Assembly: GCA_029834535.1 (NCBI GenBank)
Contig: JAQMWT010000308.1
Location: 174,864 to 238,863 of the forward strand
Source of the DNA: Chrysophaeum taylorii
Lineage: Eukaryota > Sar > Pelagophyceae > Pelagomonadales > Pelagomonadaceae
DNA length: 64,000 nucleotides
Direction of reading: 5' to 3'
Within the stretch, counting starts at the first letter, position 1; each line of letters begins with the position of its first letter. The notes under the pieces were generated by a model. It was not told where the DNA came from, did not search any database, and saw only the letters and a program-made list of their open reading frames with translations. A program made the translations under genes and the position numbers. Positions 1 to 64,000 of the stretch are shown piece after piece.

Positions 1-598
1 CATGATCGATCGTGTCGTTGTCACCGAGGCTCCTCCAACCTGTATCCCTCAAGCCCCGCCGACGCCAAACGATCAACAAGAGCCAGAGGCAGACGCCCCG
101 CAAGGTCGGCGTCCTCTTGCCCAAGCCCGTCTTCTGCCACGTCCAGCTCTACGTGGCTCTCTGTCGATCGGCAACCCCGAGGATATACTCATCTGGGTCG
201 ACGACTCCACCCTACTCCACACGTGCTGCTCAATACCGATAAGCCCCCTCACGGCGTCTACACGCGCACTGTAGGTGAACTTACTGGGACCAGGTGAACT
301 TACTGGGGTGTGAGATTGGGACTAGGTGAACTTAGTGACCAGGTGAACTTACTGGGACCAGGTGAACTTACTGGGGTTTTTAGAGTGAACGCAAAGGCTA
401 GCGGCGTGTACGGATCAAAGCAGCTTAGATTGGCGGAGGTGAGAGCGACGAGCTCGAAGGAGAGTGGGGTGAGTGGATGTGAGCACGAGTGGGCTTACGC
501 CGAACTTACTGGGGTTAGAGATTGGGACTAGGTGAACTTACTGGGACCAGGTGAACTTACTGGGGTTAGAGATTGGGACCAGGTGAACTTACTGGCCT
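1..598 (+). mobile_element. Helitron-derived non-autonomous unit (U0), cut by window start
   Basis: Positions 12-242 encode a decayed piece of the C-terminal part of a PIF1-type Helitron helicase: 'TINKSQ.QTPRKVGVLLPKP' and 'LYVALCR' match the same region of the fuller Helitron helicase at 20.4-21 kb. From about 270 the sequence becomes an irregular array of GTGAACTTACTGG-type iterons and ends at GGCCTGCACTTG near 598, the same 3' end seen in four minus-strand units at 17.7-27.9 kb. Its 5' part lies outside the window. No intact protein is encoded. Confidence 0.75.
270..598. repeat. GTGAACTTACTGG iteron array
   Basis: The core GGTGAACTTACTGGGACCA recurs with spacers such as GGGTTAGAGATTGGGACTA. 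A gap at 380-500 holds non-iteron sequence (AAGCAGCTTAGATTGGCGGA and neighbours) that is itself conserved in the other units. The same array, inverted, occurs at 17.75-18.12, 18.85-19.23, 25.75-26.05 and 26.83-27.17 kb. Confidence 0.85.
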
Positions 599-714
599 GC
601 ACTTGTCTCTATTATAATTACATTCCGAGGTCGGGCCCGCATCTTTGATTATCACTAACCCAAAAAATTGGGGGCTGAAATGGAAATGAGACTCCCCTCT
701 GTGCGTCCCCTATG

Positions 715-1800
715 TCTGAAACTAGGCCCTAATTTCAACTAATCTGAGTCATCGATTTGTGGCGTGCTAACATTTGCGTGTCGGCTCCCCGAATCTTTGT
801 GTGGAGAAATCCGCTGGAGGTGACGTCGAAAAATGGCACAATATGTTCTAAATCGAACACCAACTTCCGAAAGCACGTGATCGGAGCAGCGCTGCGCTAT
901 CCGCACTTTGCGTCAACGGAAAGTTCACGACCTTGTTTGTCGGTCAGGCCATTTCGCGGAGGGCAAGCGGTGTTGTTGTAATCGGAGTGTGCTGTGGCAG
1001 CGTCCTTATGGTACTTCTCGCATCAGCTGCGGATCTTTATTTATGCGGCAGCGATGGCATTAGACACCGAATGCTGGTGGGAAATCGACGTTGGCTTCGC
1101 ACGACGCCTTAGCGCGAGTCTAAATCGCCGCACTGTCAACTACGAAGAAGAACTCAACGCCGCGCTTGCTAGAAATCTTGGTCAGACTCTTCTTCGACGA
1201 CACGACTACAAAGATACGGCTGGCCGCAAGCACAGGTTCGTACTGCAGCAACCCGACGAAGTTCGCGGACACCCCCCCCCCCCGACGTAATCTTTGCCAG
1301 TGCGGCGCAGGCGGAAGCCGCGGGACCAACCACCTACCCAGCTGTCAGTCCTGGGACTGGCCGATTACAACGACGTTGGCCATCCTCTCGGAGTACGGCG
1401 CCGGCGCCGGCCTTTATCCCAAGCCGCGTGCTGTGGAGGCCCCAGTCCCCGCAGCGGCCCCCGACTTCGCCACGGCCCTGGCCTCCACCGAGACCCACGT
1501 CGACCCAATACCAACAAGAGGCGGGCTCAGACGACGCCGAGCAAAGCACCTCCAAAGTCGGACGACGACACGCCGTCGCCAGCCCCGTACCGGCAACCCG
1601 AGCCCGTCACGGCTTTAAAAGCCCAAACTCCAAGCCGAGGATCACTCAACGGAGATCGCGATGCTAAGAGCGCGCGTCGGGCACCTCGAGGAGAATACTC
1701 GAGAAAGAGGACGTGAAGACCAAGCTGCAGAAGGCTGAGACCGAGCTCGCCGCCTACCACCAGGTCGACGATCTTCAAGTCGAACTACTCCGGTATCAAG
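715..1800. repeat. Dispersed repeat, copy A
   Basis: Starting at 'CTAGGCCCTAATTTCAACT' this stretch aligns by eye, with many substitutions and indels, to 43345-43905 in the same orientation. Shared landmarks are TAATCTGAGTCATC, GTTCTAAAT..CGAACACCAA, GCACGTGATCGG, GCGGCAGCGA and ATCTTCAAGTCGAA. About 400 bp of copy A (roughly 1260-1660) has no counterpart in copy B. The repeat overlaps a decayed coding region. Its class is unknown; I see no terminal repeats or transposase. Confidence 0.7.
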
Positions 1801-2030
1801 AGCTCGTGACTTTCAACGCCAGCACGATAAAGAAGCAGGAGTGCGAGCTTGCGGCGCGCTGCTGATGGAGCTCGACGCCGAGTCGAGATGGCGTCAGAGG
1901 TGCGCGTCCGGGATGCCGAGGCCCGCGCCTCGGCGGCGGAGGTGCGCGCGTGGGACGCCGAGGCCCGCGCCTCAGGGGCCAAGGCGTGGTTCTTGGCGGA
2001 GAGGTCAATGGGTCGATGAAATTATCGTGG
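994..2030 (+). pseudogene. Decayed coiled-coil protein gene of unknown function
   Basis: Three stretches in different frames look coding. Around 1055-1290 reads '..NYEEELNAALARNLGQ..' and is rich in charged residues. Around 1705-1860 reads a heptad-like 'LQKAETELAAYHQ' and 'IKKQECELAAR' and then meets a stop. Around 1885-2010 reads alternating 'EVRVRDAEARAS' and 'EVRAWDAEARAS', an Ala/Glu/Arg repeat typical of coiled coils. No single frame joins them and there is no convincing start, so I read this as a broken gene carried within the dispersed repeat. I do not recognise the family. Confidence 0.35.
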
Positions 2031-2209
2031 GGGAATCGAGGGGGAACTGGTTGAAGGATATATACTGCGCCTGTACACTTAAGCTTTTCAGTGACGCTCG
2101 TCGGGAACAGAGTCAGAACTTCAAAAATAGGGTCTAGGTCTGAACCTAGGGGACCCTCTTTTAAAAAAAGAAAAGAGGTTCTGATGATTTTTTAGCCTTT
2201 AGTGGCGAA

Positions 2210-3766
2210 ATGTTTTTTGTGGCGACGGTGCTGCTGGCGGCGGTCAGCGCGCAGAGGCTCGTTGGGACCGTCGCCACCGTCCGCAGTGGGCCGACAATCG
2301 AAGAGGCCGTTGTGGTCGACCCTGGAACAGAATTCGAGCTCAGCGACTCCACGATTGACGTCAGACCCAGCGGAGTTCGCATTGTGACGACTGGCGGGGT
2401 GGTTTCGTTGACGTTGGGCTTGGGGGTTCGGTCCGTCGAGCAGGTCTCGGGTCCGGCATCGGGTGTCTACTTGAACGAATCGACCATCGACTTTTCTCTG
2501 AATAGTGGCGATTATCTTTTCGAGTTCGAGCTCGTGGTGGCCGAGAGTTCGAGTTACGAACTCGTGGCCACCGAGACGCGTGTGGCGGTGGTCACCAACA
2601 AGACTCTCGTCTTCGAGGCCTATTTGACCTGCGATTCGGCGTCGCTTTACGCGTTTCTCGACGGCGTCCCGATCCAAAAGGATGTGTCGTACGATGCGCG
2701 GGGCATCACCGCGGTAGCGACTGACTCAGATCTTAGCTTCCACGGCTTGTTGCTCGACACGATTAAGGTTGTGACCTCAGACTTCAAATTTACCCTCGAC
2801 ACAAGAGTCAAAAGGAACAACTTATTTCCTCGATGCTTGGCGACGCCACACCCGTCTGCGGGACCAACGGTGGGGTTGCCGCCTCCGCCTCCGCCACCTC
2901 CGCCTCCGCCTCCGCCACCTCCGCCGCCGCCGCCGCCGCCACCTCCGCCGCCGCCGCCGCCGCCGCCACCACCACCGTTGACGCCAACAACGATGCCATC
3001 AGCAGGATCCCCGCCACCACCGCCGCCGCCGCCAAAACCAACAGCAAAACCAACAGGGTCCCCGCCACCGCCGTCGCCTCTGACGCCAAAACCAACAGGG
3101 TCCCCGCCACCGCCGCCGCCGCCGCCAAAACCAACAGGGTCCCCGCCACCGCCGTCGCCTCTGACGCCAACACCAACAGCATTCCCATCAGAGGGATCGC
3201 CGACGCCTTCACCTTTGTCAGCGCTGCCAACAGCGTTTCCATCAGAGGGATCGCCGTCGCCTTCATCAACGTCAGCACTGCCAACAACAGAGGGATCGCC
3301 GCCGCCTTCATCAACGTCAGCACTGCCAACAACAGAGGGATCGCCTTCACCTTCGTCAGCATTGCCAACAGCATTGCCATCAGCTCGATCGCCGCTATCA
3401 CCACCAACATCAGCACTGCCAGCAGCGTTGCCAACAGCGTTGCCATCGGTAGGATCGCCGCCGCCGCCACCACCGCCGCCGCCACCACCATCAGCATTGC
3501 CAACAGCATTGCCATCGGCAGGATCGCCGCCGCCGCCACCTCCGCCGCCGCCACCACCATCAGCATTGCCAACAGCGTTGCCATCGCGGCCACCTCCGCC
3601 GCCACCACCGCCGCCGCCACCACCATCAGCATTGCCAACAGCGTTGCCATCGGTAGGATCGCCGCCGCCACCACCTCCGCCGCCGCCGCCGCCGCCTCCG
3701 CCATCAGCGTTGCCAACAGCTTTACCATCGGTAGGATCGCCGCCGCCGCCACCGCCGCCACCACCT

Positions 3767-3804
<38 letters not shown>

Positions 3805-3871
3805 TCCGCCGCCTCCGCCATCAGCGTTGCCAACAGCTTTGCCATCGGTAGGATCGCCACCGCCGCCACCG

Positions 3872-3918
<47 letters not shown>

Positions 3919-4165
3919 TCCGCCGCCGCCACCGCCGCCGCCGCCGCCACCGCCGCCGCCACCATCACCATCACCCTCAACAACACCATCACCGTCAGAA
4001 ATGCCGACACCATTACCGTCAGAAATGCCGACACCATTACCGTCAGAAATGCCGACACCATTACCGTCAGAAATGCCGACACCATTACCGTCAGAAATGC
4101 CGACACCATTACCGTCCGAAATGCCAACGCCAGCACCATCTGCGTTACTATCATCACGACTATGA
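2210..4165 (+). CDS. Secreted hydroxyproline-rich glycoprotein (extensin/pherophorin-like)
   Basis: A 651-residue protein. Residues 1-15 (MFFVATVLLAAVSAQ) form a clear signal peptide, so it enters the secretory path. Residues about 16-215 are a non-repetitive, beta-rich-looking domain that I do not recognise. From about residue 223 to 590 it is almost pure polyproline broken by 'SALPTALPSVGSP' spacers, followed by six copies of 'PSEMPTPL' and a short tail. Such Ser-Pro/polyproline modules are substrates for prolyl hydroxylation and O-glycosylation in algal wall and extracellular-matrix proteins; that role is inferred from composition. The start is the first ATG of the frame and directly gives the signal peptide. 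The gene is tail-to-tail with the glycosyltransferase at 4358-5668, 192 bp away. Long open frames on both strands across the CCG tract are artefacts of the repeat. Confidence 0.75.
2878..3975. repeat. CCG/CCX trinucleotide tract encoding polyproline
   Basis: Over 1 kb of nearly uninterrupted CCN codons, mostly CCG and CCA with CCT, interrupted by recurring ~45-bp spacers encoding Ser-Ala-Leu-Pro-Thr. The longest pure runs are at 3740-3820 and 3855-3960. Slippage makes the length of this tract likely to vary between alleles. Confidence 0.95.
3992..4135. repeat. 24-bp minisatellite, six copies
   Basis: Unit CCGTCAGAAATGCCGACACC plus four more bases, encoding Pro-Ser-Glu-Met-Pro-Thr-Pro-Leu. 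Five copies are near identical; the last one diverges (CCGTCCGAAATGCC). It lies inside the Hyp-rich protein gene. Confidence 0.95.
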
Positions 4166-4357
4166 TGAGCAGCCTCGCGTCGTTGCCATCAACCACAGCC
4201 ACGCCCCGGCACCATAATATTATACGCCACCTTGATTACTCCTACCAACTGCAGCGACAGCACCTCGGCCGCCGTCAGTATCCAACCACCAACAACAAGC
4301 TGCTGCTTTTTAGTACGCACAATAACCTTCAGCGGGAACGACCGCCGGTTAGATATA

Positions 4358-5668
4358 CTACTCTAGTTTGGTGGTGGCATCGGGGCCACAGTAGGGCGAC
4401 TCGAATCGGTTGACGGCCGCGGAAGCAGCGGGGTCGTCGGGGCTGCTATTCTCATCGTCCGCCTCCTGCTTGTCGCGTGCCGCCGGCGAAACGTAGTAGA
4501 TGGGATGGAGGTCCCCGGAGTGGGTGGACTGGACGTGGCACTTGTGGACTTTGGCGGGAAACTTTTCCCGAAAGCGCGCGAGGTTGAGGTGTGCTCGATG
4601 GTCGCGAGTGCCCGTCTCGATTCCGCCAAAGGTAACCATGCCGTTCGAGACCGTGGTGTGCTGGTAGGTGAAGTCGATGTAGCGTTTTCGCTTTGTTTTG
4701 GGCATGTAGAGCTTGATGGCTGCGGTCTGAAAGATGAGGTCGTTGCAGCGTCGCGAGAAGATGAGATTGCTCCTGTCGAAGGCGGAAATCATGCGAGCAA
4801 CCTTTGGCGCGAACCACCAGTCGATCTGAGTGACGAACCAGTTGTTGTAGTACCCGAGTCTCCCCGGACCCTGGCAATACCAGGAGACCATGGGCGGCTT
4901 GTCCTCTTCGGGGGGCTGGTGGGCTTTTCTTAGCGCCGCCCGCAGCGCCTCGCGCATCGAGGGGTGTCGGCAGTGGCGCGGCCAAGTTCCACAAAATTTG
5001 ATGACGTGTTTGGATTGTTCGTCGAGTTCGACCGGTTCTTCGGTTTTGGCAGAAAACGAGTCGACGAAGTCCCCGAAAATCGTCGGACATTCCTTCGAGA
5101 GCATTCTGTAGCCGTATAGAAGGCCTCTTCGCCTCATGTCGCCAAAAACGTTGTATTTTATAGGACTCAAAATAAACGAGTCGTCGTCCATGCGCATCAC
5201 CCACGAGTACCCGAGGGCCTTGAGGGTGCGCCAGATCGTGACGGCATAGAATCGAATCATAAACCTGTAGCCGGGGCTAAATTTAGACTCGGGCATCGTC
5301 GGCAGCCAAGGCGGAGCCCCCCAGCCCGTCTCCCGCGTGAGCAGGCAGAACCGCACGTTCGTCACGCCGTTCAAGGCGGTTGCATCGTGGGGCGTCAGGT
5401 CGCCCTCGTGCCACACGATCACGTCGCTCTGGTGGATCAACCGCATGTTATGTCGAAGGGATTCCATCGACGCGTTCAGCGTGTTCTTGTGGGTCGCGTC
5501 GTAGGACGAATGGGTCTTTTGTCCCAAGTACACGATCACGTCGCGGCTCCGCCGCGTTCCCGTGCAGAACTCTTCCACATCCGCGCCGGAGCAGCAGCAG
5601 CAGCAGCCGCCGCCGCCCCGGTGGTGGTCGGAGGAGATAAAGAAGACGAGCCATCGCAATGATAGCAT
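4358..5668 (-). CDS. GT15-like (KRE2/MNT1-type) glycosyltransferase
   Basis: A 436-residue protein resembling the alpha-1,2-mannosyltransferases of glycosyltransferase family 15, Golgi type II membrane enzymes that use GDP-mannose to extend protein-linked glycans. The recognisable core is 'SPGYRFMIRFYAVTIW', then 'YSWVMRMDDDSF' near residue 160, where the acidic DDD cluster is the expected metal/nucleotide-sugar site, then 'YNNWFVTQIDWW' and 'LYMPK' further on. The length equals the family norm (about 400-450). The N-terminus (MLSLRWLVFFISS) is a short hydrophobic stretch that could serve as the signal anchor, followed by a run of five Cys encoded by a CAG/CTG-type repeat. Acidic C-terminal tail. 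It is divergent from the dynein docking gene with only 101 bp between the starts. The family assignment is by motif memory and is less certain at subfamily level. Confidence 0.65.
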   Translation of the reverse strand: MLSLRWLVFFISSDHHRGGGGCCCCCSGADVEEFCTGTRRSRDVIVYLGQKTHSSYDATHKNTLNASMESLRHNMRLIHQSDVIVWHEGDLTPHDATALNGVTNVRFCLLTRETGWGAPPWLPTMPESKFSPGYRFMIRFYAVTIWRTLKALGYSWVMRMDDDSFILSPIKYNVFGDMRRRGLLYGYRMLSKECPTIFGDFVDSFSAKTEEPVELDEQSKHVIKFCGTWPRHCRHPSMREALRAALRKAHQPPEEDKPPMVSWYCQGPGRLGYYNNWFVTQIDWWFAPKVARMISAFDRSNLIFSRRCNDLIFQTAAIKLYMPKTKRKRYIDFTYQHTTVSNGMVTFGGIETGTRDHRAHLNLARFREKFPAKVHKCHVQSTHSGDLHPIYYVSPAARDKQEADDENSSPDDPAASAAVNRFESPYCGPDATTKLE

Positions 5669-5769
5669 TCCAATGTACTACTACTACTACTACTATCCGT
5701 TGAAAAAAAAAACGGAATAAAGTTCTACAAGTAACGCGTACCAACAACAACAACAACAACATCATCATC
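5669..5769. promoter_or_regulatory. 101-bp bidirectional intergenic region
   Basis: The only space between the start codons of the glycosyltransferase (minus) and the dynein docking protein (plus). It contains a TAC triplet run (5676-5696), an A tract (5704-5713) and AAC/ATC triplet runs before the plus-strand ATG. No TATA box is evident. Both promoters must lie here or inside the genes. Confidence 0.5.
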
Positions 5770-7431
5770 ATGCGTGACGATGATGTGCTGGAAGTACGGC
5801 AAGAGATCGAGAAAATCCAAAACACGAACGAGCAGCTCAAGCAGGAGCTCGCGCGGGAGAGTCGGCAAGCGCGACTCACCGCACAGGTGATGAGGTCGTC
5901 ACAAGAGCATCACGGCGGAGAAGTTGAAAGGTTGGAGAAGGAAGCTCAGACTTACCTTCGGAAGATCGAAATTGAGCGCAAGAAGATCGAGGTATTGGAC
6001 AAAAAAGTGGCCGAAGCGGAGAAGGCGTTGTGCGAGCAGCGGCAGCGCATGGGCGGCGTGAACGCGTCCAAGGAGAACCACGCGATGTTGACGCGACAGA
6101 TAAAAATCCTAGAAAACAGGCTGGCCAAGGCGCTGCAGAAGTTCAACGAACAGAACGCGGCCAACAAGCAGATCCGGGACCGGATCGACGAGCTGCGGCG
6201 CGAGCGGGTGGTGTACGACGGAATTTACAAAAAGTTAGAAAAAGAGCTTCACCAAAAGCGGAAGGAGATGGTCGCGATCATCGAAGATTCGAAAGTCGCA
6301 TATCAAAAATCGGACAAAGCAAGGGCGGAGTTGAAGGCGATGAAGGCGCAGGTGGCCAAGGAGAAGGAGGACTTCGAGCGCGAGTGGGCCGAGCTCGGAC
6401 GGCTCATGGAGCAAGACCGTCGAGAGCGCGACGCTCTCGCTCTTCGAGACGCGAAATCCCCGGACGCCCGCCCCCCCCGCGACGTCATCGAGGAGTCGGT
6501 CCCATCATCCAAGGAGGATCAGGCGAAGAAAGAGGAGGAGAAGAAACCCCAACCGACGCAGCAGCAGCAGCAGCAGCAGCAGCAGTTCACGCGCGAACAA
6601 ATCCAGAATTTTGAAGAAACTTTCGCGAACATAAAAGAAGCGACGGGCGCGACGAGCATCAAGGAGCTGGTGGATATGTTCCAGGATATCGAACAGAAGA
6701 ACTTTTCGTTGTTCAACTCGATCAACGAGTTGAACTCTGACATCGAGCAGTCCGAGCTCGCGATAGCCGAGACAAAGTTGGAGATCGAAAGGTATAAGGG
6801 GCAGGGCGTGTCGACCGACACGCAACGAAAGAAAATAATACGGAGCCTCGAGGAGCAGCTCGCCAGGACCGAACAGAAGACGGAAGAGTACGAAGTAAAG
6901 CATCAAAACGCGCAGAGGAACATCAACCAGCTCAAAACGGGAATACATTCGATTTTCTCTCGACTCGGCTGTGCGTCCACCAGCGTCGAGGAGATGCTGG
7001 GGAATCAGGGCGTCACCGAATCAAACATGATGCAGTACCTCGAGATCATCGAGCAGCGAACTACCGAGATCCTCCAGACCTACGCGCAGTCCCAAACCGC
7101 GAGCTCGGGCAAGGTCGACTTGAGTCAAACGTCGGCTCTCGAACAAGGGATCCTGCAGCCGGCGACGGCGCGCCTCTCGGTCCAGCCCCCTACCTGGGAC
7201 GACTTTTCCTCGGGAGACGATTCCGACCAGGACGACGACGAACGGCCTCTCACGCGCGAAGAACTCCAGCGCAAGACATTCCGTTTTCTCGGCCTCAAGG
7301 ACAACAACCTCGCCCAGCGCGCCGGCGGCGGCGGCGGCCCTTCTTCTTTTACAAAAAATGCTGCTGCTGCTGCTGTTCATACTGCATCTTCTGCCCGGGG
7401 GTCCGCGTCGACGCAGGTTCCAACCATATAA
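5770..7431 (+). CDS. Outer dynein arm docking complex coiled-coil protein (CCDC63/CCDC114, ODA1/DC2 type)
   Basis: A 553-residue, almost entirely helical protein. The diagnostic block is 'DRIDELRRERVVYDGIYKKL' followed by 'EKELHQKRKEMVAIIE' (residues about 137-175), which is the conserved core of the ODA1/CCDC63/CCDC114 family that anchors outer dynein arms to axonemal doublet microtubules. Coiled coils run from residue 5 to about 225 and again from about 275 to 400. Between them lies a Lys/Glu-rich linker with an uninterrupted glutamine tract of CAG codons (about 6559-6587). The C-terminal 100 residues are acidic and low complexity. The length fits the family (about 550-670). Its presence implies motile flagella at some life stage. 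The gene is intact and uses the first ATG after the bidirectional promoter. Confidence 0.8.
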   Translation: MRDDDVLEVRQEIEKIQNTNEQLKQELARESRQARLTAQVMRSSQEHHGGEVERLEKEAQTYLRKIEIERKKIEVLDKKVAEAEKALCEQRQRMGGVNASKENHAMLTRQIKILENRLAKALQKFNEQNAANKQIRDRIDELRRERVVYDGIYKKLEKELHQKRKEMVAIIEDSKVAYQKSDKARAELKAMKAQVAKEKEDFEREWAELGRLMEQDRRERDALALRDAKSPDARPPRDVIEESVPSSKEDQAKKEEEKKPQPTQQQQQQQQQFTREQIQNFEETFANIKEATGATSIKELVDMFQDIEQKNFSLFNSINELNSDIEQSELAIAETKLEIERYKGQGVSTDTQRKKIIRSLEEQLARTEQKTEEYEVKHQNAQRNINQLKTGIHSIFSRLGCASTSVEEMLGNQGVTESNMMQYLEIIEQRTTEILQTYAQSQTASSGKVDLSQTSALEQGILQPATARLSVQPPTWDDFSSGDDSDQDDDERPLTREELQRKTFRFLGLKDNNLAQRAGGGGGPSSFTKNAAAAAVHTASSARGSASTQVPTI

Positions 7432-8053
7432 TGATCAGATGATACGGGCGTATTTTTTTTGAAAAAAGTAGTAGTAGTCGTAGTCCCTACTCTTGCTGAT
7501 CGACGTAGCGATCCCCACCACCACCACCGGGTGAGTAGTACGACTACTTGGCTCTCCGCTCAGCCTCCCCCCAACTGATGATATGCTTACAACACGGAGG
7601 GACAACAACACCGACGACCCTGGGAAAAGCCAACCCAACATCGAACACTCGTCGTGTCGTCGTCGCACTGGGGAACATTTTCTTCTTTTTTTCTTCTGAG
7701 AGACTCGGTGCCTCGACTAGCCTGGTACGGTCACGCAGACCTAGACTGGCGAGAGTACTGCCGAGACAGACGACAGCACGTCTCGTATGCAGCCAGCACA
7801 ATCTCTGCTGCAGCACCTCAGAAAAATTAATTAACACCATACCGTCAACGAATCGGTATTACCGAACAATTATAACGAAATTCATAACACACCCCCGACG
7901 CCGGGGAAAACAAAACCACTACGTAGACGAGGGGAAAACAACCGTCATCCAATTCCATTTCCACAGCAGAGCCCTCGGCCCCTCGCTTGGGCCCAAGTAG
8001 CATTATTAGTAAGTCCCTGTTTGGCTTCGTCCTGACACACCCCACTACTAATA
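7432..8053. other. Intergenic region, no gene seen
   Basis: Between the 3' ends of the dynein docking gene (plus) and the TMEM242-like gene (minus). It contains T-rich tracts (7449-7457, 7680-7697) and short CCA/GTA triplet runs. The open frames here are short and show no family resemblance. Confidence 0.6.
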
Positions 8054-8398
8054 CTAATCCCGCTTAACTTTTTCTATGGCCTCGATGATGATGATGAGCT
8101 GACGAATCGAATCGTCGTCTTCCCCCCAGTCGCCGAAAATTTGCTTCCGTCGTTCGGGGGTCCATCGCATCTTATCGCCGAATTCGCGAATCGTAGAGAC
8201 GTCCAAGGCGAAGGCAGTCACACCCGCCACCACGGCAAAGGCCGAGCAGGACAGGATCGACGCGATGCCCAGGGCGCGGCCCGCGACGAGCGAGGCCCCG
8301 GCCTCGGAAGCGACGGGTTTCCCGATTTCGCGGCGCATGAGCGCGCGACCTGCGACAAGGCCAGCACTTCCCACCGCGATGAGCCCGAGGCCCTTCAT
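8054..8398 (-). CDS. TMEM242-like small membrane protein
   Basis: A 114-residue protein with two hydrophobic segments: residues 3-20 and about 43-66. The central match to TMEM242 is 'GASLVAGRALGIASILS', then a transmembrane helix, then 'LDVSTIREFGDKMRW', paralleling the animal pattern 'SSLALRALGWGSLY...DFRSKMQ'. TMEM242 is a mitochondrial inner-membrane factor reported to help assemble ATP synthase (c8 ring stage), so a role in the mitochondrion is inferred. Length is close to the family norm (about 140). It is divergent from the ATP6AP2-like gene, with 117 bp between the two starts. Confidence 0.65.
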   Translation of the reverse strand: MKGLGLIAVGSAGLVAGRALMRREIGKPVASEAGASLVAGRALGIASILSCSAFAVVAGVTAFALDVSTIREFGDKMRWTPERRKQIFGDWGEDDDSIRQLIIIIEAIEKVKRD

Positions 8399-8515
8399 CC
8401 AGCACTAAAGTGTTAGGGTATTATTAATTCATCAAGCTAATATTAATAATAACCCTGCAAATTCTTCAAACTCCACGCACAAATCTTAAACCCTAAATAA
8501 AGTGTAGGGTAAAGA
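8399..8515. promoter_or_regulatory. Bidirectional promoter with inverted repeat and telo-box-like motif
   Basis: AT-rich spacer between two divergent start codons. An imperfect inverted repeat pairs 8413-8428 (TTAGGGTATTATTAAT) with 8442-8456 (ATTAATAATAACCCT), one unpaired A. AAACCCTAAA at about 8488-8497 resembles the plant telo-box (AAACCCTAA) known from promoters of housekeeping genes. Its relevance in this organism is inference. Confidence 0.5.
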
Positions 8516-9052
8516 ATGTGGTTGTTCCTGATCGCGCAGAGCACGGCGACTGCCTATCGCGTCGCTGGGGAGATCGCCTTCCTCGAGACGAGCGGGTTGC
8601 ACTTCGGGAAGACCGAAGAAACGACGGCGGCGGCGCTGAACAGCTGGATTTTGCGCGAGGGTGCCGCTTCCCCCTTTGGGCACGGGGGTTTGCCCGTTGC
8701 CGACTTCTTCGCCCCCCCAAACATCAACTTCCGCGTCGTCTTTGGGGACCCTCCCTTGAATGCGACGACCACAAAACTCGCTGCGAGTCCCTACCGCGAC
8801 CTTCCGCGCGCAACGGGAGGTGATTGGAACGTCGTGGCGTACGTCCGTCGGCTCGAAGAAAGTAAAAACGGAACCGCGTACGATATTCCGGAAATACGAC
8901 AGTACCAACTCAATCTCTGGACGGCCATCGCTCTCATCTCGGTCCTCGCCGCGGCGGTCTGGGCGATGGTCAACATGAAACCGGAATATGACTCCCTCCT
9001 CTACGCGACGTTCCGAGCCAACGTCCCAAACTCACTCTCCAAACTCGAATAG
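8516..9052 (+). CDS. ATP6AP2 (prorenin receptor)-like V-ATPase accessory protein
   Basis: A 178-residue protein with a hydrophobic N-terminal signal segment (MWLFLIAQSTATA), a lumenal domain with one N-glycosylation-type motif near the end (NGT), and a single C-terminal transmembrane helix. The C-terminal block is diagnostic: 'YDIPEIRQYQLNLW', a hydrophobic helix, then 'NMKPEYDSLLYATF', paralleling the animal ATP6AP2 tail 'YPVVFN...W, helix, NMDPGYDSIIYRM'. In animals and yeast this segment sits in the Vo ring of the V-ATPase. It is much shorter than animal ATP6AP2 (about 350), lacking most of the ectodomain, as reported for many protists. Probably an endomembrane proton-pump assembly factor. 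Confidence 0.65.
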   Translation: MWLFLIAQSTATAYRVAGEIAFLETSGLHFGKTEETTAAALNSWILREGAASPFGHGGLPVADFFAPPNINFRVVFGDPPLNATTTKLAASPYRDLPRATGGDWNVVAYVRRLEESKNGTAYDIPEIRQYQLNLWTAIALISVLAAAVWAMVNMKPEYDSLLYATFRANVPNSLSKLE

Positions 9053-12000
9053 GTTTTTCTAGAAGACGCATCCATCGAGAAGAGGCCCCTTGGTACAAGG
9101 TCTTCGTTAATGTGTGAAATGAATAAACTGGCGGCCTGCCGGAACTGGCGTCTGTTTGTTTGTCCAGTGGCGCTGCACCCAGGAGGAGAGCACCGTCTTG
9201 AATCCGAGGGAGGCGGTTCCGACGTGGCCTGCGGGCGAGAGATGTGGTGGAGGGTTGTAGTTGTGATATACCATGTCTGTCGCCGACGCGTGTTAAGCAC
9301 ATCGCTCGTTTTTGCGCGAAAGCACCTTTGTGTACAACCTCAGTTAGGCATCATGAGTACATCCTTTTCGTATAGAGGAATCGACCGACATATATACACA
9401 CACTTACCTGGCTCGACCTGTGACGAAGCCCACTACCCCCCAAGATGTGGAATTCTTGAGACGAGAGTCAACGCCCTCAGAAACACTACAGTTGTGAACG
9501 AACGTCGCCAACTCGGAGGGAGTGCGACCGTCACCTGAGACGGAGAGGTCGGCATCATCGATCGCAGAAAATTCCTGACTTGGCAACAAACAGCGTGTCT
9601 CGGATTATCAAAACCCTGCTTCCTTCCAAGCTGGACTTTTTACAGGGGTATATATAGCCCCGGGCACTCGCACACACCAAGGACCGGCATTCCTACCCTC
9701 ACCTTTTTTCTATCTGGCTGCAGCTATGTGCGCTCCTTAAGAAGGGGGGTCTCTTCGTTCACAACAGCACGGCGCCCGGATAACGGAAACGCCACATCAT
9801 CAGCATACTCTTCTTCTTTTAGTGCGACGTATCCTCAGCGCATCGTCTACATCGTATTGAAAAACACGAATACGGACCCTCGCGTTGTCGAGAGTGTCGA
9901 GGCCGCCATGTACAGAACCAGAAGAACCGGATCTTATGCTTGACGCTGATTATCGAGTCGATCGAAGTGGTGGTAGCGCCGGAGTACCGCACTAATGTTG
10001 TTGTGGAGCGCTAAGATGCAATTCGGACGAGTTCAAATTCGTTGGAACGCCCAACTTCGATAGCACCTGCCAAAGTAGCTACGAACTTCCAGCGGGACGG
10101 ACCCTGTCGAAAGAAAGAAAGGTAGCCTTGACGAAATCAATGAACAGAACCTTCGTTTTGAGGTGAATCACAGCACGACACGACTCGTTTCGTCGTCTGA
10201 CCGTACAACATCAATTTCATCACGGATTGGCCGCCCTGCTATAATATAGCAAGATGTGGCGCGCGGAACACTTTTGCATTTAATCTCTCGAGGTGTGCGA
10301 ACCATCCGGCGGCGACGAACCTCTGACGCGGTGACCTTAATTTTGACAGACCGCTCTTAAGATGATGATCTCCCAATATCTCTGCGCGTCACTGGTCAAG
10401 CGACTCGCGGCCCGCATTCAATCCATCACGTATCGAGCAGGTAAATCGCTCCTTTGCCTGTACCACGCGGCCCCGCGTTCAGAAACGGCAAGTAATTCGC
10501 AGAGGAGTGAGGACCAAGCGACGCGAGGTCTCTGCCCTTCGAAAGCCGAGTTGCTTGTTCATATCCGGTCCTTTTTGAACAGTGGAGAGAAGGGTGTCGA
10601 CATTGGTGGTGGTGGTTAGGCCGCCCGAGTCGCGCACATCTGGAGAACGATGCACTTGAGCGCACGGTGATCGATCATCAGAATCGGTAAAAATGTTCTC
10701 GGTGATGTCTTCATCCGAGAAACGACCCAACTTTGTGGCGGTCGAGTTAGTGAGGCAATAAACCCAACCATGCCCCGTGGTTGGGTTTCGCGCAGAAGGC
10801 TGTTGCCAGTACCCTCGTAGCGAGCGTGGAATGTGCTCATCTGGCTGGCGACCCGCGTCGTATCCCGCGTGGTCCACGTACAAGTCTCTCGTTGAAATCA
10901 CTAGTAGAAAAAAGTTGCCGTACATCCAGTAATAAGAGTGTCGTCGCGTCGCGCGGTATCATAGAAAAGGCATTACCGACCATCGCATCATAGGCTTTCG
11001 CATCATTCGCGACAAAAAGTCGTATCGCCATGACGCGACAAGATCATTTCTACGCCACGTTCTCTCGCCATCATACCATCGCAAACCACAACGTGGGTCC
11101 GCCAATTTCCTCCGAGAATTGATCGGTCTGTCGCTGGAGGGAGTCACTGACGCGCGATCAAGTTGGTCGTCCCGGCCATAAAAATCTCGGTGTCGGCTGC
11201 CGACCGGCGCGTAAACTTGCGAGGCGAACAACTTACGACTCTTCTTTTTTGGGGGGAACACTCAGCTTTTTTTCAAGACCGCCGCGCGGGAGGAGGAGGA
11301 AAGGAGCTTCTCGATTCACATCTAGTATTGGTTCTCGGACTAACTATGGTGGTTCCGACGACCCGCCTGAAACATGATTGACTCTCCACGCGCGACGGCT
11401 CCTGCGGCAAACAACGATAATACAGTTTCGCGAAGACGGCCAAGCTTCGCGCTTTGCCGTGTGTTAATTGAAAGACGCTCATCGAGCCGCGAAGAAGTTG
11501 CGTGGCTGGAACTGTCGAAACGACGAGCAACCCGCAGAGGTGCGACGCATTGGGCGGCTGAGGATCTGCCGCGAATAGGCGCAATCCCTGTACCACGAAG
11601 GGAGGAGTCTATTGGGGGTGCACGACACCTCAATCGACGCAGACGAGGAGACCATCATACCTGGGGCGATGTCGGAGATGTCCAGAGGCGTCGCATTCGG
11701 GCCGAGGGCGCGAAGAATAAAAGTGACCTTTCGCTGCCAGGTTCCTATCGCGCCGTGATGATGCTCGGCCAAAAAGCTTGTCTCCAACATCATCATACGC
11801 GCGCGTCTCGGTGTCTCGGTGTCAGCCGAGCTACAACACGAATCGAAGGGCGGCCTCGTGTGGCGACGTCGTGAAGGTCGGGAACCAGCATTTCGCGTTC
11901 TCGAAGCAGGATATGATGTACTCGCTGGACGTCGCAAAACGTGGTACTGATGAAGTCGCACTCGAAGGGTCGGCGACTCACAAAGCGCGGGAAAAGGATG

Positions 12001-13062
12001 AGAAGGCTCGGCGTACGCGCGTCATCATCATCGAGGAAAATCACACCGATTTTCACCGCGGAGTGAGAAGCCCTGAGGCTGAAGTCGAAGACCAGGCTTA
12101 CACCACAAGTCGAGTCACGTTCTTCTTCTTCTTCCAAGTGGCGAGTCTCTCTATACGATGCTCTCCGGCCATCTACGAAGAGATGATCCCTCGGGCGTTT
12201 TAATCTTCCCCCGAGCTGTCAAGTACGTGAAAGCGTGCGCCAGCGAGCTTCGGGCCCTTTTCATTTTCTCATTGGGGAGACGATTTCACATTGAAGCCGA
12301 GAGACTGCCGTGCGTCGTCGATGCAATAGAATTGCGCTCGAACTTGTTAAAAGTAAGAGCGGTGACTCGACTTGCTTCTCTGCTCGTTCCGGGGCGGACG
12401 GCGGACGGCACTCCGCACCTCGGAGGATGTGTGTGGACAAGAGAAAATGCACCTCTTATATCTTTATTGGCGTCGTGGAGAAAAGCAAATAATTGCACGT
12501 TTGCACGCCTCCGGCCGAGGGGCCCGCGCGTACGGACGATCCACGAACAAAAGGCTACAGCAACCTCAAGGCCGTCACCATCTTCTTCTGGGCCTCGCTC
12601 TCCCTGCCTCGCGAATTTTCTTTATTTCCGCATCCTCTCCTGTTCTTCGTCACCTCATGTTTTACCTGTCTACGTAACAGCCTCGAGCCCCACAGAGCTC
12701 GAGCCCTTTCGCTCCGAGGACACCCGGAGGACCCGTTCAAGATCGGCAGATGACAAGCGGGCGTCAAAGACGCGCCGCGGATGCGGACGATTGACCCGCC
12801 ACGAGACAGACACCACGCGGATGACCAGCGGACGCAGGATTGATTGCCAACGGCTGCGAGCAAGATGAGCGTCCCAATCGACGCGAACCTCGCCACGCTT
12901 GCGCTTTCGAAGCCGAACTTATGACCGTAGGTACTGAAAGCGCCAAATCACAGGCCTAAATGGAGACACTCTGTCCAACGTCCTCGGTCGACCTCTTTCG
13001 CTACTCTGGCGGCGACGCGAGCCTCCACTACGATCAGCACCGTGTTCTCGCCGCCGCCGCCG
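9053..13062. other. 4-kb gene-poor region
   Basis: No reading frame here combines an ATG, useful length and a recognisable domain. Isolated stretches look coding, for example minus-strand 10837-11031 ('AMVGNAFSMIPRDATTLLLL') and 10616-10925 ('GHGWVYCLTN'), but they sit in different frames and stop quickly. A TATATATA box occurs at 9649-9656 with no convincing gene downstream. Base composition resembles the decayed Ty3 interior at 59-63 kb, so ancient retroelement debris is possible; I could not identify one. Confidence 0.5.
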
Positions 13063-13720
13063 CTATGTGTCTCGCAGTTTGAGAATGATGCCTTCGACTT
13101 TAGAAATGCCGTTCGCCTTGTCGTGACTTATTGACGACGTCTCGAGTTTTCTGCGCAGCTTGTTTAAGGCCATCAGGGATCTCGTGGTATGAGAAAGGCG
13201 CCGACTATATTCCGGGCAGACAGAGTTGCTGCGAGATGGAAGTTCGCACCGCCGCCGCCTGGAGCGCAGAGCAAGCAGTAGCTGCCGTCGTTTTTTTTCA
13301 CGCGCCGTGATGTTACGCTGGCGAACATGACCAAAAGATTTTGATGTTCGGTAAGGTAGGCTCTTGCGTACGCCACACACAGCTGGTACACCGTAGGGTC
13401 GCCGCCTCTATAAAAAAACGCGGCACCAACTCGCGAATGCCGCGAGTCTCTCGTCGTTCGCCACGTAGCTTATAATCGCCGAATGCAGCGCGCCAAACGA
13501 CGGACTCGGACGTCTTTTCACCGCGCTCCAGCTGCAGCATCCGATCAGCCGACAGCTCCTCGAGCTGCGACAACTCTAGAGTCTCGAAACCGTTGTTGCC
13601 AACCCCAAAAAGCGCTCGATGCCTTGCATGACCTGATCTTCTTCACCAATGCGCGCGCCGCGCCGTCGCCCGAACGCCAAGCACTCGCGCACCATCATCT
13701 GCTCCTTTGAACTTCACGAC
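13063..13720 (-). pseudogene. Fragmented coding remnant, family unknown
   Basis: Reading the minus strand, consecutive stretches with coding character appear in alternating frames: 'GIERFLGLATTVSR' (about 13600-13640), 'LSQLEELSADRMLQLERGEK' (about 13510-13572), 'RGIRELVPRFFIEAATLRC' (about 13390-13450), 'YQLCVAYARAYLTEHQN' (about 13330-13385) and 'RSLMALNKLRRKLETSS' (about 13140-13190). Taken together they look like one helical protein that has lost its frame several times. I do not recognise it. Confidence 0.3.
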
Positions 13721-14454
13721 GACGACGGCACCGCTGGTGCCGGTGTGGGTGCATCGAGGGGATGCTCGCCGCCGCCGATGACGCTCAACGGATTGTCCGC
13801 TCTCCTCGTCTCCTCACCCAGTTTCGTTCCAACCAAGGGATGCGTTCCCCACCCGCGCCATCTCCGCCGACTCGCGCACATACTCCCGCGCACTAAAACT
13901 CCCATCGCGACGTGCTATCATAGCACGGACTTTTACTCTCTTTCGATCGGGGGGCAATTGACGAAGCCGACTTCGAAAGGAATAAAAATTTTCAGGCGGA
14001 AGATGAAAATGTTGATAAAGCGAGGAAGATGAGACGAAGGAGAGATGGTAAGGGAGAGAGTGGCAGTGTGGTTGAGGGGGGCTCTTTGCTCGAACTCCAT
14101 CACAAAAGCCGTGACCATAGAACACGCCCATAATGAACTCGCAGAACGAGGTTCATCCGCACCACTCCCGTGTCCACACACTTTCCCAAACAACTGAACG
14201 CCGTTGCATACTCGCGTTCGCCCTCTTTAAAAACCCGCGCGTCGCAAAGCGAACCGGCTGCAGGTTACGCTCCTACGTCGTCGCTAGTCAGGGTCGGCAA
14301 TTGGACCCTCTTAATAGACCCGGGGTCCCAGGGGCCCATATGGCCCACGTGCGAGGCCCCACTCGCTGTGATGGAACGTGGGAAAGGTGGCGTTAGCGTA
14401 GTAAACCGAGAGCTCCATTTGCCTTGCGTCTCGCACCTTCGCTCCCTGACCTCC

Positions 14455-16852
14455 TCACTTCCTCGAGTGCTTCGACACCCCGTGCCCGTTTGATCGCGAT
14501 TTGGTTGGTTTTCGGAGTTCTGGATGGCGAGACTCCACAACGCCCGCCGCCGCACGCGTTTTGGCCACATCGCTCCCATGCTCCGCGAGTTTGGCGAGCA
14601 CCGGAATCGCGCCCGCCTTCGTGATCGCGATTTGGTTTTCGGAGTTCTGGATGGCGAGACTCCACAACGCCGCCGCCGCCGCACGCGTTTTAGCCACGTC
14701 GTGCCCATCCTCCGCGAGTTTGGCGAGCACCGGAATCGCGCCCGCCTTCGCGATCGCGATTTTGTTTTCGTCGTTGTGTGCGAGTTGCGACAACGCACAT
14801 GCGACGTTCTGTTTTGCCCGATCACTCCCCGACATTCCAAGCTCGACGAGCAGCGGAATCGCGCCCAACTCCCGAAACACGTCTGCGTTGGAGATATCGT
14901 TTTGGCACGAACGCGTAGTCTTCTCGGCGGCACTCGAACGGATGCGGGCGTTCTTTATTCCGTGGCCCAGATTTGACACCACCACGGCGTCAATTGACCG
15001 TCCACCACAAATAAAGGCAGAAAATGCCTTCTGACCAAGAGCTAGGGTGGTGGTGGAGCCTTTTCGTCGTCGCCTCGGAGTCTCCCCACCCCCTCGCACG
15101 CCGGAATCCGTTGGCGCGTCTGCTCTCGACTCCGGGGAACACGCGCCAAGGACCGCATCGAACTTTCGCGGGTCGCCACCGAGCGCTTCGAGGGCCGACG
15201 CGACTCGTCGTTGCACCCAACCGTCGGCGAGCGCGGGGCGCGCGTTCGGATCGTGAGCCCAAAACTGCTCCAAGAGCTCGACGACGTCGGGATTCGCGGC
15301 GCGCTAAGCATCGGGGATTTCGGGACGTTCTTTTCGATTGACGACAGCCGCAATAATCTCCGCGTCTCTCTTGCGAGCCCACGGAGGCGAGCAAGTACGC
15401 AGCTCGTTGCACGCGACGCCGAGCCCGTAGACGTCGGCCTTCCTCCTCCATCGAGGATTCTTGCTGCCGTCGAGGAGTCTGCGCGTGCAGTCGCCGAGAA
15501 GCCGCATGCAAAATAACTTACTCCGGAGCCATCCATTGATTACAGGTCCCGGGACCTTTGCCCAGCGAGCTCCCGGTTCGGCTCGTCGCGGCAGTGCTCG
15601 AGGCGCTCGTCGCTTCCCTAACTTTGGCTAAGCCAAAGTCGGCGAGCTCGACCACGCCTCCAACGCAGACGAGAATATTCATTGACTTGAGGTCACGGTG
15701 GAACACGCCGAGGTTGTGCAAATAGGTCAAACCCCCGAGGATGTCGCTGACGTAAGCGAGCACCACGAGGGCAGGCGTCGGAGGCCTACGTCGGCTTAGC
15801 GTACAGCCTCTCTCTCGGCGAGATTTCCACCGAACGAACGCTCGATGACCAAAGAGACATGTCCTCCGGACAGAAGCCATAAAATGCGAGAATGTTGGGA
15901 TGGCTGAGGGACTGGTGCACTATCGCTTCTTTTTTCAGCTCTTCGAGAGCGCGCTTACGGAAATCTGATCTCAGAACGTCGAGCTGCTTCGGCGCTACTT
16001 GGCACGAGCCCCGGGTCGCGGCGCGCTTACCACGCCAAACGCCCCCTCTACCAAGGATGACATCGGTCTCGATGAGCTCGCTCCCCTTGATTTCGCGCAG
16101 AGTATGTTGGGTGTTCCCGACGGGACCGCGCGTCTCGAGCCTCGACGCCGCGACGACGACCGCGAAATCGTTTGCTATTCGCCTCGATCGCCTCCAGCCT
16201 CGCGATCATGTCGGCCTGGCCCTCCTTGATGTCGGCATGGCCTTCCTTGACAGCGGCTATGATATCGGCTCGGCTCTCCTCGGCAGCATCCGCGCCCAAC
16301 CGGAAAAGTTGCTCGCTGATGTTCTCGCCGAGTTGCTGCAGCCTCGCGTCTACGGCACTCAGCTCGTCCTCCGTCGCCGCCACGTCTTGAGGCTGACGAC
16401 CTTGCACGGCCAACATGGCTTCGAGGGTGGCGTGACTCTCGAAGAGATCTTTCTGCTCGTCGTCGCGGTCGTCGCGCACGGCGAACATCGTCTCGGTGAT
16501 TATCCCAAAACTGGAGCGCCTCGACGCACGCCCGGAGACGCTCTCGTTGATGTCCTCGAAGTCGCCCTTGTGAGGTCCGAGTGCGGCGCCGACCGTACGC
16601 TCGTACCACTTGGCTTTATGAAATTTCTTGATAAGACTCTCGGCGTCTTGAACAAACAACCTCGAGCGTCTGTTCGAGCGCAATCTTCTCGTCCTTCGCT
16701 CGCGGGTCCTTTTTTAACTTCTCGAGCGGGCCGATATGCGCGCGAAGACGCTCCCCGAGCCGGCGACAACGCCGCTTGTTAGCCTTGACCTCCAACGCGG
16801 TGTCGTACGCTTTTTTGACGACTTTGATGATGTTCGCCGCGGTCTCCGCCAT
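14455..16852 (-). pseudogene. MLKL-type helical domain, TKL protein kinase and armadillo repeats (frameshifted)
   Basis: Starting at the ATG at 16852, the first ~65 residues and their out-of-frame continuation ('QDAESLIKKFHKAKWYERT', then 'GDFEDINE') match the N-terminal four-helix domain of MLKL-like kinases. A Ser/Thr kinase follows: '[14 protein letters not shown]'-type N-lobe near 15910 (here [14 protein letters not shown]), '[10 protein letters not shown]' at about 15680-15705, 'DFGLAK' at about 15632-15649, 'WMAPE' at about 15520, and 'ADVYGLGVACNELR' in the C-lobe. After the kinase come two to three armadillo repeats ('NKIAIAKAGAIPVLAKLAED', about 14480-14830). The parts occupy at least four frame segments. 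One break, near 16648, is a four-base TGTT expansion inside GTTGTTTGTT. The glycine loop also looks shortened. Short introns are a possible alternative for some breaks. Likely a dead signalling kinase gene. Confidence 0.65.
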
Positions 16853-16885
16853 GCTCTCAGAACATGCCTTGTTCTCAAAATCCTA

Positions 16886-17017
16886 GTGTTGTAGTGCCAC
16901 CAGGGATTTTCTTTTTTTTCTGTATCCAACACCACGTTTGTTTTCCAACATGTGTTGTAGTGCCACCGGGGATTTTCTTTTTTTTCTGTATCCAACACCA
17001 CGTTTGTTTTCCAACAT
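16886..17017. repeat. Two tandem copies of a 66-bp sequence
   Basis: GTGTTGTAGTGCCACCAGGG starts at 16886 and again, with one A/G change, at 16952. Each unit contains a T8 tract and ends CCAACAT. It lies just upstream of the broken kinase gene's start. Confidence 0.95.
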
Positions 17018-17104
17018 AGGTCTTTATCTCCTCCACTTCGTCACATTCCTAGAAACCAAAACACGCAACACTAATGTATTCCGTCCGCGGTCTCCTTGAA
17101 GTGT

Positions 17105-17741
17105 TGTCTTTAAATGTCGACTTCTAAGAGGGGGGGCTGTGTGTGGGGAGCATGAAGGATGTGGGTGGGTTTGTGGGGTATGAGGGATGTGCCTGACGGG
17201 CGGAGATAAGTACGCGGGACCTAGTCAGGGTCATCGCCGAGGCGTGGGGCAGGCGAAGAGCGGACCAAGGGCCCCGCCTTGGTAGGTCGTACGCATGCTG
17301 CCGCCGGACGTATGTGCGACGAAGGGTGACGTCCTGCTGGGATCGGGCGGCCTGGGTGGGGTTCCCCGAGGCAGGCGGCGACATGGGTGAGGGCGGTGAG
17401 GGCACAGCGAGCCCGGGTTTCAATGCGTTGGCGATCCCCCACTCACGGTAGATGCGGCGAGTTTTTTTTGGGCCGCCTTTGCCTCTGACAGGCTCTGTGA
17501 AGTTGGCGCAGCCGCTTGCCACCCAGGTTCGCGCAGCGATGCGCTCTGCGCATGTTTGGGCGAGAGCGTGGCACGCCGCACTGGGGGCCTCACCGAAGGC
17601 ACCAAAGACGAGGCCGGCGACGGTGCCGTAGCTACGTAGCCGCTGTTCGACAGGGCCCAAGAAGCCAGGCGGTGGTGCTGTACCCGGCTGGGGGATGATG
17701 GCGTCGATGCCGCGGGCGTGAGCGAGGTATTCGGAGTGGAC
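17105..17741 (-). mobile_element. LINE copy A, 3' portion (separated from its 5' portion by Helitrons)
   Basis: Encodes the C-terminal end of the LINE protein: 'VHSEYLAHARGIDAI', 'GPVEQRLRSYGTVAGLVFGA' and 'FGEAPSAACHALAQTCAER'. It ends with the LINE 3' terminus TCTAAGAGG..GTCGACATTTAAAGACA read on the minus strand. The sequence continues exactly where copy A breaks at 27878: copy B reads straight through GCGCAAGTCCACTCCG at 40290-40305, with the left half ending copy A at 27878 and the right half resuming at 17741. Confidence 0.8.
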
Positions 17742-18806
17742 AAGTGCAGGGCAGTAAGTTCACCTACTCCCAATCTCTAACCCCAGTAACTTCACCTGGT
17801 CCCAGTAAGTCTTAACTACTAATCGACAGATGTTTGTCTGTTTGTTTGTTTGTTTGTTTCATATAAGTTCGCCTGGTCAGTAAGTTCACCTAGCTCACAC
17901 CAACTCCTTTGAGCTCGCCGCTCTCGCCTCCGCCAATCTAAGCTGCTTCGATCCGCACGCGCCGCCTACCTTTGAGTGAGTTTACTCAAAAAACCCTTTG
18001 CTCTAAAACCCCAGTATGTTCACCTGGTCTCAGTAAGTTCACCTGGTCACTATATTCACCTAGTCCCAATCTCTAACCCCAGTAAGTTCACCTGGTCCCA
18101 GTAAGTTCACCCACAGTGCGCGTGTAGACGCCGGAGGGGGCTTATCGGTATTGCGCAGCACGTGTGAGGTAGGGTGGAGTCGTCGACTCAGAAGAGCATA
18201 TCTCGTGTCGTCGATCAGAAGAGCTTGGGGTTGCCGATCGACAGAGAGCCACGTAGAGCTGGACGTGGCAGAAGACGGGCTTGGGCAAGAGGACGCCGAC
18301 CTCGCGGGGCGTCTGGCCCTGGCTCTTGTTGATCGTTTGGCGTAGGCGGGCCTTGAGGGATACAGGTTGGAGGAGCCTCGGTGACACGACACGATCGATC
18401 ATGTATCTGGTACCGTTGCAGTGGCCGTGCGACGGGTCGAGGTTGCGAAGACATTAAGCTCGCGATCAAAGTCAGCATGCCGTTGGTTGTCAGGGAGTTG
18501 AAAACTCGACTGTAAAGAGCGAGGCGTCGTCTTCCGACCCAACCTAGTCGGCCGAAAAGAACTCCGACGCCTCGTCTCCGGGAAAAAAAGGCCGCGGTCA
18601 TGCGCGCGTTGTCAGCATCGACAACATCGTTTCGACGGGGCGTGAGAATGGCGCGCTGAAAGAGCCGCCGCGGGTCGTGGAAATAGTCTGCGAGGTCGCC
18701 GTAGACGGCTTGGAGGATCACTGTGTGGCTCTCGCGCCTACCTGATCCTTACTCTCGCGCCTACCTGATCCTTACCCTAAATCGAGGGACAAACAAACAC
18801 ACACCC
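17742..18806 (-). mobile_element. Helitron-derived unit U1
   Basis: In element orientation (minus) it starts near 18800 with TTTGTCCCTCGATTTAGGG and two copies of TAAGGATCAGGTAGGCGCGAG. The helicase C-terminal remnant follows ('LADYFHDPRRLFQRAILTP', later 'TINKSQGQTPREVGVLLPKP'), then the GTGAACTTACTGG iterons and the 3' end CTGCACTTG at 17742. The middle of the helicase is missing. About 50 bp at 17811-17860 is a second 5' terminus inserted in the opposite orientation; U3 lacks it at the same place. Confidence 0.75.
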
Positions 18807-18836
18807 CCCCCTCTTAGCAGTCGACATTTAAAGACA
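18807..18836 (+). mobile_element. Scrap of LINE 3' end between Helitron units
   Basis: CCCTCTTAGCAGTCGACATT followed by TAAAGACAGA matches the LINE 3' terminus seen at 40900-40923 (plus) and 17108-17137 (minus). Only about 30 bp remain, joined to U1 on one side and U2 on the other. Confidence 0.6.
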
Positions 18837-19997
18837 GACAAGTGCAGGCCAGTAAGTTCGCCAGTAAGTTCACCTAGTCCCAATCTCTAACCCCAGTAAG
18901 TTCACCTGGTCCCAGTAAGTTCACCTAGTCCCAATCTCCAACCTCAGTAAGTTCGGCGTAAGCCCACTCGTGCTCACATCCACTCACCCCTCTCCTTTGA
19001 ACTCGTCCCTCTCACCCTCGCCAATCTAAGCTGCTTTGATCCGCACACGCCGCTAACCTTTGAGTTTACTCTAAAAAAATAGTAAGTTCACTTGGTCCCA
19101 GTAAGCTCGCCTGTTCACTTGGTCCCAGTAAGTTTGCCTGGTCACTAATTTCACCTAGTCCCAATCTCTAACCTCCGCAAGGTCACCTGGTTCCAGTAAG
19201 TTCACCTGGCCCCAGTAAGTTCACCTACAGTGCGCGTGTAGACGCCGGGAGGGGGCTTATCGGTATTGCGCAGCACGTGTGGGGTAGGGTGGAGTCGTCG
19301 ACTCAGAAGAGGATATCCTCGGGGTTGCCGATCGACAGAGAGCCACGTAGAGCTGGACGTGGCAGAAGACGGGCTTCGCCAAGAGGACGCCGACCTCGCG
19401 GGGCGTCTGGCCCTGGCTCTTGGTGATCGTTTGGCGTCGGCGGGCCTTAAGGGATACAGGTTGGAGGAGCCTCGGTGACAACGACACGATCGATCATGTA
19501 TCTGGTACCGTTGCAGTGGCCGTGCGACGGGTCGAGGTTGCGAAGACTTTAAGCTCGCGATCAAAGTCAGCATGCCGTTGGTTGTCAGGGAGTTCAAAAC
19601 TCGACTGTAAAGAGCGAGGCGTCGTCTTCCGACCCAACCTAGTCGGCCGAAAAGAACTCCGACGCCTCGTCTCCGGGAAAAAAGGCCGCGGTCATGCGCG
19701 CGTTGTCAGCATCGAATCGCCGCCGCGGCGTCGGAAAAAAGGCCGCGGTCATGCGCGCGTTGTCAGCATCGACAACATCGTTCGACGGGGCGTGAGAATG
19801 GCGCGCTGAAAGAGCCGCCGCGGGTCGTGGAAATAGTCTGCGAGGTCGCCGTAGACGGCTTGGAGGATCACTGTCTGGCTCTCGCGCCTACCTGATCCTT
19901 ACTCTCGCTCCTACATGATCCTTACCCTAAATCGAGGGACAAACAAACAAACAGACAAACAGACAGACAGACAAACATCTGTCGATTAGTAGTTAGG
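18837..19997 (-). mobile_element. Helitron-derived unit U2
   Basis: The unit begins (minus) at 19994 with TAACTACTAATCGACAGATG and a TCTG/TTTG microsatellite, carries the same internally deleted helicase remnant as U1 and U3 (19202-19880), then the iterons, and ends at ...GGCCAG/GCACTTG next to 18837. A local duplication at 19680-19775 repeats 'GGCCGCGGTCATGCGCGCGT'. Confidence 0.75.
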
Positions 19998-20046
19998 ACT
20001 AGTAAGGCCAAGTCGGGTTTTTTTCGGCCTTTTCTCGGGGGGGAAC

Positions 20047-20102
20047 CCCCCAGGAATTGGGGGGCTCTGCCCCCCAAACCCCCCGCCGGGGGACACCCCC
20101 GG
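20047..20102. other. G/C-run hairpins near the Helitron 3' end
   Basis: TTGGGGGGCTCTGCCCCCCAA is a perfect inverted repeat with a TCT loop; neighbouring runs CCCCCGCCGGGGG and GGGGGAACCCCCC can pair in alternative ways. Helitron 3' ends commonly carry a hairpin upstream of CTRR; here the strong hairpins are 55-100 bp away and only a weak 6-bp stem abuts the end. Confidence 0.5.
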
Positions 20103-20346
20103 ACCCCCCATGGCCTCGACGGCCGCCGCGTCTCGGGAGCCGACGAAAAAAGCCGTCGCACGCCCTGGAAATTCTGTCTTTTCGGTTCTTGAAGATTTCT
20201 TGGTAAGTTTTTCGTTCTTGGGTTAGGGTGTGCACCCTTTTCCTTCCTTTCCGTTGCGCGAAGCGTTCTGGGGGTTAGTATTATGCCTGTTTATTTTCGG
20301 CTTTGCGTTTTTTGCGGATGGACTATGTGATGGCCGAGGGCCGTTT

Positions 20347-23300
20347 TTATTGGAGTATTTCCTTGTAGACAATGTTTTTCGTGTAGGCGCCGGGGTGGCG
20401 GCGGGCGTAGTCGCGGACGAAGGTGTTGTTCTCGGCGTAGAAGACGAAGTCTTCACGGCGGCCGACGCGGCTAAGGGCGACGTATAGTTGGCCGTGGGAA
20501 AAGACGGGTTCGGGGAGGAGGAGGCCAACCTTTTTAAGGGTTTGGCCTTGGGATTTGTTGATGGTCATCGCGAAAGCGGGGCGCAGTGGGAACTGGCGGC
20601 GTCGCAATGTGAAGGGGTAGTCGTTGCCGGTGGTCGTAAACGTGAAGCGGGGGACCAGGAGCGTGTGTCGTTGGGGGACGCCGGCTTCGTCTTTGATCCA
20701 GGTGGCGAGTTCGAGGAGGCAGTCGGTTACGACGCGGAGGAGAACGTAGCGCGTTCCGTTGGAGTGGAGGGGGGTGGCGTTTCGAAGGAGCATGACGGGC
20801 ATGCCGACCTTGAGTGTGAGTTCGTGGGGAGGCATGCCGCTGGGCGTGAGGGAGTTCAAGAATTCGATGGGGTAGAGGACGGGGTCGTCCTCGTATGCGA
20901 CTTCGTTGGCCGAGTGGAAGGTGTGGACGGTGGAGCCGGGGAAGGTCGCGGTCATCTCGGCGTTGTAATGGTCGACGTTCGAGTTCTTGGGCGTGAGAAC
21001 CGCGCGTTCGAAAAGCCACGCGGGGTCGTCGAAGCGGGCTTCGCCGTAGACGCGGGCGGTCAAGTCGGCGGGGCTGTCGACGTGGGGCACGTGGGTGCCG
21101 AGGTTGATCCAGTCGTCGCCGAGGGCGGGCTCGGTGGGCAGCGTGCCGTTTCCGACGCGGAGGAGGAAGTCGGCGAACTGTTGGAGGTCGACTTGGTCCT
21201 GGCCGCCAGACATTTTGACGCGCATGTTGACGGTGAGCTCGCGGACACGAACGTGGGCCCAGACGGGCGCGTTCTTGATGCAGGCGCCGACGATTTCGTA
21301 CCGGCGGCCGCGCTTGACGATCGGCAGCGTCTGGCGGAAGTCGCCGAGGAAGACGATGACCTTGCCGCCGAAGGGCGCGTCGGTCATGAGGATGTCGCGC
21401 AGCGTGCGGTCCACGGTCATGAGCGTGTCCTTGTTCGTCATGGGCGCTTCGTCCCACAAAATGAGCTTGGCCTTGGTGAGGACGTCGCGGGTGCGGTCCT
21501 TCTTGTTTCTCGTGACGTTGCAGACGCTCGTGTCGGACACGTTGAGCGGGATCTTGAAACGCGAGTGCGCGGTGCGGCCGCCCTGGAGGAGCGTGGCGGC
21601 GATGCCGGAGCTCGCGGTGGCGAGCGCAACGTGGTGGCGTTCGCGCACGGCTGCGAGGAGCGTCTGGCAGAGGAAAGTTTTGCCGGTTCCCGCGGCCGCC
21701 TGTATGAAGAAGGCGGCGCCGGGCGCGAGGAGCATGGGGGGACTACCTTGGTAGACGAAGATCATGATCTCGTTGAAGGTGTCGAGCTGCGGCTGGTTGT
21801 GCTGGCGCATGCTTTCGAGGTTGCGGCGCAGGATCTCGGCGAGGGCGGCGCGCTTCTCCCGGGTGTCGCCGAAGCGGAGTTCCTCGGCGACGAACCGCGA
21901 CGTGAGCTGCTCGGCCTGCGTGGGCTCGGGCAAGCCGACTTGGCGCATTGTCATGCCGGCGCCTTCGAGGTGGGCCTGGATGTCGAGGAGGGCTTCGTTC
22001 TCCATGCTCTCGTTGAGGTCGAGGTCCTGGTTCCGGTGATGTGTCCGGTACCGGCGGAGGATGTCGGTGGTAAGGGTTTTCTTCGTGGCTTCCCAGATGG
22101 CGAAGGGGTTAGTGAGCTCGCAGTGAGTGATGAGCATGGCGAAGAGCAACCGTTGCTCGTACGCGGTGTTGGAGACCGCGGCGGCCTCGAGGCACTTGGT
22201 CCATTCGGCGTCGTCGTGGAGGAGGTTCCGCGCCTTGCAGGCTTCCTTGAAGGTGTCGTACGGCTTGTCGTTGTTTTTCCCGGGCACGATGCGCAAGTCG
22301 GAGTAGCAGGTGGGCCCGCGGACGACTGTCAGGAGGACGCGCATGTGGAAGGCCTCCTGGTTCTTGGGAGAGACGGCGTACATGCGCGCCACGGTATCCG
22401 TCGAGAAGTCGTTCTCGTCGAGGCCGAGGCGCTCGCGGCGTTTGGTGTCTCCTCTGCTTCGTGGGACCCAAGTTTTTTTGTCTGAGAACGTGTAGTGTGT
22501 GGGGAGGTCGGTGTAGAGGAGCGTGAGGGGTCGACCTGGTAGGGCTCGATGTGCTGGATGCCGTTTGCCTTGTTGGTCTTGGCGGCGTTGTTGAGGTTGA
22601 ACATGGCAGTGAGCGTGGTGTCGGGGGGGTCTGGGCGGCGAGCGAGCGTTAGTAGTCGCGGAGGGCGGGGTCGTCGGAATCCTGCCAGTAGACCCGCTGG
22701 CCGTTTTCGAGGTGGACGGCGAGGTGGAAGACGGCGGGGTGCCTCGCGTGGGTTTCGTTGCCGAAGATGCGGTTGAGGGCCTCCGTCGAGCAAATGTAGC
22801 GGCCGGTCTGGTACGTCGAAATCTCGTCCAGGAGGCGGGGGTCGCGGTGGCCGCGAGACGTGTCTTGCCGGATCGTGATCGTTGCGCTGTCCGGGCCCTT
22901 GAAGACATATTTGTACAGGTAGGCGCAGACGTGGATGGTGCAGCAGATCTCGACGTTGAGGTGCGTCTTGTATTTCTTGAGGAGCCAGGGGTTGTAGGGG
23001 ACGATCCATCTGTTGTCGATGACGCAGGGGCGGCCGTTTATGACCTTGGTATAGGTGCGGCCGCCGTCTTGGGGCGAGCGGCGGCGGTATTGGACGTAGT
23101 TGTCCTCCGGGACGGTCGTGTGCCGTTGGAATTCTTTGGGAAAGCGCTTGGAGCATTCTCCGTCCTGCATGCAGGGGCACGACGGGTAGTCGCGGCCGCA
23201 GGGCCCGTGGAGCATGTGGTTGACGACGATTTGGTGGAGTTCCTTTGGCTCGGGTCGTTCGGGTCGGGAACTCTGCGCAGGCGACCTTGTCGACGTCGTC

Positions 23301-25742
23301 GGCGGCGATGTCGTCTCGGCTGTCGAGGATGAGGAGGATGTGGGCGTGGGGCAGGCCCCGCTTCTGGTACTCGATCGTGTACGTGTACGCGTGCACGCGG
23401 CCGAGGACGGAGCGCTCGGTGAGGTCGCGGAGGAGCTCGGCGAGCTTAATGTGAAAGACGCGGATGATGAGGTCGGGTCGCATGTGGGGCTCCTCGTGCT
23501 CGTAGAGCTCGGCCATGATTTCGTCCCACTTCGGGTTGCACGTGAACGTAATGAAGAATGAGGGCCTGCCGCAAACTCTGACGATGGCCATGGCGTCCTG
23601 GTAGGCGGCGCGCATCTCTCGCTGCGACCCCTTGAACGTGGACGGGAGGATGCTGCGTTTGCCCGCGTTGCCCGCCTCGCCATCCGCGACGGCGTCTTGG
23701 AGACCGAAGTAGAGATCGGCGCGCAGCTTCTTTTGGTTCCGGCGGCACCACTCGATCCGCGACACCTCCATCTTGACGGCGCCGTCGAGGAAGTATTCGT
23801 GGCTCAAGCGGTTGAGGCGGTGGATGAGGGAAAAAACGTGGAGGGCGAGGGCCAGTACCGGCGAAGTGTTGTTGTTGCGTCTCTGTTGGTCTCGCTCTTG
23901 GTCTCTCTGTTGGTCTCGTCCTCGGGGCCGGCAGGTGGTTTGTCCGGGTTTTGGCGCGCGGAGGTGCGCGCGATAAACGTAATATTCCTTTGGCGTGATG
24001 GTGGTGAGGCGGGCGGTCCCGTCCTCGGGGTTAACCTTGTTGATTCCGATGTTGTAGCCGCTGGGCCGCCCCGTGGGGAACATGAGGGTGAAGTGAAGGG
24101 GGTCGCGCTGCCCGTTGTAGATGCTGATGAGCTCGAGCTCGGGCCGCCCGTGCGCGCCCTCGCAGTGGACGACGATGTCGCGGTTCGGCACGGCGGTCTC
24201 TTCGTCGCCGAGGACGATCATGGCGACCTCGTCGACGACCTGCGCGTTTCCGCGTCGCGCGTGGTGGTCGGCGGGCCTTTGTTCCGCGTGGATGACGATT
24301 CGGGCGTTGGTTGCGTCGGCGTTCGCGCTGTTGATGTAGGCGTCGGCGTGTCGAAACGTTCGGACGAAGCGGTTGTTGGCGAGGATGACGTCCTGGACGG
24401 TGCGGACCACGTGATCGTTCAGGAGCGAGGACTGGAGGCGGTGCTGGAGTTGCGTGCCGGGATCGAGCAGGTACGTCTGCGCGAACATCGGAGCCTCGCC
24501 GGCCCGCGGCCGCAAGGAGCCGAGGCGGTGGTGTATTTGCCCCGAGATGCGCAGGGCGCTGAGGGGGCACCGATTGGTCGAGGTCGTGCTGCTTCTGGCG
24601 AACGGGCGCTCGTCGTGGACCTGCATGCTCGCGAACGTGAAAGCGTTGTTGAGCTTGCGGGTGTCGGCTCTGAAGGCGATGCCGGTGGCGTGGGGTGTCG
24701 TGATGAGATGGACGAACTCCGGAGGCGGGTTCGGAGGGTCGGGAAGCACGATCGTGCCCCCCGAGCAGCACCGGTTGTATGTGCCTCTGGTCGTCTCCTC
24801 GGACTGCCAGTAAAGCGCGTAGCAGTACGGACAGACTTTGTCCATCGCGCCGGCGTCGTGCGTGGGGACGTTTCTGTCGTCGAAGTCCTCGAGGGCGCAG
24901 CGGGCGACGAAGGTCGGGCGTCGCCGCACTTCGTTGACGACATTTTGGCGGGCGCGTCGCTGTTCGGCGGCGTTGGCGGCGAGGCGCGCGGCGCGCTGCC
25001 CGTGGTCGTCGGTTCGTTGGCGCGACTCGCGTTGTTCCTGGGCGTTGGTTGCGAGCCGGGCGTCGCGGTCCCCTCGTTCGTCGGCGCGGTCGCGCGATTC
25101 GCGCTGCTCGGCGGCATTGGTCGCCAGTCGAGCGTCGCGCTCGCCCCGCGCGTCGGCGCGCGCTCGCGACTGCCGCTGCTCTTCCGCGTGCGCGTCTCGC
25201 AGCGCCGCGGTCTCCTCGGGCGAAGCCGCGTGGCGCGCGGCGAGGCGGCGGTGGCGCTCGCGGACGTATCTGTATCCGGCGTGCTTGAACGTAAAACGGT
25301 ACCCCGTTCGATAGCAGGTGTCGCAGCCGCGTCCCGCGCACGACGCGCACGCGTCCTCGCGGTGTTGCCAGAAGTCGAGGATCTGGGCATCGGTGAAGCT
25401 CCGATACTTAGCCGCGGCGTCGTCGACGGCGGTTTCGCGGGTGGCGGCGGGCAAGGTCGCGTCGGGAGCGAGCGCGGCCGGGGCGACGCGAGGCTGCGGA
25501 GGACCGTTGACCGTGCGTACCTGTCCGACGGGCGCCGGAATCGCGTCGTTCGCGTCGGTCCGGAGGAGGCGCGCGGCGTTGATTCGACGTTGGCGGCCGT
25601 AGACATACGTGTAGCCATCGTGCTTCGTCGAGAATCGGCGGCCGGTCCGGCAGCAGGCGTCGCATCCCTCGGCCGAACAGGGTTCGCATCGTTCGTTGCG
25701 ATCGCGCCAGATCGCGAGAATTTCGTCGTCGGCGAGGTCCAA
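20347..25742 (-). pseudogene. Helitron RepHel protein (HUH endonuclease plus PIF1 helicase), frameshifted
   Basis: Order from the N-terminus: two Cys modules 'CEPCSAEGCDACCRTG' (about 25650-25700) and 'CASCAGRGCDTCYRTG' (about 25310-25360); an Arg/Glu/Ala repeat (24920-25200); a third zinc motif starting 'VCPYCYALYW'; the Rep domain with 'RPSFFITFTCNPKWDE', the HUH motif in 'GLPHAHILL' (about 23340) and the tyrosine motif in 'YLYKYVFKG' (about 22905); then the helicase with Walker A 'AAAGTGKT' (about 21675), Walker B 'LILWDEAP' and 'TINKSQGQT' near the C-terminus. The frame changes at about 23270, again at about 22650, where one frame ends in a stop, and at about 22530. Such a protein would cut and transfer single strands for rolling-circle transposition; this copy cannot encode it in one piece. 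No start codon survives. Confidence 0.85.
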
Positions 25743-26712
25743 GTGCAGGCCAGTAAGTTCACCAATCTCTAACCCCAGTAAGTTCACCTGGTCCCAGTAA
25801 GTTTCATATAAGTTCACCTGGTCAGTAAGTTCACCTAGCTCACACCAACTCCTTTGAGCTCGTCGCTCTCGCCTCCGCCAATCTAAGCTGCTTTGATCCG
25901 CACGCGCCGCCAACCTTTGAGTTTACTCTAAAACCCTTTACTCTAAAAGCCCCAGTATGTTCACCTGGTCCCAGTTTCACCTGGTCACTCAGCTCACCTA
26001 GTCCCAATCTCAAACCCCGGTAAGTTCACCTGGTCCCAGTAAGTTCACCTACAGTGCGCGTGTAGACGCCGGGAGGGGCTTATCGGTATTGCGCAGCACG
26101 TGTGGGGTAGGGTGGAGTCGTCGACCCAGAAGAGCATATCCTCGGGGTTGCCGATCGACAGAGAGCCACGTAGAGCTGGACGTGGCAGAAGACGGGCTTG
26201 GGCAAGAGGACGCCGACCTCGCGGGGCGTCTGGCCCTGGCTCTTGTTGATCGTTTGGCGTCGGCGGGCCTTAAGGGATACAGGTTGGAGGAGCCTCGGTG
26301 ACAACGACACGATCGATCATGTATCTGGTACCGTTGCAGTGGCCGTGCGACGGGTCGAGGTTGCGAAGACTTTAAGCTCGCGATCAAAGTCAGCATGCCG
26401 TTGGTTGTCAGGGAGTTGAAAACTCGACTGTAAAGAGCGAGGCGTCGTCTTCCGACCCAACCTAGTCGGCCGAAAAGAACTCCGACGCCTCGTCTCCGGA
26501 AAAAAGGCCGCGGTCATGCGCGCGTTGTCAGCATCGACAACATCGTTTCGACGGGGCGTGAGAATGGCGCGCTGAAAGAGCCGCCGCGGGTCGTGGAAAT
26601 AGTCTGCGAGGTCGCCGTAGACGGCTTGGAGGATCACTGTCTGGCTCTCGCGCCTACCTGATCCTTACTCTCGCGCCTATCTGATCCTTACCCTAAATCG
26701 AGGGACAAACAA

Positions 26713-26747
<35 letters not shown>

Positions 26748-26815
26748 TCTGTCGATTAGTAGTTAGGAAACAGACAAACAGACAAACAAACAGACAAACA
26801 TCTGTCGATTAGTAG
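25743..26815 (-). mobile_element. Helitron-derived unit U3
   Basis: It has the same structure as U1 and U2: 3' end GGCCTGCACTT at 25743, iterons to 26050, helicase remnant 26049-26640, the TAAGGATCAGGTAGGCGCGA pair, and a CAAACAGA-type microsatellite. The 5' terminus appears twice in direct order, at 26748-26767 and 26798-26817, suggesting a duplicated or slipped end. It abuts and interrupts the Rep gene. Confidence 0.75.
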
Positions 26816-27820
26816 TTACAAGTGCAGGCCAGTAAGTTCGCCAGTAAGTTCACCTGGTCCCAATCTCTAACCCCAGTAAGTTCACCTGGTCCCAGTAAGT
26901 TCACCTAGTCCCAATCTCTAACCCCAGTAAGTTCGGCGTAAGCCCACTCGTGCTCACATCCACTCACCCCACTCTCCCTTCGAGCTCGTCGCTCTCGCCT
27001 CCGCCAATCTAAGGCGCTTTGATCCGCACACGCCGCTAACATTTGAGTTGACTCTAAAACCCCAGTAAGTTCACCTGGTCCCAGTAAGTTCACCTGGTCA
27101 CTAAGTTCACCTAGTCCCAATCTCAAACCCCACAAAGTTCACCTGGTCCCAGTAAGCTCACCTACAGTGCGCGTGTAGACGCCGGGAGGGGCTTATCGGT
27201 ATTGCGCAGCACGTGTGGGTAGGCTGGGGTCGTCGACCCAGATGAGTATATCCTCGGGGTTGCCGATCGACAGAGAGCCACGTAGAGCTGGACGTGGCAG
27301 AAGACGGGCTTGGGAAAGAGGACGCCGACCTCGCGGGGCGTCTGGCCCTGGCTCTTGGTGATCGTTTGGCGTCGGCGGGCCTTACGGGATACAGGTTGGA
27401 GGAGCCTCGGTGACAACGACACGATCGATCATGTATCTGGTACCGTTGCAGTGGCCGTGCGACGGGTCGAGGTTGCGAAGACATTAAGCTCGCGATCAAA
27501 GTCAGCATGCCGTTGGTTGTCAGGGAGTTGAAAACTCTACTGTAAAGAGCGAGGCGTCGTCTTCCGACCCAGCCTAGTCAGCCGAAAAGAACTCCGACGC
27601 CTCGTCTCCGGGAAAAAGGCCGCGGTCATGCGCGCGTTGTCCGCATCGACAACATCGTTTCGACGGGGCGTGAGAATGGCGCGCTGAAAGAGCCGCCGCG
27701 GGTCGTGGAAATAGTCTGCGAGGTCGCCGTAGACGGCTTGGAGGATCACTTTCTGGCTCTCGCGCCTACCTGATGCTTACTCTCGCGCCTATATGATCCT
27801 TACCCTAAATCGGGGGACAA

Positions 27821-27851
<31 letters not shown>

Positions 27852-27876
27852 AACATCTGTCGATTAGTAGTTAAGA
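26816..27876 (-). mobile_element. Helitron-derived unit U4
   Basis: It lies head-to-tail with U3 with no spacer: the 3' end of U4 (GCACTTG) joins the 5' end of U3 (TAACTACTAATCG) at about 26816. It has iterons to 27170, helicase remnant 27158-27750, microsatellite 27820-27850, and 5' terminus TAACTACTAATCGACAGATG ending at 27873. The next few bases join LINE copy A. Confidence 0.75.
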
Positions 27877-29236
27877 AGACTTGCGCTGCGCGCCGATCGA
27901 CAGGCGACGGGTGGGAGGGATGGAGGGCGTGGGCGGTGTACAACGAACCCCAAGCGAGGGTTTTGATGTCGTAGAGTTGCTCCTTGTTGTCGGGCGTGGT
28001 GAGGATGTCTGGGACGACTTGGCGTCGGGCGAGATTGCCTCGGTACCGGCCGTAGAGGCGCGTGCGGATGGTAGGGGCGACGACGTCAGCAAAGATGCCG
28101 AAAACCTCGGACAGGGCTGGGATGCCGGCCTCTTTGACGCTGCCGTGGACGCAGTCGAGCTGGCTGTCGTGCCAGGTGGTCCGCGCTCCTCCGCGGTTGA
28201 CAAGGTTGGCCTGCGTGAGAAGCACCTTGCCGTGAGCGTCGAGAACGACGTCAGTGCCCAGAATGCGAGTGCCCACGAGGCCCAAACAAGCTGGAGAGGG
28301 GTAGCCAAAGTACTGGGCACACATCTCAGCCCAGCAGCGGTTGGGGATTTGAAGGCCAGAACTGGGCCACGAGCTGATGAACGTGGTCGAGAAGCGATCC
28401 CATGAGGACGCCGCTACTCGAAGTGCTTCGGTGATGGGAAGGGTGGCCGCAAGGCGCTGGAGTGCAGTGGCCCGAGCTGTCTCGCGCTGGGAGGTTAGGG
28501 CACGCTGGAGTTGGGGTATGAGCACGGGTGTCGAGATGGTGGGGTCGACGAGGACGCCCATGGAGACGAATTCGTGGGAGAGAGGACCGTCGACGAGATG
28601 ACCGTTGGCGGGGTCGCCGGAACCAGCGCCGCCGTGGGAAGCCAGCGTGGTACGGAGATCAGCCCGAAGTCCGTCCCACGCAGTCTCGAGTGCTCGCCCC
28701 AGGCGGCAACCGGATGCGAGGAGGTGGTGCCAACGGTGCAACTCGTTACCTGTGCGAAAAGAAGTGGCACCCAGGACCGAGGCGAGGCGGGGGAGGTAGC
28801 CAGGGACCTCCACGGCACCCGTAGGATCGCGAAGGTCGACGAGGTGTGGGAGGGCCTGGGCCGCCGTGCCAACAAAGGCGGCGGGGCTGAGGTCGGCGCA
28901 GGAGCGAATGCCGCCACCCCCACTTCGAGCAGGAAGACGGAGGCGTTGGAGGACGATGCCGGTGGAGTCAAAAACCTGACGCGGATCTGCGCCAAGTGCT
29001 GTGGCGACGAAGCTGAGGACGGCAACGTCGAAGCGGCGGAGCGCGCTCAAGGCATTGGTGGGGTAGCAGTGTTGCGCGATGTAGTCCATGCGCGGGGCGA
29101 TGCAGTAGCGGCCCAACGAGTACATGCAGTGGAGGGAGACGTTCTGGAGCTTGGTGCGAATACGGCTCATGTAGCTCACCTGAGCGTCAACCTCGCGTTG
29201 CAAGGAGGTAGCTTCGACATAGGCATCTCCGGCGTG
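27877..29236 (-). mobile_element. LINE copy A, 5' portion: RT C-terminal region and nuclease-like domain
   Basis: An open frame of about 440 residues starting in 'REVDAQVSYMSRIRTKLQNV' and running to 'SPVDRRAAQV', where the Helitron cluster interrupts it. It is nearly identical to copy B (39000-40300). Near the end 'RRQVVPDIL', then about ten residues, then 'LYDIKT' has the spacing of a PD-(D/E)xK nuclease core. The reverse transcriptase motifs lie further upstream and are absent here: identity to copy B stops at about 29236, so the copy is 5'-truncated, as is usual for LINEs. Confidence 0.75.
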
Positions 29237-29299
29237 GAGTGTTGTCTCCTTGCAACTCCTACCTCAACACGTCGACAAACAGCGGTTTGAGCATTGCAG

Positions 29300-30333
29300 G
29301 GCGCCTACGTAACTTCGTAAGCGTTGCTTCCAAAAAAAATCCGGATTCCCCGGTTCTGTACAGGCGGCCCGATACCAAAATCTCTTGTAAAAAATTAATT
29401 TTGCGAGGAAGCCCCCGACACCGGCGAGGCCGCCGATGCGCCCAAAGACGGCCCCATCACACCTACCGCCCTCCCCGGGGGAGCTAGTTCTCAGGCCCGC
29501 ACGAGTTTCTTCGACGGGCTCGAATAGGTCCGAGCCCCACGATACCAAAAAATTACACGCGTCCATACGGCACGAGAGGCACTCTATAGAAAGGCTTAAA
29601 AAGAGAAGAGACCCAGCCAAAGTAGAAGAGTCGCGCCAAGGGACGTCCAGCGGGAGTCAGTCGGGGCGTTAGTAGGAGCTGTTGCGGTGAAAGTCGAGGT
29701 GTTCGACCGGCATCACGGCCGTCGTCGTCGTCGTCATCCGCACCGGCCGCCGCCTCGCGCTGCCGCAGGCACCGCTTCTTCTTGCAAAGCCGCTTCTTCA
29801 GGTCGCCGCAAGTGTCGTACCGAACGAGGCGGCTGCACGAGAATCGGCGCCGATCGGCAGGTTCTTGCAGACGTACCCATCCTTGCATCGAGTCCAGGCG
29901 GCCAGGAGCAGCGCGTAGAGTCTCGGCGCGCTCTCGGGAGCGAGCGCGGCCACCGCCTCGAGCATGCTTCCTGGGCTGTGCGGTCTTGCCGAGAATGTTG
30001 GCCGTCTGCGACCCGGATCTTGGAGATGTCTTTCTTGCGAGTCGCCACCTCCGCAAAGATGCCAGCGATGCCATCGTCCTTTGGAGTACGACTGATGCTT
30101 GATGATGGCCTCGGTCTGCTCGAGCTTGAGGTGCTCGACCGAATCCTCGGGCGAGGTGATGGTCATATCGAAGTCCTTGCCGACTGGGTGCACGACGAAC
30201 GTGGCAAGATGCGGCGGCGGCGGCGCACCTTGTTGCCCAGATCACGGTGCCAGGTTTTTTGTTCGCATATTCCAAAACAGCAGCATCCTTACCCTTTAAA
30301 ACAAAACTTTCTCCAACCCTTAGACAAAATAAA
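29300..30333. other. Intergenic, with a minus-strand coding-like remnant
   Basis: On the minus strand, 'TITSPEDSVEHLKLEQTEAI' (about 30110-30170), 'EVATRKKDISKIRVADGQ' (about 30000-30050), 'LYALLLAAWTRCKDGYVCKN' (about 29860-29920) and 'CGDLKKRLCKKKRCLRQRE' (about 29750-29810) follow each other in order but in different frames, as if one Cys/Lys-rich protein gene had broken or contained small introns. I do not recognise it. The last ~80 bp before 30334 form the 5' region of the TFIIH gene. Confidence 0.35.
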
Positions 30334-31557
30334 ATGGAAGAGATCATGTCGCAGCTGTCGAATGGCGCTCTTGATCGGCTCTACACGAATCCGTGGACGT
30401 GCGTGGGGGTGCTCCAGATGCTGAGCGAGGTCGAACAGCAGTGGCTGCTGCGCGCAGCCCTGACGCGCGAGGACGAAGCGCCGGCGCGGCTGGCGGAGTT
30501 GCGGCTGGTCGTCGACGGTCGAATCGCCGAAAATGTAGCCACGCATTTCGTGGCGGCCCTCGGGGGATTAAAAGAACCCTGGGAGACGTTGCCGCCGGGA
30601 AAGAAACACCCGTCGACCGAACAGTTGACGGAATGGATGGTTTGGCGATGGACTACGGTGCTCATTTACGTTACTGGCGAAGACATGGACGGAAGAAGCG
30701 AACCCCAAACGAGAATTGTTGAGCTTTTGAAAAAAGCAGGCATCATGCGAGGCGACGAGGAGCTCGAGATTACGTCGCTAGGGTTAGAGTTTCTGTTGAG
30801 ACCACGCCACGAACAAATCTGGGAGTTGGTGAAGACTTACCTCTCGGAAGACGAGGATGTCGTGAGTCTTCTGCTCACGATGTCCTTTTGTACCTTTGGA
30901 AACGCCTATCCGATTTCGGCGCTGACCGACGCGCAGCGGGCGTGTCTTCCCGTGCTCGGTGGTTTAGGGTTGTTGTACCAACGGAGCAAATCTACCGACC
31001 GCTTTTATCCGACGCGCCTGGGCATTCAGGTCGCGTTTGGAGGAGGCGCCGCGGACGATACGACGATAAAAATTATCGTCCAGACCAACTTTCAGGTCAT
31101 GGCCTACACGGACGCCAAGGCCAACACCTCGGCTCTCGTAGTCGGCATGCTCAGCCTTTTTGCCACGTTGAGGTGTCGCCTGCCGAATTTGGTGATCGGC
31201 GACATCACCAGAACCTCGGTCCGAGCCTGCGTTGGGAAAGGGATCGCGATCGACCAGATTTTTCGATTTCTTCAAGCCCACAAGAAGGTCGAAAAGCCGT
31301 TGCCCGCGAACGTCCTCGACCAGATGCGATTGTGGGCGGGGGAAGACAATCGCGTCAAATATGCCCACGGATCCCTCATCGCCAACCTCCCCCCGTCCAT
31401 CTTCCCAAAGCTCCTCCACCGGATCAACAAGCACAGGCCCGACTGGCTCCTCTGGCACGACGACACCCGGCTCTTCGTCCACGTCGACGCCGAGCCCTCC
31501 GTCCGACGCCTCCTCCGGCCGAACCACGCAGCAGCAGCTTCTTCTTCTTATCCCTAG
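30334..31557 (+). CDS. TFB2: TFIIH subunit 4 (p52/Tfb2)
   Basis: A 407-residue protein homologous to p52/Tfb2, the TFIIH core subunit that anchors and stimulates the XPB helicase in RNA polymerase II initiation and nucleotide excision repair. Matches run the whole length: 'LDRLYTNPWTCVGVLQML' at the N-terminus, 'TNFQVMAYTD' in the middle, 'PNLVIGDITRTSVRACVGKG' and 'LPANVLDQMRLWAGEDNRV' in the conserved C-terminal part, and the terminal small domain ('LLHRINKHRPDWLLWHDDTR'). It is slightly shorter than animal (about 460) and yeast (513) proteins. I start at the ATG at 30334 (AAAATGG context) because it precedes the conserved 'MSQLSNGALDRL'; the frame is open further upstream but without similarity. 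Single intact exon. Confidence 0.9.
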   Translation: MEEIMSQLSNGALDRLYTNPWTCVGVLQMLSEVEQQWLLRAALTREDEAPARLAELRLVVDGRIAENVATHFVAALGGLKEPWETLPPGKKHPSTEQLTEWMVWRWTTVLIYVTGEDMDGRSEPQTRIVELLKKAGIMRGDEELEITSLGLEFLLRPRHEQIWELVKTYLSEDEDVVSLLLTMSFCTFGNAYPISALTDAQRACLPVLGGLGLLYQRSKSTDRFYPTRLGIQVAFGGGAADDTTIKIIVQTNFQVMAYTDAKANTSALVVGMLSLFATLRCRLPNLVIGDITRTSVRACVGKGIAIDQIFRFLQAHKKVEKPLPANVLDQMRLWAGEDNRVKYAHGSLIANLPPSIFPKLLHRINKHRPDWLLWHDDTRLFVHVDAEPSVRRLLRPNHAAAASSSYP

Positions 31558-33980
31558 AACTAGGGGCGTGAAAAGATATCGCACAACAGGTCTTCGTGGT
31601 TTTTTTGATACCGTCGGAAGTAAATAACGTGTTGTGCGACAGCATTGGGCGGACGCGTCGTCGTCCGCGCGAGCGATCCTCCTCCTCCGTAGCGCACAAT
31701 CTTTTCAGTCGTTCGAGGATTAAACAACCCGAGGAGACCGAAGACGTTAGAAGGTCCTCGCCAGGTCACGATGTGCGAGGTTTTTTGTTCGCGCAACACA
31801 AGACCACATTCCAAACGCGTCTTGTTTCCGAAGTTAGTTACCACCACCACCACCACAATTCGGCTTTCAGCAGGAACCCGCAACCGCAATCCCAAGATGA
31901 CACGCTTTGGACCCTACGCTTCATCATAGCGGTCCACCATGCTCCTACTACTACAGCTGCGGCTCACCCTTCCAGCTCTACCGCTTCGATCGACTCGAGT
32001 AGTATCGGCGTTGTTTCAAAATGCAACGTGACGCTTCCGTTTCCCAACAGGAGATGTCTCGTCAAGGACTTTACCGCGAGAGTGCCGGGGTGTGTGAGCA
32101 ACAGGTGTTATTTTTTAATGTGCGCAAACGACGCGCTGTCTTGGGCCCCCCTCAACGCGCAGAAAAATCGCGAAGATCCAATTCGACGCTGTGTGAAAGT
32201 TTCTAGAGCACGACTACTAAATTCGCAGAAATAAATTATAGACTCAAAATTACGAACTCTCCTTAATAATGAATGACTTCTAGAGGTGGTGAGAGGACCA
32301 ACACAAAACTCGTCGGTGAGGTTCCCGTCGTGCTACCGCCACACTGGCGGCAGCGCCCAGGGCGATCTTGGACCTTATTTTCACACCACCCCCCGGGACA
32401 CACGGTGGACGTTGTAATAATAATCATGCATGGGCACACGTCACGCATGGTCTTAAGAGCTTCCAGCTCGGAATGTCTTCTCGAGGAAGAGGCGCTCTTC
32501 GAGCACACGTCCAGATTCGCCCGCCCCACCGAAGATATATTATCGCGCCGGTCGAGCGCCTCGACCTCGAGATGACCGACGACGTGCAGATGAAGATCCG
32601 ATCCTCGAGCCGACGACGGCCAATGACCTGTGAGACTGCCGCGACATCCTGAGAGACGCCGGCGGCGAAAAGCTCGCAAGCTCGACGCCCTCGGCATCGT
32701 CAGGGCGGCGCACTGCGGCGTCGCCAACGATCCAGACCGCATCGCCCAGCTCGAACGCGCAGCGAGACTCGCATCTTCGGTCTCTCCGAAATCACGCGCA
32801 TCGAGCAAGCTAACGGTGAAGAAAGTCGAAAAAGGAAGCTCAGCAAGCCAGTCTACTACTCGACCCCCCAAACTCAAATCCAAAGGTAACGACGTCACAA
32901 AGATCACCGTCCGCGAGATCACCTCCATCCTCGGCCGCTACTTCGGCGTGTAGCCGAGCTAAAAAGGGTGTCAGAAAAAGCGGCCCACGCCCTGCAGGAC
33001 GCCATTGAGGCCAAACCTGACGCCTTCAGCGCGGTCCAGTTGGTCGACACCGGCACGCTCGGCCCGGACGCCGAGCCCGACGACGACGATAAAATAGGCC
33101 GGTTCTTAATTAGGTCTGGTTCTTAATTGTAGATCTATTCTAGTTCGTTCGAAATGAGCATTCTGGTGGTGGGCTCAAAGAGCCAGCAATGGATGAAGGG
33201 GAAAATGATCTGGAATTTAAGGTGGAGCGACAGAAGAACAGAGAGGTAATAATAACTACTCTGTTGTTAAAGGCGTGGCGATTATTATGACTGCGAGGGT
33301 AATTTTTGAGTAATAATTCACCGAAATTCCCGGATTAATAATTAGTGTCCGTAACGGCCCCAAAAATCAGGGGATGCTCAAGCTCTCCATGTCCTAAACT
33401 GCGGTCGGTGTTGAGATCACACGCGACGCTTTTACGAGTGCGGAGGGCCGACAGGTGCCTCCAGAGCAGCCTGCGAGGCTCTCATGAAGCCACACATATT
33501 GTGGCCAGCAGCTTGGGATAAACAAACAAACAAATAAATGAATAAATAAATAAGAGGGGTGGTGGTTGTGAGGTTTTTGAACGAAGAGACATCCCCGGAA
33601 GGGAGGGATTTAGCCGCAACACTACTACGTACCGCGAAGGATCAAGACCACGGACAGAAGCGAAGAGTTCGTCGGCGATTTCCTTACATGTGCGCGGCGG
33701 TAGGAAACGTCCGCCACGTTCACGACGGAGCCAGGACGACGACAAGACGAGGGAGTGGAGGAAGGCGACACATCTGGCCGCCACGTGTATTAATTAACCC
33801 GCCTGAAAACTTTAATTTCACCCACCCGATTGCTGCTTTAAAGACGGTTCCACCCGTGGTAGTTTGGCAAAGTTCCCAAGTTCCACAACTCATCATCCGC
33901 AGGGACTGGCTGCTGTGTCTCGACAGCGACAATGCAGAGTCGCCGAGAGCTGACGGGGAGGTGTTTTCTGAGCCGGGCGA
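31558..33980. other. 2.4-kb intergenic region with weak coding-like remnants
   Basis: No intact gene seen. Two short plus-strand stretches look once coding: 32640-32953 ends in 'VREITSILGRYFGV' and stops; an overlapping frame at about 32940-33110 reads 'ELKRVSEKAAHALQDAIEAK' then 'DTGTLGPDAEPDDDDK'. They may be adjoining parts of one dead gene. The region also has TAAT-rich stretches (33240-33350) and an AAATA microsatellite (33520-33552). Confidence 0.4.
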
Positions 33981-33982
33981 GG

Positions 33983-34271
33983 TATAAAAACTTCGAGTAT
34001 TTGCAGGGTCGGATAAGAAAGTTCGTACGAGCCGTTAACTATGTTTCAGTTTGTACTAAGACATACTCAACGGATCGCTGAGCTATGTTCATTTGTACTC
34101 AAGCAGTATGTGCCGCCACGCCGCGAGATCGTCGCGATGGAACTAGTCCCCATAGTGAAGTCGGCATCCTTTCGTCCCCTCACGCAAAAAAAGGAAAAAG
34201 CCCACGCGTTGTAGGACCCGTCGTTGCGGCGCGGGCTAGTCTCGTTTTCTTATCCGACCCTAGTATAAAAA
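33983..34271 (+). promoter_or_regulatory. Duplicated TATA core promoter with flanking inverted repeat
   Basis: TATAAAAACTTCGAGTATTT at 33983 recurs as TATAAAAACTTCGAATATTT at 34266 minus two bases (box at 34264). Between them GGGTCGGATAAGAAA (34006-34020) and its exact reverse complement TTTCTTATCCGACCC (34246-34260) face each other. The second box lies about 70 bp upstream of the ATG at 34337, a good distance for a promoter with a short leader. The first has no obvious gene of its own. Confidence 0.6.
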
Positions 34272-34336
34272 CTTCGAATATTTGGCGTGACGTGGACAAG
34301 CAACCGTTGAATCCTGAACGGTCGCTTGAAGGAGCG

Positions 34337-34987
34337 ATGAGGATCCCTTTGGTGCTAGTGGCAGCAGCGATCGCCTGGCAGCCCCTTGTCCGGACCCCGG
34401 CGCGCGCGCGCCCGGTCCGGGCGCACTACGAGGCGACGGACGCGATACTGGTGGCCTCGACGTTTGTGAACGGACGAGTGCAGTACGGTCCGGTGGACAT
34501 CCTTGCGGGAATTCCGTTCGCTGCTCTGGCCTTCCTTGTCAACTGGCGCGCGGGCCTTGCCAAGGAAAACCTCGCCGTCGCGACGTCCCCTCCCCCTGCG
34601 GTCGAGCCGGCGTCGGCTCCCGTCGCGCCGGCTCCCGTCGCGCCGGCTCCCGTCGCGCCGGCTCCCGTCGCGCCGGCACCCGCCATAATCTCGGCGCCGC
34701 CCCCCGCCCCGACGCCAACGAAGGTCCCGCCCCTAAAGAGTCTTCAGATCAACACGATCAAGCCTGTGGAGCTCGGACTGAAGCGCGTCCCCGAACCGGA
34801 TATGACCAAGCCCGCGGAGCTCGGGTTGAAACGCGTGCCGGATCCGGTGCCGGAGAAGGACGAGGATGTCGTCGTCGAGCAGAAGGACAACAAGCCCAAG
34901 CGTGCCCTCAAAGTCATCATCGCGGCAGCTCTCGTCGCAATCCTCGCCGCCCTCTTTCCCAAGACCCTCGCTTTTTTCTTAAAGTGA
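34337..34987 (+). CDS. Proline-rich two-helix membrane protein, possibly plastid-targeted
   Basis: A 216-residue protein. The N-terminus (MRIPLVLVAAAIAWQPLVRT) looks like a signal peptide with cleavage AIA|W; an aromatic residue at +1 is the hallmark of plastid targeting in secondary red algae, so plastid import is possible. A hydrophobic segment follows (residues about 50-75), then five tandem 'APVAP' units, a repeated 'PxELGLKRVPxPD' module, an acidic stretch, and a C-terminal transmembrane helix (about 192-214) preceded by Lys/Arg. I do not recognise the family. I chose the ATG at 34337 because it directly gives the signal peptide and sits just after the second TATA box; the frame is open further upstream. 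Confidence 0.6.
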   Translation: MRIPLVLVAAAIAWQPLVRTPARARPVRAHYEATDAILVASTFVNGRVQYGPVDILAGIPFAALAFLVNWRAGLAKENLAVATSPPPAVEPASAPVAPAPVAPAPVAPAPVAPAPAIISAPPPAPTPTKVPPLKSLQINTIKPVELGLKRVPEPDMTKPAELGLKRVPDPVPEKDEDVVVEQKDNKPKRALKVIIAAALVAILAALFPKTLAFFLK

Positions 34988-35222
34988 TTGATTATAGTTG
35001 CATCGCGCTTCAAACCAGCGCGTCGACGACGACGATTGTGGTTCGCGGTTGAAGATCCGAATCTCGGACAGTAGGGAAAAACCCCTCTTTAATATACGCG
35101 CCGGTACGAGACCACGTTCTATCGCGCTTCGTGTCGCCAAGAACGACAGAAGGTAAAGTACGTACGAGAGGGTCGCCAAAGTTGTTGTTGTTGTTCGAAG
35201 CTTGCTTATTCTTACGAGGTCG

Positions 35223-35624
35223 TCAGCTACCCCGGGCGGCTCGAAGTTCTCGGAGCGCGGGGAGTGTCTTCCGTTGTTGTTTTTTATACCCCCTCTGTTG
35301 CGCGCGCAAGAATAGCTCCGCGGGGGGCACGGAACACTCCATCATTCCCAGGGAGGCCCGGCGACGCGCCTCGGCGATGGCGCGGCTTCGTCTCTGGGCG
35401 CGCTTGTCGCGCGTTAAATCGAGGACGGTAGAGTGGGTTTTGCCGGAATTGCGAACAACAACTACGAGCTGTTCGGCGTAGGGCGCCGGCTGCGGCCGCG
35501 GCGCGTCGGCGCGCGTCCTCTCGAGAAGTCGCGGGTTCCGATTTTTCGAGGCGAGCTGTCGCTGGTCTTCTGCCTGCCGCGCTTCGCATGGAGTCCACTC
35601 CATAGATACATATCTTAGATACAT
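35223..35624 (-). CDS. Hypothetical basic protein (doubtful)
   Basis: An open frame of 133 codons beginning 19 bp after the stop of the U-box gene on the same strand. It is Arg-rich with 'DLTRDKRAQRRSRAIAEARR' in the middle. No domain or targeting signal recognised. The close spacing is unusual for a separate nuclear gene, so it could be U-box 3' UTR or chance. Confidence 0.25.
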   Translation of the reverse strand: MYLRYVSMEWTPCEARQAEDQRQLASKNRNPRLLERTRADAPRPQPAPYAEQLVVVVRNSGKTHSTVLDLTRDKRAQRRSRAIAEARRRASLGMMECSVPPAELFLRAQQRGYKKQQRKTLPALRELRAARGS

Positions 35625-35642
35625 ATCTTAACGGACGCTTTA

Positions 35643-36380
35643 TTATTCTTCTCGGCGGCGCTGTGTCCGCGTGGTCTCCTCTTCTTCTTCAGTTTGCTTC
35701 CGTTTTTTCGTCGACGAAAAGGAAGACTCGCCTTTCCTGGCGCGCTTCGCCGCATCGGCCTGGTGTTCATCCTCATCATCCTGCGCCCGTCGTTTTCTCT
35801 TTGCTGCGATGAGGGTGTCGATGAGGCTGCGGAGCATGTAGTTTGGGACGAGGTTCGAGGGCTCGCCGCCGGTGGTGGGGTCTTTCCCGCCGTTTTCCAA
35901 TGCTTTCTCGATACAGGGTCGGTCGTAGGTGTTGCCCGAGCAGACGACGGGCTCGACGACCAGACCGTGGCAGATTGGACACATCAAGGACGGAAACTCG
36001 TCGGTCAACTCCTCGTGCTCGGTCTCGGTGAGGGGTGGTCCGTCCGACGGCAGCGCCGGAGGCCAGCGTCGCCGGTCCTCTCCGACGGGAACCAATTCGG
36101 GTTCGCCGCCGCCGCCGCTAACAAGACCATACGCGAGCGACGGAAGCGCCAAGAGCTTGAGCACCGTCTGGATGGCCATGCTCAACAAAGAAAATATTGC
36201 GCCGAACTCATCGCCGAATAGTTTCGAGACAAAAGCCGCGAGACAGAATTGGATCCCGGACGCGTACAACGAAATTATTTCCAGAGCCAAAACCTCCGCA
36301 ACCTCCCGCAGCAGCCCGGGTCGTCGGAGCCTTCGTCCACCGGCGACGCAGTTCGCGAGGCCTCGCAGCGTTCGGTACAT
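35643..36380 (-). CDS. U-box domain protein (putative E3 ubiquitin ligase)
   Basis: A 245-residue protein from the ATG at 36380. The first ~90 residues contain hydrophobic helices (around 'EIISLYASGIQFCLAAFVSK' and 'LSMAIQTVLKLLALPSLAYG') that may anchor it to a membrane. A U-box follows: 'FPSLMCPICHGLVVEPVV', 'CSGNTYDRPCIEKAL', 'DPTTG', 'LVPNYMLRSLID'. U-boxes bind E2 enzymes without zinc. The C-terminal 50 residues are a Lys/Arg/Glu-rich tail with a nuclear-signal-like 'KKRKQTEEEEE'. The frame is open upstream to 36563, giving 61 more residues; I prefer the shorter form because TATATAAAG-type sequence (36393-36401, reading TTTATATACG on this strand) sits in that extension. Confidence 0.7.
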   Translation of the reverse strand: MYRTLRGLANCVAGGRRLRRPGLLREVAEVLALEIISLYASGIQFCLAAFVSKLFGDEFGAIFSLLSMAIQTVLKLLALPSLAYGLVSGGGGEPELVPVGEDRRRWPPALPSDGPPLTETEHEELTDEFPSLMCPICHGLVVEPVVCSGNTYDRPCIEKALENGGKDPTTGGEPSNLVPNYMLRSLIDTLIAAKRKRRAQDDEDEHQADAAKRARKGESSFSSTKKRKQTEEEEETTRTQRRREE

Positions 36381-36563
36381 CAACTCGACTCGTATATAAA
36401 GTTTTTCGGTTTTAGATACGTTTAGAGGTCTGAAACGCAACAATTTTCGAGCGATGGCCAAGTCCGGACTCACGACCAACAGCCAGCTCCACTCGCACCA
36501 CATCCCGAACCACAACCGATTGTTCGCCGCGCACCACAACAGCACCATGGTCAACTTTTCCAT

Positions 36564-37372
36564 CGTTTACTAATAATAATAAGTCGGCTCATTTACCACC
36601 ATCATCACAAATGTAGATTTCCGGTATAACGACGTATAGGGTCGGGAATTTCTTTCTTTCTTTCTTTCTGTATGCTCCCACCAAACCCTCCACTAAACCC
36701 TTAAAACATTTACTTCTCTTGTTCTCTAACCTTTCTTTTAGGGCCACTCCGACGACGCCTTTTTGTGATTGATTCGAGCTGCTGCCCTATAAACTGCCGG
36801 CGCCGTCCGCCTTCATGGGGGGGGTGCATTTTTCGCAAATAAATAAATAAATCTCCATATTAATTATTTCAGGCGCCCTGAACCACGAAAACGACCAGAT
36901 TCATTCCGGTACGGGAGGAGCTTGGTGGTGGTGGTGGTGGTGGTGGTGGTGGTGACAAAAAAAAAAAACCGACGCGGCTTGGAGCTCCTCGTCGTCCGTC
37001 ACATCGCTGAAAGTGGTGTGCGTCAACAATAAGACGCGTCGAAGGGCCCGCCAGCCTCGGATTTGCTGAACCCAGCGGTAAAACACACCGCCACGAGCAA
37101 CTTCATCTGGTGCACGCCTTCTACCTTCCACAATCGCACCACAACAACGCGTATTCTAGTTTGGAGCCGTTGTTGAAGAAATCATGGGACCCGATGCGAC
37201 ACCGGCGGATATTCGCCGCGACGTCTTCGCCCGCAACTGCGACGTCGGGCTCATTCATTATCCTGCCCCTCGTTGATGATGATGTTGCAGACAGACACCC
37301 TCTCTTGGGATCTCCACTCACTCCGAAACAAACGCGTCGTCGACCACCGGATCCTAGAGCGGTACGAGTCGC
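36564..37372. other. Intergenic, no gene seen
   Basis: Contains a TTTC run (36652-36668), a GGT run (36923-36955) next to an A11 tract, and AATA repeats (36838-36852). Short frames only. Confidence 0.6.
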
Positions 37373-37426
37373 TTCAGGTGAACTAGCTCAGGTTAGAGAT
37401 TGGGGCTAGGTGGCCTGCACTCGTAT
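37373..37426 (+). repeat. Remnant of a Helitron-unit 3' end (U5)
   Basis: AGGTGAACTAGCTCAGG, then GTTAGAGATTGGGGCTAGG and TGGCCTGCACTCG: a decayed iteron pair followed by the family's 3' terminus, same orientation as U0. No helicase remnant precedes it. Confidence 0.6.
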
Positions 37427-38269
37427 TCTCAGTCGTCGGTCACAAACAACCCCCGCGCGAAACAAATCCGCGCGATCAACTTCACAGCACTCACGAAGAA
37501 GAATCAACACCCAGCCGCGTAGACCTTCGCGAGCGCCTCGTTGCTGGTCCCATGACTTAAAGGGAGTCAGAAGACGAGTTGGTGATCACGCTGGATATGA
37601 CGCAAGTTTTCTTCTCGCTGTATTCGCGTATACTGCCTCGGGCAACTCGGAAACCGAGTTTTCTGAGCGTCCCGCGACGAGCGCCTGCAGTTTATAGCAC
37701 ATATAACCTGCAAAACTGGAGCTCGCGTTCGAAAATAGCCCGACGACGGAGGTTGCATCGCGCAGTCCACCAAGACTCTGAATCGATTGGACGCGGGGAT
37801 CTTGGCGAACGACCCAGCAATAAGGGGTCGGTGATAATGCGCAACGGCACGCACAGTGTAAAGTCGTCGCCACCACAAGCCGCTGCTGCCGAGAGTTCTT
37901 CGAGATACATCTCTCTTCGACTTGAACGAAGAAAAAAAGTTTATCGGCGACGCCAAATATTGCAGCAGCCCCCGGTCTCAGGACAGTGGTTGTCGTCAGC
38001 TGTAGAACGAGGCGACGTCTCTCTCAACGCCACTCGGCCAGATGACGACGGAATCCATCCGCCTGTCGCTTGAACTTAGCAGCAGCAGCAGCAGCCTCGA
38101 GTGTCCCGCCGCCGCTTCGTAGCACGCATTAACGACGCGCATCAGGATATCCGCGGACAAAGCAAGGATAATCCACAATATTATCCAGCTTGCTTCTTCC
38201 ACATGCTGCTGCTGCTGCTGCTGCTGCTGCGCGTTCAAAAGGGCGTCACAGCAAGCAACATGCGCGTGA
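37427..38269. other. Intergenic, no gene seen
   Basis: Between the U5 remnant and the RT part of LINE copy B. CAG/CTG triplet runs at 38081-38095 and 38204-38230. Some of the right part may be non-coding LINE sequence but no second copy is available for comparison. Confidence 0.5.
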
Positions 38270-40923
38270 AAAAAATAAAACTACAGCAGGCGGGGTCAAG
38301 GGCGGCCCCTCGCGCCTCGTCTTTGGCGTCCGCACCCACGCGGAGCAGTACCCCGACCAGGTCATCATCAAGCTGGACAAACGCAACGCCTTCAACGAGC
38401 TCAAGCGCCGGACCGTCGTGGACAAACTCGCAAACCACGCCAACGCTAAGCTGCGTGCCTTTGGCCACTTTATGTTCAAGCAATTGCGGCCGGCATCCTG
38501 GGTGGCCCTCCACGGCCCCACCGGCCTCGATCGCGCCCCCTTCGACTCTCAAGAAGGCGGCCAGCAAGGCGACCCCACCTATCCACCGGCGTACTGTCTG
38601 GCAACGCATGACGCCGCACAGGCCCTTGACACCCGCTTACGTTCATGTGCCGGCTACGCCCGATTTGGCATATGGACGACGGCGTCATCTCTGGTTCCCC
38701 TCGTGAGGTTGTCGACGCCCTCCTGCAGTACGCCCGCGACATCCAAGCTAGCGGCGAGGAGCTCCGCCTCGACAAGTGCGTGGCGTTCTGTCCGGCACTT
38801 GGCATGGGTCTTCTCGATCACCCCGATGTTCACGACCACGTCCAAGTTGCGCCTGACGGCACGCGTACTCTTGCTGGTATCCCCGTTGTCGCCGACGGCC
38901 TCGTAATCTACGGTGTGCCCATCGGCTGGCTCCCCCGGACACGCGGGAGATGCCTATGTCGAAGCTACCTCCTTGCAACGCGAGGTTGACGCTCAGGTGA
39001 GCTACATGAGCCGTATTCGCACCAAGCTCCAGAACGTCTCCCTCCACTGCATGTACTCGTTGGGCCGCTACTGCATCGCCCCGCGCATGGACTACATCGC
39101 GCAACACTGCTACCCCACCAATGCCTTGAGCGCGCTCCGCCGCTTCGACGTTGCCGCCCTCAGCTTCGTCGCCACAGCACTTGGCGCAGATCCGCGTCAG
39201 GTTTTTGACTCCACCGGCATCGTCCTCCAACGCCTCCGTCTTCCTGCTCGAAGTGGGGGTGGCGGCATTCGCTCCTGCGCCGACCTCAGCCCCGCCGCCT
39301 TTGTTGGCACGGCGGCCCAGGCCCTCCCACACCTCGTCGACCTTCGCGATCCTACGGGTGCCGTGGAGGTCCCTGGCTACCTCCCCCGCCTCGCCTCGGT
39401 CCTGGGTGCCACTTCTTTTCGCACAGGTAACGAGTTGCACCGTTGGCACCACCTCCTCGCATCCGGTTGCCGCCTGGGGCGAGCACTCGAGACTGCGTGG
39501 GACGGACTTCGGGCTGATCTCCGTACCACGCTGGCTTCCCACGGCGGCGCTGCTTCCGGCGACCCCGCCAACGGTCATCTCGTCGACGGTCCTCTCTCCC
39601 ACGAATTCGTCTCCATGGGCGTCCTCGTCGACCCCACCATCTCGACACCCGTGCTCATACCCCAACTCCAGCGTGCCCTAACCTCCCAGCGCGAGACAGC
39701 TCGGGCCACTGCACTCCAGCGCCTTGCGGCCACCCTTACCATCACCGATGCACTTCGAGTAGCGGCGTCCTCATGGGATCGCTTCTCGACCACGTTCATC
39801 AGTTCGTGGCCCAGTTCTGGCCTTCAAATCCCCAACCGCTGCTGGGCTGAGATGTGTGCCCAGTACTTTGGCTACCCCTCTCCAGCTTGTTTGGGCCTCG
39901 TGGGCACTCGCATTCTGGGCACTGACGTCGTTCTCGACGCTCACGGCAAGGTGCTTCTCACGCAGGCCAACCTTGTCAACCGCGGAGGAGCGCGGACCAC
40001 CTGGCACGACAGCCAGCTCGACTGCGTCCACGGCAGCGTCAAAGAGGCCGGCATCCCAGCCCTGTCCGAGGTTTTCGGCATCTTTGCTGACGTCGTCGCC
40101 CCTACCATCCGCACGCGCCTCTACGGCCGGTACCGAGGCAATCTCGCCCGACGCCAAGTCGTCCCAGACATCCTCACCACGCTCGACAACAAGGAGCAAC
40201 TCTACGACATCAAAACCCGAGTCACATGCATGGGGTTCGTTCTATACCGCCCATTCCATCCCTCCCACCCGTCGCCTGTCGATCGGCGCGCAGCGCAAGT
40301 CCACTCCGAATACCTCGCTCACGCCCGCGGCATCGACGCCATCATCCCCCAGCCGGGTACAGCCCCACCGCCTGGCTTCTTGGGCCCTGTCGAACAGCGG
40401 CTACGGACACCGTCGCCGGCCTCGTCTCTGGTGCCTTCGGTGAGGCCCCCAGTGCGGCGTGCCACGCTCTCGCCCAAACATGCGCAGAGCGCATCGCTGC
40501 GCGAACCCGGGTGACAAGCGGCTGCGCCAACTTTGAACACAGAGGCAAAGGCGGCCCAAAAAAAACTCGCCGCATCTATCGTGAGTGGGGGGATCGCCAA
40601 CGCATTGAAACCCGGGCTCGCTGTGCCCTCACCGCCCTCACCCATGTCGTCGCCTGCCTCGGGGAACCCCACCCAGGCCGCCCGGTCCCAGCAGGACGTC
40701 ACCCTTCGTCGTCGCACATGCGTCCGGCGGCAACATGCGTACGACCTACCAAGGCGGGGCCCTTGGTCCGCTCTTCGCCTGCCCCACGCCTCGGCGATGA
40801 CCCCGACGACTAGGTCCCGCGTACTTATCTCCGCCCGTCAGGCACATCCCTCATAGCCCACAAACCCACCCACATCCTTCACGCTCCACCCACCCCCCTC
40901 TTAGGAGCAGTCGACATTTAAAG
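38270..40923 (+). mobile_element. LINE copy B (non-LTR retrotransposon), 5'-truncated
   Basis: RT motifs are visible: 'IIKLDKRNAFNELKRR' (motif A, about 38365-38415), 'EGGQQGDPTYPPAYCLATHD' (motif B, about 38550-38612) and 'HMDDGVISG' (motif C catalytic DD, about 38668-38695). The thumb/connection region and a long C-terminal region follow, ending in a PD-(D/E)xK-like core ('VVPDIL'...'LYDIKT', 40156-40217) and the 'HSEYLAHARGIDAI' / 'FGEAPSAACHALAQ' end. The frame changes near 38640, 38935 and 40410, so the copy is dead. The 3' end CTCTTAGGAGCAGTCGACAT then TTAAAGA lies about 30 bp upstream of the KH gene start. A C-terminal restriction-like nuclease fits the older, site-choosing LINE groups; assignment to a named clade needs a tree. 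Confidence 0.8.
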
Positions 40924-40954
40924 AGACGAGAGGGGAAGAGAGAAATCGCTAGCG

Positions 40955-42140
40955 ATGGGTAGGGGGTCGTCGAGCAGCAGCAGCGAGCGGTACAAACACA
41001 AACGCCGGAAGCGGTCCGAGTCGCCGGCGCCGCGGCGGATCGAGCGCACGGTGAAGGTGGACAAGGACGACGCCGCGTTTATTCTGGGGCGCGGGGGGTC
41101 GACGAAGCGGAAAATCTCGAGGGTTGCTGGCGCGGACATCGAGCTCGACGAAGTCCAGCTGACCATCACGATGACCGGGACCGCCAAGCAGTGCGACCGC
41201 GCGGCGGATTACGTGGACTTCGTGAAACAACAGCGCGTGGGCCCGGTGACGATATCTTTGGATTCGCGAAGGGACGACTTCACCGCGTATCGCGTACCCG
41301 AAGATTGTATCGGATTCGTGATGGGCCGGAATGGCCAGACCCTCCGGTCGATGGAAGAGGAGTGGGGCGTGCTGATGTTCTTTGCCAAGACAAAGCTCGC
41401 CGGGAGGTCGGACGCGACCGAGAGTTTGTGTATCTTTGGTCCGCTCCACGCTCGTCGCGGCGCCGAAATTAAGGTCATGTCGGCGGTGGAGCACAAGCAC
41501 CCTGGTTTTTGCGTGAGCTCGCGGAACGAGCTCCGCGAGCTCGAGCGCGTGCCGGGGGACGAGGACGCCGAGGGGTGGGGGACGGACACGGTTTTGCTGT
41601 CGGAGGAAAACTACAGCTACGCCCTAGGCAGCAAAGGGTCGACTCGGAAGAAGCTCGCGACGGCGTCGGGGTGCATCCTCGAGTACGTCGGGCGGCTCGC
41701 GTGCGTGTGCGGATACAAGCGCGAGCGCCGCCGCGGAAAGGACTATCTCCGGTGGCTTCTGGAGCAGCGGACGGGCCAGTCTTCGGTCCAAAATCCGCGA
41801 GACAGAGACGACTGTTTGGTATTGAAGATACCGTCGCAGTCGATCGCGTTTATTACGGGACACCGCGGCGAGTCCCTCCGCGACATCGAGCGCGAGTCGG
41901 GCACCTTTTGCTTTACCGACGGCGACCGCGCGGACCGCAAAGATACGGAGAATTTGCTCATATTTTCTTTCTCGCGAAGTGCTCGCGAGCACGCGAGAGA
42001 TTTGGTCGAGGATCGCATAGCCCAGCACAAAAGGATTGGGGGTCCTAGGGACCGCTACGGTCGCGATCGCCGCGACGACGACGACGACGACGACCGCGGC
42101 GGTCGCCGCCAAGACCGCCAAGACCGCCGCCGCCGCCGCC

Positions 42141-42175
<35 letters not shown>

Positions 42176-42205
42176 CATCGCCGCCGCCGCCGCCGCGATG
42201 ACTGA
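40955..42205 (+). CDS. Four-KH-domain RNA-binding protein
   Basis: A 416-residue protein with four KH-type GxxG loops: GRGG at residues 45-48 ('AAFILGRGGSTKRKI'), GRNG at 122-125 ('IGFVMGRNGQTLRSM'), GSKG at 223-226 ('SYALGSKGSTRKKL') and GHRG at 300-303 ('IAFITGHRGESLRDI'), each followed by the helix that contacts single-stranded RNA. Ser/Arg/Lys-rich N-terminus and a long Arg/Asp C-terminal tail encoded by CGN/GAC triplets (42045-42200). Such proteins act in mRNA processing or translation control; the exact role is unknown. The gene is intact, starts at the first ATG, and its leader begins almost directly after LINE copy B, so its promoter may now lie in LINE sequence. Confidence 0.75.
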
Positions 42206-43344
42206 CAGATGATGTCTTACGGGACCATATCAAAATCTGCAAGCCCGGTATCTTCTTCTCGTTAGGACGCATCACCCTTCTTCTTTTTCTTCTAAAACAG
42301 AGCAACTCTTCAACTTTGCTGCTGCGCAGGCAAAACAACTAAATCATCTTCTTCGTCGTCCTCACATCATAATAATAATGTTTGGTTTGAAGCGCGCCAT
42401 CATGAGATTAGATCTAGATCTAGATCTAGATTAGAGTAGGGCCCTACTTATTTACTTTTTTTAACTACTGAGAAACGGATCAGTTTTGCGGCATCCTCGC
42501 TGCTGGATAATAAGGGGGTGATCTGTTTTTCTTCCTTCGATGGAAACTACTTGACGATGTACTTCGCGCGTATCGCCTTCCTTGTGCGTCGGGTCGTGCC
42601 CTCGGCCATGAGAAAAACGTTCGCAGCATGCGCGACGCTATGCGACCGTCGGCGGGCTCGGCGTCGGCATCGGAGTCGGACGCCGGTGGCGTCGCGCGGC
42701 CGGGGTAGTATGTATAACTAGCGTCGATTTGATTGGGAAAGGCATTCGAAACCCTAAAAGGAGGTTTTTAGTTACCCTCGATGGCTTGATGAGTGAGAGA
42801 CTGCGGGAGCGGCTTGTCATCGACAACGTCCGGCCACCTAAGAAAAAGTGGACAAGAGTGAGGATGATGCTGCGTATATTTTATCAGTGTTTGATACCGC
42901 AAACGGAAGGAGCGCAGCCAATAACATATGGCCAAGCGGTCAGCGGCGCGCGACCCCCCGATACACCCACGCAAACAGGGGAACGCACCTTCGACGACGT
43001 TGGAATGGTTTGGTGCCCAGTGCCCGCCGTCCTGACCCCGCGCCCCAAGCCACCTCAAAACCCGCCCCGCACCGACCTCTAGTAAATAAGTTTATTCTCT
43101 TGTCTCGCGGGTTGGTTGGTTGGTTGGTCTCCCTCTCTCTCTCTCTCTCTCCGGGAAGCGCTTACTTTCTTTTCCCTCAAAAAATAAAAGGGGCGCACCA
43201 GGCACACATAGATGTCGGCAGAACATGCATCCCAGCTTCGGGGGAGGACCCCACGAGGTAGATGTCCAAGTCCATGCACCCGAAGCGTGGTGGTGGTGGT
43301 ACTAATCAACTCTGTTGAGACCCCAAGGAGGTCTGAAAACCTAG
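42206..43344. other. Intergenic, no gene seen
   Basis: Contains a TAGATC hexamer array (42410-42435, palindromic), a CT run (43125-43152), a TTGG run (43107-43122) and scattered AT-rich sequence. Open frames are short and without similarity. Confidence 0.6.
42408..42436. repeat. TAGATC palindromic hexamer array
   Basis: GATTAGATCTAGATCTAGAT continues to ..CTAGATTAG; self-complementary, so it can fold on itself and contains four overlapping AGATCT sites. Confidence 0.9.
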
Positions 43345-43905
43345 GCCCTGATTTCAACTAATCTGAGTCATCATCGGCTTTTGTGCATGCTAAAAACTTT
43401 TGCGTTCGTCGTATCTTTTGTATCTTTGTGAGGAGGCCAGATCTGCAATAATATGATGTTCTAAATAAATAGTCGAACACCAAGACTTTCGGGCCGCGGA
43501 AAAATGGCACGTGATCGGCGCTGCGCTATCGGCACCACTTTGCGTCTACGGAAAGTTCTCCGTCGTCGGTCGGGCGGTGTTGTTTGTTGTCATCGGAGTG
43601 CGCTGTGGCCGTGTGGCACTTCCTGCATCGGCTGCGGATCAAACTTATGCGGCAGCGACAGCATTAGACGCCGAAGGAAATCGACGTTGCTGGCTTCGCA
43701 CGACGCGCTGGTGCGAGTCTAAATCTCGGTGTCGACTGCGAAGTACGTAATGCCGCGCTCGCTAAGACTCAAGGCACCTCGGGAGTATACTCGAGAAGGA
43801 AGGAAGGAAAGAAAGAAAGAAAGAAAGAAAGAGGACGCTAAGCGACCAAAAAGCTGCAGTAGAGAGAGCTAGCCGCAGGATCTTCAAGTCGAAGTACGCG
43901 GGGCC
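43345..43905. repeat. Dispersed repeat, copy B
   Basis: Shorter relative of 715-1800 in the same orientation, starting at 'CCTAGGCCCTGATTTCAACT' and ending at ATCTTCAAGTCGAAGTA. It lacks about 400 bp present in copy A and instead has an expanded GAAG/GAAA microsatellite (43795-43832). Traces of the same coding-like sequence remain ('IDVAGFARRAGASLN'). Confidence 0.7.
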
Positions 43906-44084
43906 GTTTTATAGGGTGGCAGCTGCAGTCGGCTCGCCACCGCCCCCGGCGACGACAAAGTCGGAATTCGATTTTGGAACCACCACCAGATTCGCCGCCC
44001 CCGGCGCTTTTGGAAAAAAAAAATGGTCGTAGGGGCCTTCTTCTTCTGACGTCACTTCAAGTATGTGAATTTGTGGCGAGATAG

Positions 44085-45662
44085 ATGCTCGAGTTGAGGA
44101 CGCCGTCGCTTTGGGGAGGGGAGGAGGAGTACGAGGACATCGAACTCGGCATAACCGAGGCGAGCGACGACGGCAGCAGCCTTTTTCTTTACGAGTTAAA
44201 TGGCTCGGTTTGGGACGTTAGAGACGGGTCGAGAGTTGAAGCGAAGGAGCCAGAACCAACAACACCAACAAAAGAAGATAGGGCGGCGCCGAAGAAGAGA
44301 GCGAGGCTCGTTCCTGTGGTGGACCTTGGCACGGATATCTGGGTGACGGTCGAGTTTCTGGTGCGGAAGAAGGAATTTTTTTTCGGATTCGCATCCCTCG
44401 GAATTCTGATCGGAAGCGCGATAATTCGTTTCCTCCTAATAAAACGGCGGAGGGTCGTGGACGTGTACGCGAGGTCTTTGCTCGAGTTCGCGCTCCAGAC
44501 CTACGTCGCGACGCGTTTCGGGCTCACGCCTGCTCTGATCGTATCTTTGATCGTTTCGATCGCGGCGATCGCGATAGGCCTCGCCGAGTTCGAGTTGGCC
44601 CGCGAGCCGCGCGTCCTCAAGTGCGTGGCGGGCGCGTACTTCGCCGCAACCGTTTTTGTCCGGGTTGGGGTCGTTGCGGCCTTCTTGGTCGAATTCGAGA
44701 AGAAGTATGTGTCGTACTTGATCTTGCCGTACTTTTTGGTTTCGAGAGTCTTGATCGACCCGCAAGCGACGGAAGAGAGAAAACGGCTCGCGTACGCCTT
44801 GCGACACGAGTGTCTGGACGACGCTCGAGTCGCTTGCGTTGCGTGCGGCGGGGTCTTGGTCCTCCCCGTTTTCTTCGTGCTCAAGAACGTGCCGGCGGCG
44901 ATGGTCCCGTTCGGGCCTCCGAAGCATTACTTCGACCAACGAGACGACGACGACGAAGCTTCTTCTCCCCACGCGGATTCGAGCTGGTCGCACCGCCTGG
45001 GGAGTCTTGCTGCGAGAACAAACATCCTCCTGCATTTCATCGAAAACGCCCTCATCCTCCTCCTCCTGCCTTCTTCTTCTTCTGGAGTTTCTTTTTGGAT
45101 ACTCTCGGGCTTTGGCGCGGTTTCTTACGCGACCGCGCGCGCGCTCGACGCGAGAAACAAGCAACGGCAGAGGCGGGATGTCCTCGCGCTCGTTCGCCGG
45201 AACGGCCGCGCCCTCGATACGGTCGACCCCAAGTACAGGGAAGACAAGGAGATCGTTATGGCTGCGGTCCGGCAAAACGGCCTAGCCCTCGAGTCAGCTT
45301 CCGACAATTTGAAGGAAGACAAGGAGATCGTTTTGGCGGCGGTGCGGCAAAACGGCCTCGCCCTCGAGGATGCCGCCGATAGTCTGAAGAAGAACGAGGA
45401 GGTCGTCCTCGCGGCGGTGCAACAAGATGGTTGGGCTCTCGAGTACGCCTCGCCCGGCCTCAAAAACGACAAAGACTTTATCCTTGCCGCCGTGCACCAA
45501 AACGACGAGGTTCAAAACGCCGCCAACGAGCTCACCACCGACGACGACGAGCACAAGTCTGCTTCTACCAACAAAAAGCGCTCTGCCCTCGAGCTCAAAA
45601 ATGAGACGGACTTTTTAGAGGCAGCGAGAGCAGGTCGCATCGCCTTTATTCATTTCTCCTGA
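44085..45662 (+). CDS. Multi-spanning membrane protein with C-terminal DUF4116 repeats
   Basis: A 525-residue protein. Residues 1-80 are acidic and soluble. Residues about 85-345 hold six to eight hydrophobic segments ('FFFGFASLGILIGSAIIRFL', 'ALIVSLIVSIAAIAIGLAEF', 'VFVRVGVVAAFLVEF', 'LLHFIENALILLLLP' and others); their spacing and the 'F.EN' helix are loosely reminiscent of XK-related proteins, but I am unsure. Residues about 375-485 carry four DUF4116 units of about 26-35 residues, each with the pattern 'DKEIVLAAVRQNGLALEDA'. DUF4116 repeats are common in algae and protists and have no known activity. The combination of an integral membrane part with DUF4116 is unusual. The gene is intact and starts at the first ATG, downstream of the dispersed repeat. 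Confidence 0.6.
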   Translation: MLELRTPSLWGGEEEYEDIELGITEASDDGSSLFLYELNGSVWDVRDGSRVEAKEPEPTTPTKEDRAAPKKRARLVPVVDLGTDIWVTVEFLVRKKEFFFGFASLGILIGSAIIRFLLIKRRRVVDVYARSLLEFALQTYVATRFGLTPALIVSLIVSIAAIAIGLAEFELAREPRVLKCVAGAYFAATVFVRVGVVAAFLVEFEKKYVSYLILPYFLVSRVLIDPQATEERKRLAYALRHECLDDARVACVACGGVLVLPVFFVLKNVPAAMVPFGPPKHYFDQRDDDDEASSPHADSSWSHRLGSLAARTNILLHFIENALILLLLPSSSSGVSFWILSGFGAVSYATARALDARNKQRQRRDVLALVRRNGRALDTVDPKYREDKEIVMAAVRQNGLALESASDNLKEDKEIVLAAVRQNGLALEDAADSLKKNEEVVLAAVQQDGWALEYASPGLKNDKDFILAAVHQNDEVQNAANELTTDDDEHKSASTNKKRSALELKNETDFLEAARAGRIAFIHFS

Positions 45663-46107
45663 AACAAGCATGTTTGTTTGTTTGTTTGTTTGTTTGCCCC
45701 CTCCGCACGTCGCGTAGCTTCTTCTTCTTCTTCTTCTTCTTCTTCTTCTTCTTCTTGTAAGTAATATTTTAATCTTTATTTTTCCCACAAAAAAATAATA
45801 ATAATGACGGACGGCGTCGTCCTCATCTCGGTTTATCTTCTTAATTGCGGCGGCGGCGGCGGCGGCGTTGGTTTTTTTTTTAAGGCCGTTTCCCGCGTCG
45901 CCGGAGCCTCTCTCTGCGCGCCTTTTCCCGGTATCGTGCCAGCCCCCCCCTGCGCTATATATAGGGCGTTGGGGTTTTTTTTTTGAACTCGAACACAACA
46001 CTTGCTTTTTTGTGTTCCGGTGGTCATTCATTCATTCATTCATTATGAGACCGTTGTGGGATTATGTGCTGCTGGCGAGCCAATGACGACAGTGTCTTGA
46101 CGCTAAT
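45663..46107. other. Intergenic microsatellite-rich region
   Basis: TTTG run (45670-45697), CTT run of about twelve triplets (45719-45756), GGC run (45847-45866) and TTCA run (46024-46042). A TATATATAG sequence at 45955-45963 lies about 150 bp upstream of the proposed cap-methyltransferase start and may be its TATA box. Confidence 0.6.
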
Positions 46108-47282
46108 ATGTGTCGTGTGCGCTGGATTATGAGAACCGAGGCGTCGCAGGTGCTGCTGGTACGAGGTGAGTGCCTCGCCCGAGCGAATCGGCGCGAATCT
46201 TGTCGCTGCCGGTCTGAAAGGGGGAGGCAGAGCAAAAATAAGTTTCTCTATCAGCGGAATATAAATGATTTCGTTATAATCGAAACTTACAGGTCGCCGA
46301 AACGGAGCGGCGCGTCGAGTCGCAGGACCGGCGGATCGAGGCTCTAGCGCGGTGCGTCGTGTTGGAGGCGGCGTCGGCGGCGGTGGCGTGCGCCGCGGAC
46401 GAGGAGCAATTAGCCCGGCTCGATCTTCGACTAAAACTGAGAGCGAACGAGTTGCCGTTGCAGTTTGGCAAGGTGCGAAGGAAAGTACGGGTGGGCGACG
46501 CCTGCGAGGTGTCGGGAAGGGCGTGTCTCGTCGTCGAAGACCGGGGGTCGGCGGTAGTGGTGGAGTGGGTTGGATACGACAGACGCGAGACGGTGGCGGC
46601 GCGAGCGGTCAGAAAGACGCGGAAAAAAAAAAAAACCTCAAAGTACTGGGCCCAGCGTCATAATCTCTTCTCGTTGTTCGACGCGGGGGTGGTGATCCCC
46701 GACGACGAGTCTTGGTTTTCCGTATCCCCCGAACCGATCGCGAAAGCTACGGCCGCGCGGTGTAGGGGGAAATTGGTCGTCGACGCTTTTTGTGGATGCG
46801 GGGGGAACGCGATTCAGTTTGCTCTCGCGGGGGCTCGTGTTCTGGGGATCGACAAGGATCCCACGAAATTAGGGGCGGCGAAGCACAACGCGAGGATCTA
46901 CGGCGCCGACGTCGACCTCGTCCTCGGGGATGCGCTCGCGCTTCTTCCGAATATCCGAAGCGACGTCGTTTTCCTCTCTCCGCCGTGGGGTGGACCCACC
47001 TACCCGGACCCCTTCGACCCCCAATCGGACATCCGCGTGGGCCAGTGCGATGGCCTCGGTCTCGCTGCTCTCGCGTTGAAAGCGGCGCCCAACCTCGTTC
47101 TTTTCCTGCCGCGGACGGTCCCCGCTGCCCTCGCCGCCCGTTTCGCCCGGAACCTCCGGGTTTGGTCGGGGGAGCTCGAGGCCAACCTCCTCAACAACAA
47201 GCTCAAGGCCAAGACCCTGTATCTCGGGCCCTTGTTCGAAGTTGACGGCGTTTGCCGGAACTTAAAAAAAGCGGTAAATTAG
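46108..47282 (+). CDS. TGS1: Trimethylguanosine synthase-like RNA cap methyltransferase (two exons)
   Basis: Exon 1 is 46108-46149 and exon 2 is 46293-47282, giving about 343 residues. The catalytic core matches TGS1, which converts m7G caps of snRNAs/snoRNAs to trimethylguanosine using S-adenosylmethionine: 'KYWAQRHNLFSLFDAGV', 'SWFSVSPEPIAKATA', the SAM loop 'VVDAFCGCGGNAIQFA', 'GIDKDPTKL..AKHNARIYG', and the active-site 'FLSPPWGGPTYPD' with the stacking Trp. The exon 2 frame has no ATG before the conserved region and is closed by a stop upstream of a good acceptor (CTTACAG, ending 46292). Joining it to the ATG-bearing frame at CAG|GTGCTG (46149/46150) restores one frame; the better-looking donor GTGAGT at 46166 would shift the frame. 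A Glu/Arg-rich N-terminal helix results. The 3' end overlaps the opposing gene by 4 bp. Confidence 0.8.
46150..46292 (+). other. Inferred 143-bp intron
   Basis: Donor CAG|GTGCTG, acceptor ACTTACAG|GTCGCC. The interior has in-frame stops and an A/T-rich 3' half. Chosen because it joins two frames in phase 0 (MCRVRWIMRTEASQ then VAETERRVE). An alternative donor GAG|GTGAGT at 46166 does not keep the frame from either ATG. Confidence 0.55.
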
Positions 47283-48118
47283 TTCTGACCTCGAGGAGGA
47301 GGAGGATTAGAGCGCACGGGGATGCGTATTGTTTTTTGTCGGCGGCGGCGGGTGAATGATGATCCGGGGTCTGCGGCTCGCGGTGGCATCGTCGTACGGC
47401 GCGTCGGGTGATGATCAGACGCGCGGCAGCAGCAACCGCCTTGACTCTTAGGACGCACCACGCGGCGCTCGCCGCACTCGGCCCGCCACAAGGGAGCAGT
47501 CGCCGGGCGCGGCGGCTTTGCGGGAATCTCGGTGCAAAAGGGCTTGAGCATTCGCATCGTTTGGAGAGGTCGGTCGTCGCGCGCTCCAGATCTGAGAGTC
47601 GGCGAGCGCCGCGGCGCGTACTGCGGCACTACCAAAACTTCCCGGCATCCTCTCGGCTCCGCCTTTGGAGGTGGCCTGTAGCTCCAGACGCGGCAGTAAG
47701 TTTCCTCGACGACCTCCTCCTCCTCTTCCTCTAAATCTTCTTCTGAAGACGAATTTCGCCGATGTACTTCTTCGCCTGCCTCGACCGAACGCCGACGCTC
47801 GCCGTAGATCCTCGCGAACGCGCCGGGCTCGGCCGGCTTGAGGCGCCGCGTCAGTTTCTGTTCGTCCCAGGAAAATATGGGAAAAAGGACAGCGTCTTCC
47901 GCGCGCTTCGTCGCAACACCGACCTTCCTGCGCCGCACCCCGGGTACGTGGCTCATCATCGAAAATACCCTCGGCTTCAACGCCACCTTTGGCTCCTCGA
48001 CGCGCGGCAACGGAACGTTGAACCGAATCTTCCGCGTCCATTCCCTCGCCAACGACGTCTCTCGGACGCTTCGAAAGCTGTCGACGACCTCCTCCTCATC
48101 AACACGTCGATCCACCAT
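47279..48118 (-). CDS. Hypothetical Arg/Pro-rich protein
   Basis: A 279-residue open frame with no recognised domain. Notable parts: an N-terminal 'RFNVPLPRVEEPKVALKPRV' region, an acidic run 'SSSEEDLEEEEEEVVEE' near residue 125, a Pro/Arg-rich second half and a C-terminal 'IRIPVRSNPPPPRGQN'. No signal peptide or membrane segment. It converges with the cap methyltransferase gene and the two stops overlap (47279-47282). Length and codon use look real, but without homology I cannot exclude a chance frame. Confidence 0.45.
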   Translation of the reverse strand: MVDRRVDEEEVVDSFRSVRETSLAREWTRKIRFNVPLPRVEEPKVALKPRVFSMMSHVPGVRRRKVGVATKRAEDAVLFPIFSWDEQKLTRRLKPAEPGAFARIYGERRRSVEAGEEVHRRNSSSEEDLEEEEEEVVEETYCRVWSYRPPPKAEPRGCREVLVVPQYAPRRSPTLRSGARDDRPLQTMRMLKPFCTEIPAKPPRPATAPLWRAECGERRVVRPKSQGGCCCRASDHHPTRRTTMPPRAADPGSSFTRRRRQKTIRIPVRSNPPPPRGQN

Positions 48119-48389
48119 ATCTTCGGTATCTTATTCTTCTTCTTCAATTTGAATTCCCCTCGAACTATAGCCAAGCCTCTAATTCTTCACGTCTCGAGCC
48201 ACACAACAAACAACTCTTGTACGAACGACCCTTGGTGGTGAATTATTCACATTTTTTTTTGCTGACTCTGATGACAATAAGGCGCGCGCGCGCTTGCTTC
48301 AAGGACGATGGTCGTCCATTTTTCATTTGCGCCGGCGGCGCCCTGGCCTGGCCGCCGCCGCAATGTACGCAAAACACAGATTATGGCTG

Positions 48390-48915
48390 CTAAGCACACA
48401 TGCTAATAATGCTTCGATATGCTTGGTCGGAGGTGTGGTTTTTGGAAGGGTGATTGGCTGTTGATACAGCTCCCTCGTTGTCAATCAGCAGCGGTATAGC
48501 GGGGACCTCGTGACAGGTAGGAAATCCAAACATGAAGAGGACTGATTCCACGAGTGTATGGAACCATACTGCTCATCATCAGCGGTGGTCGCTGCGGCAA
48601 TGATCTCTGCGTGTAGTGTTGACTTGGCTGTGATGGTTTGCCTCTTGGATGACCATGACACTCGACATCCGAACTCGTATACGCAGTAACCAGTCGTCGG
48701 TTGCTTGCGAGAGTCTTGTGGGTCTGCGAAATCGGCGACGTCGCTAAATATGGGGCAGCGCGAGATGCTCTTTAGTTCGGGATACTAGGCGGACAGCAAC
48801 TTGACGACGTCGGATGACAAAGGTGAGCCGTCTGCTTAGGAGACCAAGCCACGGTCTGGATTTGTGTGTAGATACCCGAGCGTAACTTCTAATAACCAAA
48901 CTACTACGCGTAGGC
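48390..48915 (-). pseudogene. Ty1/copia-type RNase H remnant
   Basis: Not visible as a long open frame. Reading the minus strand gives 'LGYLHTNPDRGLVS' (about 48840-48880), then 'DVADFADPQDSRKQPTTGY' and 'RVSWSSKRQTITAKSTLHAE' (about 48590-48745), then 'IDNEGAVSTANHP' (about 48450-48490) and, one frame over, 'PPTKHIEALL' (about 48405-48430). These are the ordered landmarks of the copia RNase H domain (RYL..T.D.GL, DADWAGD..DR.ST.GY, VSWSSK.Q..VA.S..EAE, DN..A, TKHI). Several frameshifts and stops make it dead. It lies just downstream of the Gag remnant on the same strand. Confidence 0.75.
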
Positions 48916-49302
48916 GCGAGGGCATCCCTTTGCAAGCACACGGTTCAAGATGATCGACGTAGGGGGAATCAGCCATGCCATCCAAACCGCCAGCGATGAT
49001 GGAATATTTCGAACCATCTAGCGAAGAGATAGCCACAGGCACATACGTCAATGAGGCGGATCTCGTGCCATCGTACCTTACGGCTTTATTTTCACGACGG
49101 TCGGGATCCTGAGTGGCATTCAACGCAGTCTGACTGAGGGCAGAAACTCTCGAAATCCGAAGAGATGGAAGGGTGAGCGGCATAACCCTCGGCACAGTCG
49201 TCCCTCGGTGGCACTATATCCATGGCAACCAAGGTATCTTGTCCGACACGAACAATCGTATACCCCAATTCGTCACGATTATCTTCGTCTTCCGAGGGAA
49301 CT

Positions 49303-51614
49303 CTAGATGCAACTCCAGTCACTTCGGTACTTTGCTCCTGCTCCTCCACCCATATGCGTCTTCAGTGATGACCAAAAAGGAAGGAGGTTCCATGGGGTCA
49401 CCAGGGGAATAGCCTTCTGCAGAGAAGCTATCATCATCGCCCCCAACCTCGTCGTCGTCGTCATACACGTTGCCCTCCATGAGCTCAGAATACTGCACAG
49501 TGCAGTAGTCCGCTCGCTTAGTGTCATCCTGATCTTCGCCAAGCACTTCAAGCCACTGAGCGGCGACACCATCATTGTGCTGGCTAGGGGGTTCGCTCTC
49601 TGAGACTGTCGCCCTCTACCCGGCGGAGCCGTCTGCTGTGCCTGACGAATCAAGTTCATCGTGTTGAGAGCCGTAGTAAGATCCTCCAGGCGCACCGAGG
49701 TCTGAGCGGTCCGCTGCACTGCGGGCTGCCTTCGGACCACCTGTTGTTGAGAGCCTGCAACCAGCTGCTGTTGACATGCACCTGGCACCTGTGCTGCTGT
49801 GTAGACCACCTGCGGCTGTTGCACAACGCGCGGCGCTAGCTGAGTCACTGAAGCTTGTCCTGCTGCAGCTAAAAGCGCCCGTCGGTATTGCTCCTGTCCC
49901 TCTGGCGTTGCTAGAAAACCCGCATTCGTCAACGTCTGAGCAGCACGCCTCTTCCTCCAGGGATTGTCCAGCACAGGACACACACCGTTGTCGCGGTTAA
50001 AACTACCATGCCGGCCGCAACTGAGGCACGTCGTAATTGCTTGACGCGTATGGTTATCTATCCCCTGGGGTAGCCAAGTTCCAAATCCCGAGTCAGTAAC
50101 ATAACCAGCCCGTTTGACTGGCTGCAACTGCTCTCTCCTCATCCGTGGTGCGCGCTCCCTTCCCTTCTCCTTCTTAATCGCCTCTTCGATGTTGGCAGTA
50201 GGGTTGGCTTCCAGAATCTTGGAAATCTGGATGGTCAATTGAATGACATCGTTGAGGGTGAGAGTAGATGCTTTCATACGGGGTGAGGCCTGAGCAAGTT
50301 CAACGCTCGTCCGCAAGCGCTCAGAATTGAGCCCAGCAATGAAGTGCGAACGGAACGCAGCCGGATCAGTATCGCGACCTGACATTGCTCGCCACTGGCC
50401 GAATTTCTGCACCCATCGCGCAATATACTTATTCAATGACAAAGTCCGTAAATTGAACCATTCACGTTCAAGCTCCTCAACCGTAGCTCGCGGTGGACAA
50501 GGAAGCTTCGTCGCCTCTTGCATAGCATCCAGACAGTCCTCATCATGCTGGCGCAACTCTTTTAACGAGATGGTCCCATCCTTGTATTGTTTCCACATCT
50601 GCGGCCGTTCAGCTTCCCATTCGCGATAAGCTTCCATAGGGGCAAGTTGATACTCGCCTCCAATCACGTTCATCGCTATTGAGGGTTTGTCAATCCTGCC
50701 TTCCATCATACGCCGCAATTGCATCCACCACGCGTCCACCTTATCACGGTCCTTAGGAATTTTTGCCCATCGAGAGGCGAAAACGTGATCCGAGTCATAC
50801 CAGCAGCTCCTTTCTTGATATACAGTATCTCTTCTTCATTACGAGGACGTGCTGAACCGGGGTCCGTATGATGCTGCGGGGTAGGCTCCGGTCGACTTCG
50901 CGGTGGCTGATCGTCGGTCAATGCCGATACAGCGTCATCTTCTTTGGGCGTAACACGAGTAGCATCCGGAGAAGTTGGCCGTGCCTCTCGAGCATGCGCC
51001 CGCATGGATTCCTCCACCATTCGTCGAAGTCGATCGTTGTCGATCCGCTGCCGCTCCACTTCTGAGCGTTGTTGTTGCGCGTCGCGGCGGGTGCTCTCAA
51101 GTTCACGTATGACTTGCTCGATCTGCGACTGGTACATCTCGAATCGTTCGGCGATGGTCTGCAGAACCTCGGGGTCGATACCCACGCGAAAATCTGTCGC
51201 TCTCGTATTCGCGGATGGTGGCCTAGGAGGTGCACTCTCCGCTGGTCCACGCATCGCCGTAAACGGTCCGGGTTCCGCTCGAGATGACTCCGTAGCATTC
51301 ATCGCACGTTCGTAGGGTCGTGCGTACGGGACCGTCGGCTCACCCGGTCTTGAAGTTGCGTCTGGCGCAACCGTAGCTCCCCCTTCGCCGGCGCGTGGAT
51401 CCGGAAGGATGACCACGCTTGGGAGGCTGTCGAGGCTATCAGATGATCTTGCCTCTCTTCCGATGCCGCTTTCCTCGGCTTCCGGCCGTTGAAAGTGCGT
51501 ACTGAATGGTGTTCTTCCAATAAACGCAAATGGAGTCCCTGCACTGAATCGTTGCGGACGCTCCTGTGCGTCCCGAAACCACTGCGGTCGTTCTGTCATT
51601 GGCCTCTCTGCCAT
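49303..51614 (-). pseudogene. Retrotransposon Gag, frameshifted
   Basis: The N-terminal part (51614-50750) is disordered, with a coiled coil near residues 150-205 ('EMYQSQIEQVIRELESTRRD'-like). After a frame change at about 50745 it continues as a Gag capsid-like region: 'WWMQLRRMMEGRI', 'ATVEELEREWFNLRTLSLNK', 'FRSHFIAGLNSERLRTSVEL', then a zinc-knuckle variant 'CLSCGRHG...NGVC', a Gln-rich segment and an acidic tail that drifts through further frames to about 48836. The Gag fold looks more like Ty3/gypsy than copia, although copia RNase H lies immediately downstream, so this may be a chimera or two nested remnants. Confidence 0.65.
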
Positions 51615-52036
51615 GACCGCGCTTTGCCCGGATAATAAGATTAATCCGAACGCTCATAACTCGTTTGTTGCACTCTTTTTCGTCAGACGACAATTCCCAG
51701 CAGCCGTCTGACTGCGCGCTGTACCGGTGCGCTGGACTTACGGAAGTATTTGCCTTGTGCATGAAGACTATGGACGGCCTTCCCGGTGCTGTCGCTCGCC
51801 GTCAGGGAGATGGTCTGCCTCGCGCGAGCTAAGTTAGGTCTTACTCTGTCTTTGCCTGGTTAGGTCTTACGATGCTTTGCCTGGTTGAGTCGTAGTGACT
51901 CCGCTCCCCGTTCGATCCGAATCACGTAAAATGAACCCGCGGCGGTACCCGCGATCCTCTGGATCTTCGCCCACAAATGCGTCGGCTTCGCACTCACTCG
52001 ACCGTTACGAACCGACTCGCCGCCGAGAAACAGGAG

Positions 52037-52065
52037 ATCGATAGTCCGGGAGTTGGACTATCGAT
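52037..52065. other. Hairpin with perfect 11-bp stem
   Basis: ATCGATAGTCC (52037-52047), loop GGGAGTT, GGACTATCGAT (52055-52065). Outside it GAAAC..GGAG and TCCC..GTTTC extend the pairing imperfectly to about 20 bp. Confidence 0.8.
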
Positions 52066-52082
52066 TCCCGTTTCTGAGACTA

Positions 52083-52134
52083 CTGTAGTGGTGGTTTTCT
52101 CTCAGATACCCGCCCCTCCTGGCCGGACAGGGGC
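52083..52134. repeat. 52-bp block shared with 54195-54246
   Basis: GTAGTGG(TGG)TTTTCTC(TC)AGATACCC followed by GCCCCTCCTGGCCGGACAGG and GGCCTC. Here it continues without interruption into AACAACCC; at 54246 the same block is cut by the LTR of the Ty3 element. Confidence 0.8.
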
Positions 52135-52696
52135 CTCAACAACCCTTTCTCCCAACCCGAACCGCAATTTGAAACCACCACACGCCCGATCTCAGCGCAA
52201 ACACTCAAGCCATCACGAAAATCGGACAATCAAATGAGGGTAATAGCAAGAAGACAGCAAGAAAGCAATACAAATGCGTGGTACATTGGGTTCAGTGGAA
52301 GCGCAGGTGAGGATGCCAAGATGACACCCCCCCCCATAATTGCAAGGTCAGTACCAGAGCAACAATCAGGGTAAGTCAGGTGGTAAGCAGGCAAGTGGGG
52401 GAAATGGGCGTTACTGCCACACCTTCCAGCCACTTCCCTCATACCTCCAAGCTACCCGCCAGTCACCGTCCGTACCCCCGCACACACACTCCCTCTTAGC
52501 AGTCCATCCTGAATTTGCGTAAATGGCGCTTACTAAAAATCTGTCGCAGTACTCTTTATTGGGTGAACGCCCTGGTCTGGGCCACGCCACCGAGGCGTGC
52601 CGAGGGAGAAGTGCCAAATGATTTCTCTCGAGAACGAAGGAGGGGACGGGCGAAGCGAGGAGCCCGGGGACGAGGAGAGCGGCCTGTGTTAGCTCC

Positions 52697-53713
52697 CTAC
52701 GCCGGGCGGACCGAAGAGTGGTGGTGGGTGATCTTGTACTCGCCACCCGATTTGCGCCAGACATACGAGAAGCGAGCATCCGTCGGGGCACGGTTGCGCC
52801 CCTCGCCAAGGTCGAACGTGTACATGCCGGAGTGCAGGTACGCGTCGCCGTCGTCGAAGACCATCACGCTGTCGTCCGTGATGGTCCCGAACGGGTTCTT
52901 CTGCACAAACGCGGTGAAGTAGTCCTCGGTGCTGGAGCCGTCCTTGATGTGCACCTGCGACACCGTCGGGAGGAAGGAGAGGTCGCCAGCAGTCGAGTAC
53001 AGCGCGGCCACCTTCTTCGGGTCCTTGGTCTGCAGAGCGTCGTTCCACTTCTGGAAGTTGTCCCTCGCAACCTGCACCATGTCTGGGCCGGCCGGGCGCA
53101 CCGAAGAGTGGTGGTGCGAGATCCGCCACGCTCCGTCCTCTTTCTTCCACACGTACGAAAAACGCGCCTGTACCGGCGCGCGCTCCGCACCACTCCCAAG
53201 CTCGAACGTGTACAATCCCGAGTGCAGGTACGCGTCGCCGTCGCCGTACGGCTGCACGCTGTCATCGGTGATGGTGCCGAACGGATTCTTCTGCACGAAC
53301 GCGGTGAAGTACTCCTCGGTGTTGAAGTCGTCCTTGATGTGCATCGGCGACACCGTCGGTAGGAACGACAGCGCCTCAGACGAGTACAAGGCCGCCACCG
53401 CCGTCGGGTTCTTGGTCTGGAGAGCGTCGTTCCACCGCTTGAAGTTTTGGCGCGCGAGCTTGATGTCCACCTTCTCCGTGGCCTTTGGCGTCGCGGGCGT
53501 CGCCGCGTGCATCGGCTCGACGCCACCGTGGGAGCTGCTCTTTTGAAGGCTCACGCCCAGCGCCGCCACACCCGGCAGCGCAACCAGCAGCGTGTCGGCG
53601 TCGATCATCGTGACGGCGGTGCGGGAAGAGCGAGCGGGGGACGACGGGATGCCGCGGAGGGGAGCCGACGACGTGAAGGCGGAGGCCGCGGAGACGAAGA
53701 GCAAGAAGGACAT
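52697..53713 (-). CDS. Plastid-targeted tandem SnoaL/NTF2-like protein
   Basis: A 338-residue protein. The N-terminus MSFLLFVSAASAFTSSAPLR is a signal peptide ending in ASA|F, followed by a Ser/Arg/Pro-rich transit segment: the bipartite targeting signal of secondary red plastids. Two homologous domains follow (about residues 85-205 and 213-335), each beginning 'NFxKWNDALQTK.P..VAALYS' and containing 'FLPTVS..HIKD', 'EEYFTAFVQKNPFGTITDDS', 'GDAYLHSG.YTF.LG' and ending 'ISHHHSSVRPA'. This is the cone-shaped SnoaL/DUF4440 fold related to the CaMKII association domain; function is unknown, possibly small-molecule binding. The two domains are similar enough at DNA level to indicate a fairly recent internal duplication. 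Intact single exon lying between retroelement remnants. Confidence 0.75.
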   Translation of the reverse strand: MSFLLFVSAASAFTSSAPLRGIPSSPARSSRTAVTMIDADTLLVALPGVAALGVSLQKSSSHGGVEPMHAATPATPKATEKVDIKLARQNFKRWNDALQTKNPTAVAALYSSEALSFLPTVSPMHIKDDFNTEEYFTAFVQKNPFGTITDDSVQPYGDGDAYLHSGLYTFELGSGAERAPVQARFSYVWKKEDGAWRISHHHSSVRPAGPDMVQVARDNFQKWNDALQTKDPKKVAALYSTAGDLSFLPTVSQVHIKDGSSTEDYFTAFVQKNPFGTITDDSVMVFDDGDAYLHSGMYTFDLGEGRNRAPTDARFSYVWRKSGGEYKITHHHSSVRPA

Positions 53714-53892
53714 GATTGTTTCGGCTGTTGTTGTTGTCTCGCAGGCTGCGCTATGCTTGCTTTGTCGAATCTGCCGACTTCGTCAATTTTTAGTGTCAAC
53801 GCGACGACGTGTCACGGAAGTTTCGGTTTTGGTGCGTCAGCTTAGTGACAGCCCTCGCTGGTTTTAAACCCTAGGCGACTTTAAAACAAACC

Positions 53893-54175
53893 ATAGAGGG
53901 GGGAATCGCCAACGCCTTAAAACCCGGGGGGGGGTGCGCCCCTGCCGCCCTCAGCCATGCCGCAGCCTCTGGTAGCCCAGGAACCCAGGCCACTCGCACC
54001 CAGCAGAACGTCACGCTGAAGGAAGTCGTCGCACATATGGTACGTCTGGGGAATGCATGCCTATGACCTATAGGCGGGGGGCTGCCTCTTTTCGCCTACC
54101 CCGCGGCTCGGCGATGACCCCGACTAGGCCCCGCCTTTCAGACAGCCCTCACATATTGACCCCAACCCCTATAGA
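53893..54175 (+). mobile_element. LINE copy C, 3' fragment
   Basis: GGGGGGAATCGCCAACGC and the following ~270 bp align with 40586-40865 of LINE copy B, including CAGCAGAACGTCACGCTGAA versus CAGCAGGACGTCACCCTTCG and CTCGGCGATGACCCCGACTA. Considerably diverged and not coding. Confidence 0.7.
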
Positions 54176-54194
54176 GCGGGATACCTACTTCCGC

Positions 54195-54246
54195 CTTTGT
54201 AGTGGTTTTCTCAGATACCCGCCCCTCCTGGCCGGACAGGGGCCTC
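54195..54246. repeat. 52-bp block shared with 52083-52134, cut by the Ty3 LTR
   Basis: Identical to the other copy apart from two short indels. It ends GGGGCCTC exactly where TGTGGCG of the LTR begins. Confidence 0.8.
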
Positions 54247-54582
54247 TGTGGCGTAAGGAGAATTTTAGGGGCTACCTGGCGTGCCTTCGAATCCTGGCTC
54301 GCCGATTGCGTCCGTGCCCTTGGTGGGATCACTGGACGGGGATGGCCGTTCTCCCGCCACGCGACCACAAACAACTCCTGCGCCTGGTCCTCTCAACTTG
54401 AGGATCGGCTGTTGCTTTATGATCAAGGATAATCGAAATCAGAAATCAGGGTGACACATGTCACGGAAAAGGAAGATGATGTCAGAGAAAACTCTGACAT
54501 CATCGGAACGGAGTAGGGTGCCCCTGATAATGGGGGGCCCTAGAAGAGGGGTAAGCCTTAGGAGGCGGGAGTTGCCGCCACA
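54247..54582 (-). repeat. 3' LTR, 336 bp
   Basis: On the element strand it begins TGTGGCGGCAACTCCC and ends TTACGCCACA, giving the inverted ends TGTGGCG/CGCCACA with canonical TG..CA. The terminal TTACGCCACA recurs at 64000-63991 next to the primer-binding site, which fixes this edge. A purine-rich stretch ACCAGGGGAGTCC immediately precedes it, and the pol frame stops 41 bp upstream at 54623. Confidence 0.75.
54475..54504. promoter_or_regulatory. Perfect 13-bp hairpin within the LTR
   Basis: GATGATGTCAGAG (54475-54487), loop AAAA, CTCTGACATCATC (54492-54504). A second short stem GTGACA/TGTCAC lies at 54451-54464. In the element's transcript these would fold in the repeated LTR portion; a role in termination, packaging or silencing is speculative. 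Confidence 0.85.
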
Positions 54583-54622
54583 GGACTCCCCTGGTAAGAA
54601 TTCGAGCTGCCCCAGCGAGGTG

Positions 54623-57600
54623 CTAGCGCGAGGAGCGCGGCTTCGCCTTACGAGCATCTCGTGAACGAATCTTCTGGTAAACGCGGGTGATGATCGGTTC
54701 AGGAACTCGACCACTGCGTAAAGTAAACTTGGGGACCAACACGTCAATCTCGTGCGGAGCGAAATCCGCGACACAAGGAGTTGTGTTGGAGGAAATTCGG
54801 GACTTGTCGGTGAAACTTCGACCTTCAACGTCCTTGAATTCGGGCTTGAGCTTGCGGTGCGAAAGGTGAGAGGTCGGCTTGAAATAAGCGACATCATCGT
54901 TCGGACCCAAATCGGAATAGAAATGTAGAGCGACACGATCATTTTGGTAATCGTAAGGCTCGTAAACTTCGGCAACATAAATCTTCTTGCGCCAATCAGA
55001 GCGCTTCCGGTCAGGAATCCGGAAAACAACAAACTTACCGTGCTGATAATCATCACGGAAGGTTTCTTCGGGTTTGCGGATGGTTTGATCAACGATCGGA
55101 GGTACCATCACCGGCGTGATCTGACTTACATGAACACGTCGTTCTTCGGGCGGAGAGTCGAGAGACTCAATCCTATAGGTGACCGGGGAGAGGTTCCTTG
55201 ATAATAAACGGCCCTCGCCATTCCGGTCGAAGTTTGTTCTGAAGGAAAGGGATGTAGAGCAAAACGTGCGATCCTTCCTTGTATTCAACATCAACATGAT
55301 CAGCATTGTAAGCCAATCGCTGTTTCTTCAAAGCTTTATCACGAGCCTCGCGGACGAGCTTTGTATAATATTTCAATCGTTCGCGAGTCTCGGCGACTGC
55401 ATCAGAGCGAGTCTTCGGCAATAATCGTGTATCAAAATCCATGAGCGTGTAGTCAGTCGGTAGCATCGGCTGACGGTTCAGGCGCAGCATAAAGGGAGAA
55501 ATCTGCGTGCCTGGAATAAACTTGCGGTTGTAGCAAAACGCAATATAATGAGCAAAGTCAGGCCAATCCGTGATGTTCCGGCCTTGAAGGCAAGCACGGA
55601 GGAAGGCCTTGATAAATCGGTTGACACGCTCAGCCGGGTTCGACTGGGCATGATAGGGAATCGTAGTTTGGTATCGTGTGTTAAAGAGATGGCAAAACTT
55701 GCGCATCAACTTGTTCACGAACTCTTTACCGTTGTCGGTACGAATCATCTGGGGCAAGTAGCCCTTGAGGAGAATGTTAATGACAAAAAGACTCGAGGAC
55801 AGACTCAGCGGTCTTATCGTTCAAAACATCCAGAATCAAGAAATGCGAGAACGGATCAAAAAATACTAGAAGATACGTCTCGGGACCAGCGCTGGGCAAG
55901 GGTCCAAATAAATCCATGCAAAGAACAGCACCATCACCATCGTAGACGGGCTGTTGCAAGAGTCCAGCTCGTTTCGGCTCAGGCGTACGAGCTTTCTGAC
56001 AAACTAAGCATTCAGCAATGAAGACTCCAACTTCGTTCGACATGTGAGGCCACCAAAATCGTTCTTGGATAGCCTGGACGGTACTGTGACGTCCCATATG
56101 ACCACCGTTAACCGGAGTGTCATGGTAGAGTCGAATAATACGTTTGCGCAACGTAGCAGGTGCAACAATCATCGGGTGCGAATCAGCAGAAATGCGGTAA
56201 AGAACATCTTTAACGACTTCGAATCGTTCGTTCGCTCGGGAACGTCGTGGCGTCTGACCTTGGGCCATTCGGTAGCGAATATCCTCGCACGTAGCATCAG
56301 ATTCTTGCTCACGTGCGATCTCAGCGAGCGTCATATTATCGGGTATCTTATCGATATAATCTTTGTAAGCGGCTGCGTCCTTGAAGATCTGTGGCTCATC
56401 ACGCGCACGGTTCTTCCGACGTTGTCTCGTAGCGTGAGACGTAGCCAATTTCATCGGATCCTTTTCAGGGTCTTCGTCTCCGTCTTCCGGCAGTTCGGTC
56501 GTAATAAACGACATTATGAAGTGGCAGCCAGAGACGGGAACTCCTCGGTCATCAACAGGTCGGGGAAGCTCTTGGAACACTAGATACGCGTGGTTCAAAG
56601 GTTCTCCAAACTCGTCAGTCTCGATGACATGATCAATCGGGTTGCGGGAGAGACAGTCAGGGATACTCATTCCCGGTGACTTTCCCGGCTTGTAACCAAG
56701 TTCAGGGTCAAAATTGGCGAGGCGCATCGCCCAACGAGCAAGCTGCCCAGACGAGTGCGTCGCCTTACGTAAAAACGTCAAATTTCGGTGATCGGTCTCC
56801 AAAACAGTCCGGTGCCCTTCGATGTAGGCTCGAAAGTGCTCTAGAGAAAGTATAACTGCCAGCAGCTCTAGCCGACGGGGCTCATAATTCCGCATCTCCT
56901 TCGGCACAGCTCGGCTCCAGTATTCAATTACTCGTTCTTCTCGAGTCACTCTTCCGGCATCGTCCTTGACTTCGACAATTTGGAAGAGATATGCTCCAAG
57001 TCCATCCTTGGAAGCATCGGATCGGATCTGAAAAGGCAGATCATAATCGGCGTGGTAGACTCCTCGGGAATCAACCAAAGCTTCAATAATCGTATCCCAA
57101 GCTTTCTGACACTCGGGCGTCCACTCGAACTTTACACCTTCGAGGCATAATCGTCTCAACGGTTCCACAATCTTCGAGTAGCCCTTCACATATCGCCGGC
57201 AGTAATTACTCATGCCGATGAAAGAGCGTATCTGGGTCTTCGGGAAGTATTCGGTAAAGTACCTGGAATCGGCATCTTCTGCAGTGCTTCCAGCGTCTTC
57301 GGATTCGGCTTCAAGCCTTCTGGGGTAGAAATGTGTCCCAGAAATTCTATATCATCTTTGAGAAGGTGGAACTTCGCGGTTCGACCGCTGTACCCTCTCT
57401 GTGCCAAATGACACATCACTTCGATCAAAACTTGTAAATGTCGATGAAGATCGTCGGATCCCATCATAATATCGTCAACAAACGCAACCAAGTCTTGATA
57501 CATCCATTTCGAAAGGTCGCTCGCCATTTGCTTGCAGAAAAGAGCTCCGGCTGTCTTCACACCTAGAGGTAATCGCAAGAAACTGTGAGCGCCAAGTGGG

Positions 57601-58717
57601 CTAACCATCGTGACAGCGTCCTGCGCTGCCGGATCCAGACGAAGGTTGTGGTATCCCCACTAATATCAATGCATGTCCGCCATCGTCTCATCGCGAGAAA
57701 GGCTAAAGCATCATCTTGTCGAATGTTTGGCCAACTGTCATTGACCAATTGATCGTTGAGCTGACGTAAGTCAACTGCAGCACGGAACGCGTTTGACGTT
57801 CCAATCTCAGCTCCTTTCTTCGGAAGCATCAACACAGGAAAGCCCCAAGGTGAGTTGGCCGGACGAATGACTCCATCCCGGCACCACTCGCTGATCTGCT
57901 TGCGGAGACAATCGAGCTTCGCAGGCGTCAATCGGTAGGGCGTCATCTTAATCGGTCGCGGATTCGCGTCTTTGAATCGTAGAGACACAGGAGGCGAGTC
58001 CACAGGTCTCATAATCGGGTCGAAAAAGGCCCAAGAATATTGCACACAGTGACGGAGCATCAGTTTCGCCTCGTCATCTAAGTGCGGATTGTCAGGAATT
58101 CCCAGCTCCTGCACAACCTTGTCAACTTCTTCCTTCGTAGGAATTTTAACTTTCATCGCTTCGTTGTCCTTGACATGCTCAGGAGTCTGCGGCAGTGGTG
58201 CACCCTCGGCATCGCGCGGCGCATCTTTCCATGGCACATCGAACTTTTTCTCGTATTTTAGTTTCACTTCCGGGTGGCTTTTGTTGATCCTCTCGCCTTT
58301 GACACGAACACTCGGCTCGCTCTTAATCTTCGGTTCCCGATCTCGCTCAGGATCTGGCGGAACGTCTAAATTTGGTTGTCGGGGGGGCCCAGCAGAAGAA
58401 GCATGAGACGTCCCCGGCTCATCTGTTGCAGGCGGAATCAACGGTACCTCTGGAGGTTTCCATTTGGTGCGATCTTGAAGATCATCAGTCGACACCCATC
58501 GTATGACACGTGTGCGCGTGTTTAACAGCGGAACTTGTACGTGACGAAGGGTGGTTTCATCAATTTGTAAATAATAATCAAACGGTCGGTCTGCAGGACT
58601 CAACGCTGACGGCAAAGCTTCGCCGCTCAGGTGAAATTCCTTGGTCACAGAGTTGTGCAGATCGAGCATTAATAAGGCCATCGTGTCAGGTGGCACGACG
58701 GACGCCAAGTGTTTCAA
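54623..58717 (-). pseudogene. Ty3/gypsy Pol: reverse transcriptase, RNase H, integrase
   Basis: RT begins in the 58717-57563 frame ('PYRLTPAKLDCLRKQI', 'GFPVLMLPKKG', 'DLRQLNDQL') and continues in another frame with 'FLRLPLGVKTAGALFCKQM' and the catalytic 'FVDDIMMGS' (about 57465). RNase H: 'FQIRSDASKDGLGAYLF' (about 57010), 'RRLELLAVILSLEHFRAY', 'ETDHRNL'. Integrase: zinc module 'HDTPVNGGHMGRHST..C..C' (about 56000-56120), then catalytic 'CMDLFGPLP', 'IRTDNGKEF' (about 55735) and 'NPAERVNRF' (about 55630); C-terminal extension to 54623. Frame changes near 57600, 57210, 55780 and 55200. In an active element these would copy the RNA and insert the cDNA. Confidence 0.85.
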
Positions 58718-58790
58718 CGAGGTCGTCCTGGAGAAGCCGGCCCAATCAAAATCAGGGGCATCGTCAGCAACTCCGCAGTCATTTCCAGAT

Positions 58791-59564
58791 TCAAAGATCT
58801 GTAATCGGAACGGTGCGGCCTACGCGAAGCGGGACACGCGTAACAGTATAAGCTGCGTCTGTCGCGGCTCGTGATGATCCTAAATTGTTCATCTGAAGTA
58901 AATGTCGTTCGTCGGCGTAGCCAAGTGCGGCGGCGAACTCTTGCTGCATATTCTTGCAAGTCTTTGGAACTGCGCGCAAATGGAGCGGATGGCTGGAAAC
59001 CAACAATCGCACGCGACAGCTCATCAAACTAGGAGTTATGTCGTAAAAATTGACGACGTAAACGTAAGGGTGCAAACGTGCAACGTAAGAAATAATCGAA
59101 GCCTCCTGCTCTATCAACCACATGAAGAAACCAGCCATCTTGCATAATTTCATCGTCCAGTGGGTAGCGGTGACTCCCTTCCCAACATCTCTGGAAGTCA
59201 AGTTGCACAGAGCGGAGTGTACGCAGGGTGGCGACGCGACACACATCGACGACGACCATTCCGCGTAGGGTAAATAAGATTCGATCAACCGTAAGGTTGT
59301 AACATAGCGACCACACAATGTGTGCTGCACCACAGGAATATTCGGAAAGTTCTTGCGGTGGATCTGGTTGGCGGTGTCCGACGCATCGAGTGCTAGCACG
59401 ACTCGAAACGACGTCCCACACGTTTCGTTGGCTCGTTGGAGACCTAAAGTACTGCCTCCGCTCCACTGAACAGCATCACCACCTTGCGATAATTGGAAGC
59501 CATTGAACCTTTTCATATCGGCGGCGGATCTCCGCTTCGGTGATCGCGCGGCATTTCTTTTCAT
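58791..59564 (-). CDS. C5-cytosine DNA methyltransferase domain within the Ty3 polyprotein
   Basis: About 257 residues in one open frame. Family motifs in order: motif I 'VQWSGGSTLGLQRA' (residues 32-45; FxGxG-type SAM loop), motif II 'VVLALDASDTANQIHRKNFP' (55-74), motif IV 'CVASPPCVHS' (108-117) with the catalytic Cys 114 (codon at 59225-59223), an acidic position in 'MWLIEQE' (148-154) where ENV of motif VI is expected, motif VIII-like 'SCRVRLLVSS' (182-191; RxR), and 'AAYTVTRVPLRVG' (238-249), like the 'TVT' stretch before motif IX/X. The recognition domain is short and the C-terminal motif X is not evident; the frame ends at 58791. It sits between protease and RT on the same strand, so it is part of pol, not a host gene. 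Known enzymes of this fold methylate cytosine in DNA; activity of this copy is uncertain because ENV is replaced and flanking frames are broken. Confidence 0.7.
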   Translation of the reverse strand: MKRNAARSPKRRSAADMKRFNGFQLSQGGDAVQWSGGSTLGLQRANETCGTSFRVVLALDASDTANQIHRKNFPNIPVVQHTLCGRYVTTLRLIESYLPYAEWSSSMCVASPPCVHSALCNLTSRDVGKGVTATHWTMKLCKMAGFFMWLIEQEASIISYVARLHPYVYVVNFYDITPSLMSCRVRLLVSSHPLHLRAVPKTCKNMQQEFAAALGYADERHLLQMNNLGSSRAATDAAYTVTRVPLRVGRTVPITDL

Positions 59565-60765
59565 CTTCTTCCGACCTTCGAGCGAAATCGTCGCTGCCTT
59601 CAGGTCGTTTGAGGGTGGACTTGTCCGTCATAGCGGTCGTAGCGTCCTTCTGCACCGTGCTCAGCAGCATCGGCGGGGGAGATTCGTCGCATCGCGTCAA
59701 GTGACTAGCGACAGAAACGGTGAAAGAAACGTTCCCCTTGTCGTATCCTTCTTCACATTCTTTCGTAAGTTCGTTGATCGTAGAGACGTTCAACTCATCT
59801 TCGTACCTAACGATATCACCAATCGCAAGGGCTTCGCCTTGAGTGACGATCGTCGGCACTTCTTCCGTGGCAGTAACTGCCACCCGAGCAGCGGACCGGT
59901 CGCGCTCTTCGCAAGAAGAACACATTCCTTCGACAACTCCCAACTGCTCGTTCTCAGCAAACGTAGCGACGAACACCTGTCCTTTTTCCATAGGCTCGAC
60001 AAATAACCGGCGATTGTACGTTCGACGGGCTCGATTTGAGCGTGCGCGCAGCGCCATTACTTTCGCGCGTCTTCTCCCGGAGCTGGGGAGAATTTGGTCG
60101 TAGCATGTCCCCGCGTAGCCAAGGCTACCTTACGTTCCGGCGGCGGGCTTCGGCATCTTTAATCGTGCTCAAACGAGCGTAAACTCGAGTCTTGACCAGG
60201 TCGAGACTCTTCCGAAAGGCATCGTGTTGATGATTGTAAATCGGTACGGTTATCGGATTTCGATCGTAAATAGGCCGAAAGGTCACGATTGGTGCATCGA
60301 CTCGTTCATCCTCAACTTTAATCTTCTTGCGCCCGTACGACTTGGGTTCGACAAAAACAGATCCGATCATGGGGAAATCCACGATGGCCTCCTAACTGTA
60401 TATCGCGCCCTCCCAACAGGAACAGATATTCGTATCGGCTAATAGCGACAATGGGGCAGCGTCGTCGGCGAAAGCGACCCGAAGGGCGATCCAACGATGA
60501 TCGTCGTCGTATTCAACCTGATCCGCAGCTTGCGCTTAATCGGAAGTTCGCCTTCATCGAAAATCAACTGATCTTTGGTCAACCTGACCATTTCTCGGGC
60601 AAACATAAGAAACATCTGCCATTCCATCGACACCGATGGTCGTCGAGAATTTCGGTCCGTCACGATTCCTGTAGATGTGACAGCCATAAACGTTAGAGAA
60701 CCCGTATCTAAACAACTGAGGGTAATCAAATCATCTTCGATCGTCTTGCCATCTCGCGGCGTCAA
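59476..60765 (-). pseudogene. Ty3 aspartic protease and linker to the methyltransferase
   Basis: The 60765-60439 frame reads 'ITLSCLDTGSLTFM' with the retropepsin active-site D-T-G (codons about 60700-60712) and ends with 'TTTIIVGSPFG', matching the second conserved strand of such proteases ('ILG.PF'). After frame changes, 60057-59476 reads 'RRLFVEPMEKGQVFVA', resembling the linker that follows protease in gypsy elements, and ends 'EAEIRRRYEKVQWLPI' where the methyltransferase frame takes over by overlap (59564-59476). Confidence 0.6.
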
Positions 60766-60795
60766 CGAAGTGTGAGCACATCGGGCTTTGAACGC

Positions 60796-63700
60796 TCATC
60801 TCCGGGTTGGGCATCGATACCGCGGCTTTGCTTTCGTATCATCTGTTGTTGGCGTCTTCGCTAACGCTCGCGGCGCCTCTTTATCTGGCGGCTTCCGCTC
60901 TTCCTCCAGACAGACAATCTCAGAAAAACGCGCTGGTAGGGGATCCTGGTCTTCGTAGTTCACGGAAGCAAAGGACCCTCCCATAAATCATTCATTTCGT
61001 CTTTCCAGAATGCATCCAAATTCATTCGTCGCCTGCTGATCCTCATCAGCATCGGCGATCGGTTCCGTGTCAGCTGCGGCTTTGAGTCTGCAGCTGCGCG
61101 GTTGTTCTGGTGGCTTCTTTAGCGAAACCCGCTTTCGTCCACCAATCCTGCAGGTTCCACGTCGGCTCGTCTTCGTCCCACTTGAGAACGCTGCTAATCT
61201 TCTTCTAAACTATCCTTTTCTTCCGGCGGCGTATCCGTGTCTCGATCCGTAGTAATCCAAACCGTTTCGGGGGTCCGCAGAAAGATGGCGTCGTCCCCGA
61301 CGTCAACTTGTCGTAAACCGTCGTCTGCAATACTGCGCTTGGTCATCGTCTCGTCAGTCGAAATGCGCACGAGCTATCACTGCAGAATCCATGTCTGGCT
61401 CACAGCCAGTTCGGTCGCCAGCGGTCGTCTCTGGAGGGTCCAAAGATAAGCCGATGGCATCGGCGGCTTCTCATCGTAAAAATAAACGGTGGGTCGTCCG
61501 TACCTGTCAAATAACGTTAACGCACACTGGTTCAAGTAGCTTCTTCATCTTCCGAATCTGAATCGCCTTCCCAGTATCGTGGAGCTTCAAGTTCCTCGCT
61601 CGAATCTTCGAGCTCATCGCTCGACATCTGCTCAAATCCAGCTAAAGACCGACGATTGGTCAGCACGTCGTTGGGTGGCTCGTCCATCGGTGGGCGAGCG
61701 ATCTTCGAATGCGGCTGCGGCGGCGTCGGCTGCGTCGTCGGTGCGGGTGTCCGTGTTCGGGCGCACCGTCACCCATGGTAACTGTTGACCGCGGTCGTAA
61801 ATGCAGCGTTGTGCTCGAAAAACTCGAATTATATTGGTGTCGGCCTCCGTCGTATCTGTCGTCGCGCGATCGGCGTCGTCTGTGCCGGCGCGAACTTCGA
61901 CTGGGGCTCTTGTTATCTTTGTCTCTCTCTGGCGTCAGTTCGGCAGGTCCTAGTACCTCTGGATCGTCCCTGTAGGCGACTGGTGCTCCCAAGTCTATCC
62001 GAACTGGCTCAATCGTCTCGTCTATCGAAATATCGACGCCTTCGTCGTCTTTTGCCAAAACCCGACCAAACGTAACAAACTCGGTTTGCCAATAACTCCG
62101 TGCCTCGGGGTCGGAATTGCTTTTTCCGCTCTGGCGGTTTCTTCTCAGGAAACATGAGTCGTATCCATCGTCGGTACGCTCATCTTCCTATTATCCATGC
62201 TGATCGTCCCATCCAAATTCGGTTCCGGCGGCGCTATACTCATCCCTCATTGTATGTTCGGGATCTTTCTTTATCACGCGCCATCATATGCAGGCTGGAA
62301 AATCTTTTCTTCGTTCGCAGTAATACGCCGGCTTTCACTGAGCTCCAAAGGCAGTTCATGCGTTATAAGATTCTTCATCTCTTCCGCTTTCGTATTCATT
62401 TTTCGGCCGTTTCACTCGGCCTCTCATCCACTCCATCGCTTGAATATCGGCAACGCCTCGTCACGAAAATGTCGGCACGAAATGTCTGCCATCGTCAGGG
62501 AATAAAACATCTGCAAAAACGTTGCAGTCGGTTCGTCGGGGGCTGCAAAGAAGGCGCGTCGTCCCCGACGTCATATCTGTCAAAAACTGGCCACCAAAGG
62601 GCACGTGACGTTCGATGGGTGTGTACCAGGTGCGCGCTTATCTTCGCGTAATCTCTGCGACGATCGTCGATCGATCGTGGAGGCGACGTGTCATCCACTT
62701 GAATGTTCGGAGGTAAATCATAGCATCGAGCGTAGCAGCGGCGGGTCCCTTACTTTGGGCGTCATCGGCTGCACGGGCTCGTAAATCGGATTCGCACATA
62801 ACTCCGGCGCGTCGTCAAGACCAGGGTTGTGTCAGCTGACGACAACGCATCGTGCCACCAACGGTGACACCGGGTTGAGCCGTTAGACGGCTTTTCACCG
62901 TAGTTTAACGACGTTTCGGTCAAATTCTTCATTCCTGTGGGGATTTTGGTTTGGGCAGCCCTTCGACTTTATTGTCTTGATCGTAGTTTAACGACGTTTC
63001 GGTCATCTCGACACTGTCGTCGTCGTCGCGCGGCTTCCTGACTTTCGCTCGCGTTCGCGTGGGCGGCGGTACTCCGAAGGTCGGAATTCTCCTCGACCGT
63101 TCGCTCGCCCGGGCGATTCGGCATACGTCCATCCTTTCACGTGTCGCGCTTGCTTGATCTTGGAAGGCGTCTGCTCGAGCATTGGCCATGCACGCAGTTG
63201 CTCGCATTATTTTTATCTCCTTCCGGTGCGCCGTTCTTTTCGTTCGCCTTCCCCGTTTGTTTTAACGTTCTTGCGCGCGTTCGTTCTCTTCGCGTAATGC
63301 CCGCAAGTGAGCCTTCGTAACCCATTCATTTTCGTTGCATCCGGGGGTTCTGCACGCGTTGACGGTCGCTCGATCGTCCTCCCGCCGGTCTCTCCGTGGC
63401 TTGCCGTCGTTGTAGTTCGCTCTTCTTCCTCGTCCATCTGTATCGCTCTTCTTCATCGTCATCATTATCATCATCGTCATTCCGCTCGTCTCATCCTGAC
63501 GGCTTGGCGGTTCTTCATATCGCGCCGCTCGACGGCAGCATCATCGTCTTCATATCGGCTCGCTCGTTCTAGTCGGCCGAGATCGAGCGGGTCCAAAATG
63601 TTGAGTCGTCGTCGTTCTCGTGCTCCTTCGGCTCGGAACTTCTAATCGTCCACGACACGCGTAATATCGTCGTTGCGTGCGTCTTCCACCTACACCTATC

Positions 63701-63959
63701 CGTACGGTGGGCGGCGTCCCGTCTCTGCCCGGCGCCTATCCGTGAGTTGCGATCTCACTCCGCCGCCTGCGGCGCGGTACCCGTTGCGCGTCGGTTAGCA
63801 CCAAATCGCGCGTCGTCACTTCCGACGACAAACGGTCCGGCCGGGGAACTTTCCCACGGCGCATGGTCCTTCTGGTTCCTTGTCGGCGCGCTTGATCAGG
63901 GCGCGCGCGGCTTGTCCGCATGTAGAGAATGCAAGATGCACTAGTTCGCTGCGACCTAT
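60796..63959 (-). pseudogene. Degenerate 5' coding region of the Ty3 element (expected Gag)
   Basis: No frame longer than about 130 codons. Patches in changing frames look coding, e.g. 'GVDISIDETIEPVRIDLGAP' (about 61990-62040), 'DAPSLQPPTNRLQRF' (about 62510-62560), 'DDSVEMTETSLNYDQDNKVE' (about 62950-63020). CCHC knuckles or a capsid signature were not found, so Gag is inferred from position only. Confidence 0.4.
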
Positions 63960-63967
63960 ACGTCGCT

Positions 63968-63988
63968 CGAATCTCGTATCCTCCACCA
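63968..63988 (-). promoter_or_regulatory. Primer-binding site
   Basis: On the element strand it reads TGGTGGAGGATACGAGATTC, two bases after the LTR end. Its complement GAATCTCGTATCCTCCACCA has the form of a tRNA 3' end: T-loop-like CTCGAATC, acceptor strand, then CCA. It does not match initiator tRNA-Met; the tRNA identity is not determined. Confidence 0.65.
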
Positions 63989-63990
63989 CC

Positions 63991-64000
63991 TGTGGCGTAA
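63991..64000 (-). repeat. Inner end of the 5' LTR (cut by window edge)
   Basis: TTACGCCACA on the element strand, identical to the end of the 3' LTR at 54256-54247. The remaining ~326 bp lie beyond the window. Confidence 0.7.

Follow-up and report, generated by a model that had tools for sequence, protein, structure and literature searches.

Does a retrotransposon of the pelagophyte alga Chrysophaeum taylorii carry its own cytosine methyltransferase (MTase)? Hosts commonly use cytosine methylation as a weapon against retrotransposons, so that elements equipped with their own writer of this mark invert the usual picture. The question is posed by the end of the window, by which we mean the whole stretch of 64,000 nucleotides analysed here. 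An earlier note on this DNA had placed such an enzyme between the protease and the reverse transcriptase (RT) of a minus-strand Ty3 element and had regarded it as a further capture in a probable stramenopile. Clear precedents come from two lineages, the dinoflagellates and the charophytes, in the available text of PMC5890265. Our comparisons, made at the level of sequence, support a Ty3/gypsy family that carries a C5-cytosine-methyltransferase-like domain between protease and RT, and this domain is almost certainly a genuine C5-MTase domain, under selection and part of the element.

A Ty3/gypsy LTR element fills the window on the minus strand from position 54246 to its end, which is also the end of the contig (Table 1). 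Pfam matches for RT, RNase H and integrase, together with the LTR, bear out the minus-strand Ty3 assignment, and the placement of the domain was also read correctly, with LDTGS on the protease side and RT on the other. The most useful reference is a copy on contig C5, to whose 3' end (L047) the window 3' LTR is 99.2% identical. At the opposite end, positions 2–1054 of L048 align with window 63010–64000, leaving approximately 15 bases of the 5' LTR in the window. Matches of the integrase stretch at 54626–55820 to rve (2.7e-5) and Integrase_p58_C (0.004) are both below the cut-off, while its counterpart in the C5 copy reaches rve above the cut-off; PF00078 is likewise present in the C5 copy. On the Gag side, tblastn with the C5-copy frame gave 37–46% identity over stretches that cross frame changes. 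The window copy has several frame changes along pol and gag, including inside motif I and before motif X, and is not functional.

Table 1. Features of the Ty3/gypsy element at the end of the window (window coordinates).
Feature	Position	Strand	Evidence
3' LTR	54246-54582	-	98.5% identity to the 5' LTR of the C5 copy (L048 1044-1380)
Remainder of integrase, C terminus of Pol; more than one frame	54626-55820	-	Pfam matches below cut-off
RNase H, integrase zinc-binding domain, start of integrase core	55777-57351	-	PF17917, PF17919, PF17921
End of MTase domain, linker, RT; two frames	57213-58819	-	PF00078 in 57213-57659
C5-MTase domain, four frame pieces	58601-59494	-	Motifs; open relatives reach PF00145
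Open frame of the earlier note, 278 aa	58791-59627	-	Frame and motifs re-read
Protease-like LDTGS motif	60697-60711	-	LDTGT at the same place in the frame of the C5 copy
Gag-side part, two frames, without a named family	61130-63009	-	tblastn of the C5-copy frame
Inner end of 5' LTR, start approximate, cut by the contig end	63986-64000	-	L048 alignment

Several other features of the window were recorded. A Helitron with PIF1 helicase and Helitron_like_N in two frames lies at 20347–25922 on the minus strand. A minus-strand gene at 52697–53782 has a duplicated SnoaL-like/DUF4440 domain, with halves 79% identical in DNA and a leader that by eye is of plastid type. On the plus strand, a frame at 44085–45662 has DUF4116 in four stretches, along with a 75-base tandem repeat at 45239–45420. 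Finally, a dispersed repeat occupies window positions 1–563, 17893–19715 and 25838–27654 as well as L037 1–800 (87–92% identity between the window and L037); fragments from similar positions also match L047 next to the LTR.

The hallmarks of C5-MTases are motif I (FxGxGG), the catalytic-site Cys of PPC in motif IV, ENV in motif VI, RxR in motif VIII and GN(A/S)V in motif X. Every motif quoted by the earlier note was found again in the window copy, namely SGGSTLGL, ALDASDTANQIHRKNFP, ASPPC, LIEQ, CRVRLL and TVT, and motif VI does read IEQ or LEQ and not ENV. The interval it assigned to the domain, 58791–59564, contains the frame and the motifs but not an intact domain, which is broken into four frame pieces over 58601–59494: the start of motif I lies at 59459–59494, motifs I–VIII and TVT at 58818–59462, and motif X at 58601–58753, with frame shifts inside motif I and again ahead of motif IX/X. 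About 34 residues that precede SGGSTLGL in the same frame are outside the domain. Motif X had been called unclear; it could now be located as LASVVPPD, beyond the interval first given, and the usual GN before V is absent. In open copies, the domain extends from KVVMLFSGAGGSTLGL to LASVVPPD, with a short stretch between motifs VI and VIII and ASVVPP as motif X.

The window copy taken alone gives empty scans for its MTase domain (0 Pfam and 0 NCBIfam families), and open copies were therefore used for testing. The PF00145 comparison proposed earlier accordingly came out divided, with no match for the window copy, which is half of what the earlier note had counted against its own reading, and matches for open copies. 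The domain of the copy on contig C22 (P0002, from L006) scored 26.8 bits against PF00145 (E 4.3e-6; cut-off 22), a match limited to its first 57 residues, the part with motifs I–II. L060, of a more distant subfamily C, scored 27.3 bits, above the same cut-off, over motifs I–IV, while L054, another copy of this subfamily, remained under it at 17.1 bits. When scored within long polyproteins, the domain fell below the cut-off, at 21.6 and 18.6 bits. All of the 14 aligned copies of subfamilies A and B matched PF00145 at E <= 0.01.

Other profiles gave a similar picture. Two PHROGs families of DNA methyltransferases matched over motifs I–II (E 1–2e-6), and the NCBIfam dcm model scored 18.7 bits, far below its cut-off of 100.65. 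A profile of subfamilies A–C (A6) was compared with seven PF00145-type proteins, of which three came from the protein database, two were encoded on IMG/VR contigs and two were those of the host; it matched with 97.3% probability and an E of 2.1e-11 over columns 11–180, covering motifs I–VIII. When four other C5-MTase sequences were aligned with it, two rows being the Ty3 domain itself and one a copia-type domain described below, the invariant columns were one Gly of motif I, the PPC Cys, the Glu of motif VI, one Arg of motif VIII and a C-terminal Phe. AlphaFold modelling of the window copy (P0001) with three C5-MTases returned a pLDDT of 30.6 and a pTM of 0.18.

Searches for relatives gave few matches. 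For region 470–870 of P0003, no relative was found at E <= 0.01 among 7533 candidates (proteins of ~669–2128 aa). Profile A1 recovered one relative from the protein search (E 0.47); with A6 there were three at E <= 1, all of them bearing PF00145 and the strongest at 1.1e-3. In IMG/VR, P0002 yielded four stretches and no relative, and A6 yielded 41 stretches and one relative with 33% identity over motifs I–II. The latter is encoded at 5001–5216 of a viral contig (L063, IMGVR_UViG_3300028883_000054). The element was found in no other organism among the protein-database candidates and IMG/VR, neither of which is a eukaryotic genome collection.

Within the genome (70,800,356 bases in 697 contigs, the window being the end of contig C308), the domain recurs. 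At least 148 matches to P0001 were obtained, with 148 of 1024 first-look candidates scored, and, where the earlier note had suggested looking for other copies with intact frames, the C5 copy has an open frame of 3063 aa and a second C5 copy one of 3067 aa. The first of these shows PF00078, PF17917, PF17921 and PF00665 in order with the protease motif upstream, and its 2666-aa open part (L023) runs from the protease motif through MTase and RT to RNase H and then integrase, with the MTase being the one that scored a sub-cut-off 18.6 bits. No named Gag or protease family matched in this copy. A direct LTR pair of 341 bp with 98.2% identity belongs to it, with ends TGTGGCG and CGCCACA (TG...CA type), and the flanks of this one examined copy show no repeat indicative of a target-site duplication. 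The genome contains 99 occurrences of a primer-site-like stretch, with no tRNA gene identified for it.

Copies of subfamily A are 95–100% identical to L006 and those of subfamily B 80–84%, with L039 intermediate at 89%; subfamily C, represented by L060, shares 42% identity with A. The source of subfamily C was a set of ~950-base pieces upstream of 12 Ty3-type RT matches, chosen by eye from 152 listed matches because no MTase had been listed next to them. P0002 matched nine of these 12 pieces, in L058 over residues 259–286 only. In the remaining three, C51 and C311 have a common in-frame deletion after motif I and C494 retains scattered remnants, and thus the domain or a remnant of it is present in 12 of 12. 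The deletion junction is found at two places in the genome (C51, L064, and C311, L066, both of subfamily C); RT is open beside it at both, and the frame through the junction is whole at C311 and has a stop in C51. Since these two copies lost most of the domain and kept RT open, the MTase domain may be dispensable in cis. When the genome was searched with L060 itself, with 140 of 872 candidates scored, at least 148 matches were obtained; these include fragments, and at least one, on C676, is shared with the P0001 list. Separately, eight RVT_1 matches lie within ~56 kb of contig C696 (G000:C696) and are perhaps group II introns of a mitochondrial genome; the available text of PMC10366177 gives a 58-kbp mitochondrion for this species.

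The MTase domain is under purifying selection. Between an A copy (L018) and five B copies, dN/dS was 0.046–0.059 for the MTase and 0.027–0.052 for RT, as compared with 0.085–0.118 for the linker and 0.12–0.17 for the protease-side segment (alignable part only for the latter two); all these ratios are approximate because dS is mostly near 2. Across fifteen A–B pairs the MTase domain gave 0.045–0.065, and across 28 pairs within A it gave 0.02–0.55. Residue conservation was scored over the 49 matching loci. Among 48 readable copies, all 48 retain the PPC Cys and 47 the second Pro; both Arg of motif VIII are present in 46 of 46, the Gly residues of motif I in 47/47, 46/47 and 46/47, and the Glu of motif VI in 45 of 46 copies, with NV replaced by Q-E.

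These observations bear on the reading in which the frame arose by chance and encodes no methyltransferase at all. The broken frame and missing Pfam match of the window copy would suit it, but the existence of open copies in each of three subfamilies, together with significant matches between profiles and a dN/dS of ~0.05, leaves it a negligible chance. Chance occurrence of the motifs was rejected on its own terms: subfamilies A and C agree at 12 of 12 motif residues against a background of 114/272 identical residues (hypergeometric P 2e-5), the 12 having been picked among the known motifs once the alignment had been seen. The earlier reading, of a Ty3/gypsy element that carries a C5-MTase-like domain in a probable stramenopile, is supported by the PF00145 and profile matches, the domain order in one open frame of another copy, the recurrence of the domain and purifying selection. 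Chrysophaeum taylorii belongs to the Pelagophyceae (Ochrophyta, Stramenopiles).

Selection could also have retained the domain for a role in Pol that involves no catalysis, such as the binding of nucleic acid or S-adenosylmethionine. EQ in place of ENV, the incomplete motif X and the two copies that lack the domain past motif I are consistent with such a role, but subfamilies that share 42% identity all retain the PPC Cys, the Glu and the Arg, a retention that a purely structural role would not require, and we consider this explanation unlikely. The domain is probably active on some nucleic acid.

A PF00145 profile search of the genome (at least 57 matches, 123 of 474 candidates scored; intron-rich genes may have been missed) revealed a second family. 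Among the 57 matches listed, 55 fall on one other, copia-type family and two on host-type genes. The copia-type MTase domain (L043–L045) has the motifs TLPCQHLS and ENVPP. In the only copy that was followed, on contig C96 (L043–L046, G000:C96:63800-69600), it is in frame with a copia-type RT (PF07727, RVT_2, E 3.6e-39) and with a weak integrase core match (E 0.003, below cut-off). At least 150 matches to this domain, fragments included, were counted (144 of 651 candidates scored). Its dN/dS was 0.116 for the pair L043/L044 and 0.49 for the pair L043/L045, the latter including a misaligned-looking stretch; transitions within the pair L043/L045 (CG 14/567, CA 8/540, CC 8/558, CT 12/455) are too few to judge. 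The copia-type profile matches known C5-MTases over motifs II–VIII (92%, E 6e-7) and not the Ty3 domain, for which hhalign detected no similarity (0.4%, E 0.16, both profiles shallow), and this suggests that the two MTases were separately captured.

The two host-type genes differ in architecture. L041 (G000:C634) is a stand-alone C5-MTase that looks DNMT2-like, and L042 and L067 (G000:C621) belong to a gene with PF00145 and an SNF2 domain, the DNMT5 architecture. DNMT5a has been reported from pelagophytes in the available text of PMC9998398. We advance tentatively, as a single joint reading that may well fail in part, that Ty3 and Ty1/copia elements each captured a different C5-MTase and spread it widely, that the Ty3 enzyme acts on its own cDNA before integration, and that most recognisable C5-MTase sequences of this genome belong to parasites.

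As an overall explanation, to which we assign a probability of roughly 60%, the enzyme would be made within Pol, packed with RT and used to methylate the element's cDNA. A captured, highly diverged C5-MTase would be translated as part of a single Gag-Pol frame and could enter the virus-like particle alongside RT. There it might methylate cytosines of freshly made element cDNA, so that a new insertion would arrive pre-marked; such a mark might protect the cDNA against sensing by the host, or pass the copy to a host DNMT5-type enzyme for upkeep. Production with RT in Pol would lead to joint packaging, which favours cDNA as the target. The same target was proposed for SymbioDIRS, and retrotransposon DNMTs methylate CG de novo in yeast, according to the available text of PMC5890265. 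The narrower statement that the domain acts chiefly on element cDNA falls somewhat short of an even chance.

The copies themselves speak against heavy, lasting CG methylation. The CpG observed/expected ratio is 1.28 in the element and 1.24 in the rest of the window, and pairwise differences between copies (11 stretches, 101 aligned pieces) show no CG-specific excess of transitions (CG 3.4%, CT 4.3%, CC 3.2%, CA 2.8%), in a test that is confounded by coding selection and shared ancestry and is blind to transient, non-CG and RNA methylation. This touches on the possibility that the enzyme works in trans on host chromatin, spreading or redirecting cytosine methylation at insertion sites or host genes. 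Many open-frame copies exist in the genome and the DNMT5-like host gene with its SNF2 domain is a potential maintainer of such marks, but the position within Pol favours packaging with RT and CpG depletion is absent from the window; action in trans appears improbable.

RNA, for example the tRNA primer or the genomic RNA of the element, is another conceivable substrate. DNMT2 methylates tRNA, and it provided the best PDB sequence match of the Ty3 domain, at a non-significant E of 0.03; PDB sequence searches with the Ty3 and copia-type domains found nothing significant. The missing CG decay between copies would fit an RNA target, as would the SymbioLINE DNMT, which was inactive on DNA in yeast and for which RNA was proposed (PMC5890265, available text). 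The DNMT2 match is nevertheless confined to the motif I–II part, common to all C5-MTases, and no RNA-specific feature was found, so we regard RNA methylation as quite unlikely. Methylation of element cDNA by an enzyme packed with RT remains our preferred reading.

Two such families in a pelagophyte, one of them departing from the usual motif VI, would demonstrate repeated capture among distantly related algae. The species also offers a handy test system, with a ~71 Mb genome published from short and long reads (PMC10366177, available text), and the two copies deprived of the MTase by the same in-frame deletion provide a natural contrast. The main text of that genome paper, as available, has no word beginning with "transpos", and in the open literature, without most subscription papers and preprints, we found no published pelagophyte case.

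The available text of PMC5890265 describes DNMT-bearing retrotransposons in dinoflagellates (LINE and DIRS) and in Klebsormidium (Gypsy). Among the closest counterparts is KnitGypsy-Dnmt3 of Klebsormidium nitens, likewise an LTR element of the Gypsy type whose intron-free Pol frame includes a C5-MTase, with purifying selection on the domain (Ka/Ks < 0.2 in that study). It differs in that its enzyme was assigned to DNMT3 by a tree, whereas the Ty3 domain here is known by profile matches and reads IEQ/LEQ in motif VI; in its DIRS-like repeat arrangement, as opposed to ordinary direct 341-bp LTRs in one copy here; and in its charophyte host. SymbioDIRS-Dnmt3 and SymbioLINE-Dnmt of Symbiodinium, the latter with an orphan MTase class, resemble the present case in the large number of retroelement C5-MTases in an alga (PMC5890265, available text). 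They rely on a tyrosine recombinase (DIRS) or lack LTRs (LINE), whereas the element here has a DDE-type integrase; its in-frame integrase core (rve, H2C2) and its LTRs place it outside both groups.

A 2025 survey mentions LTR Copia and DIRS elements with DNMT3 and orphan DNMTs (PMC12344493). Its Copia-DNMT3 elements anticipate the idea of our second family, in a single sentence of the available text that cites streptophytes and dinoflagellates and no pelagophyte. A 2019 perspective (PMC6338049), whose available text includes no stramenopile C5 example, counts stramenopiles among the hosts of Ty3/gypsy and DIRS elements that encode Dam and Dcm. Compared with free-standing PF00145 C5-MTases (P0004, P0005 and P0006), the Ty3 domain aligns in the ordered motifs I, IV, VI (Glu) and VIII, and one comparison, of L060 with P0005, gave 28% identity across 95 residues (E 3e-9 for a single comparison of this kind); unlike them, it has IEQ/LEQ, a short VI–VIII stretch and ASVVPP, and sits inside Pol. 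Elements of this kind are thus already known, and what is new here is the pelagophyte host, the diverged MTase with its altered motif VI, and the presence of two such element families in one genome.
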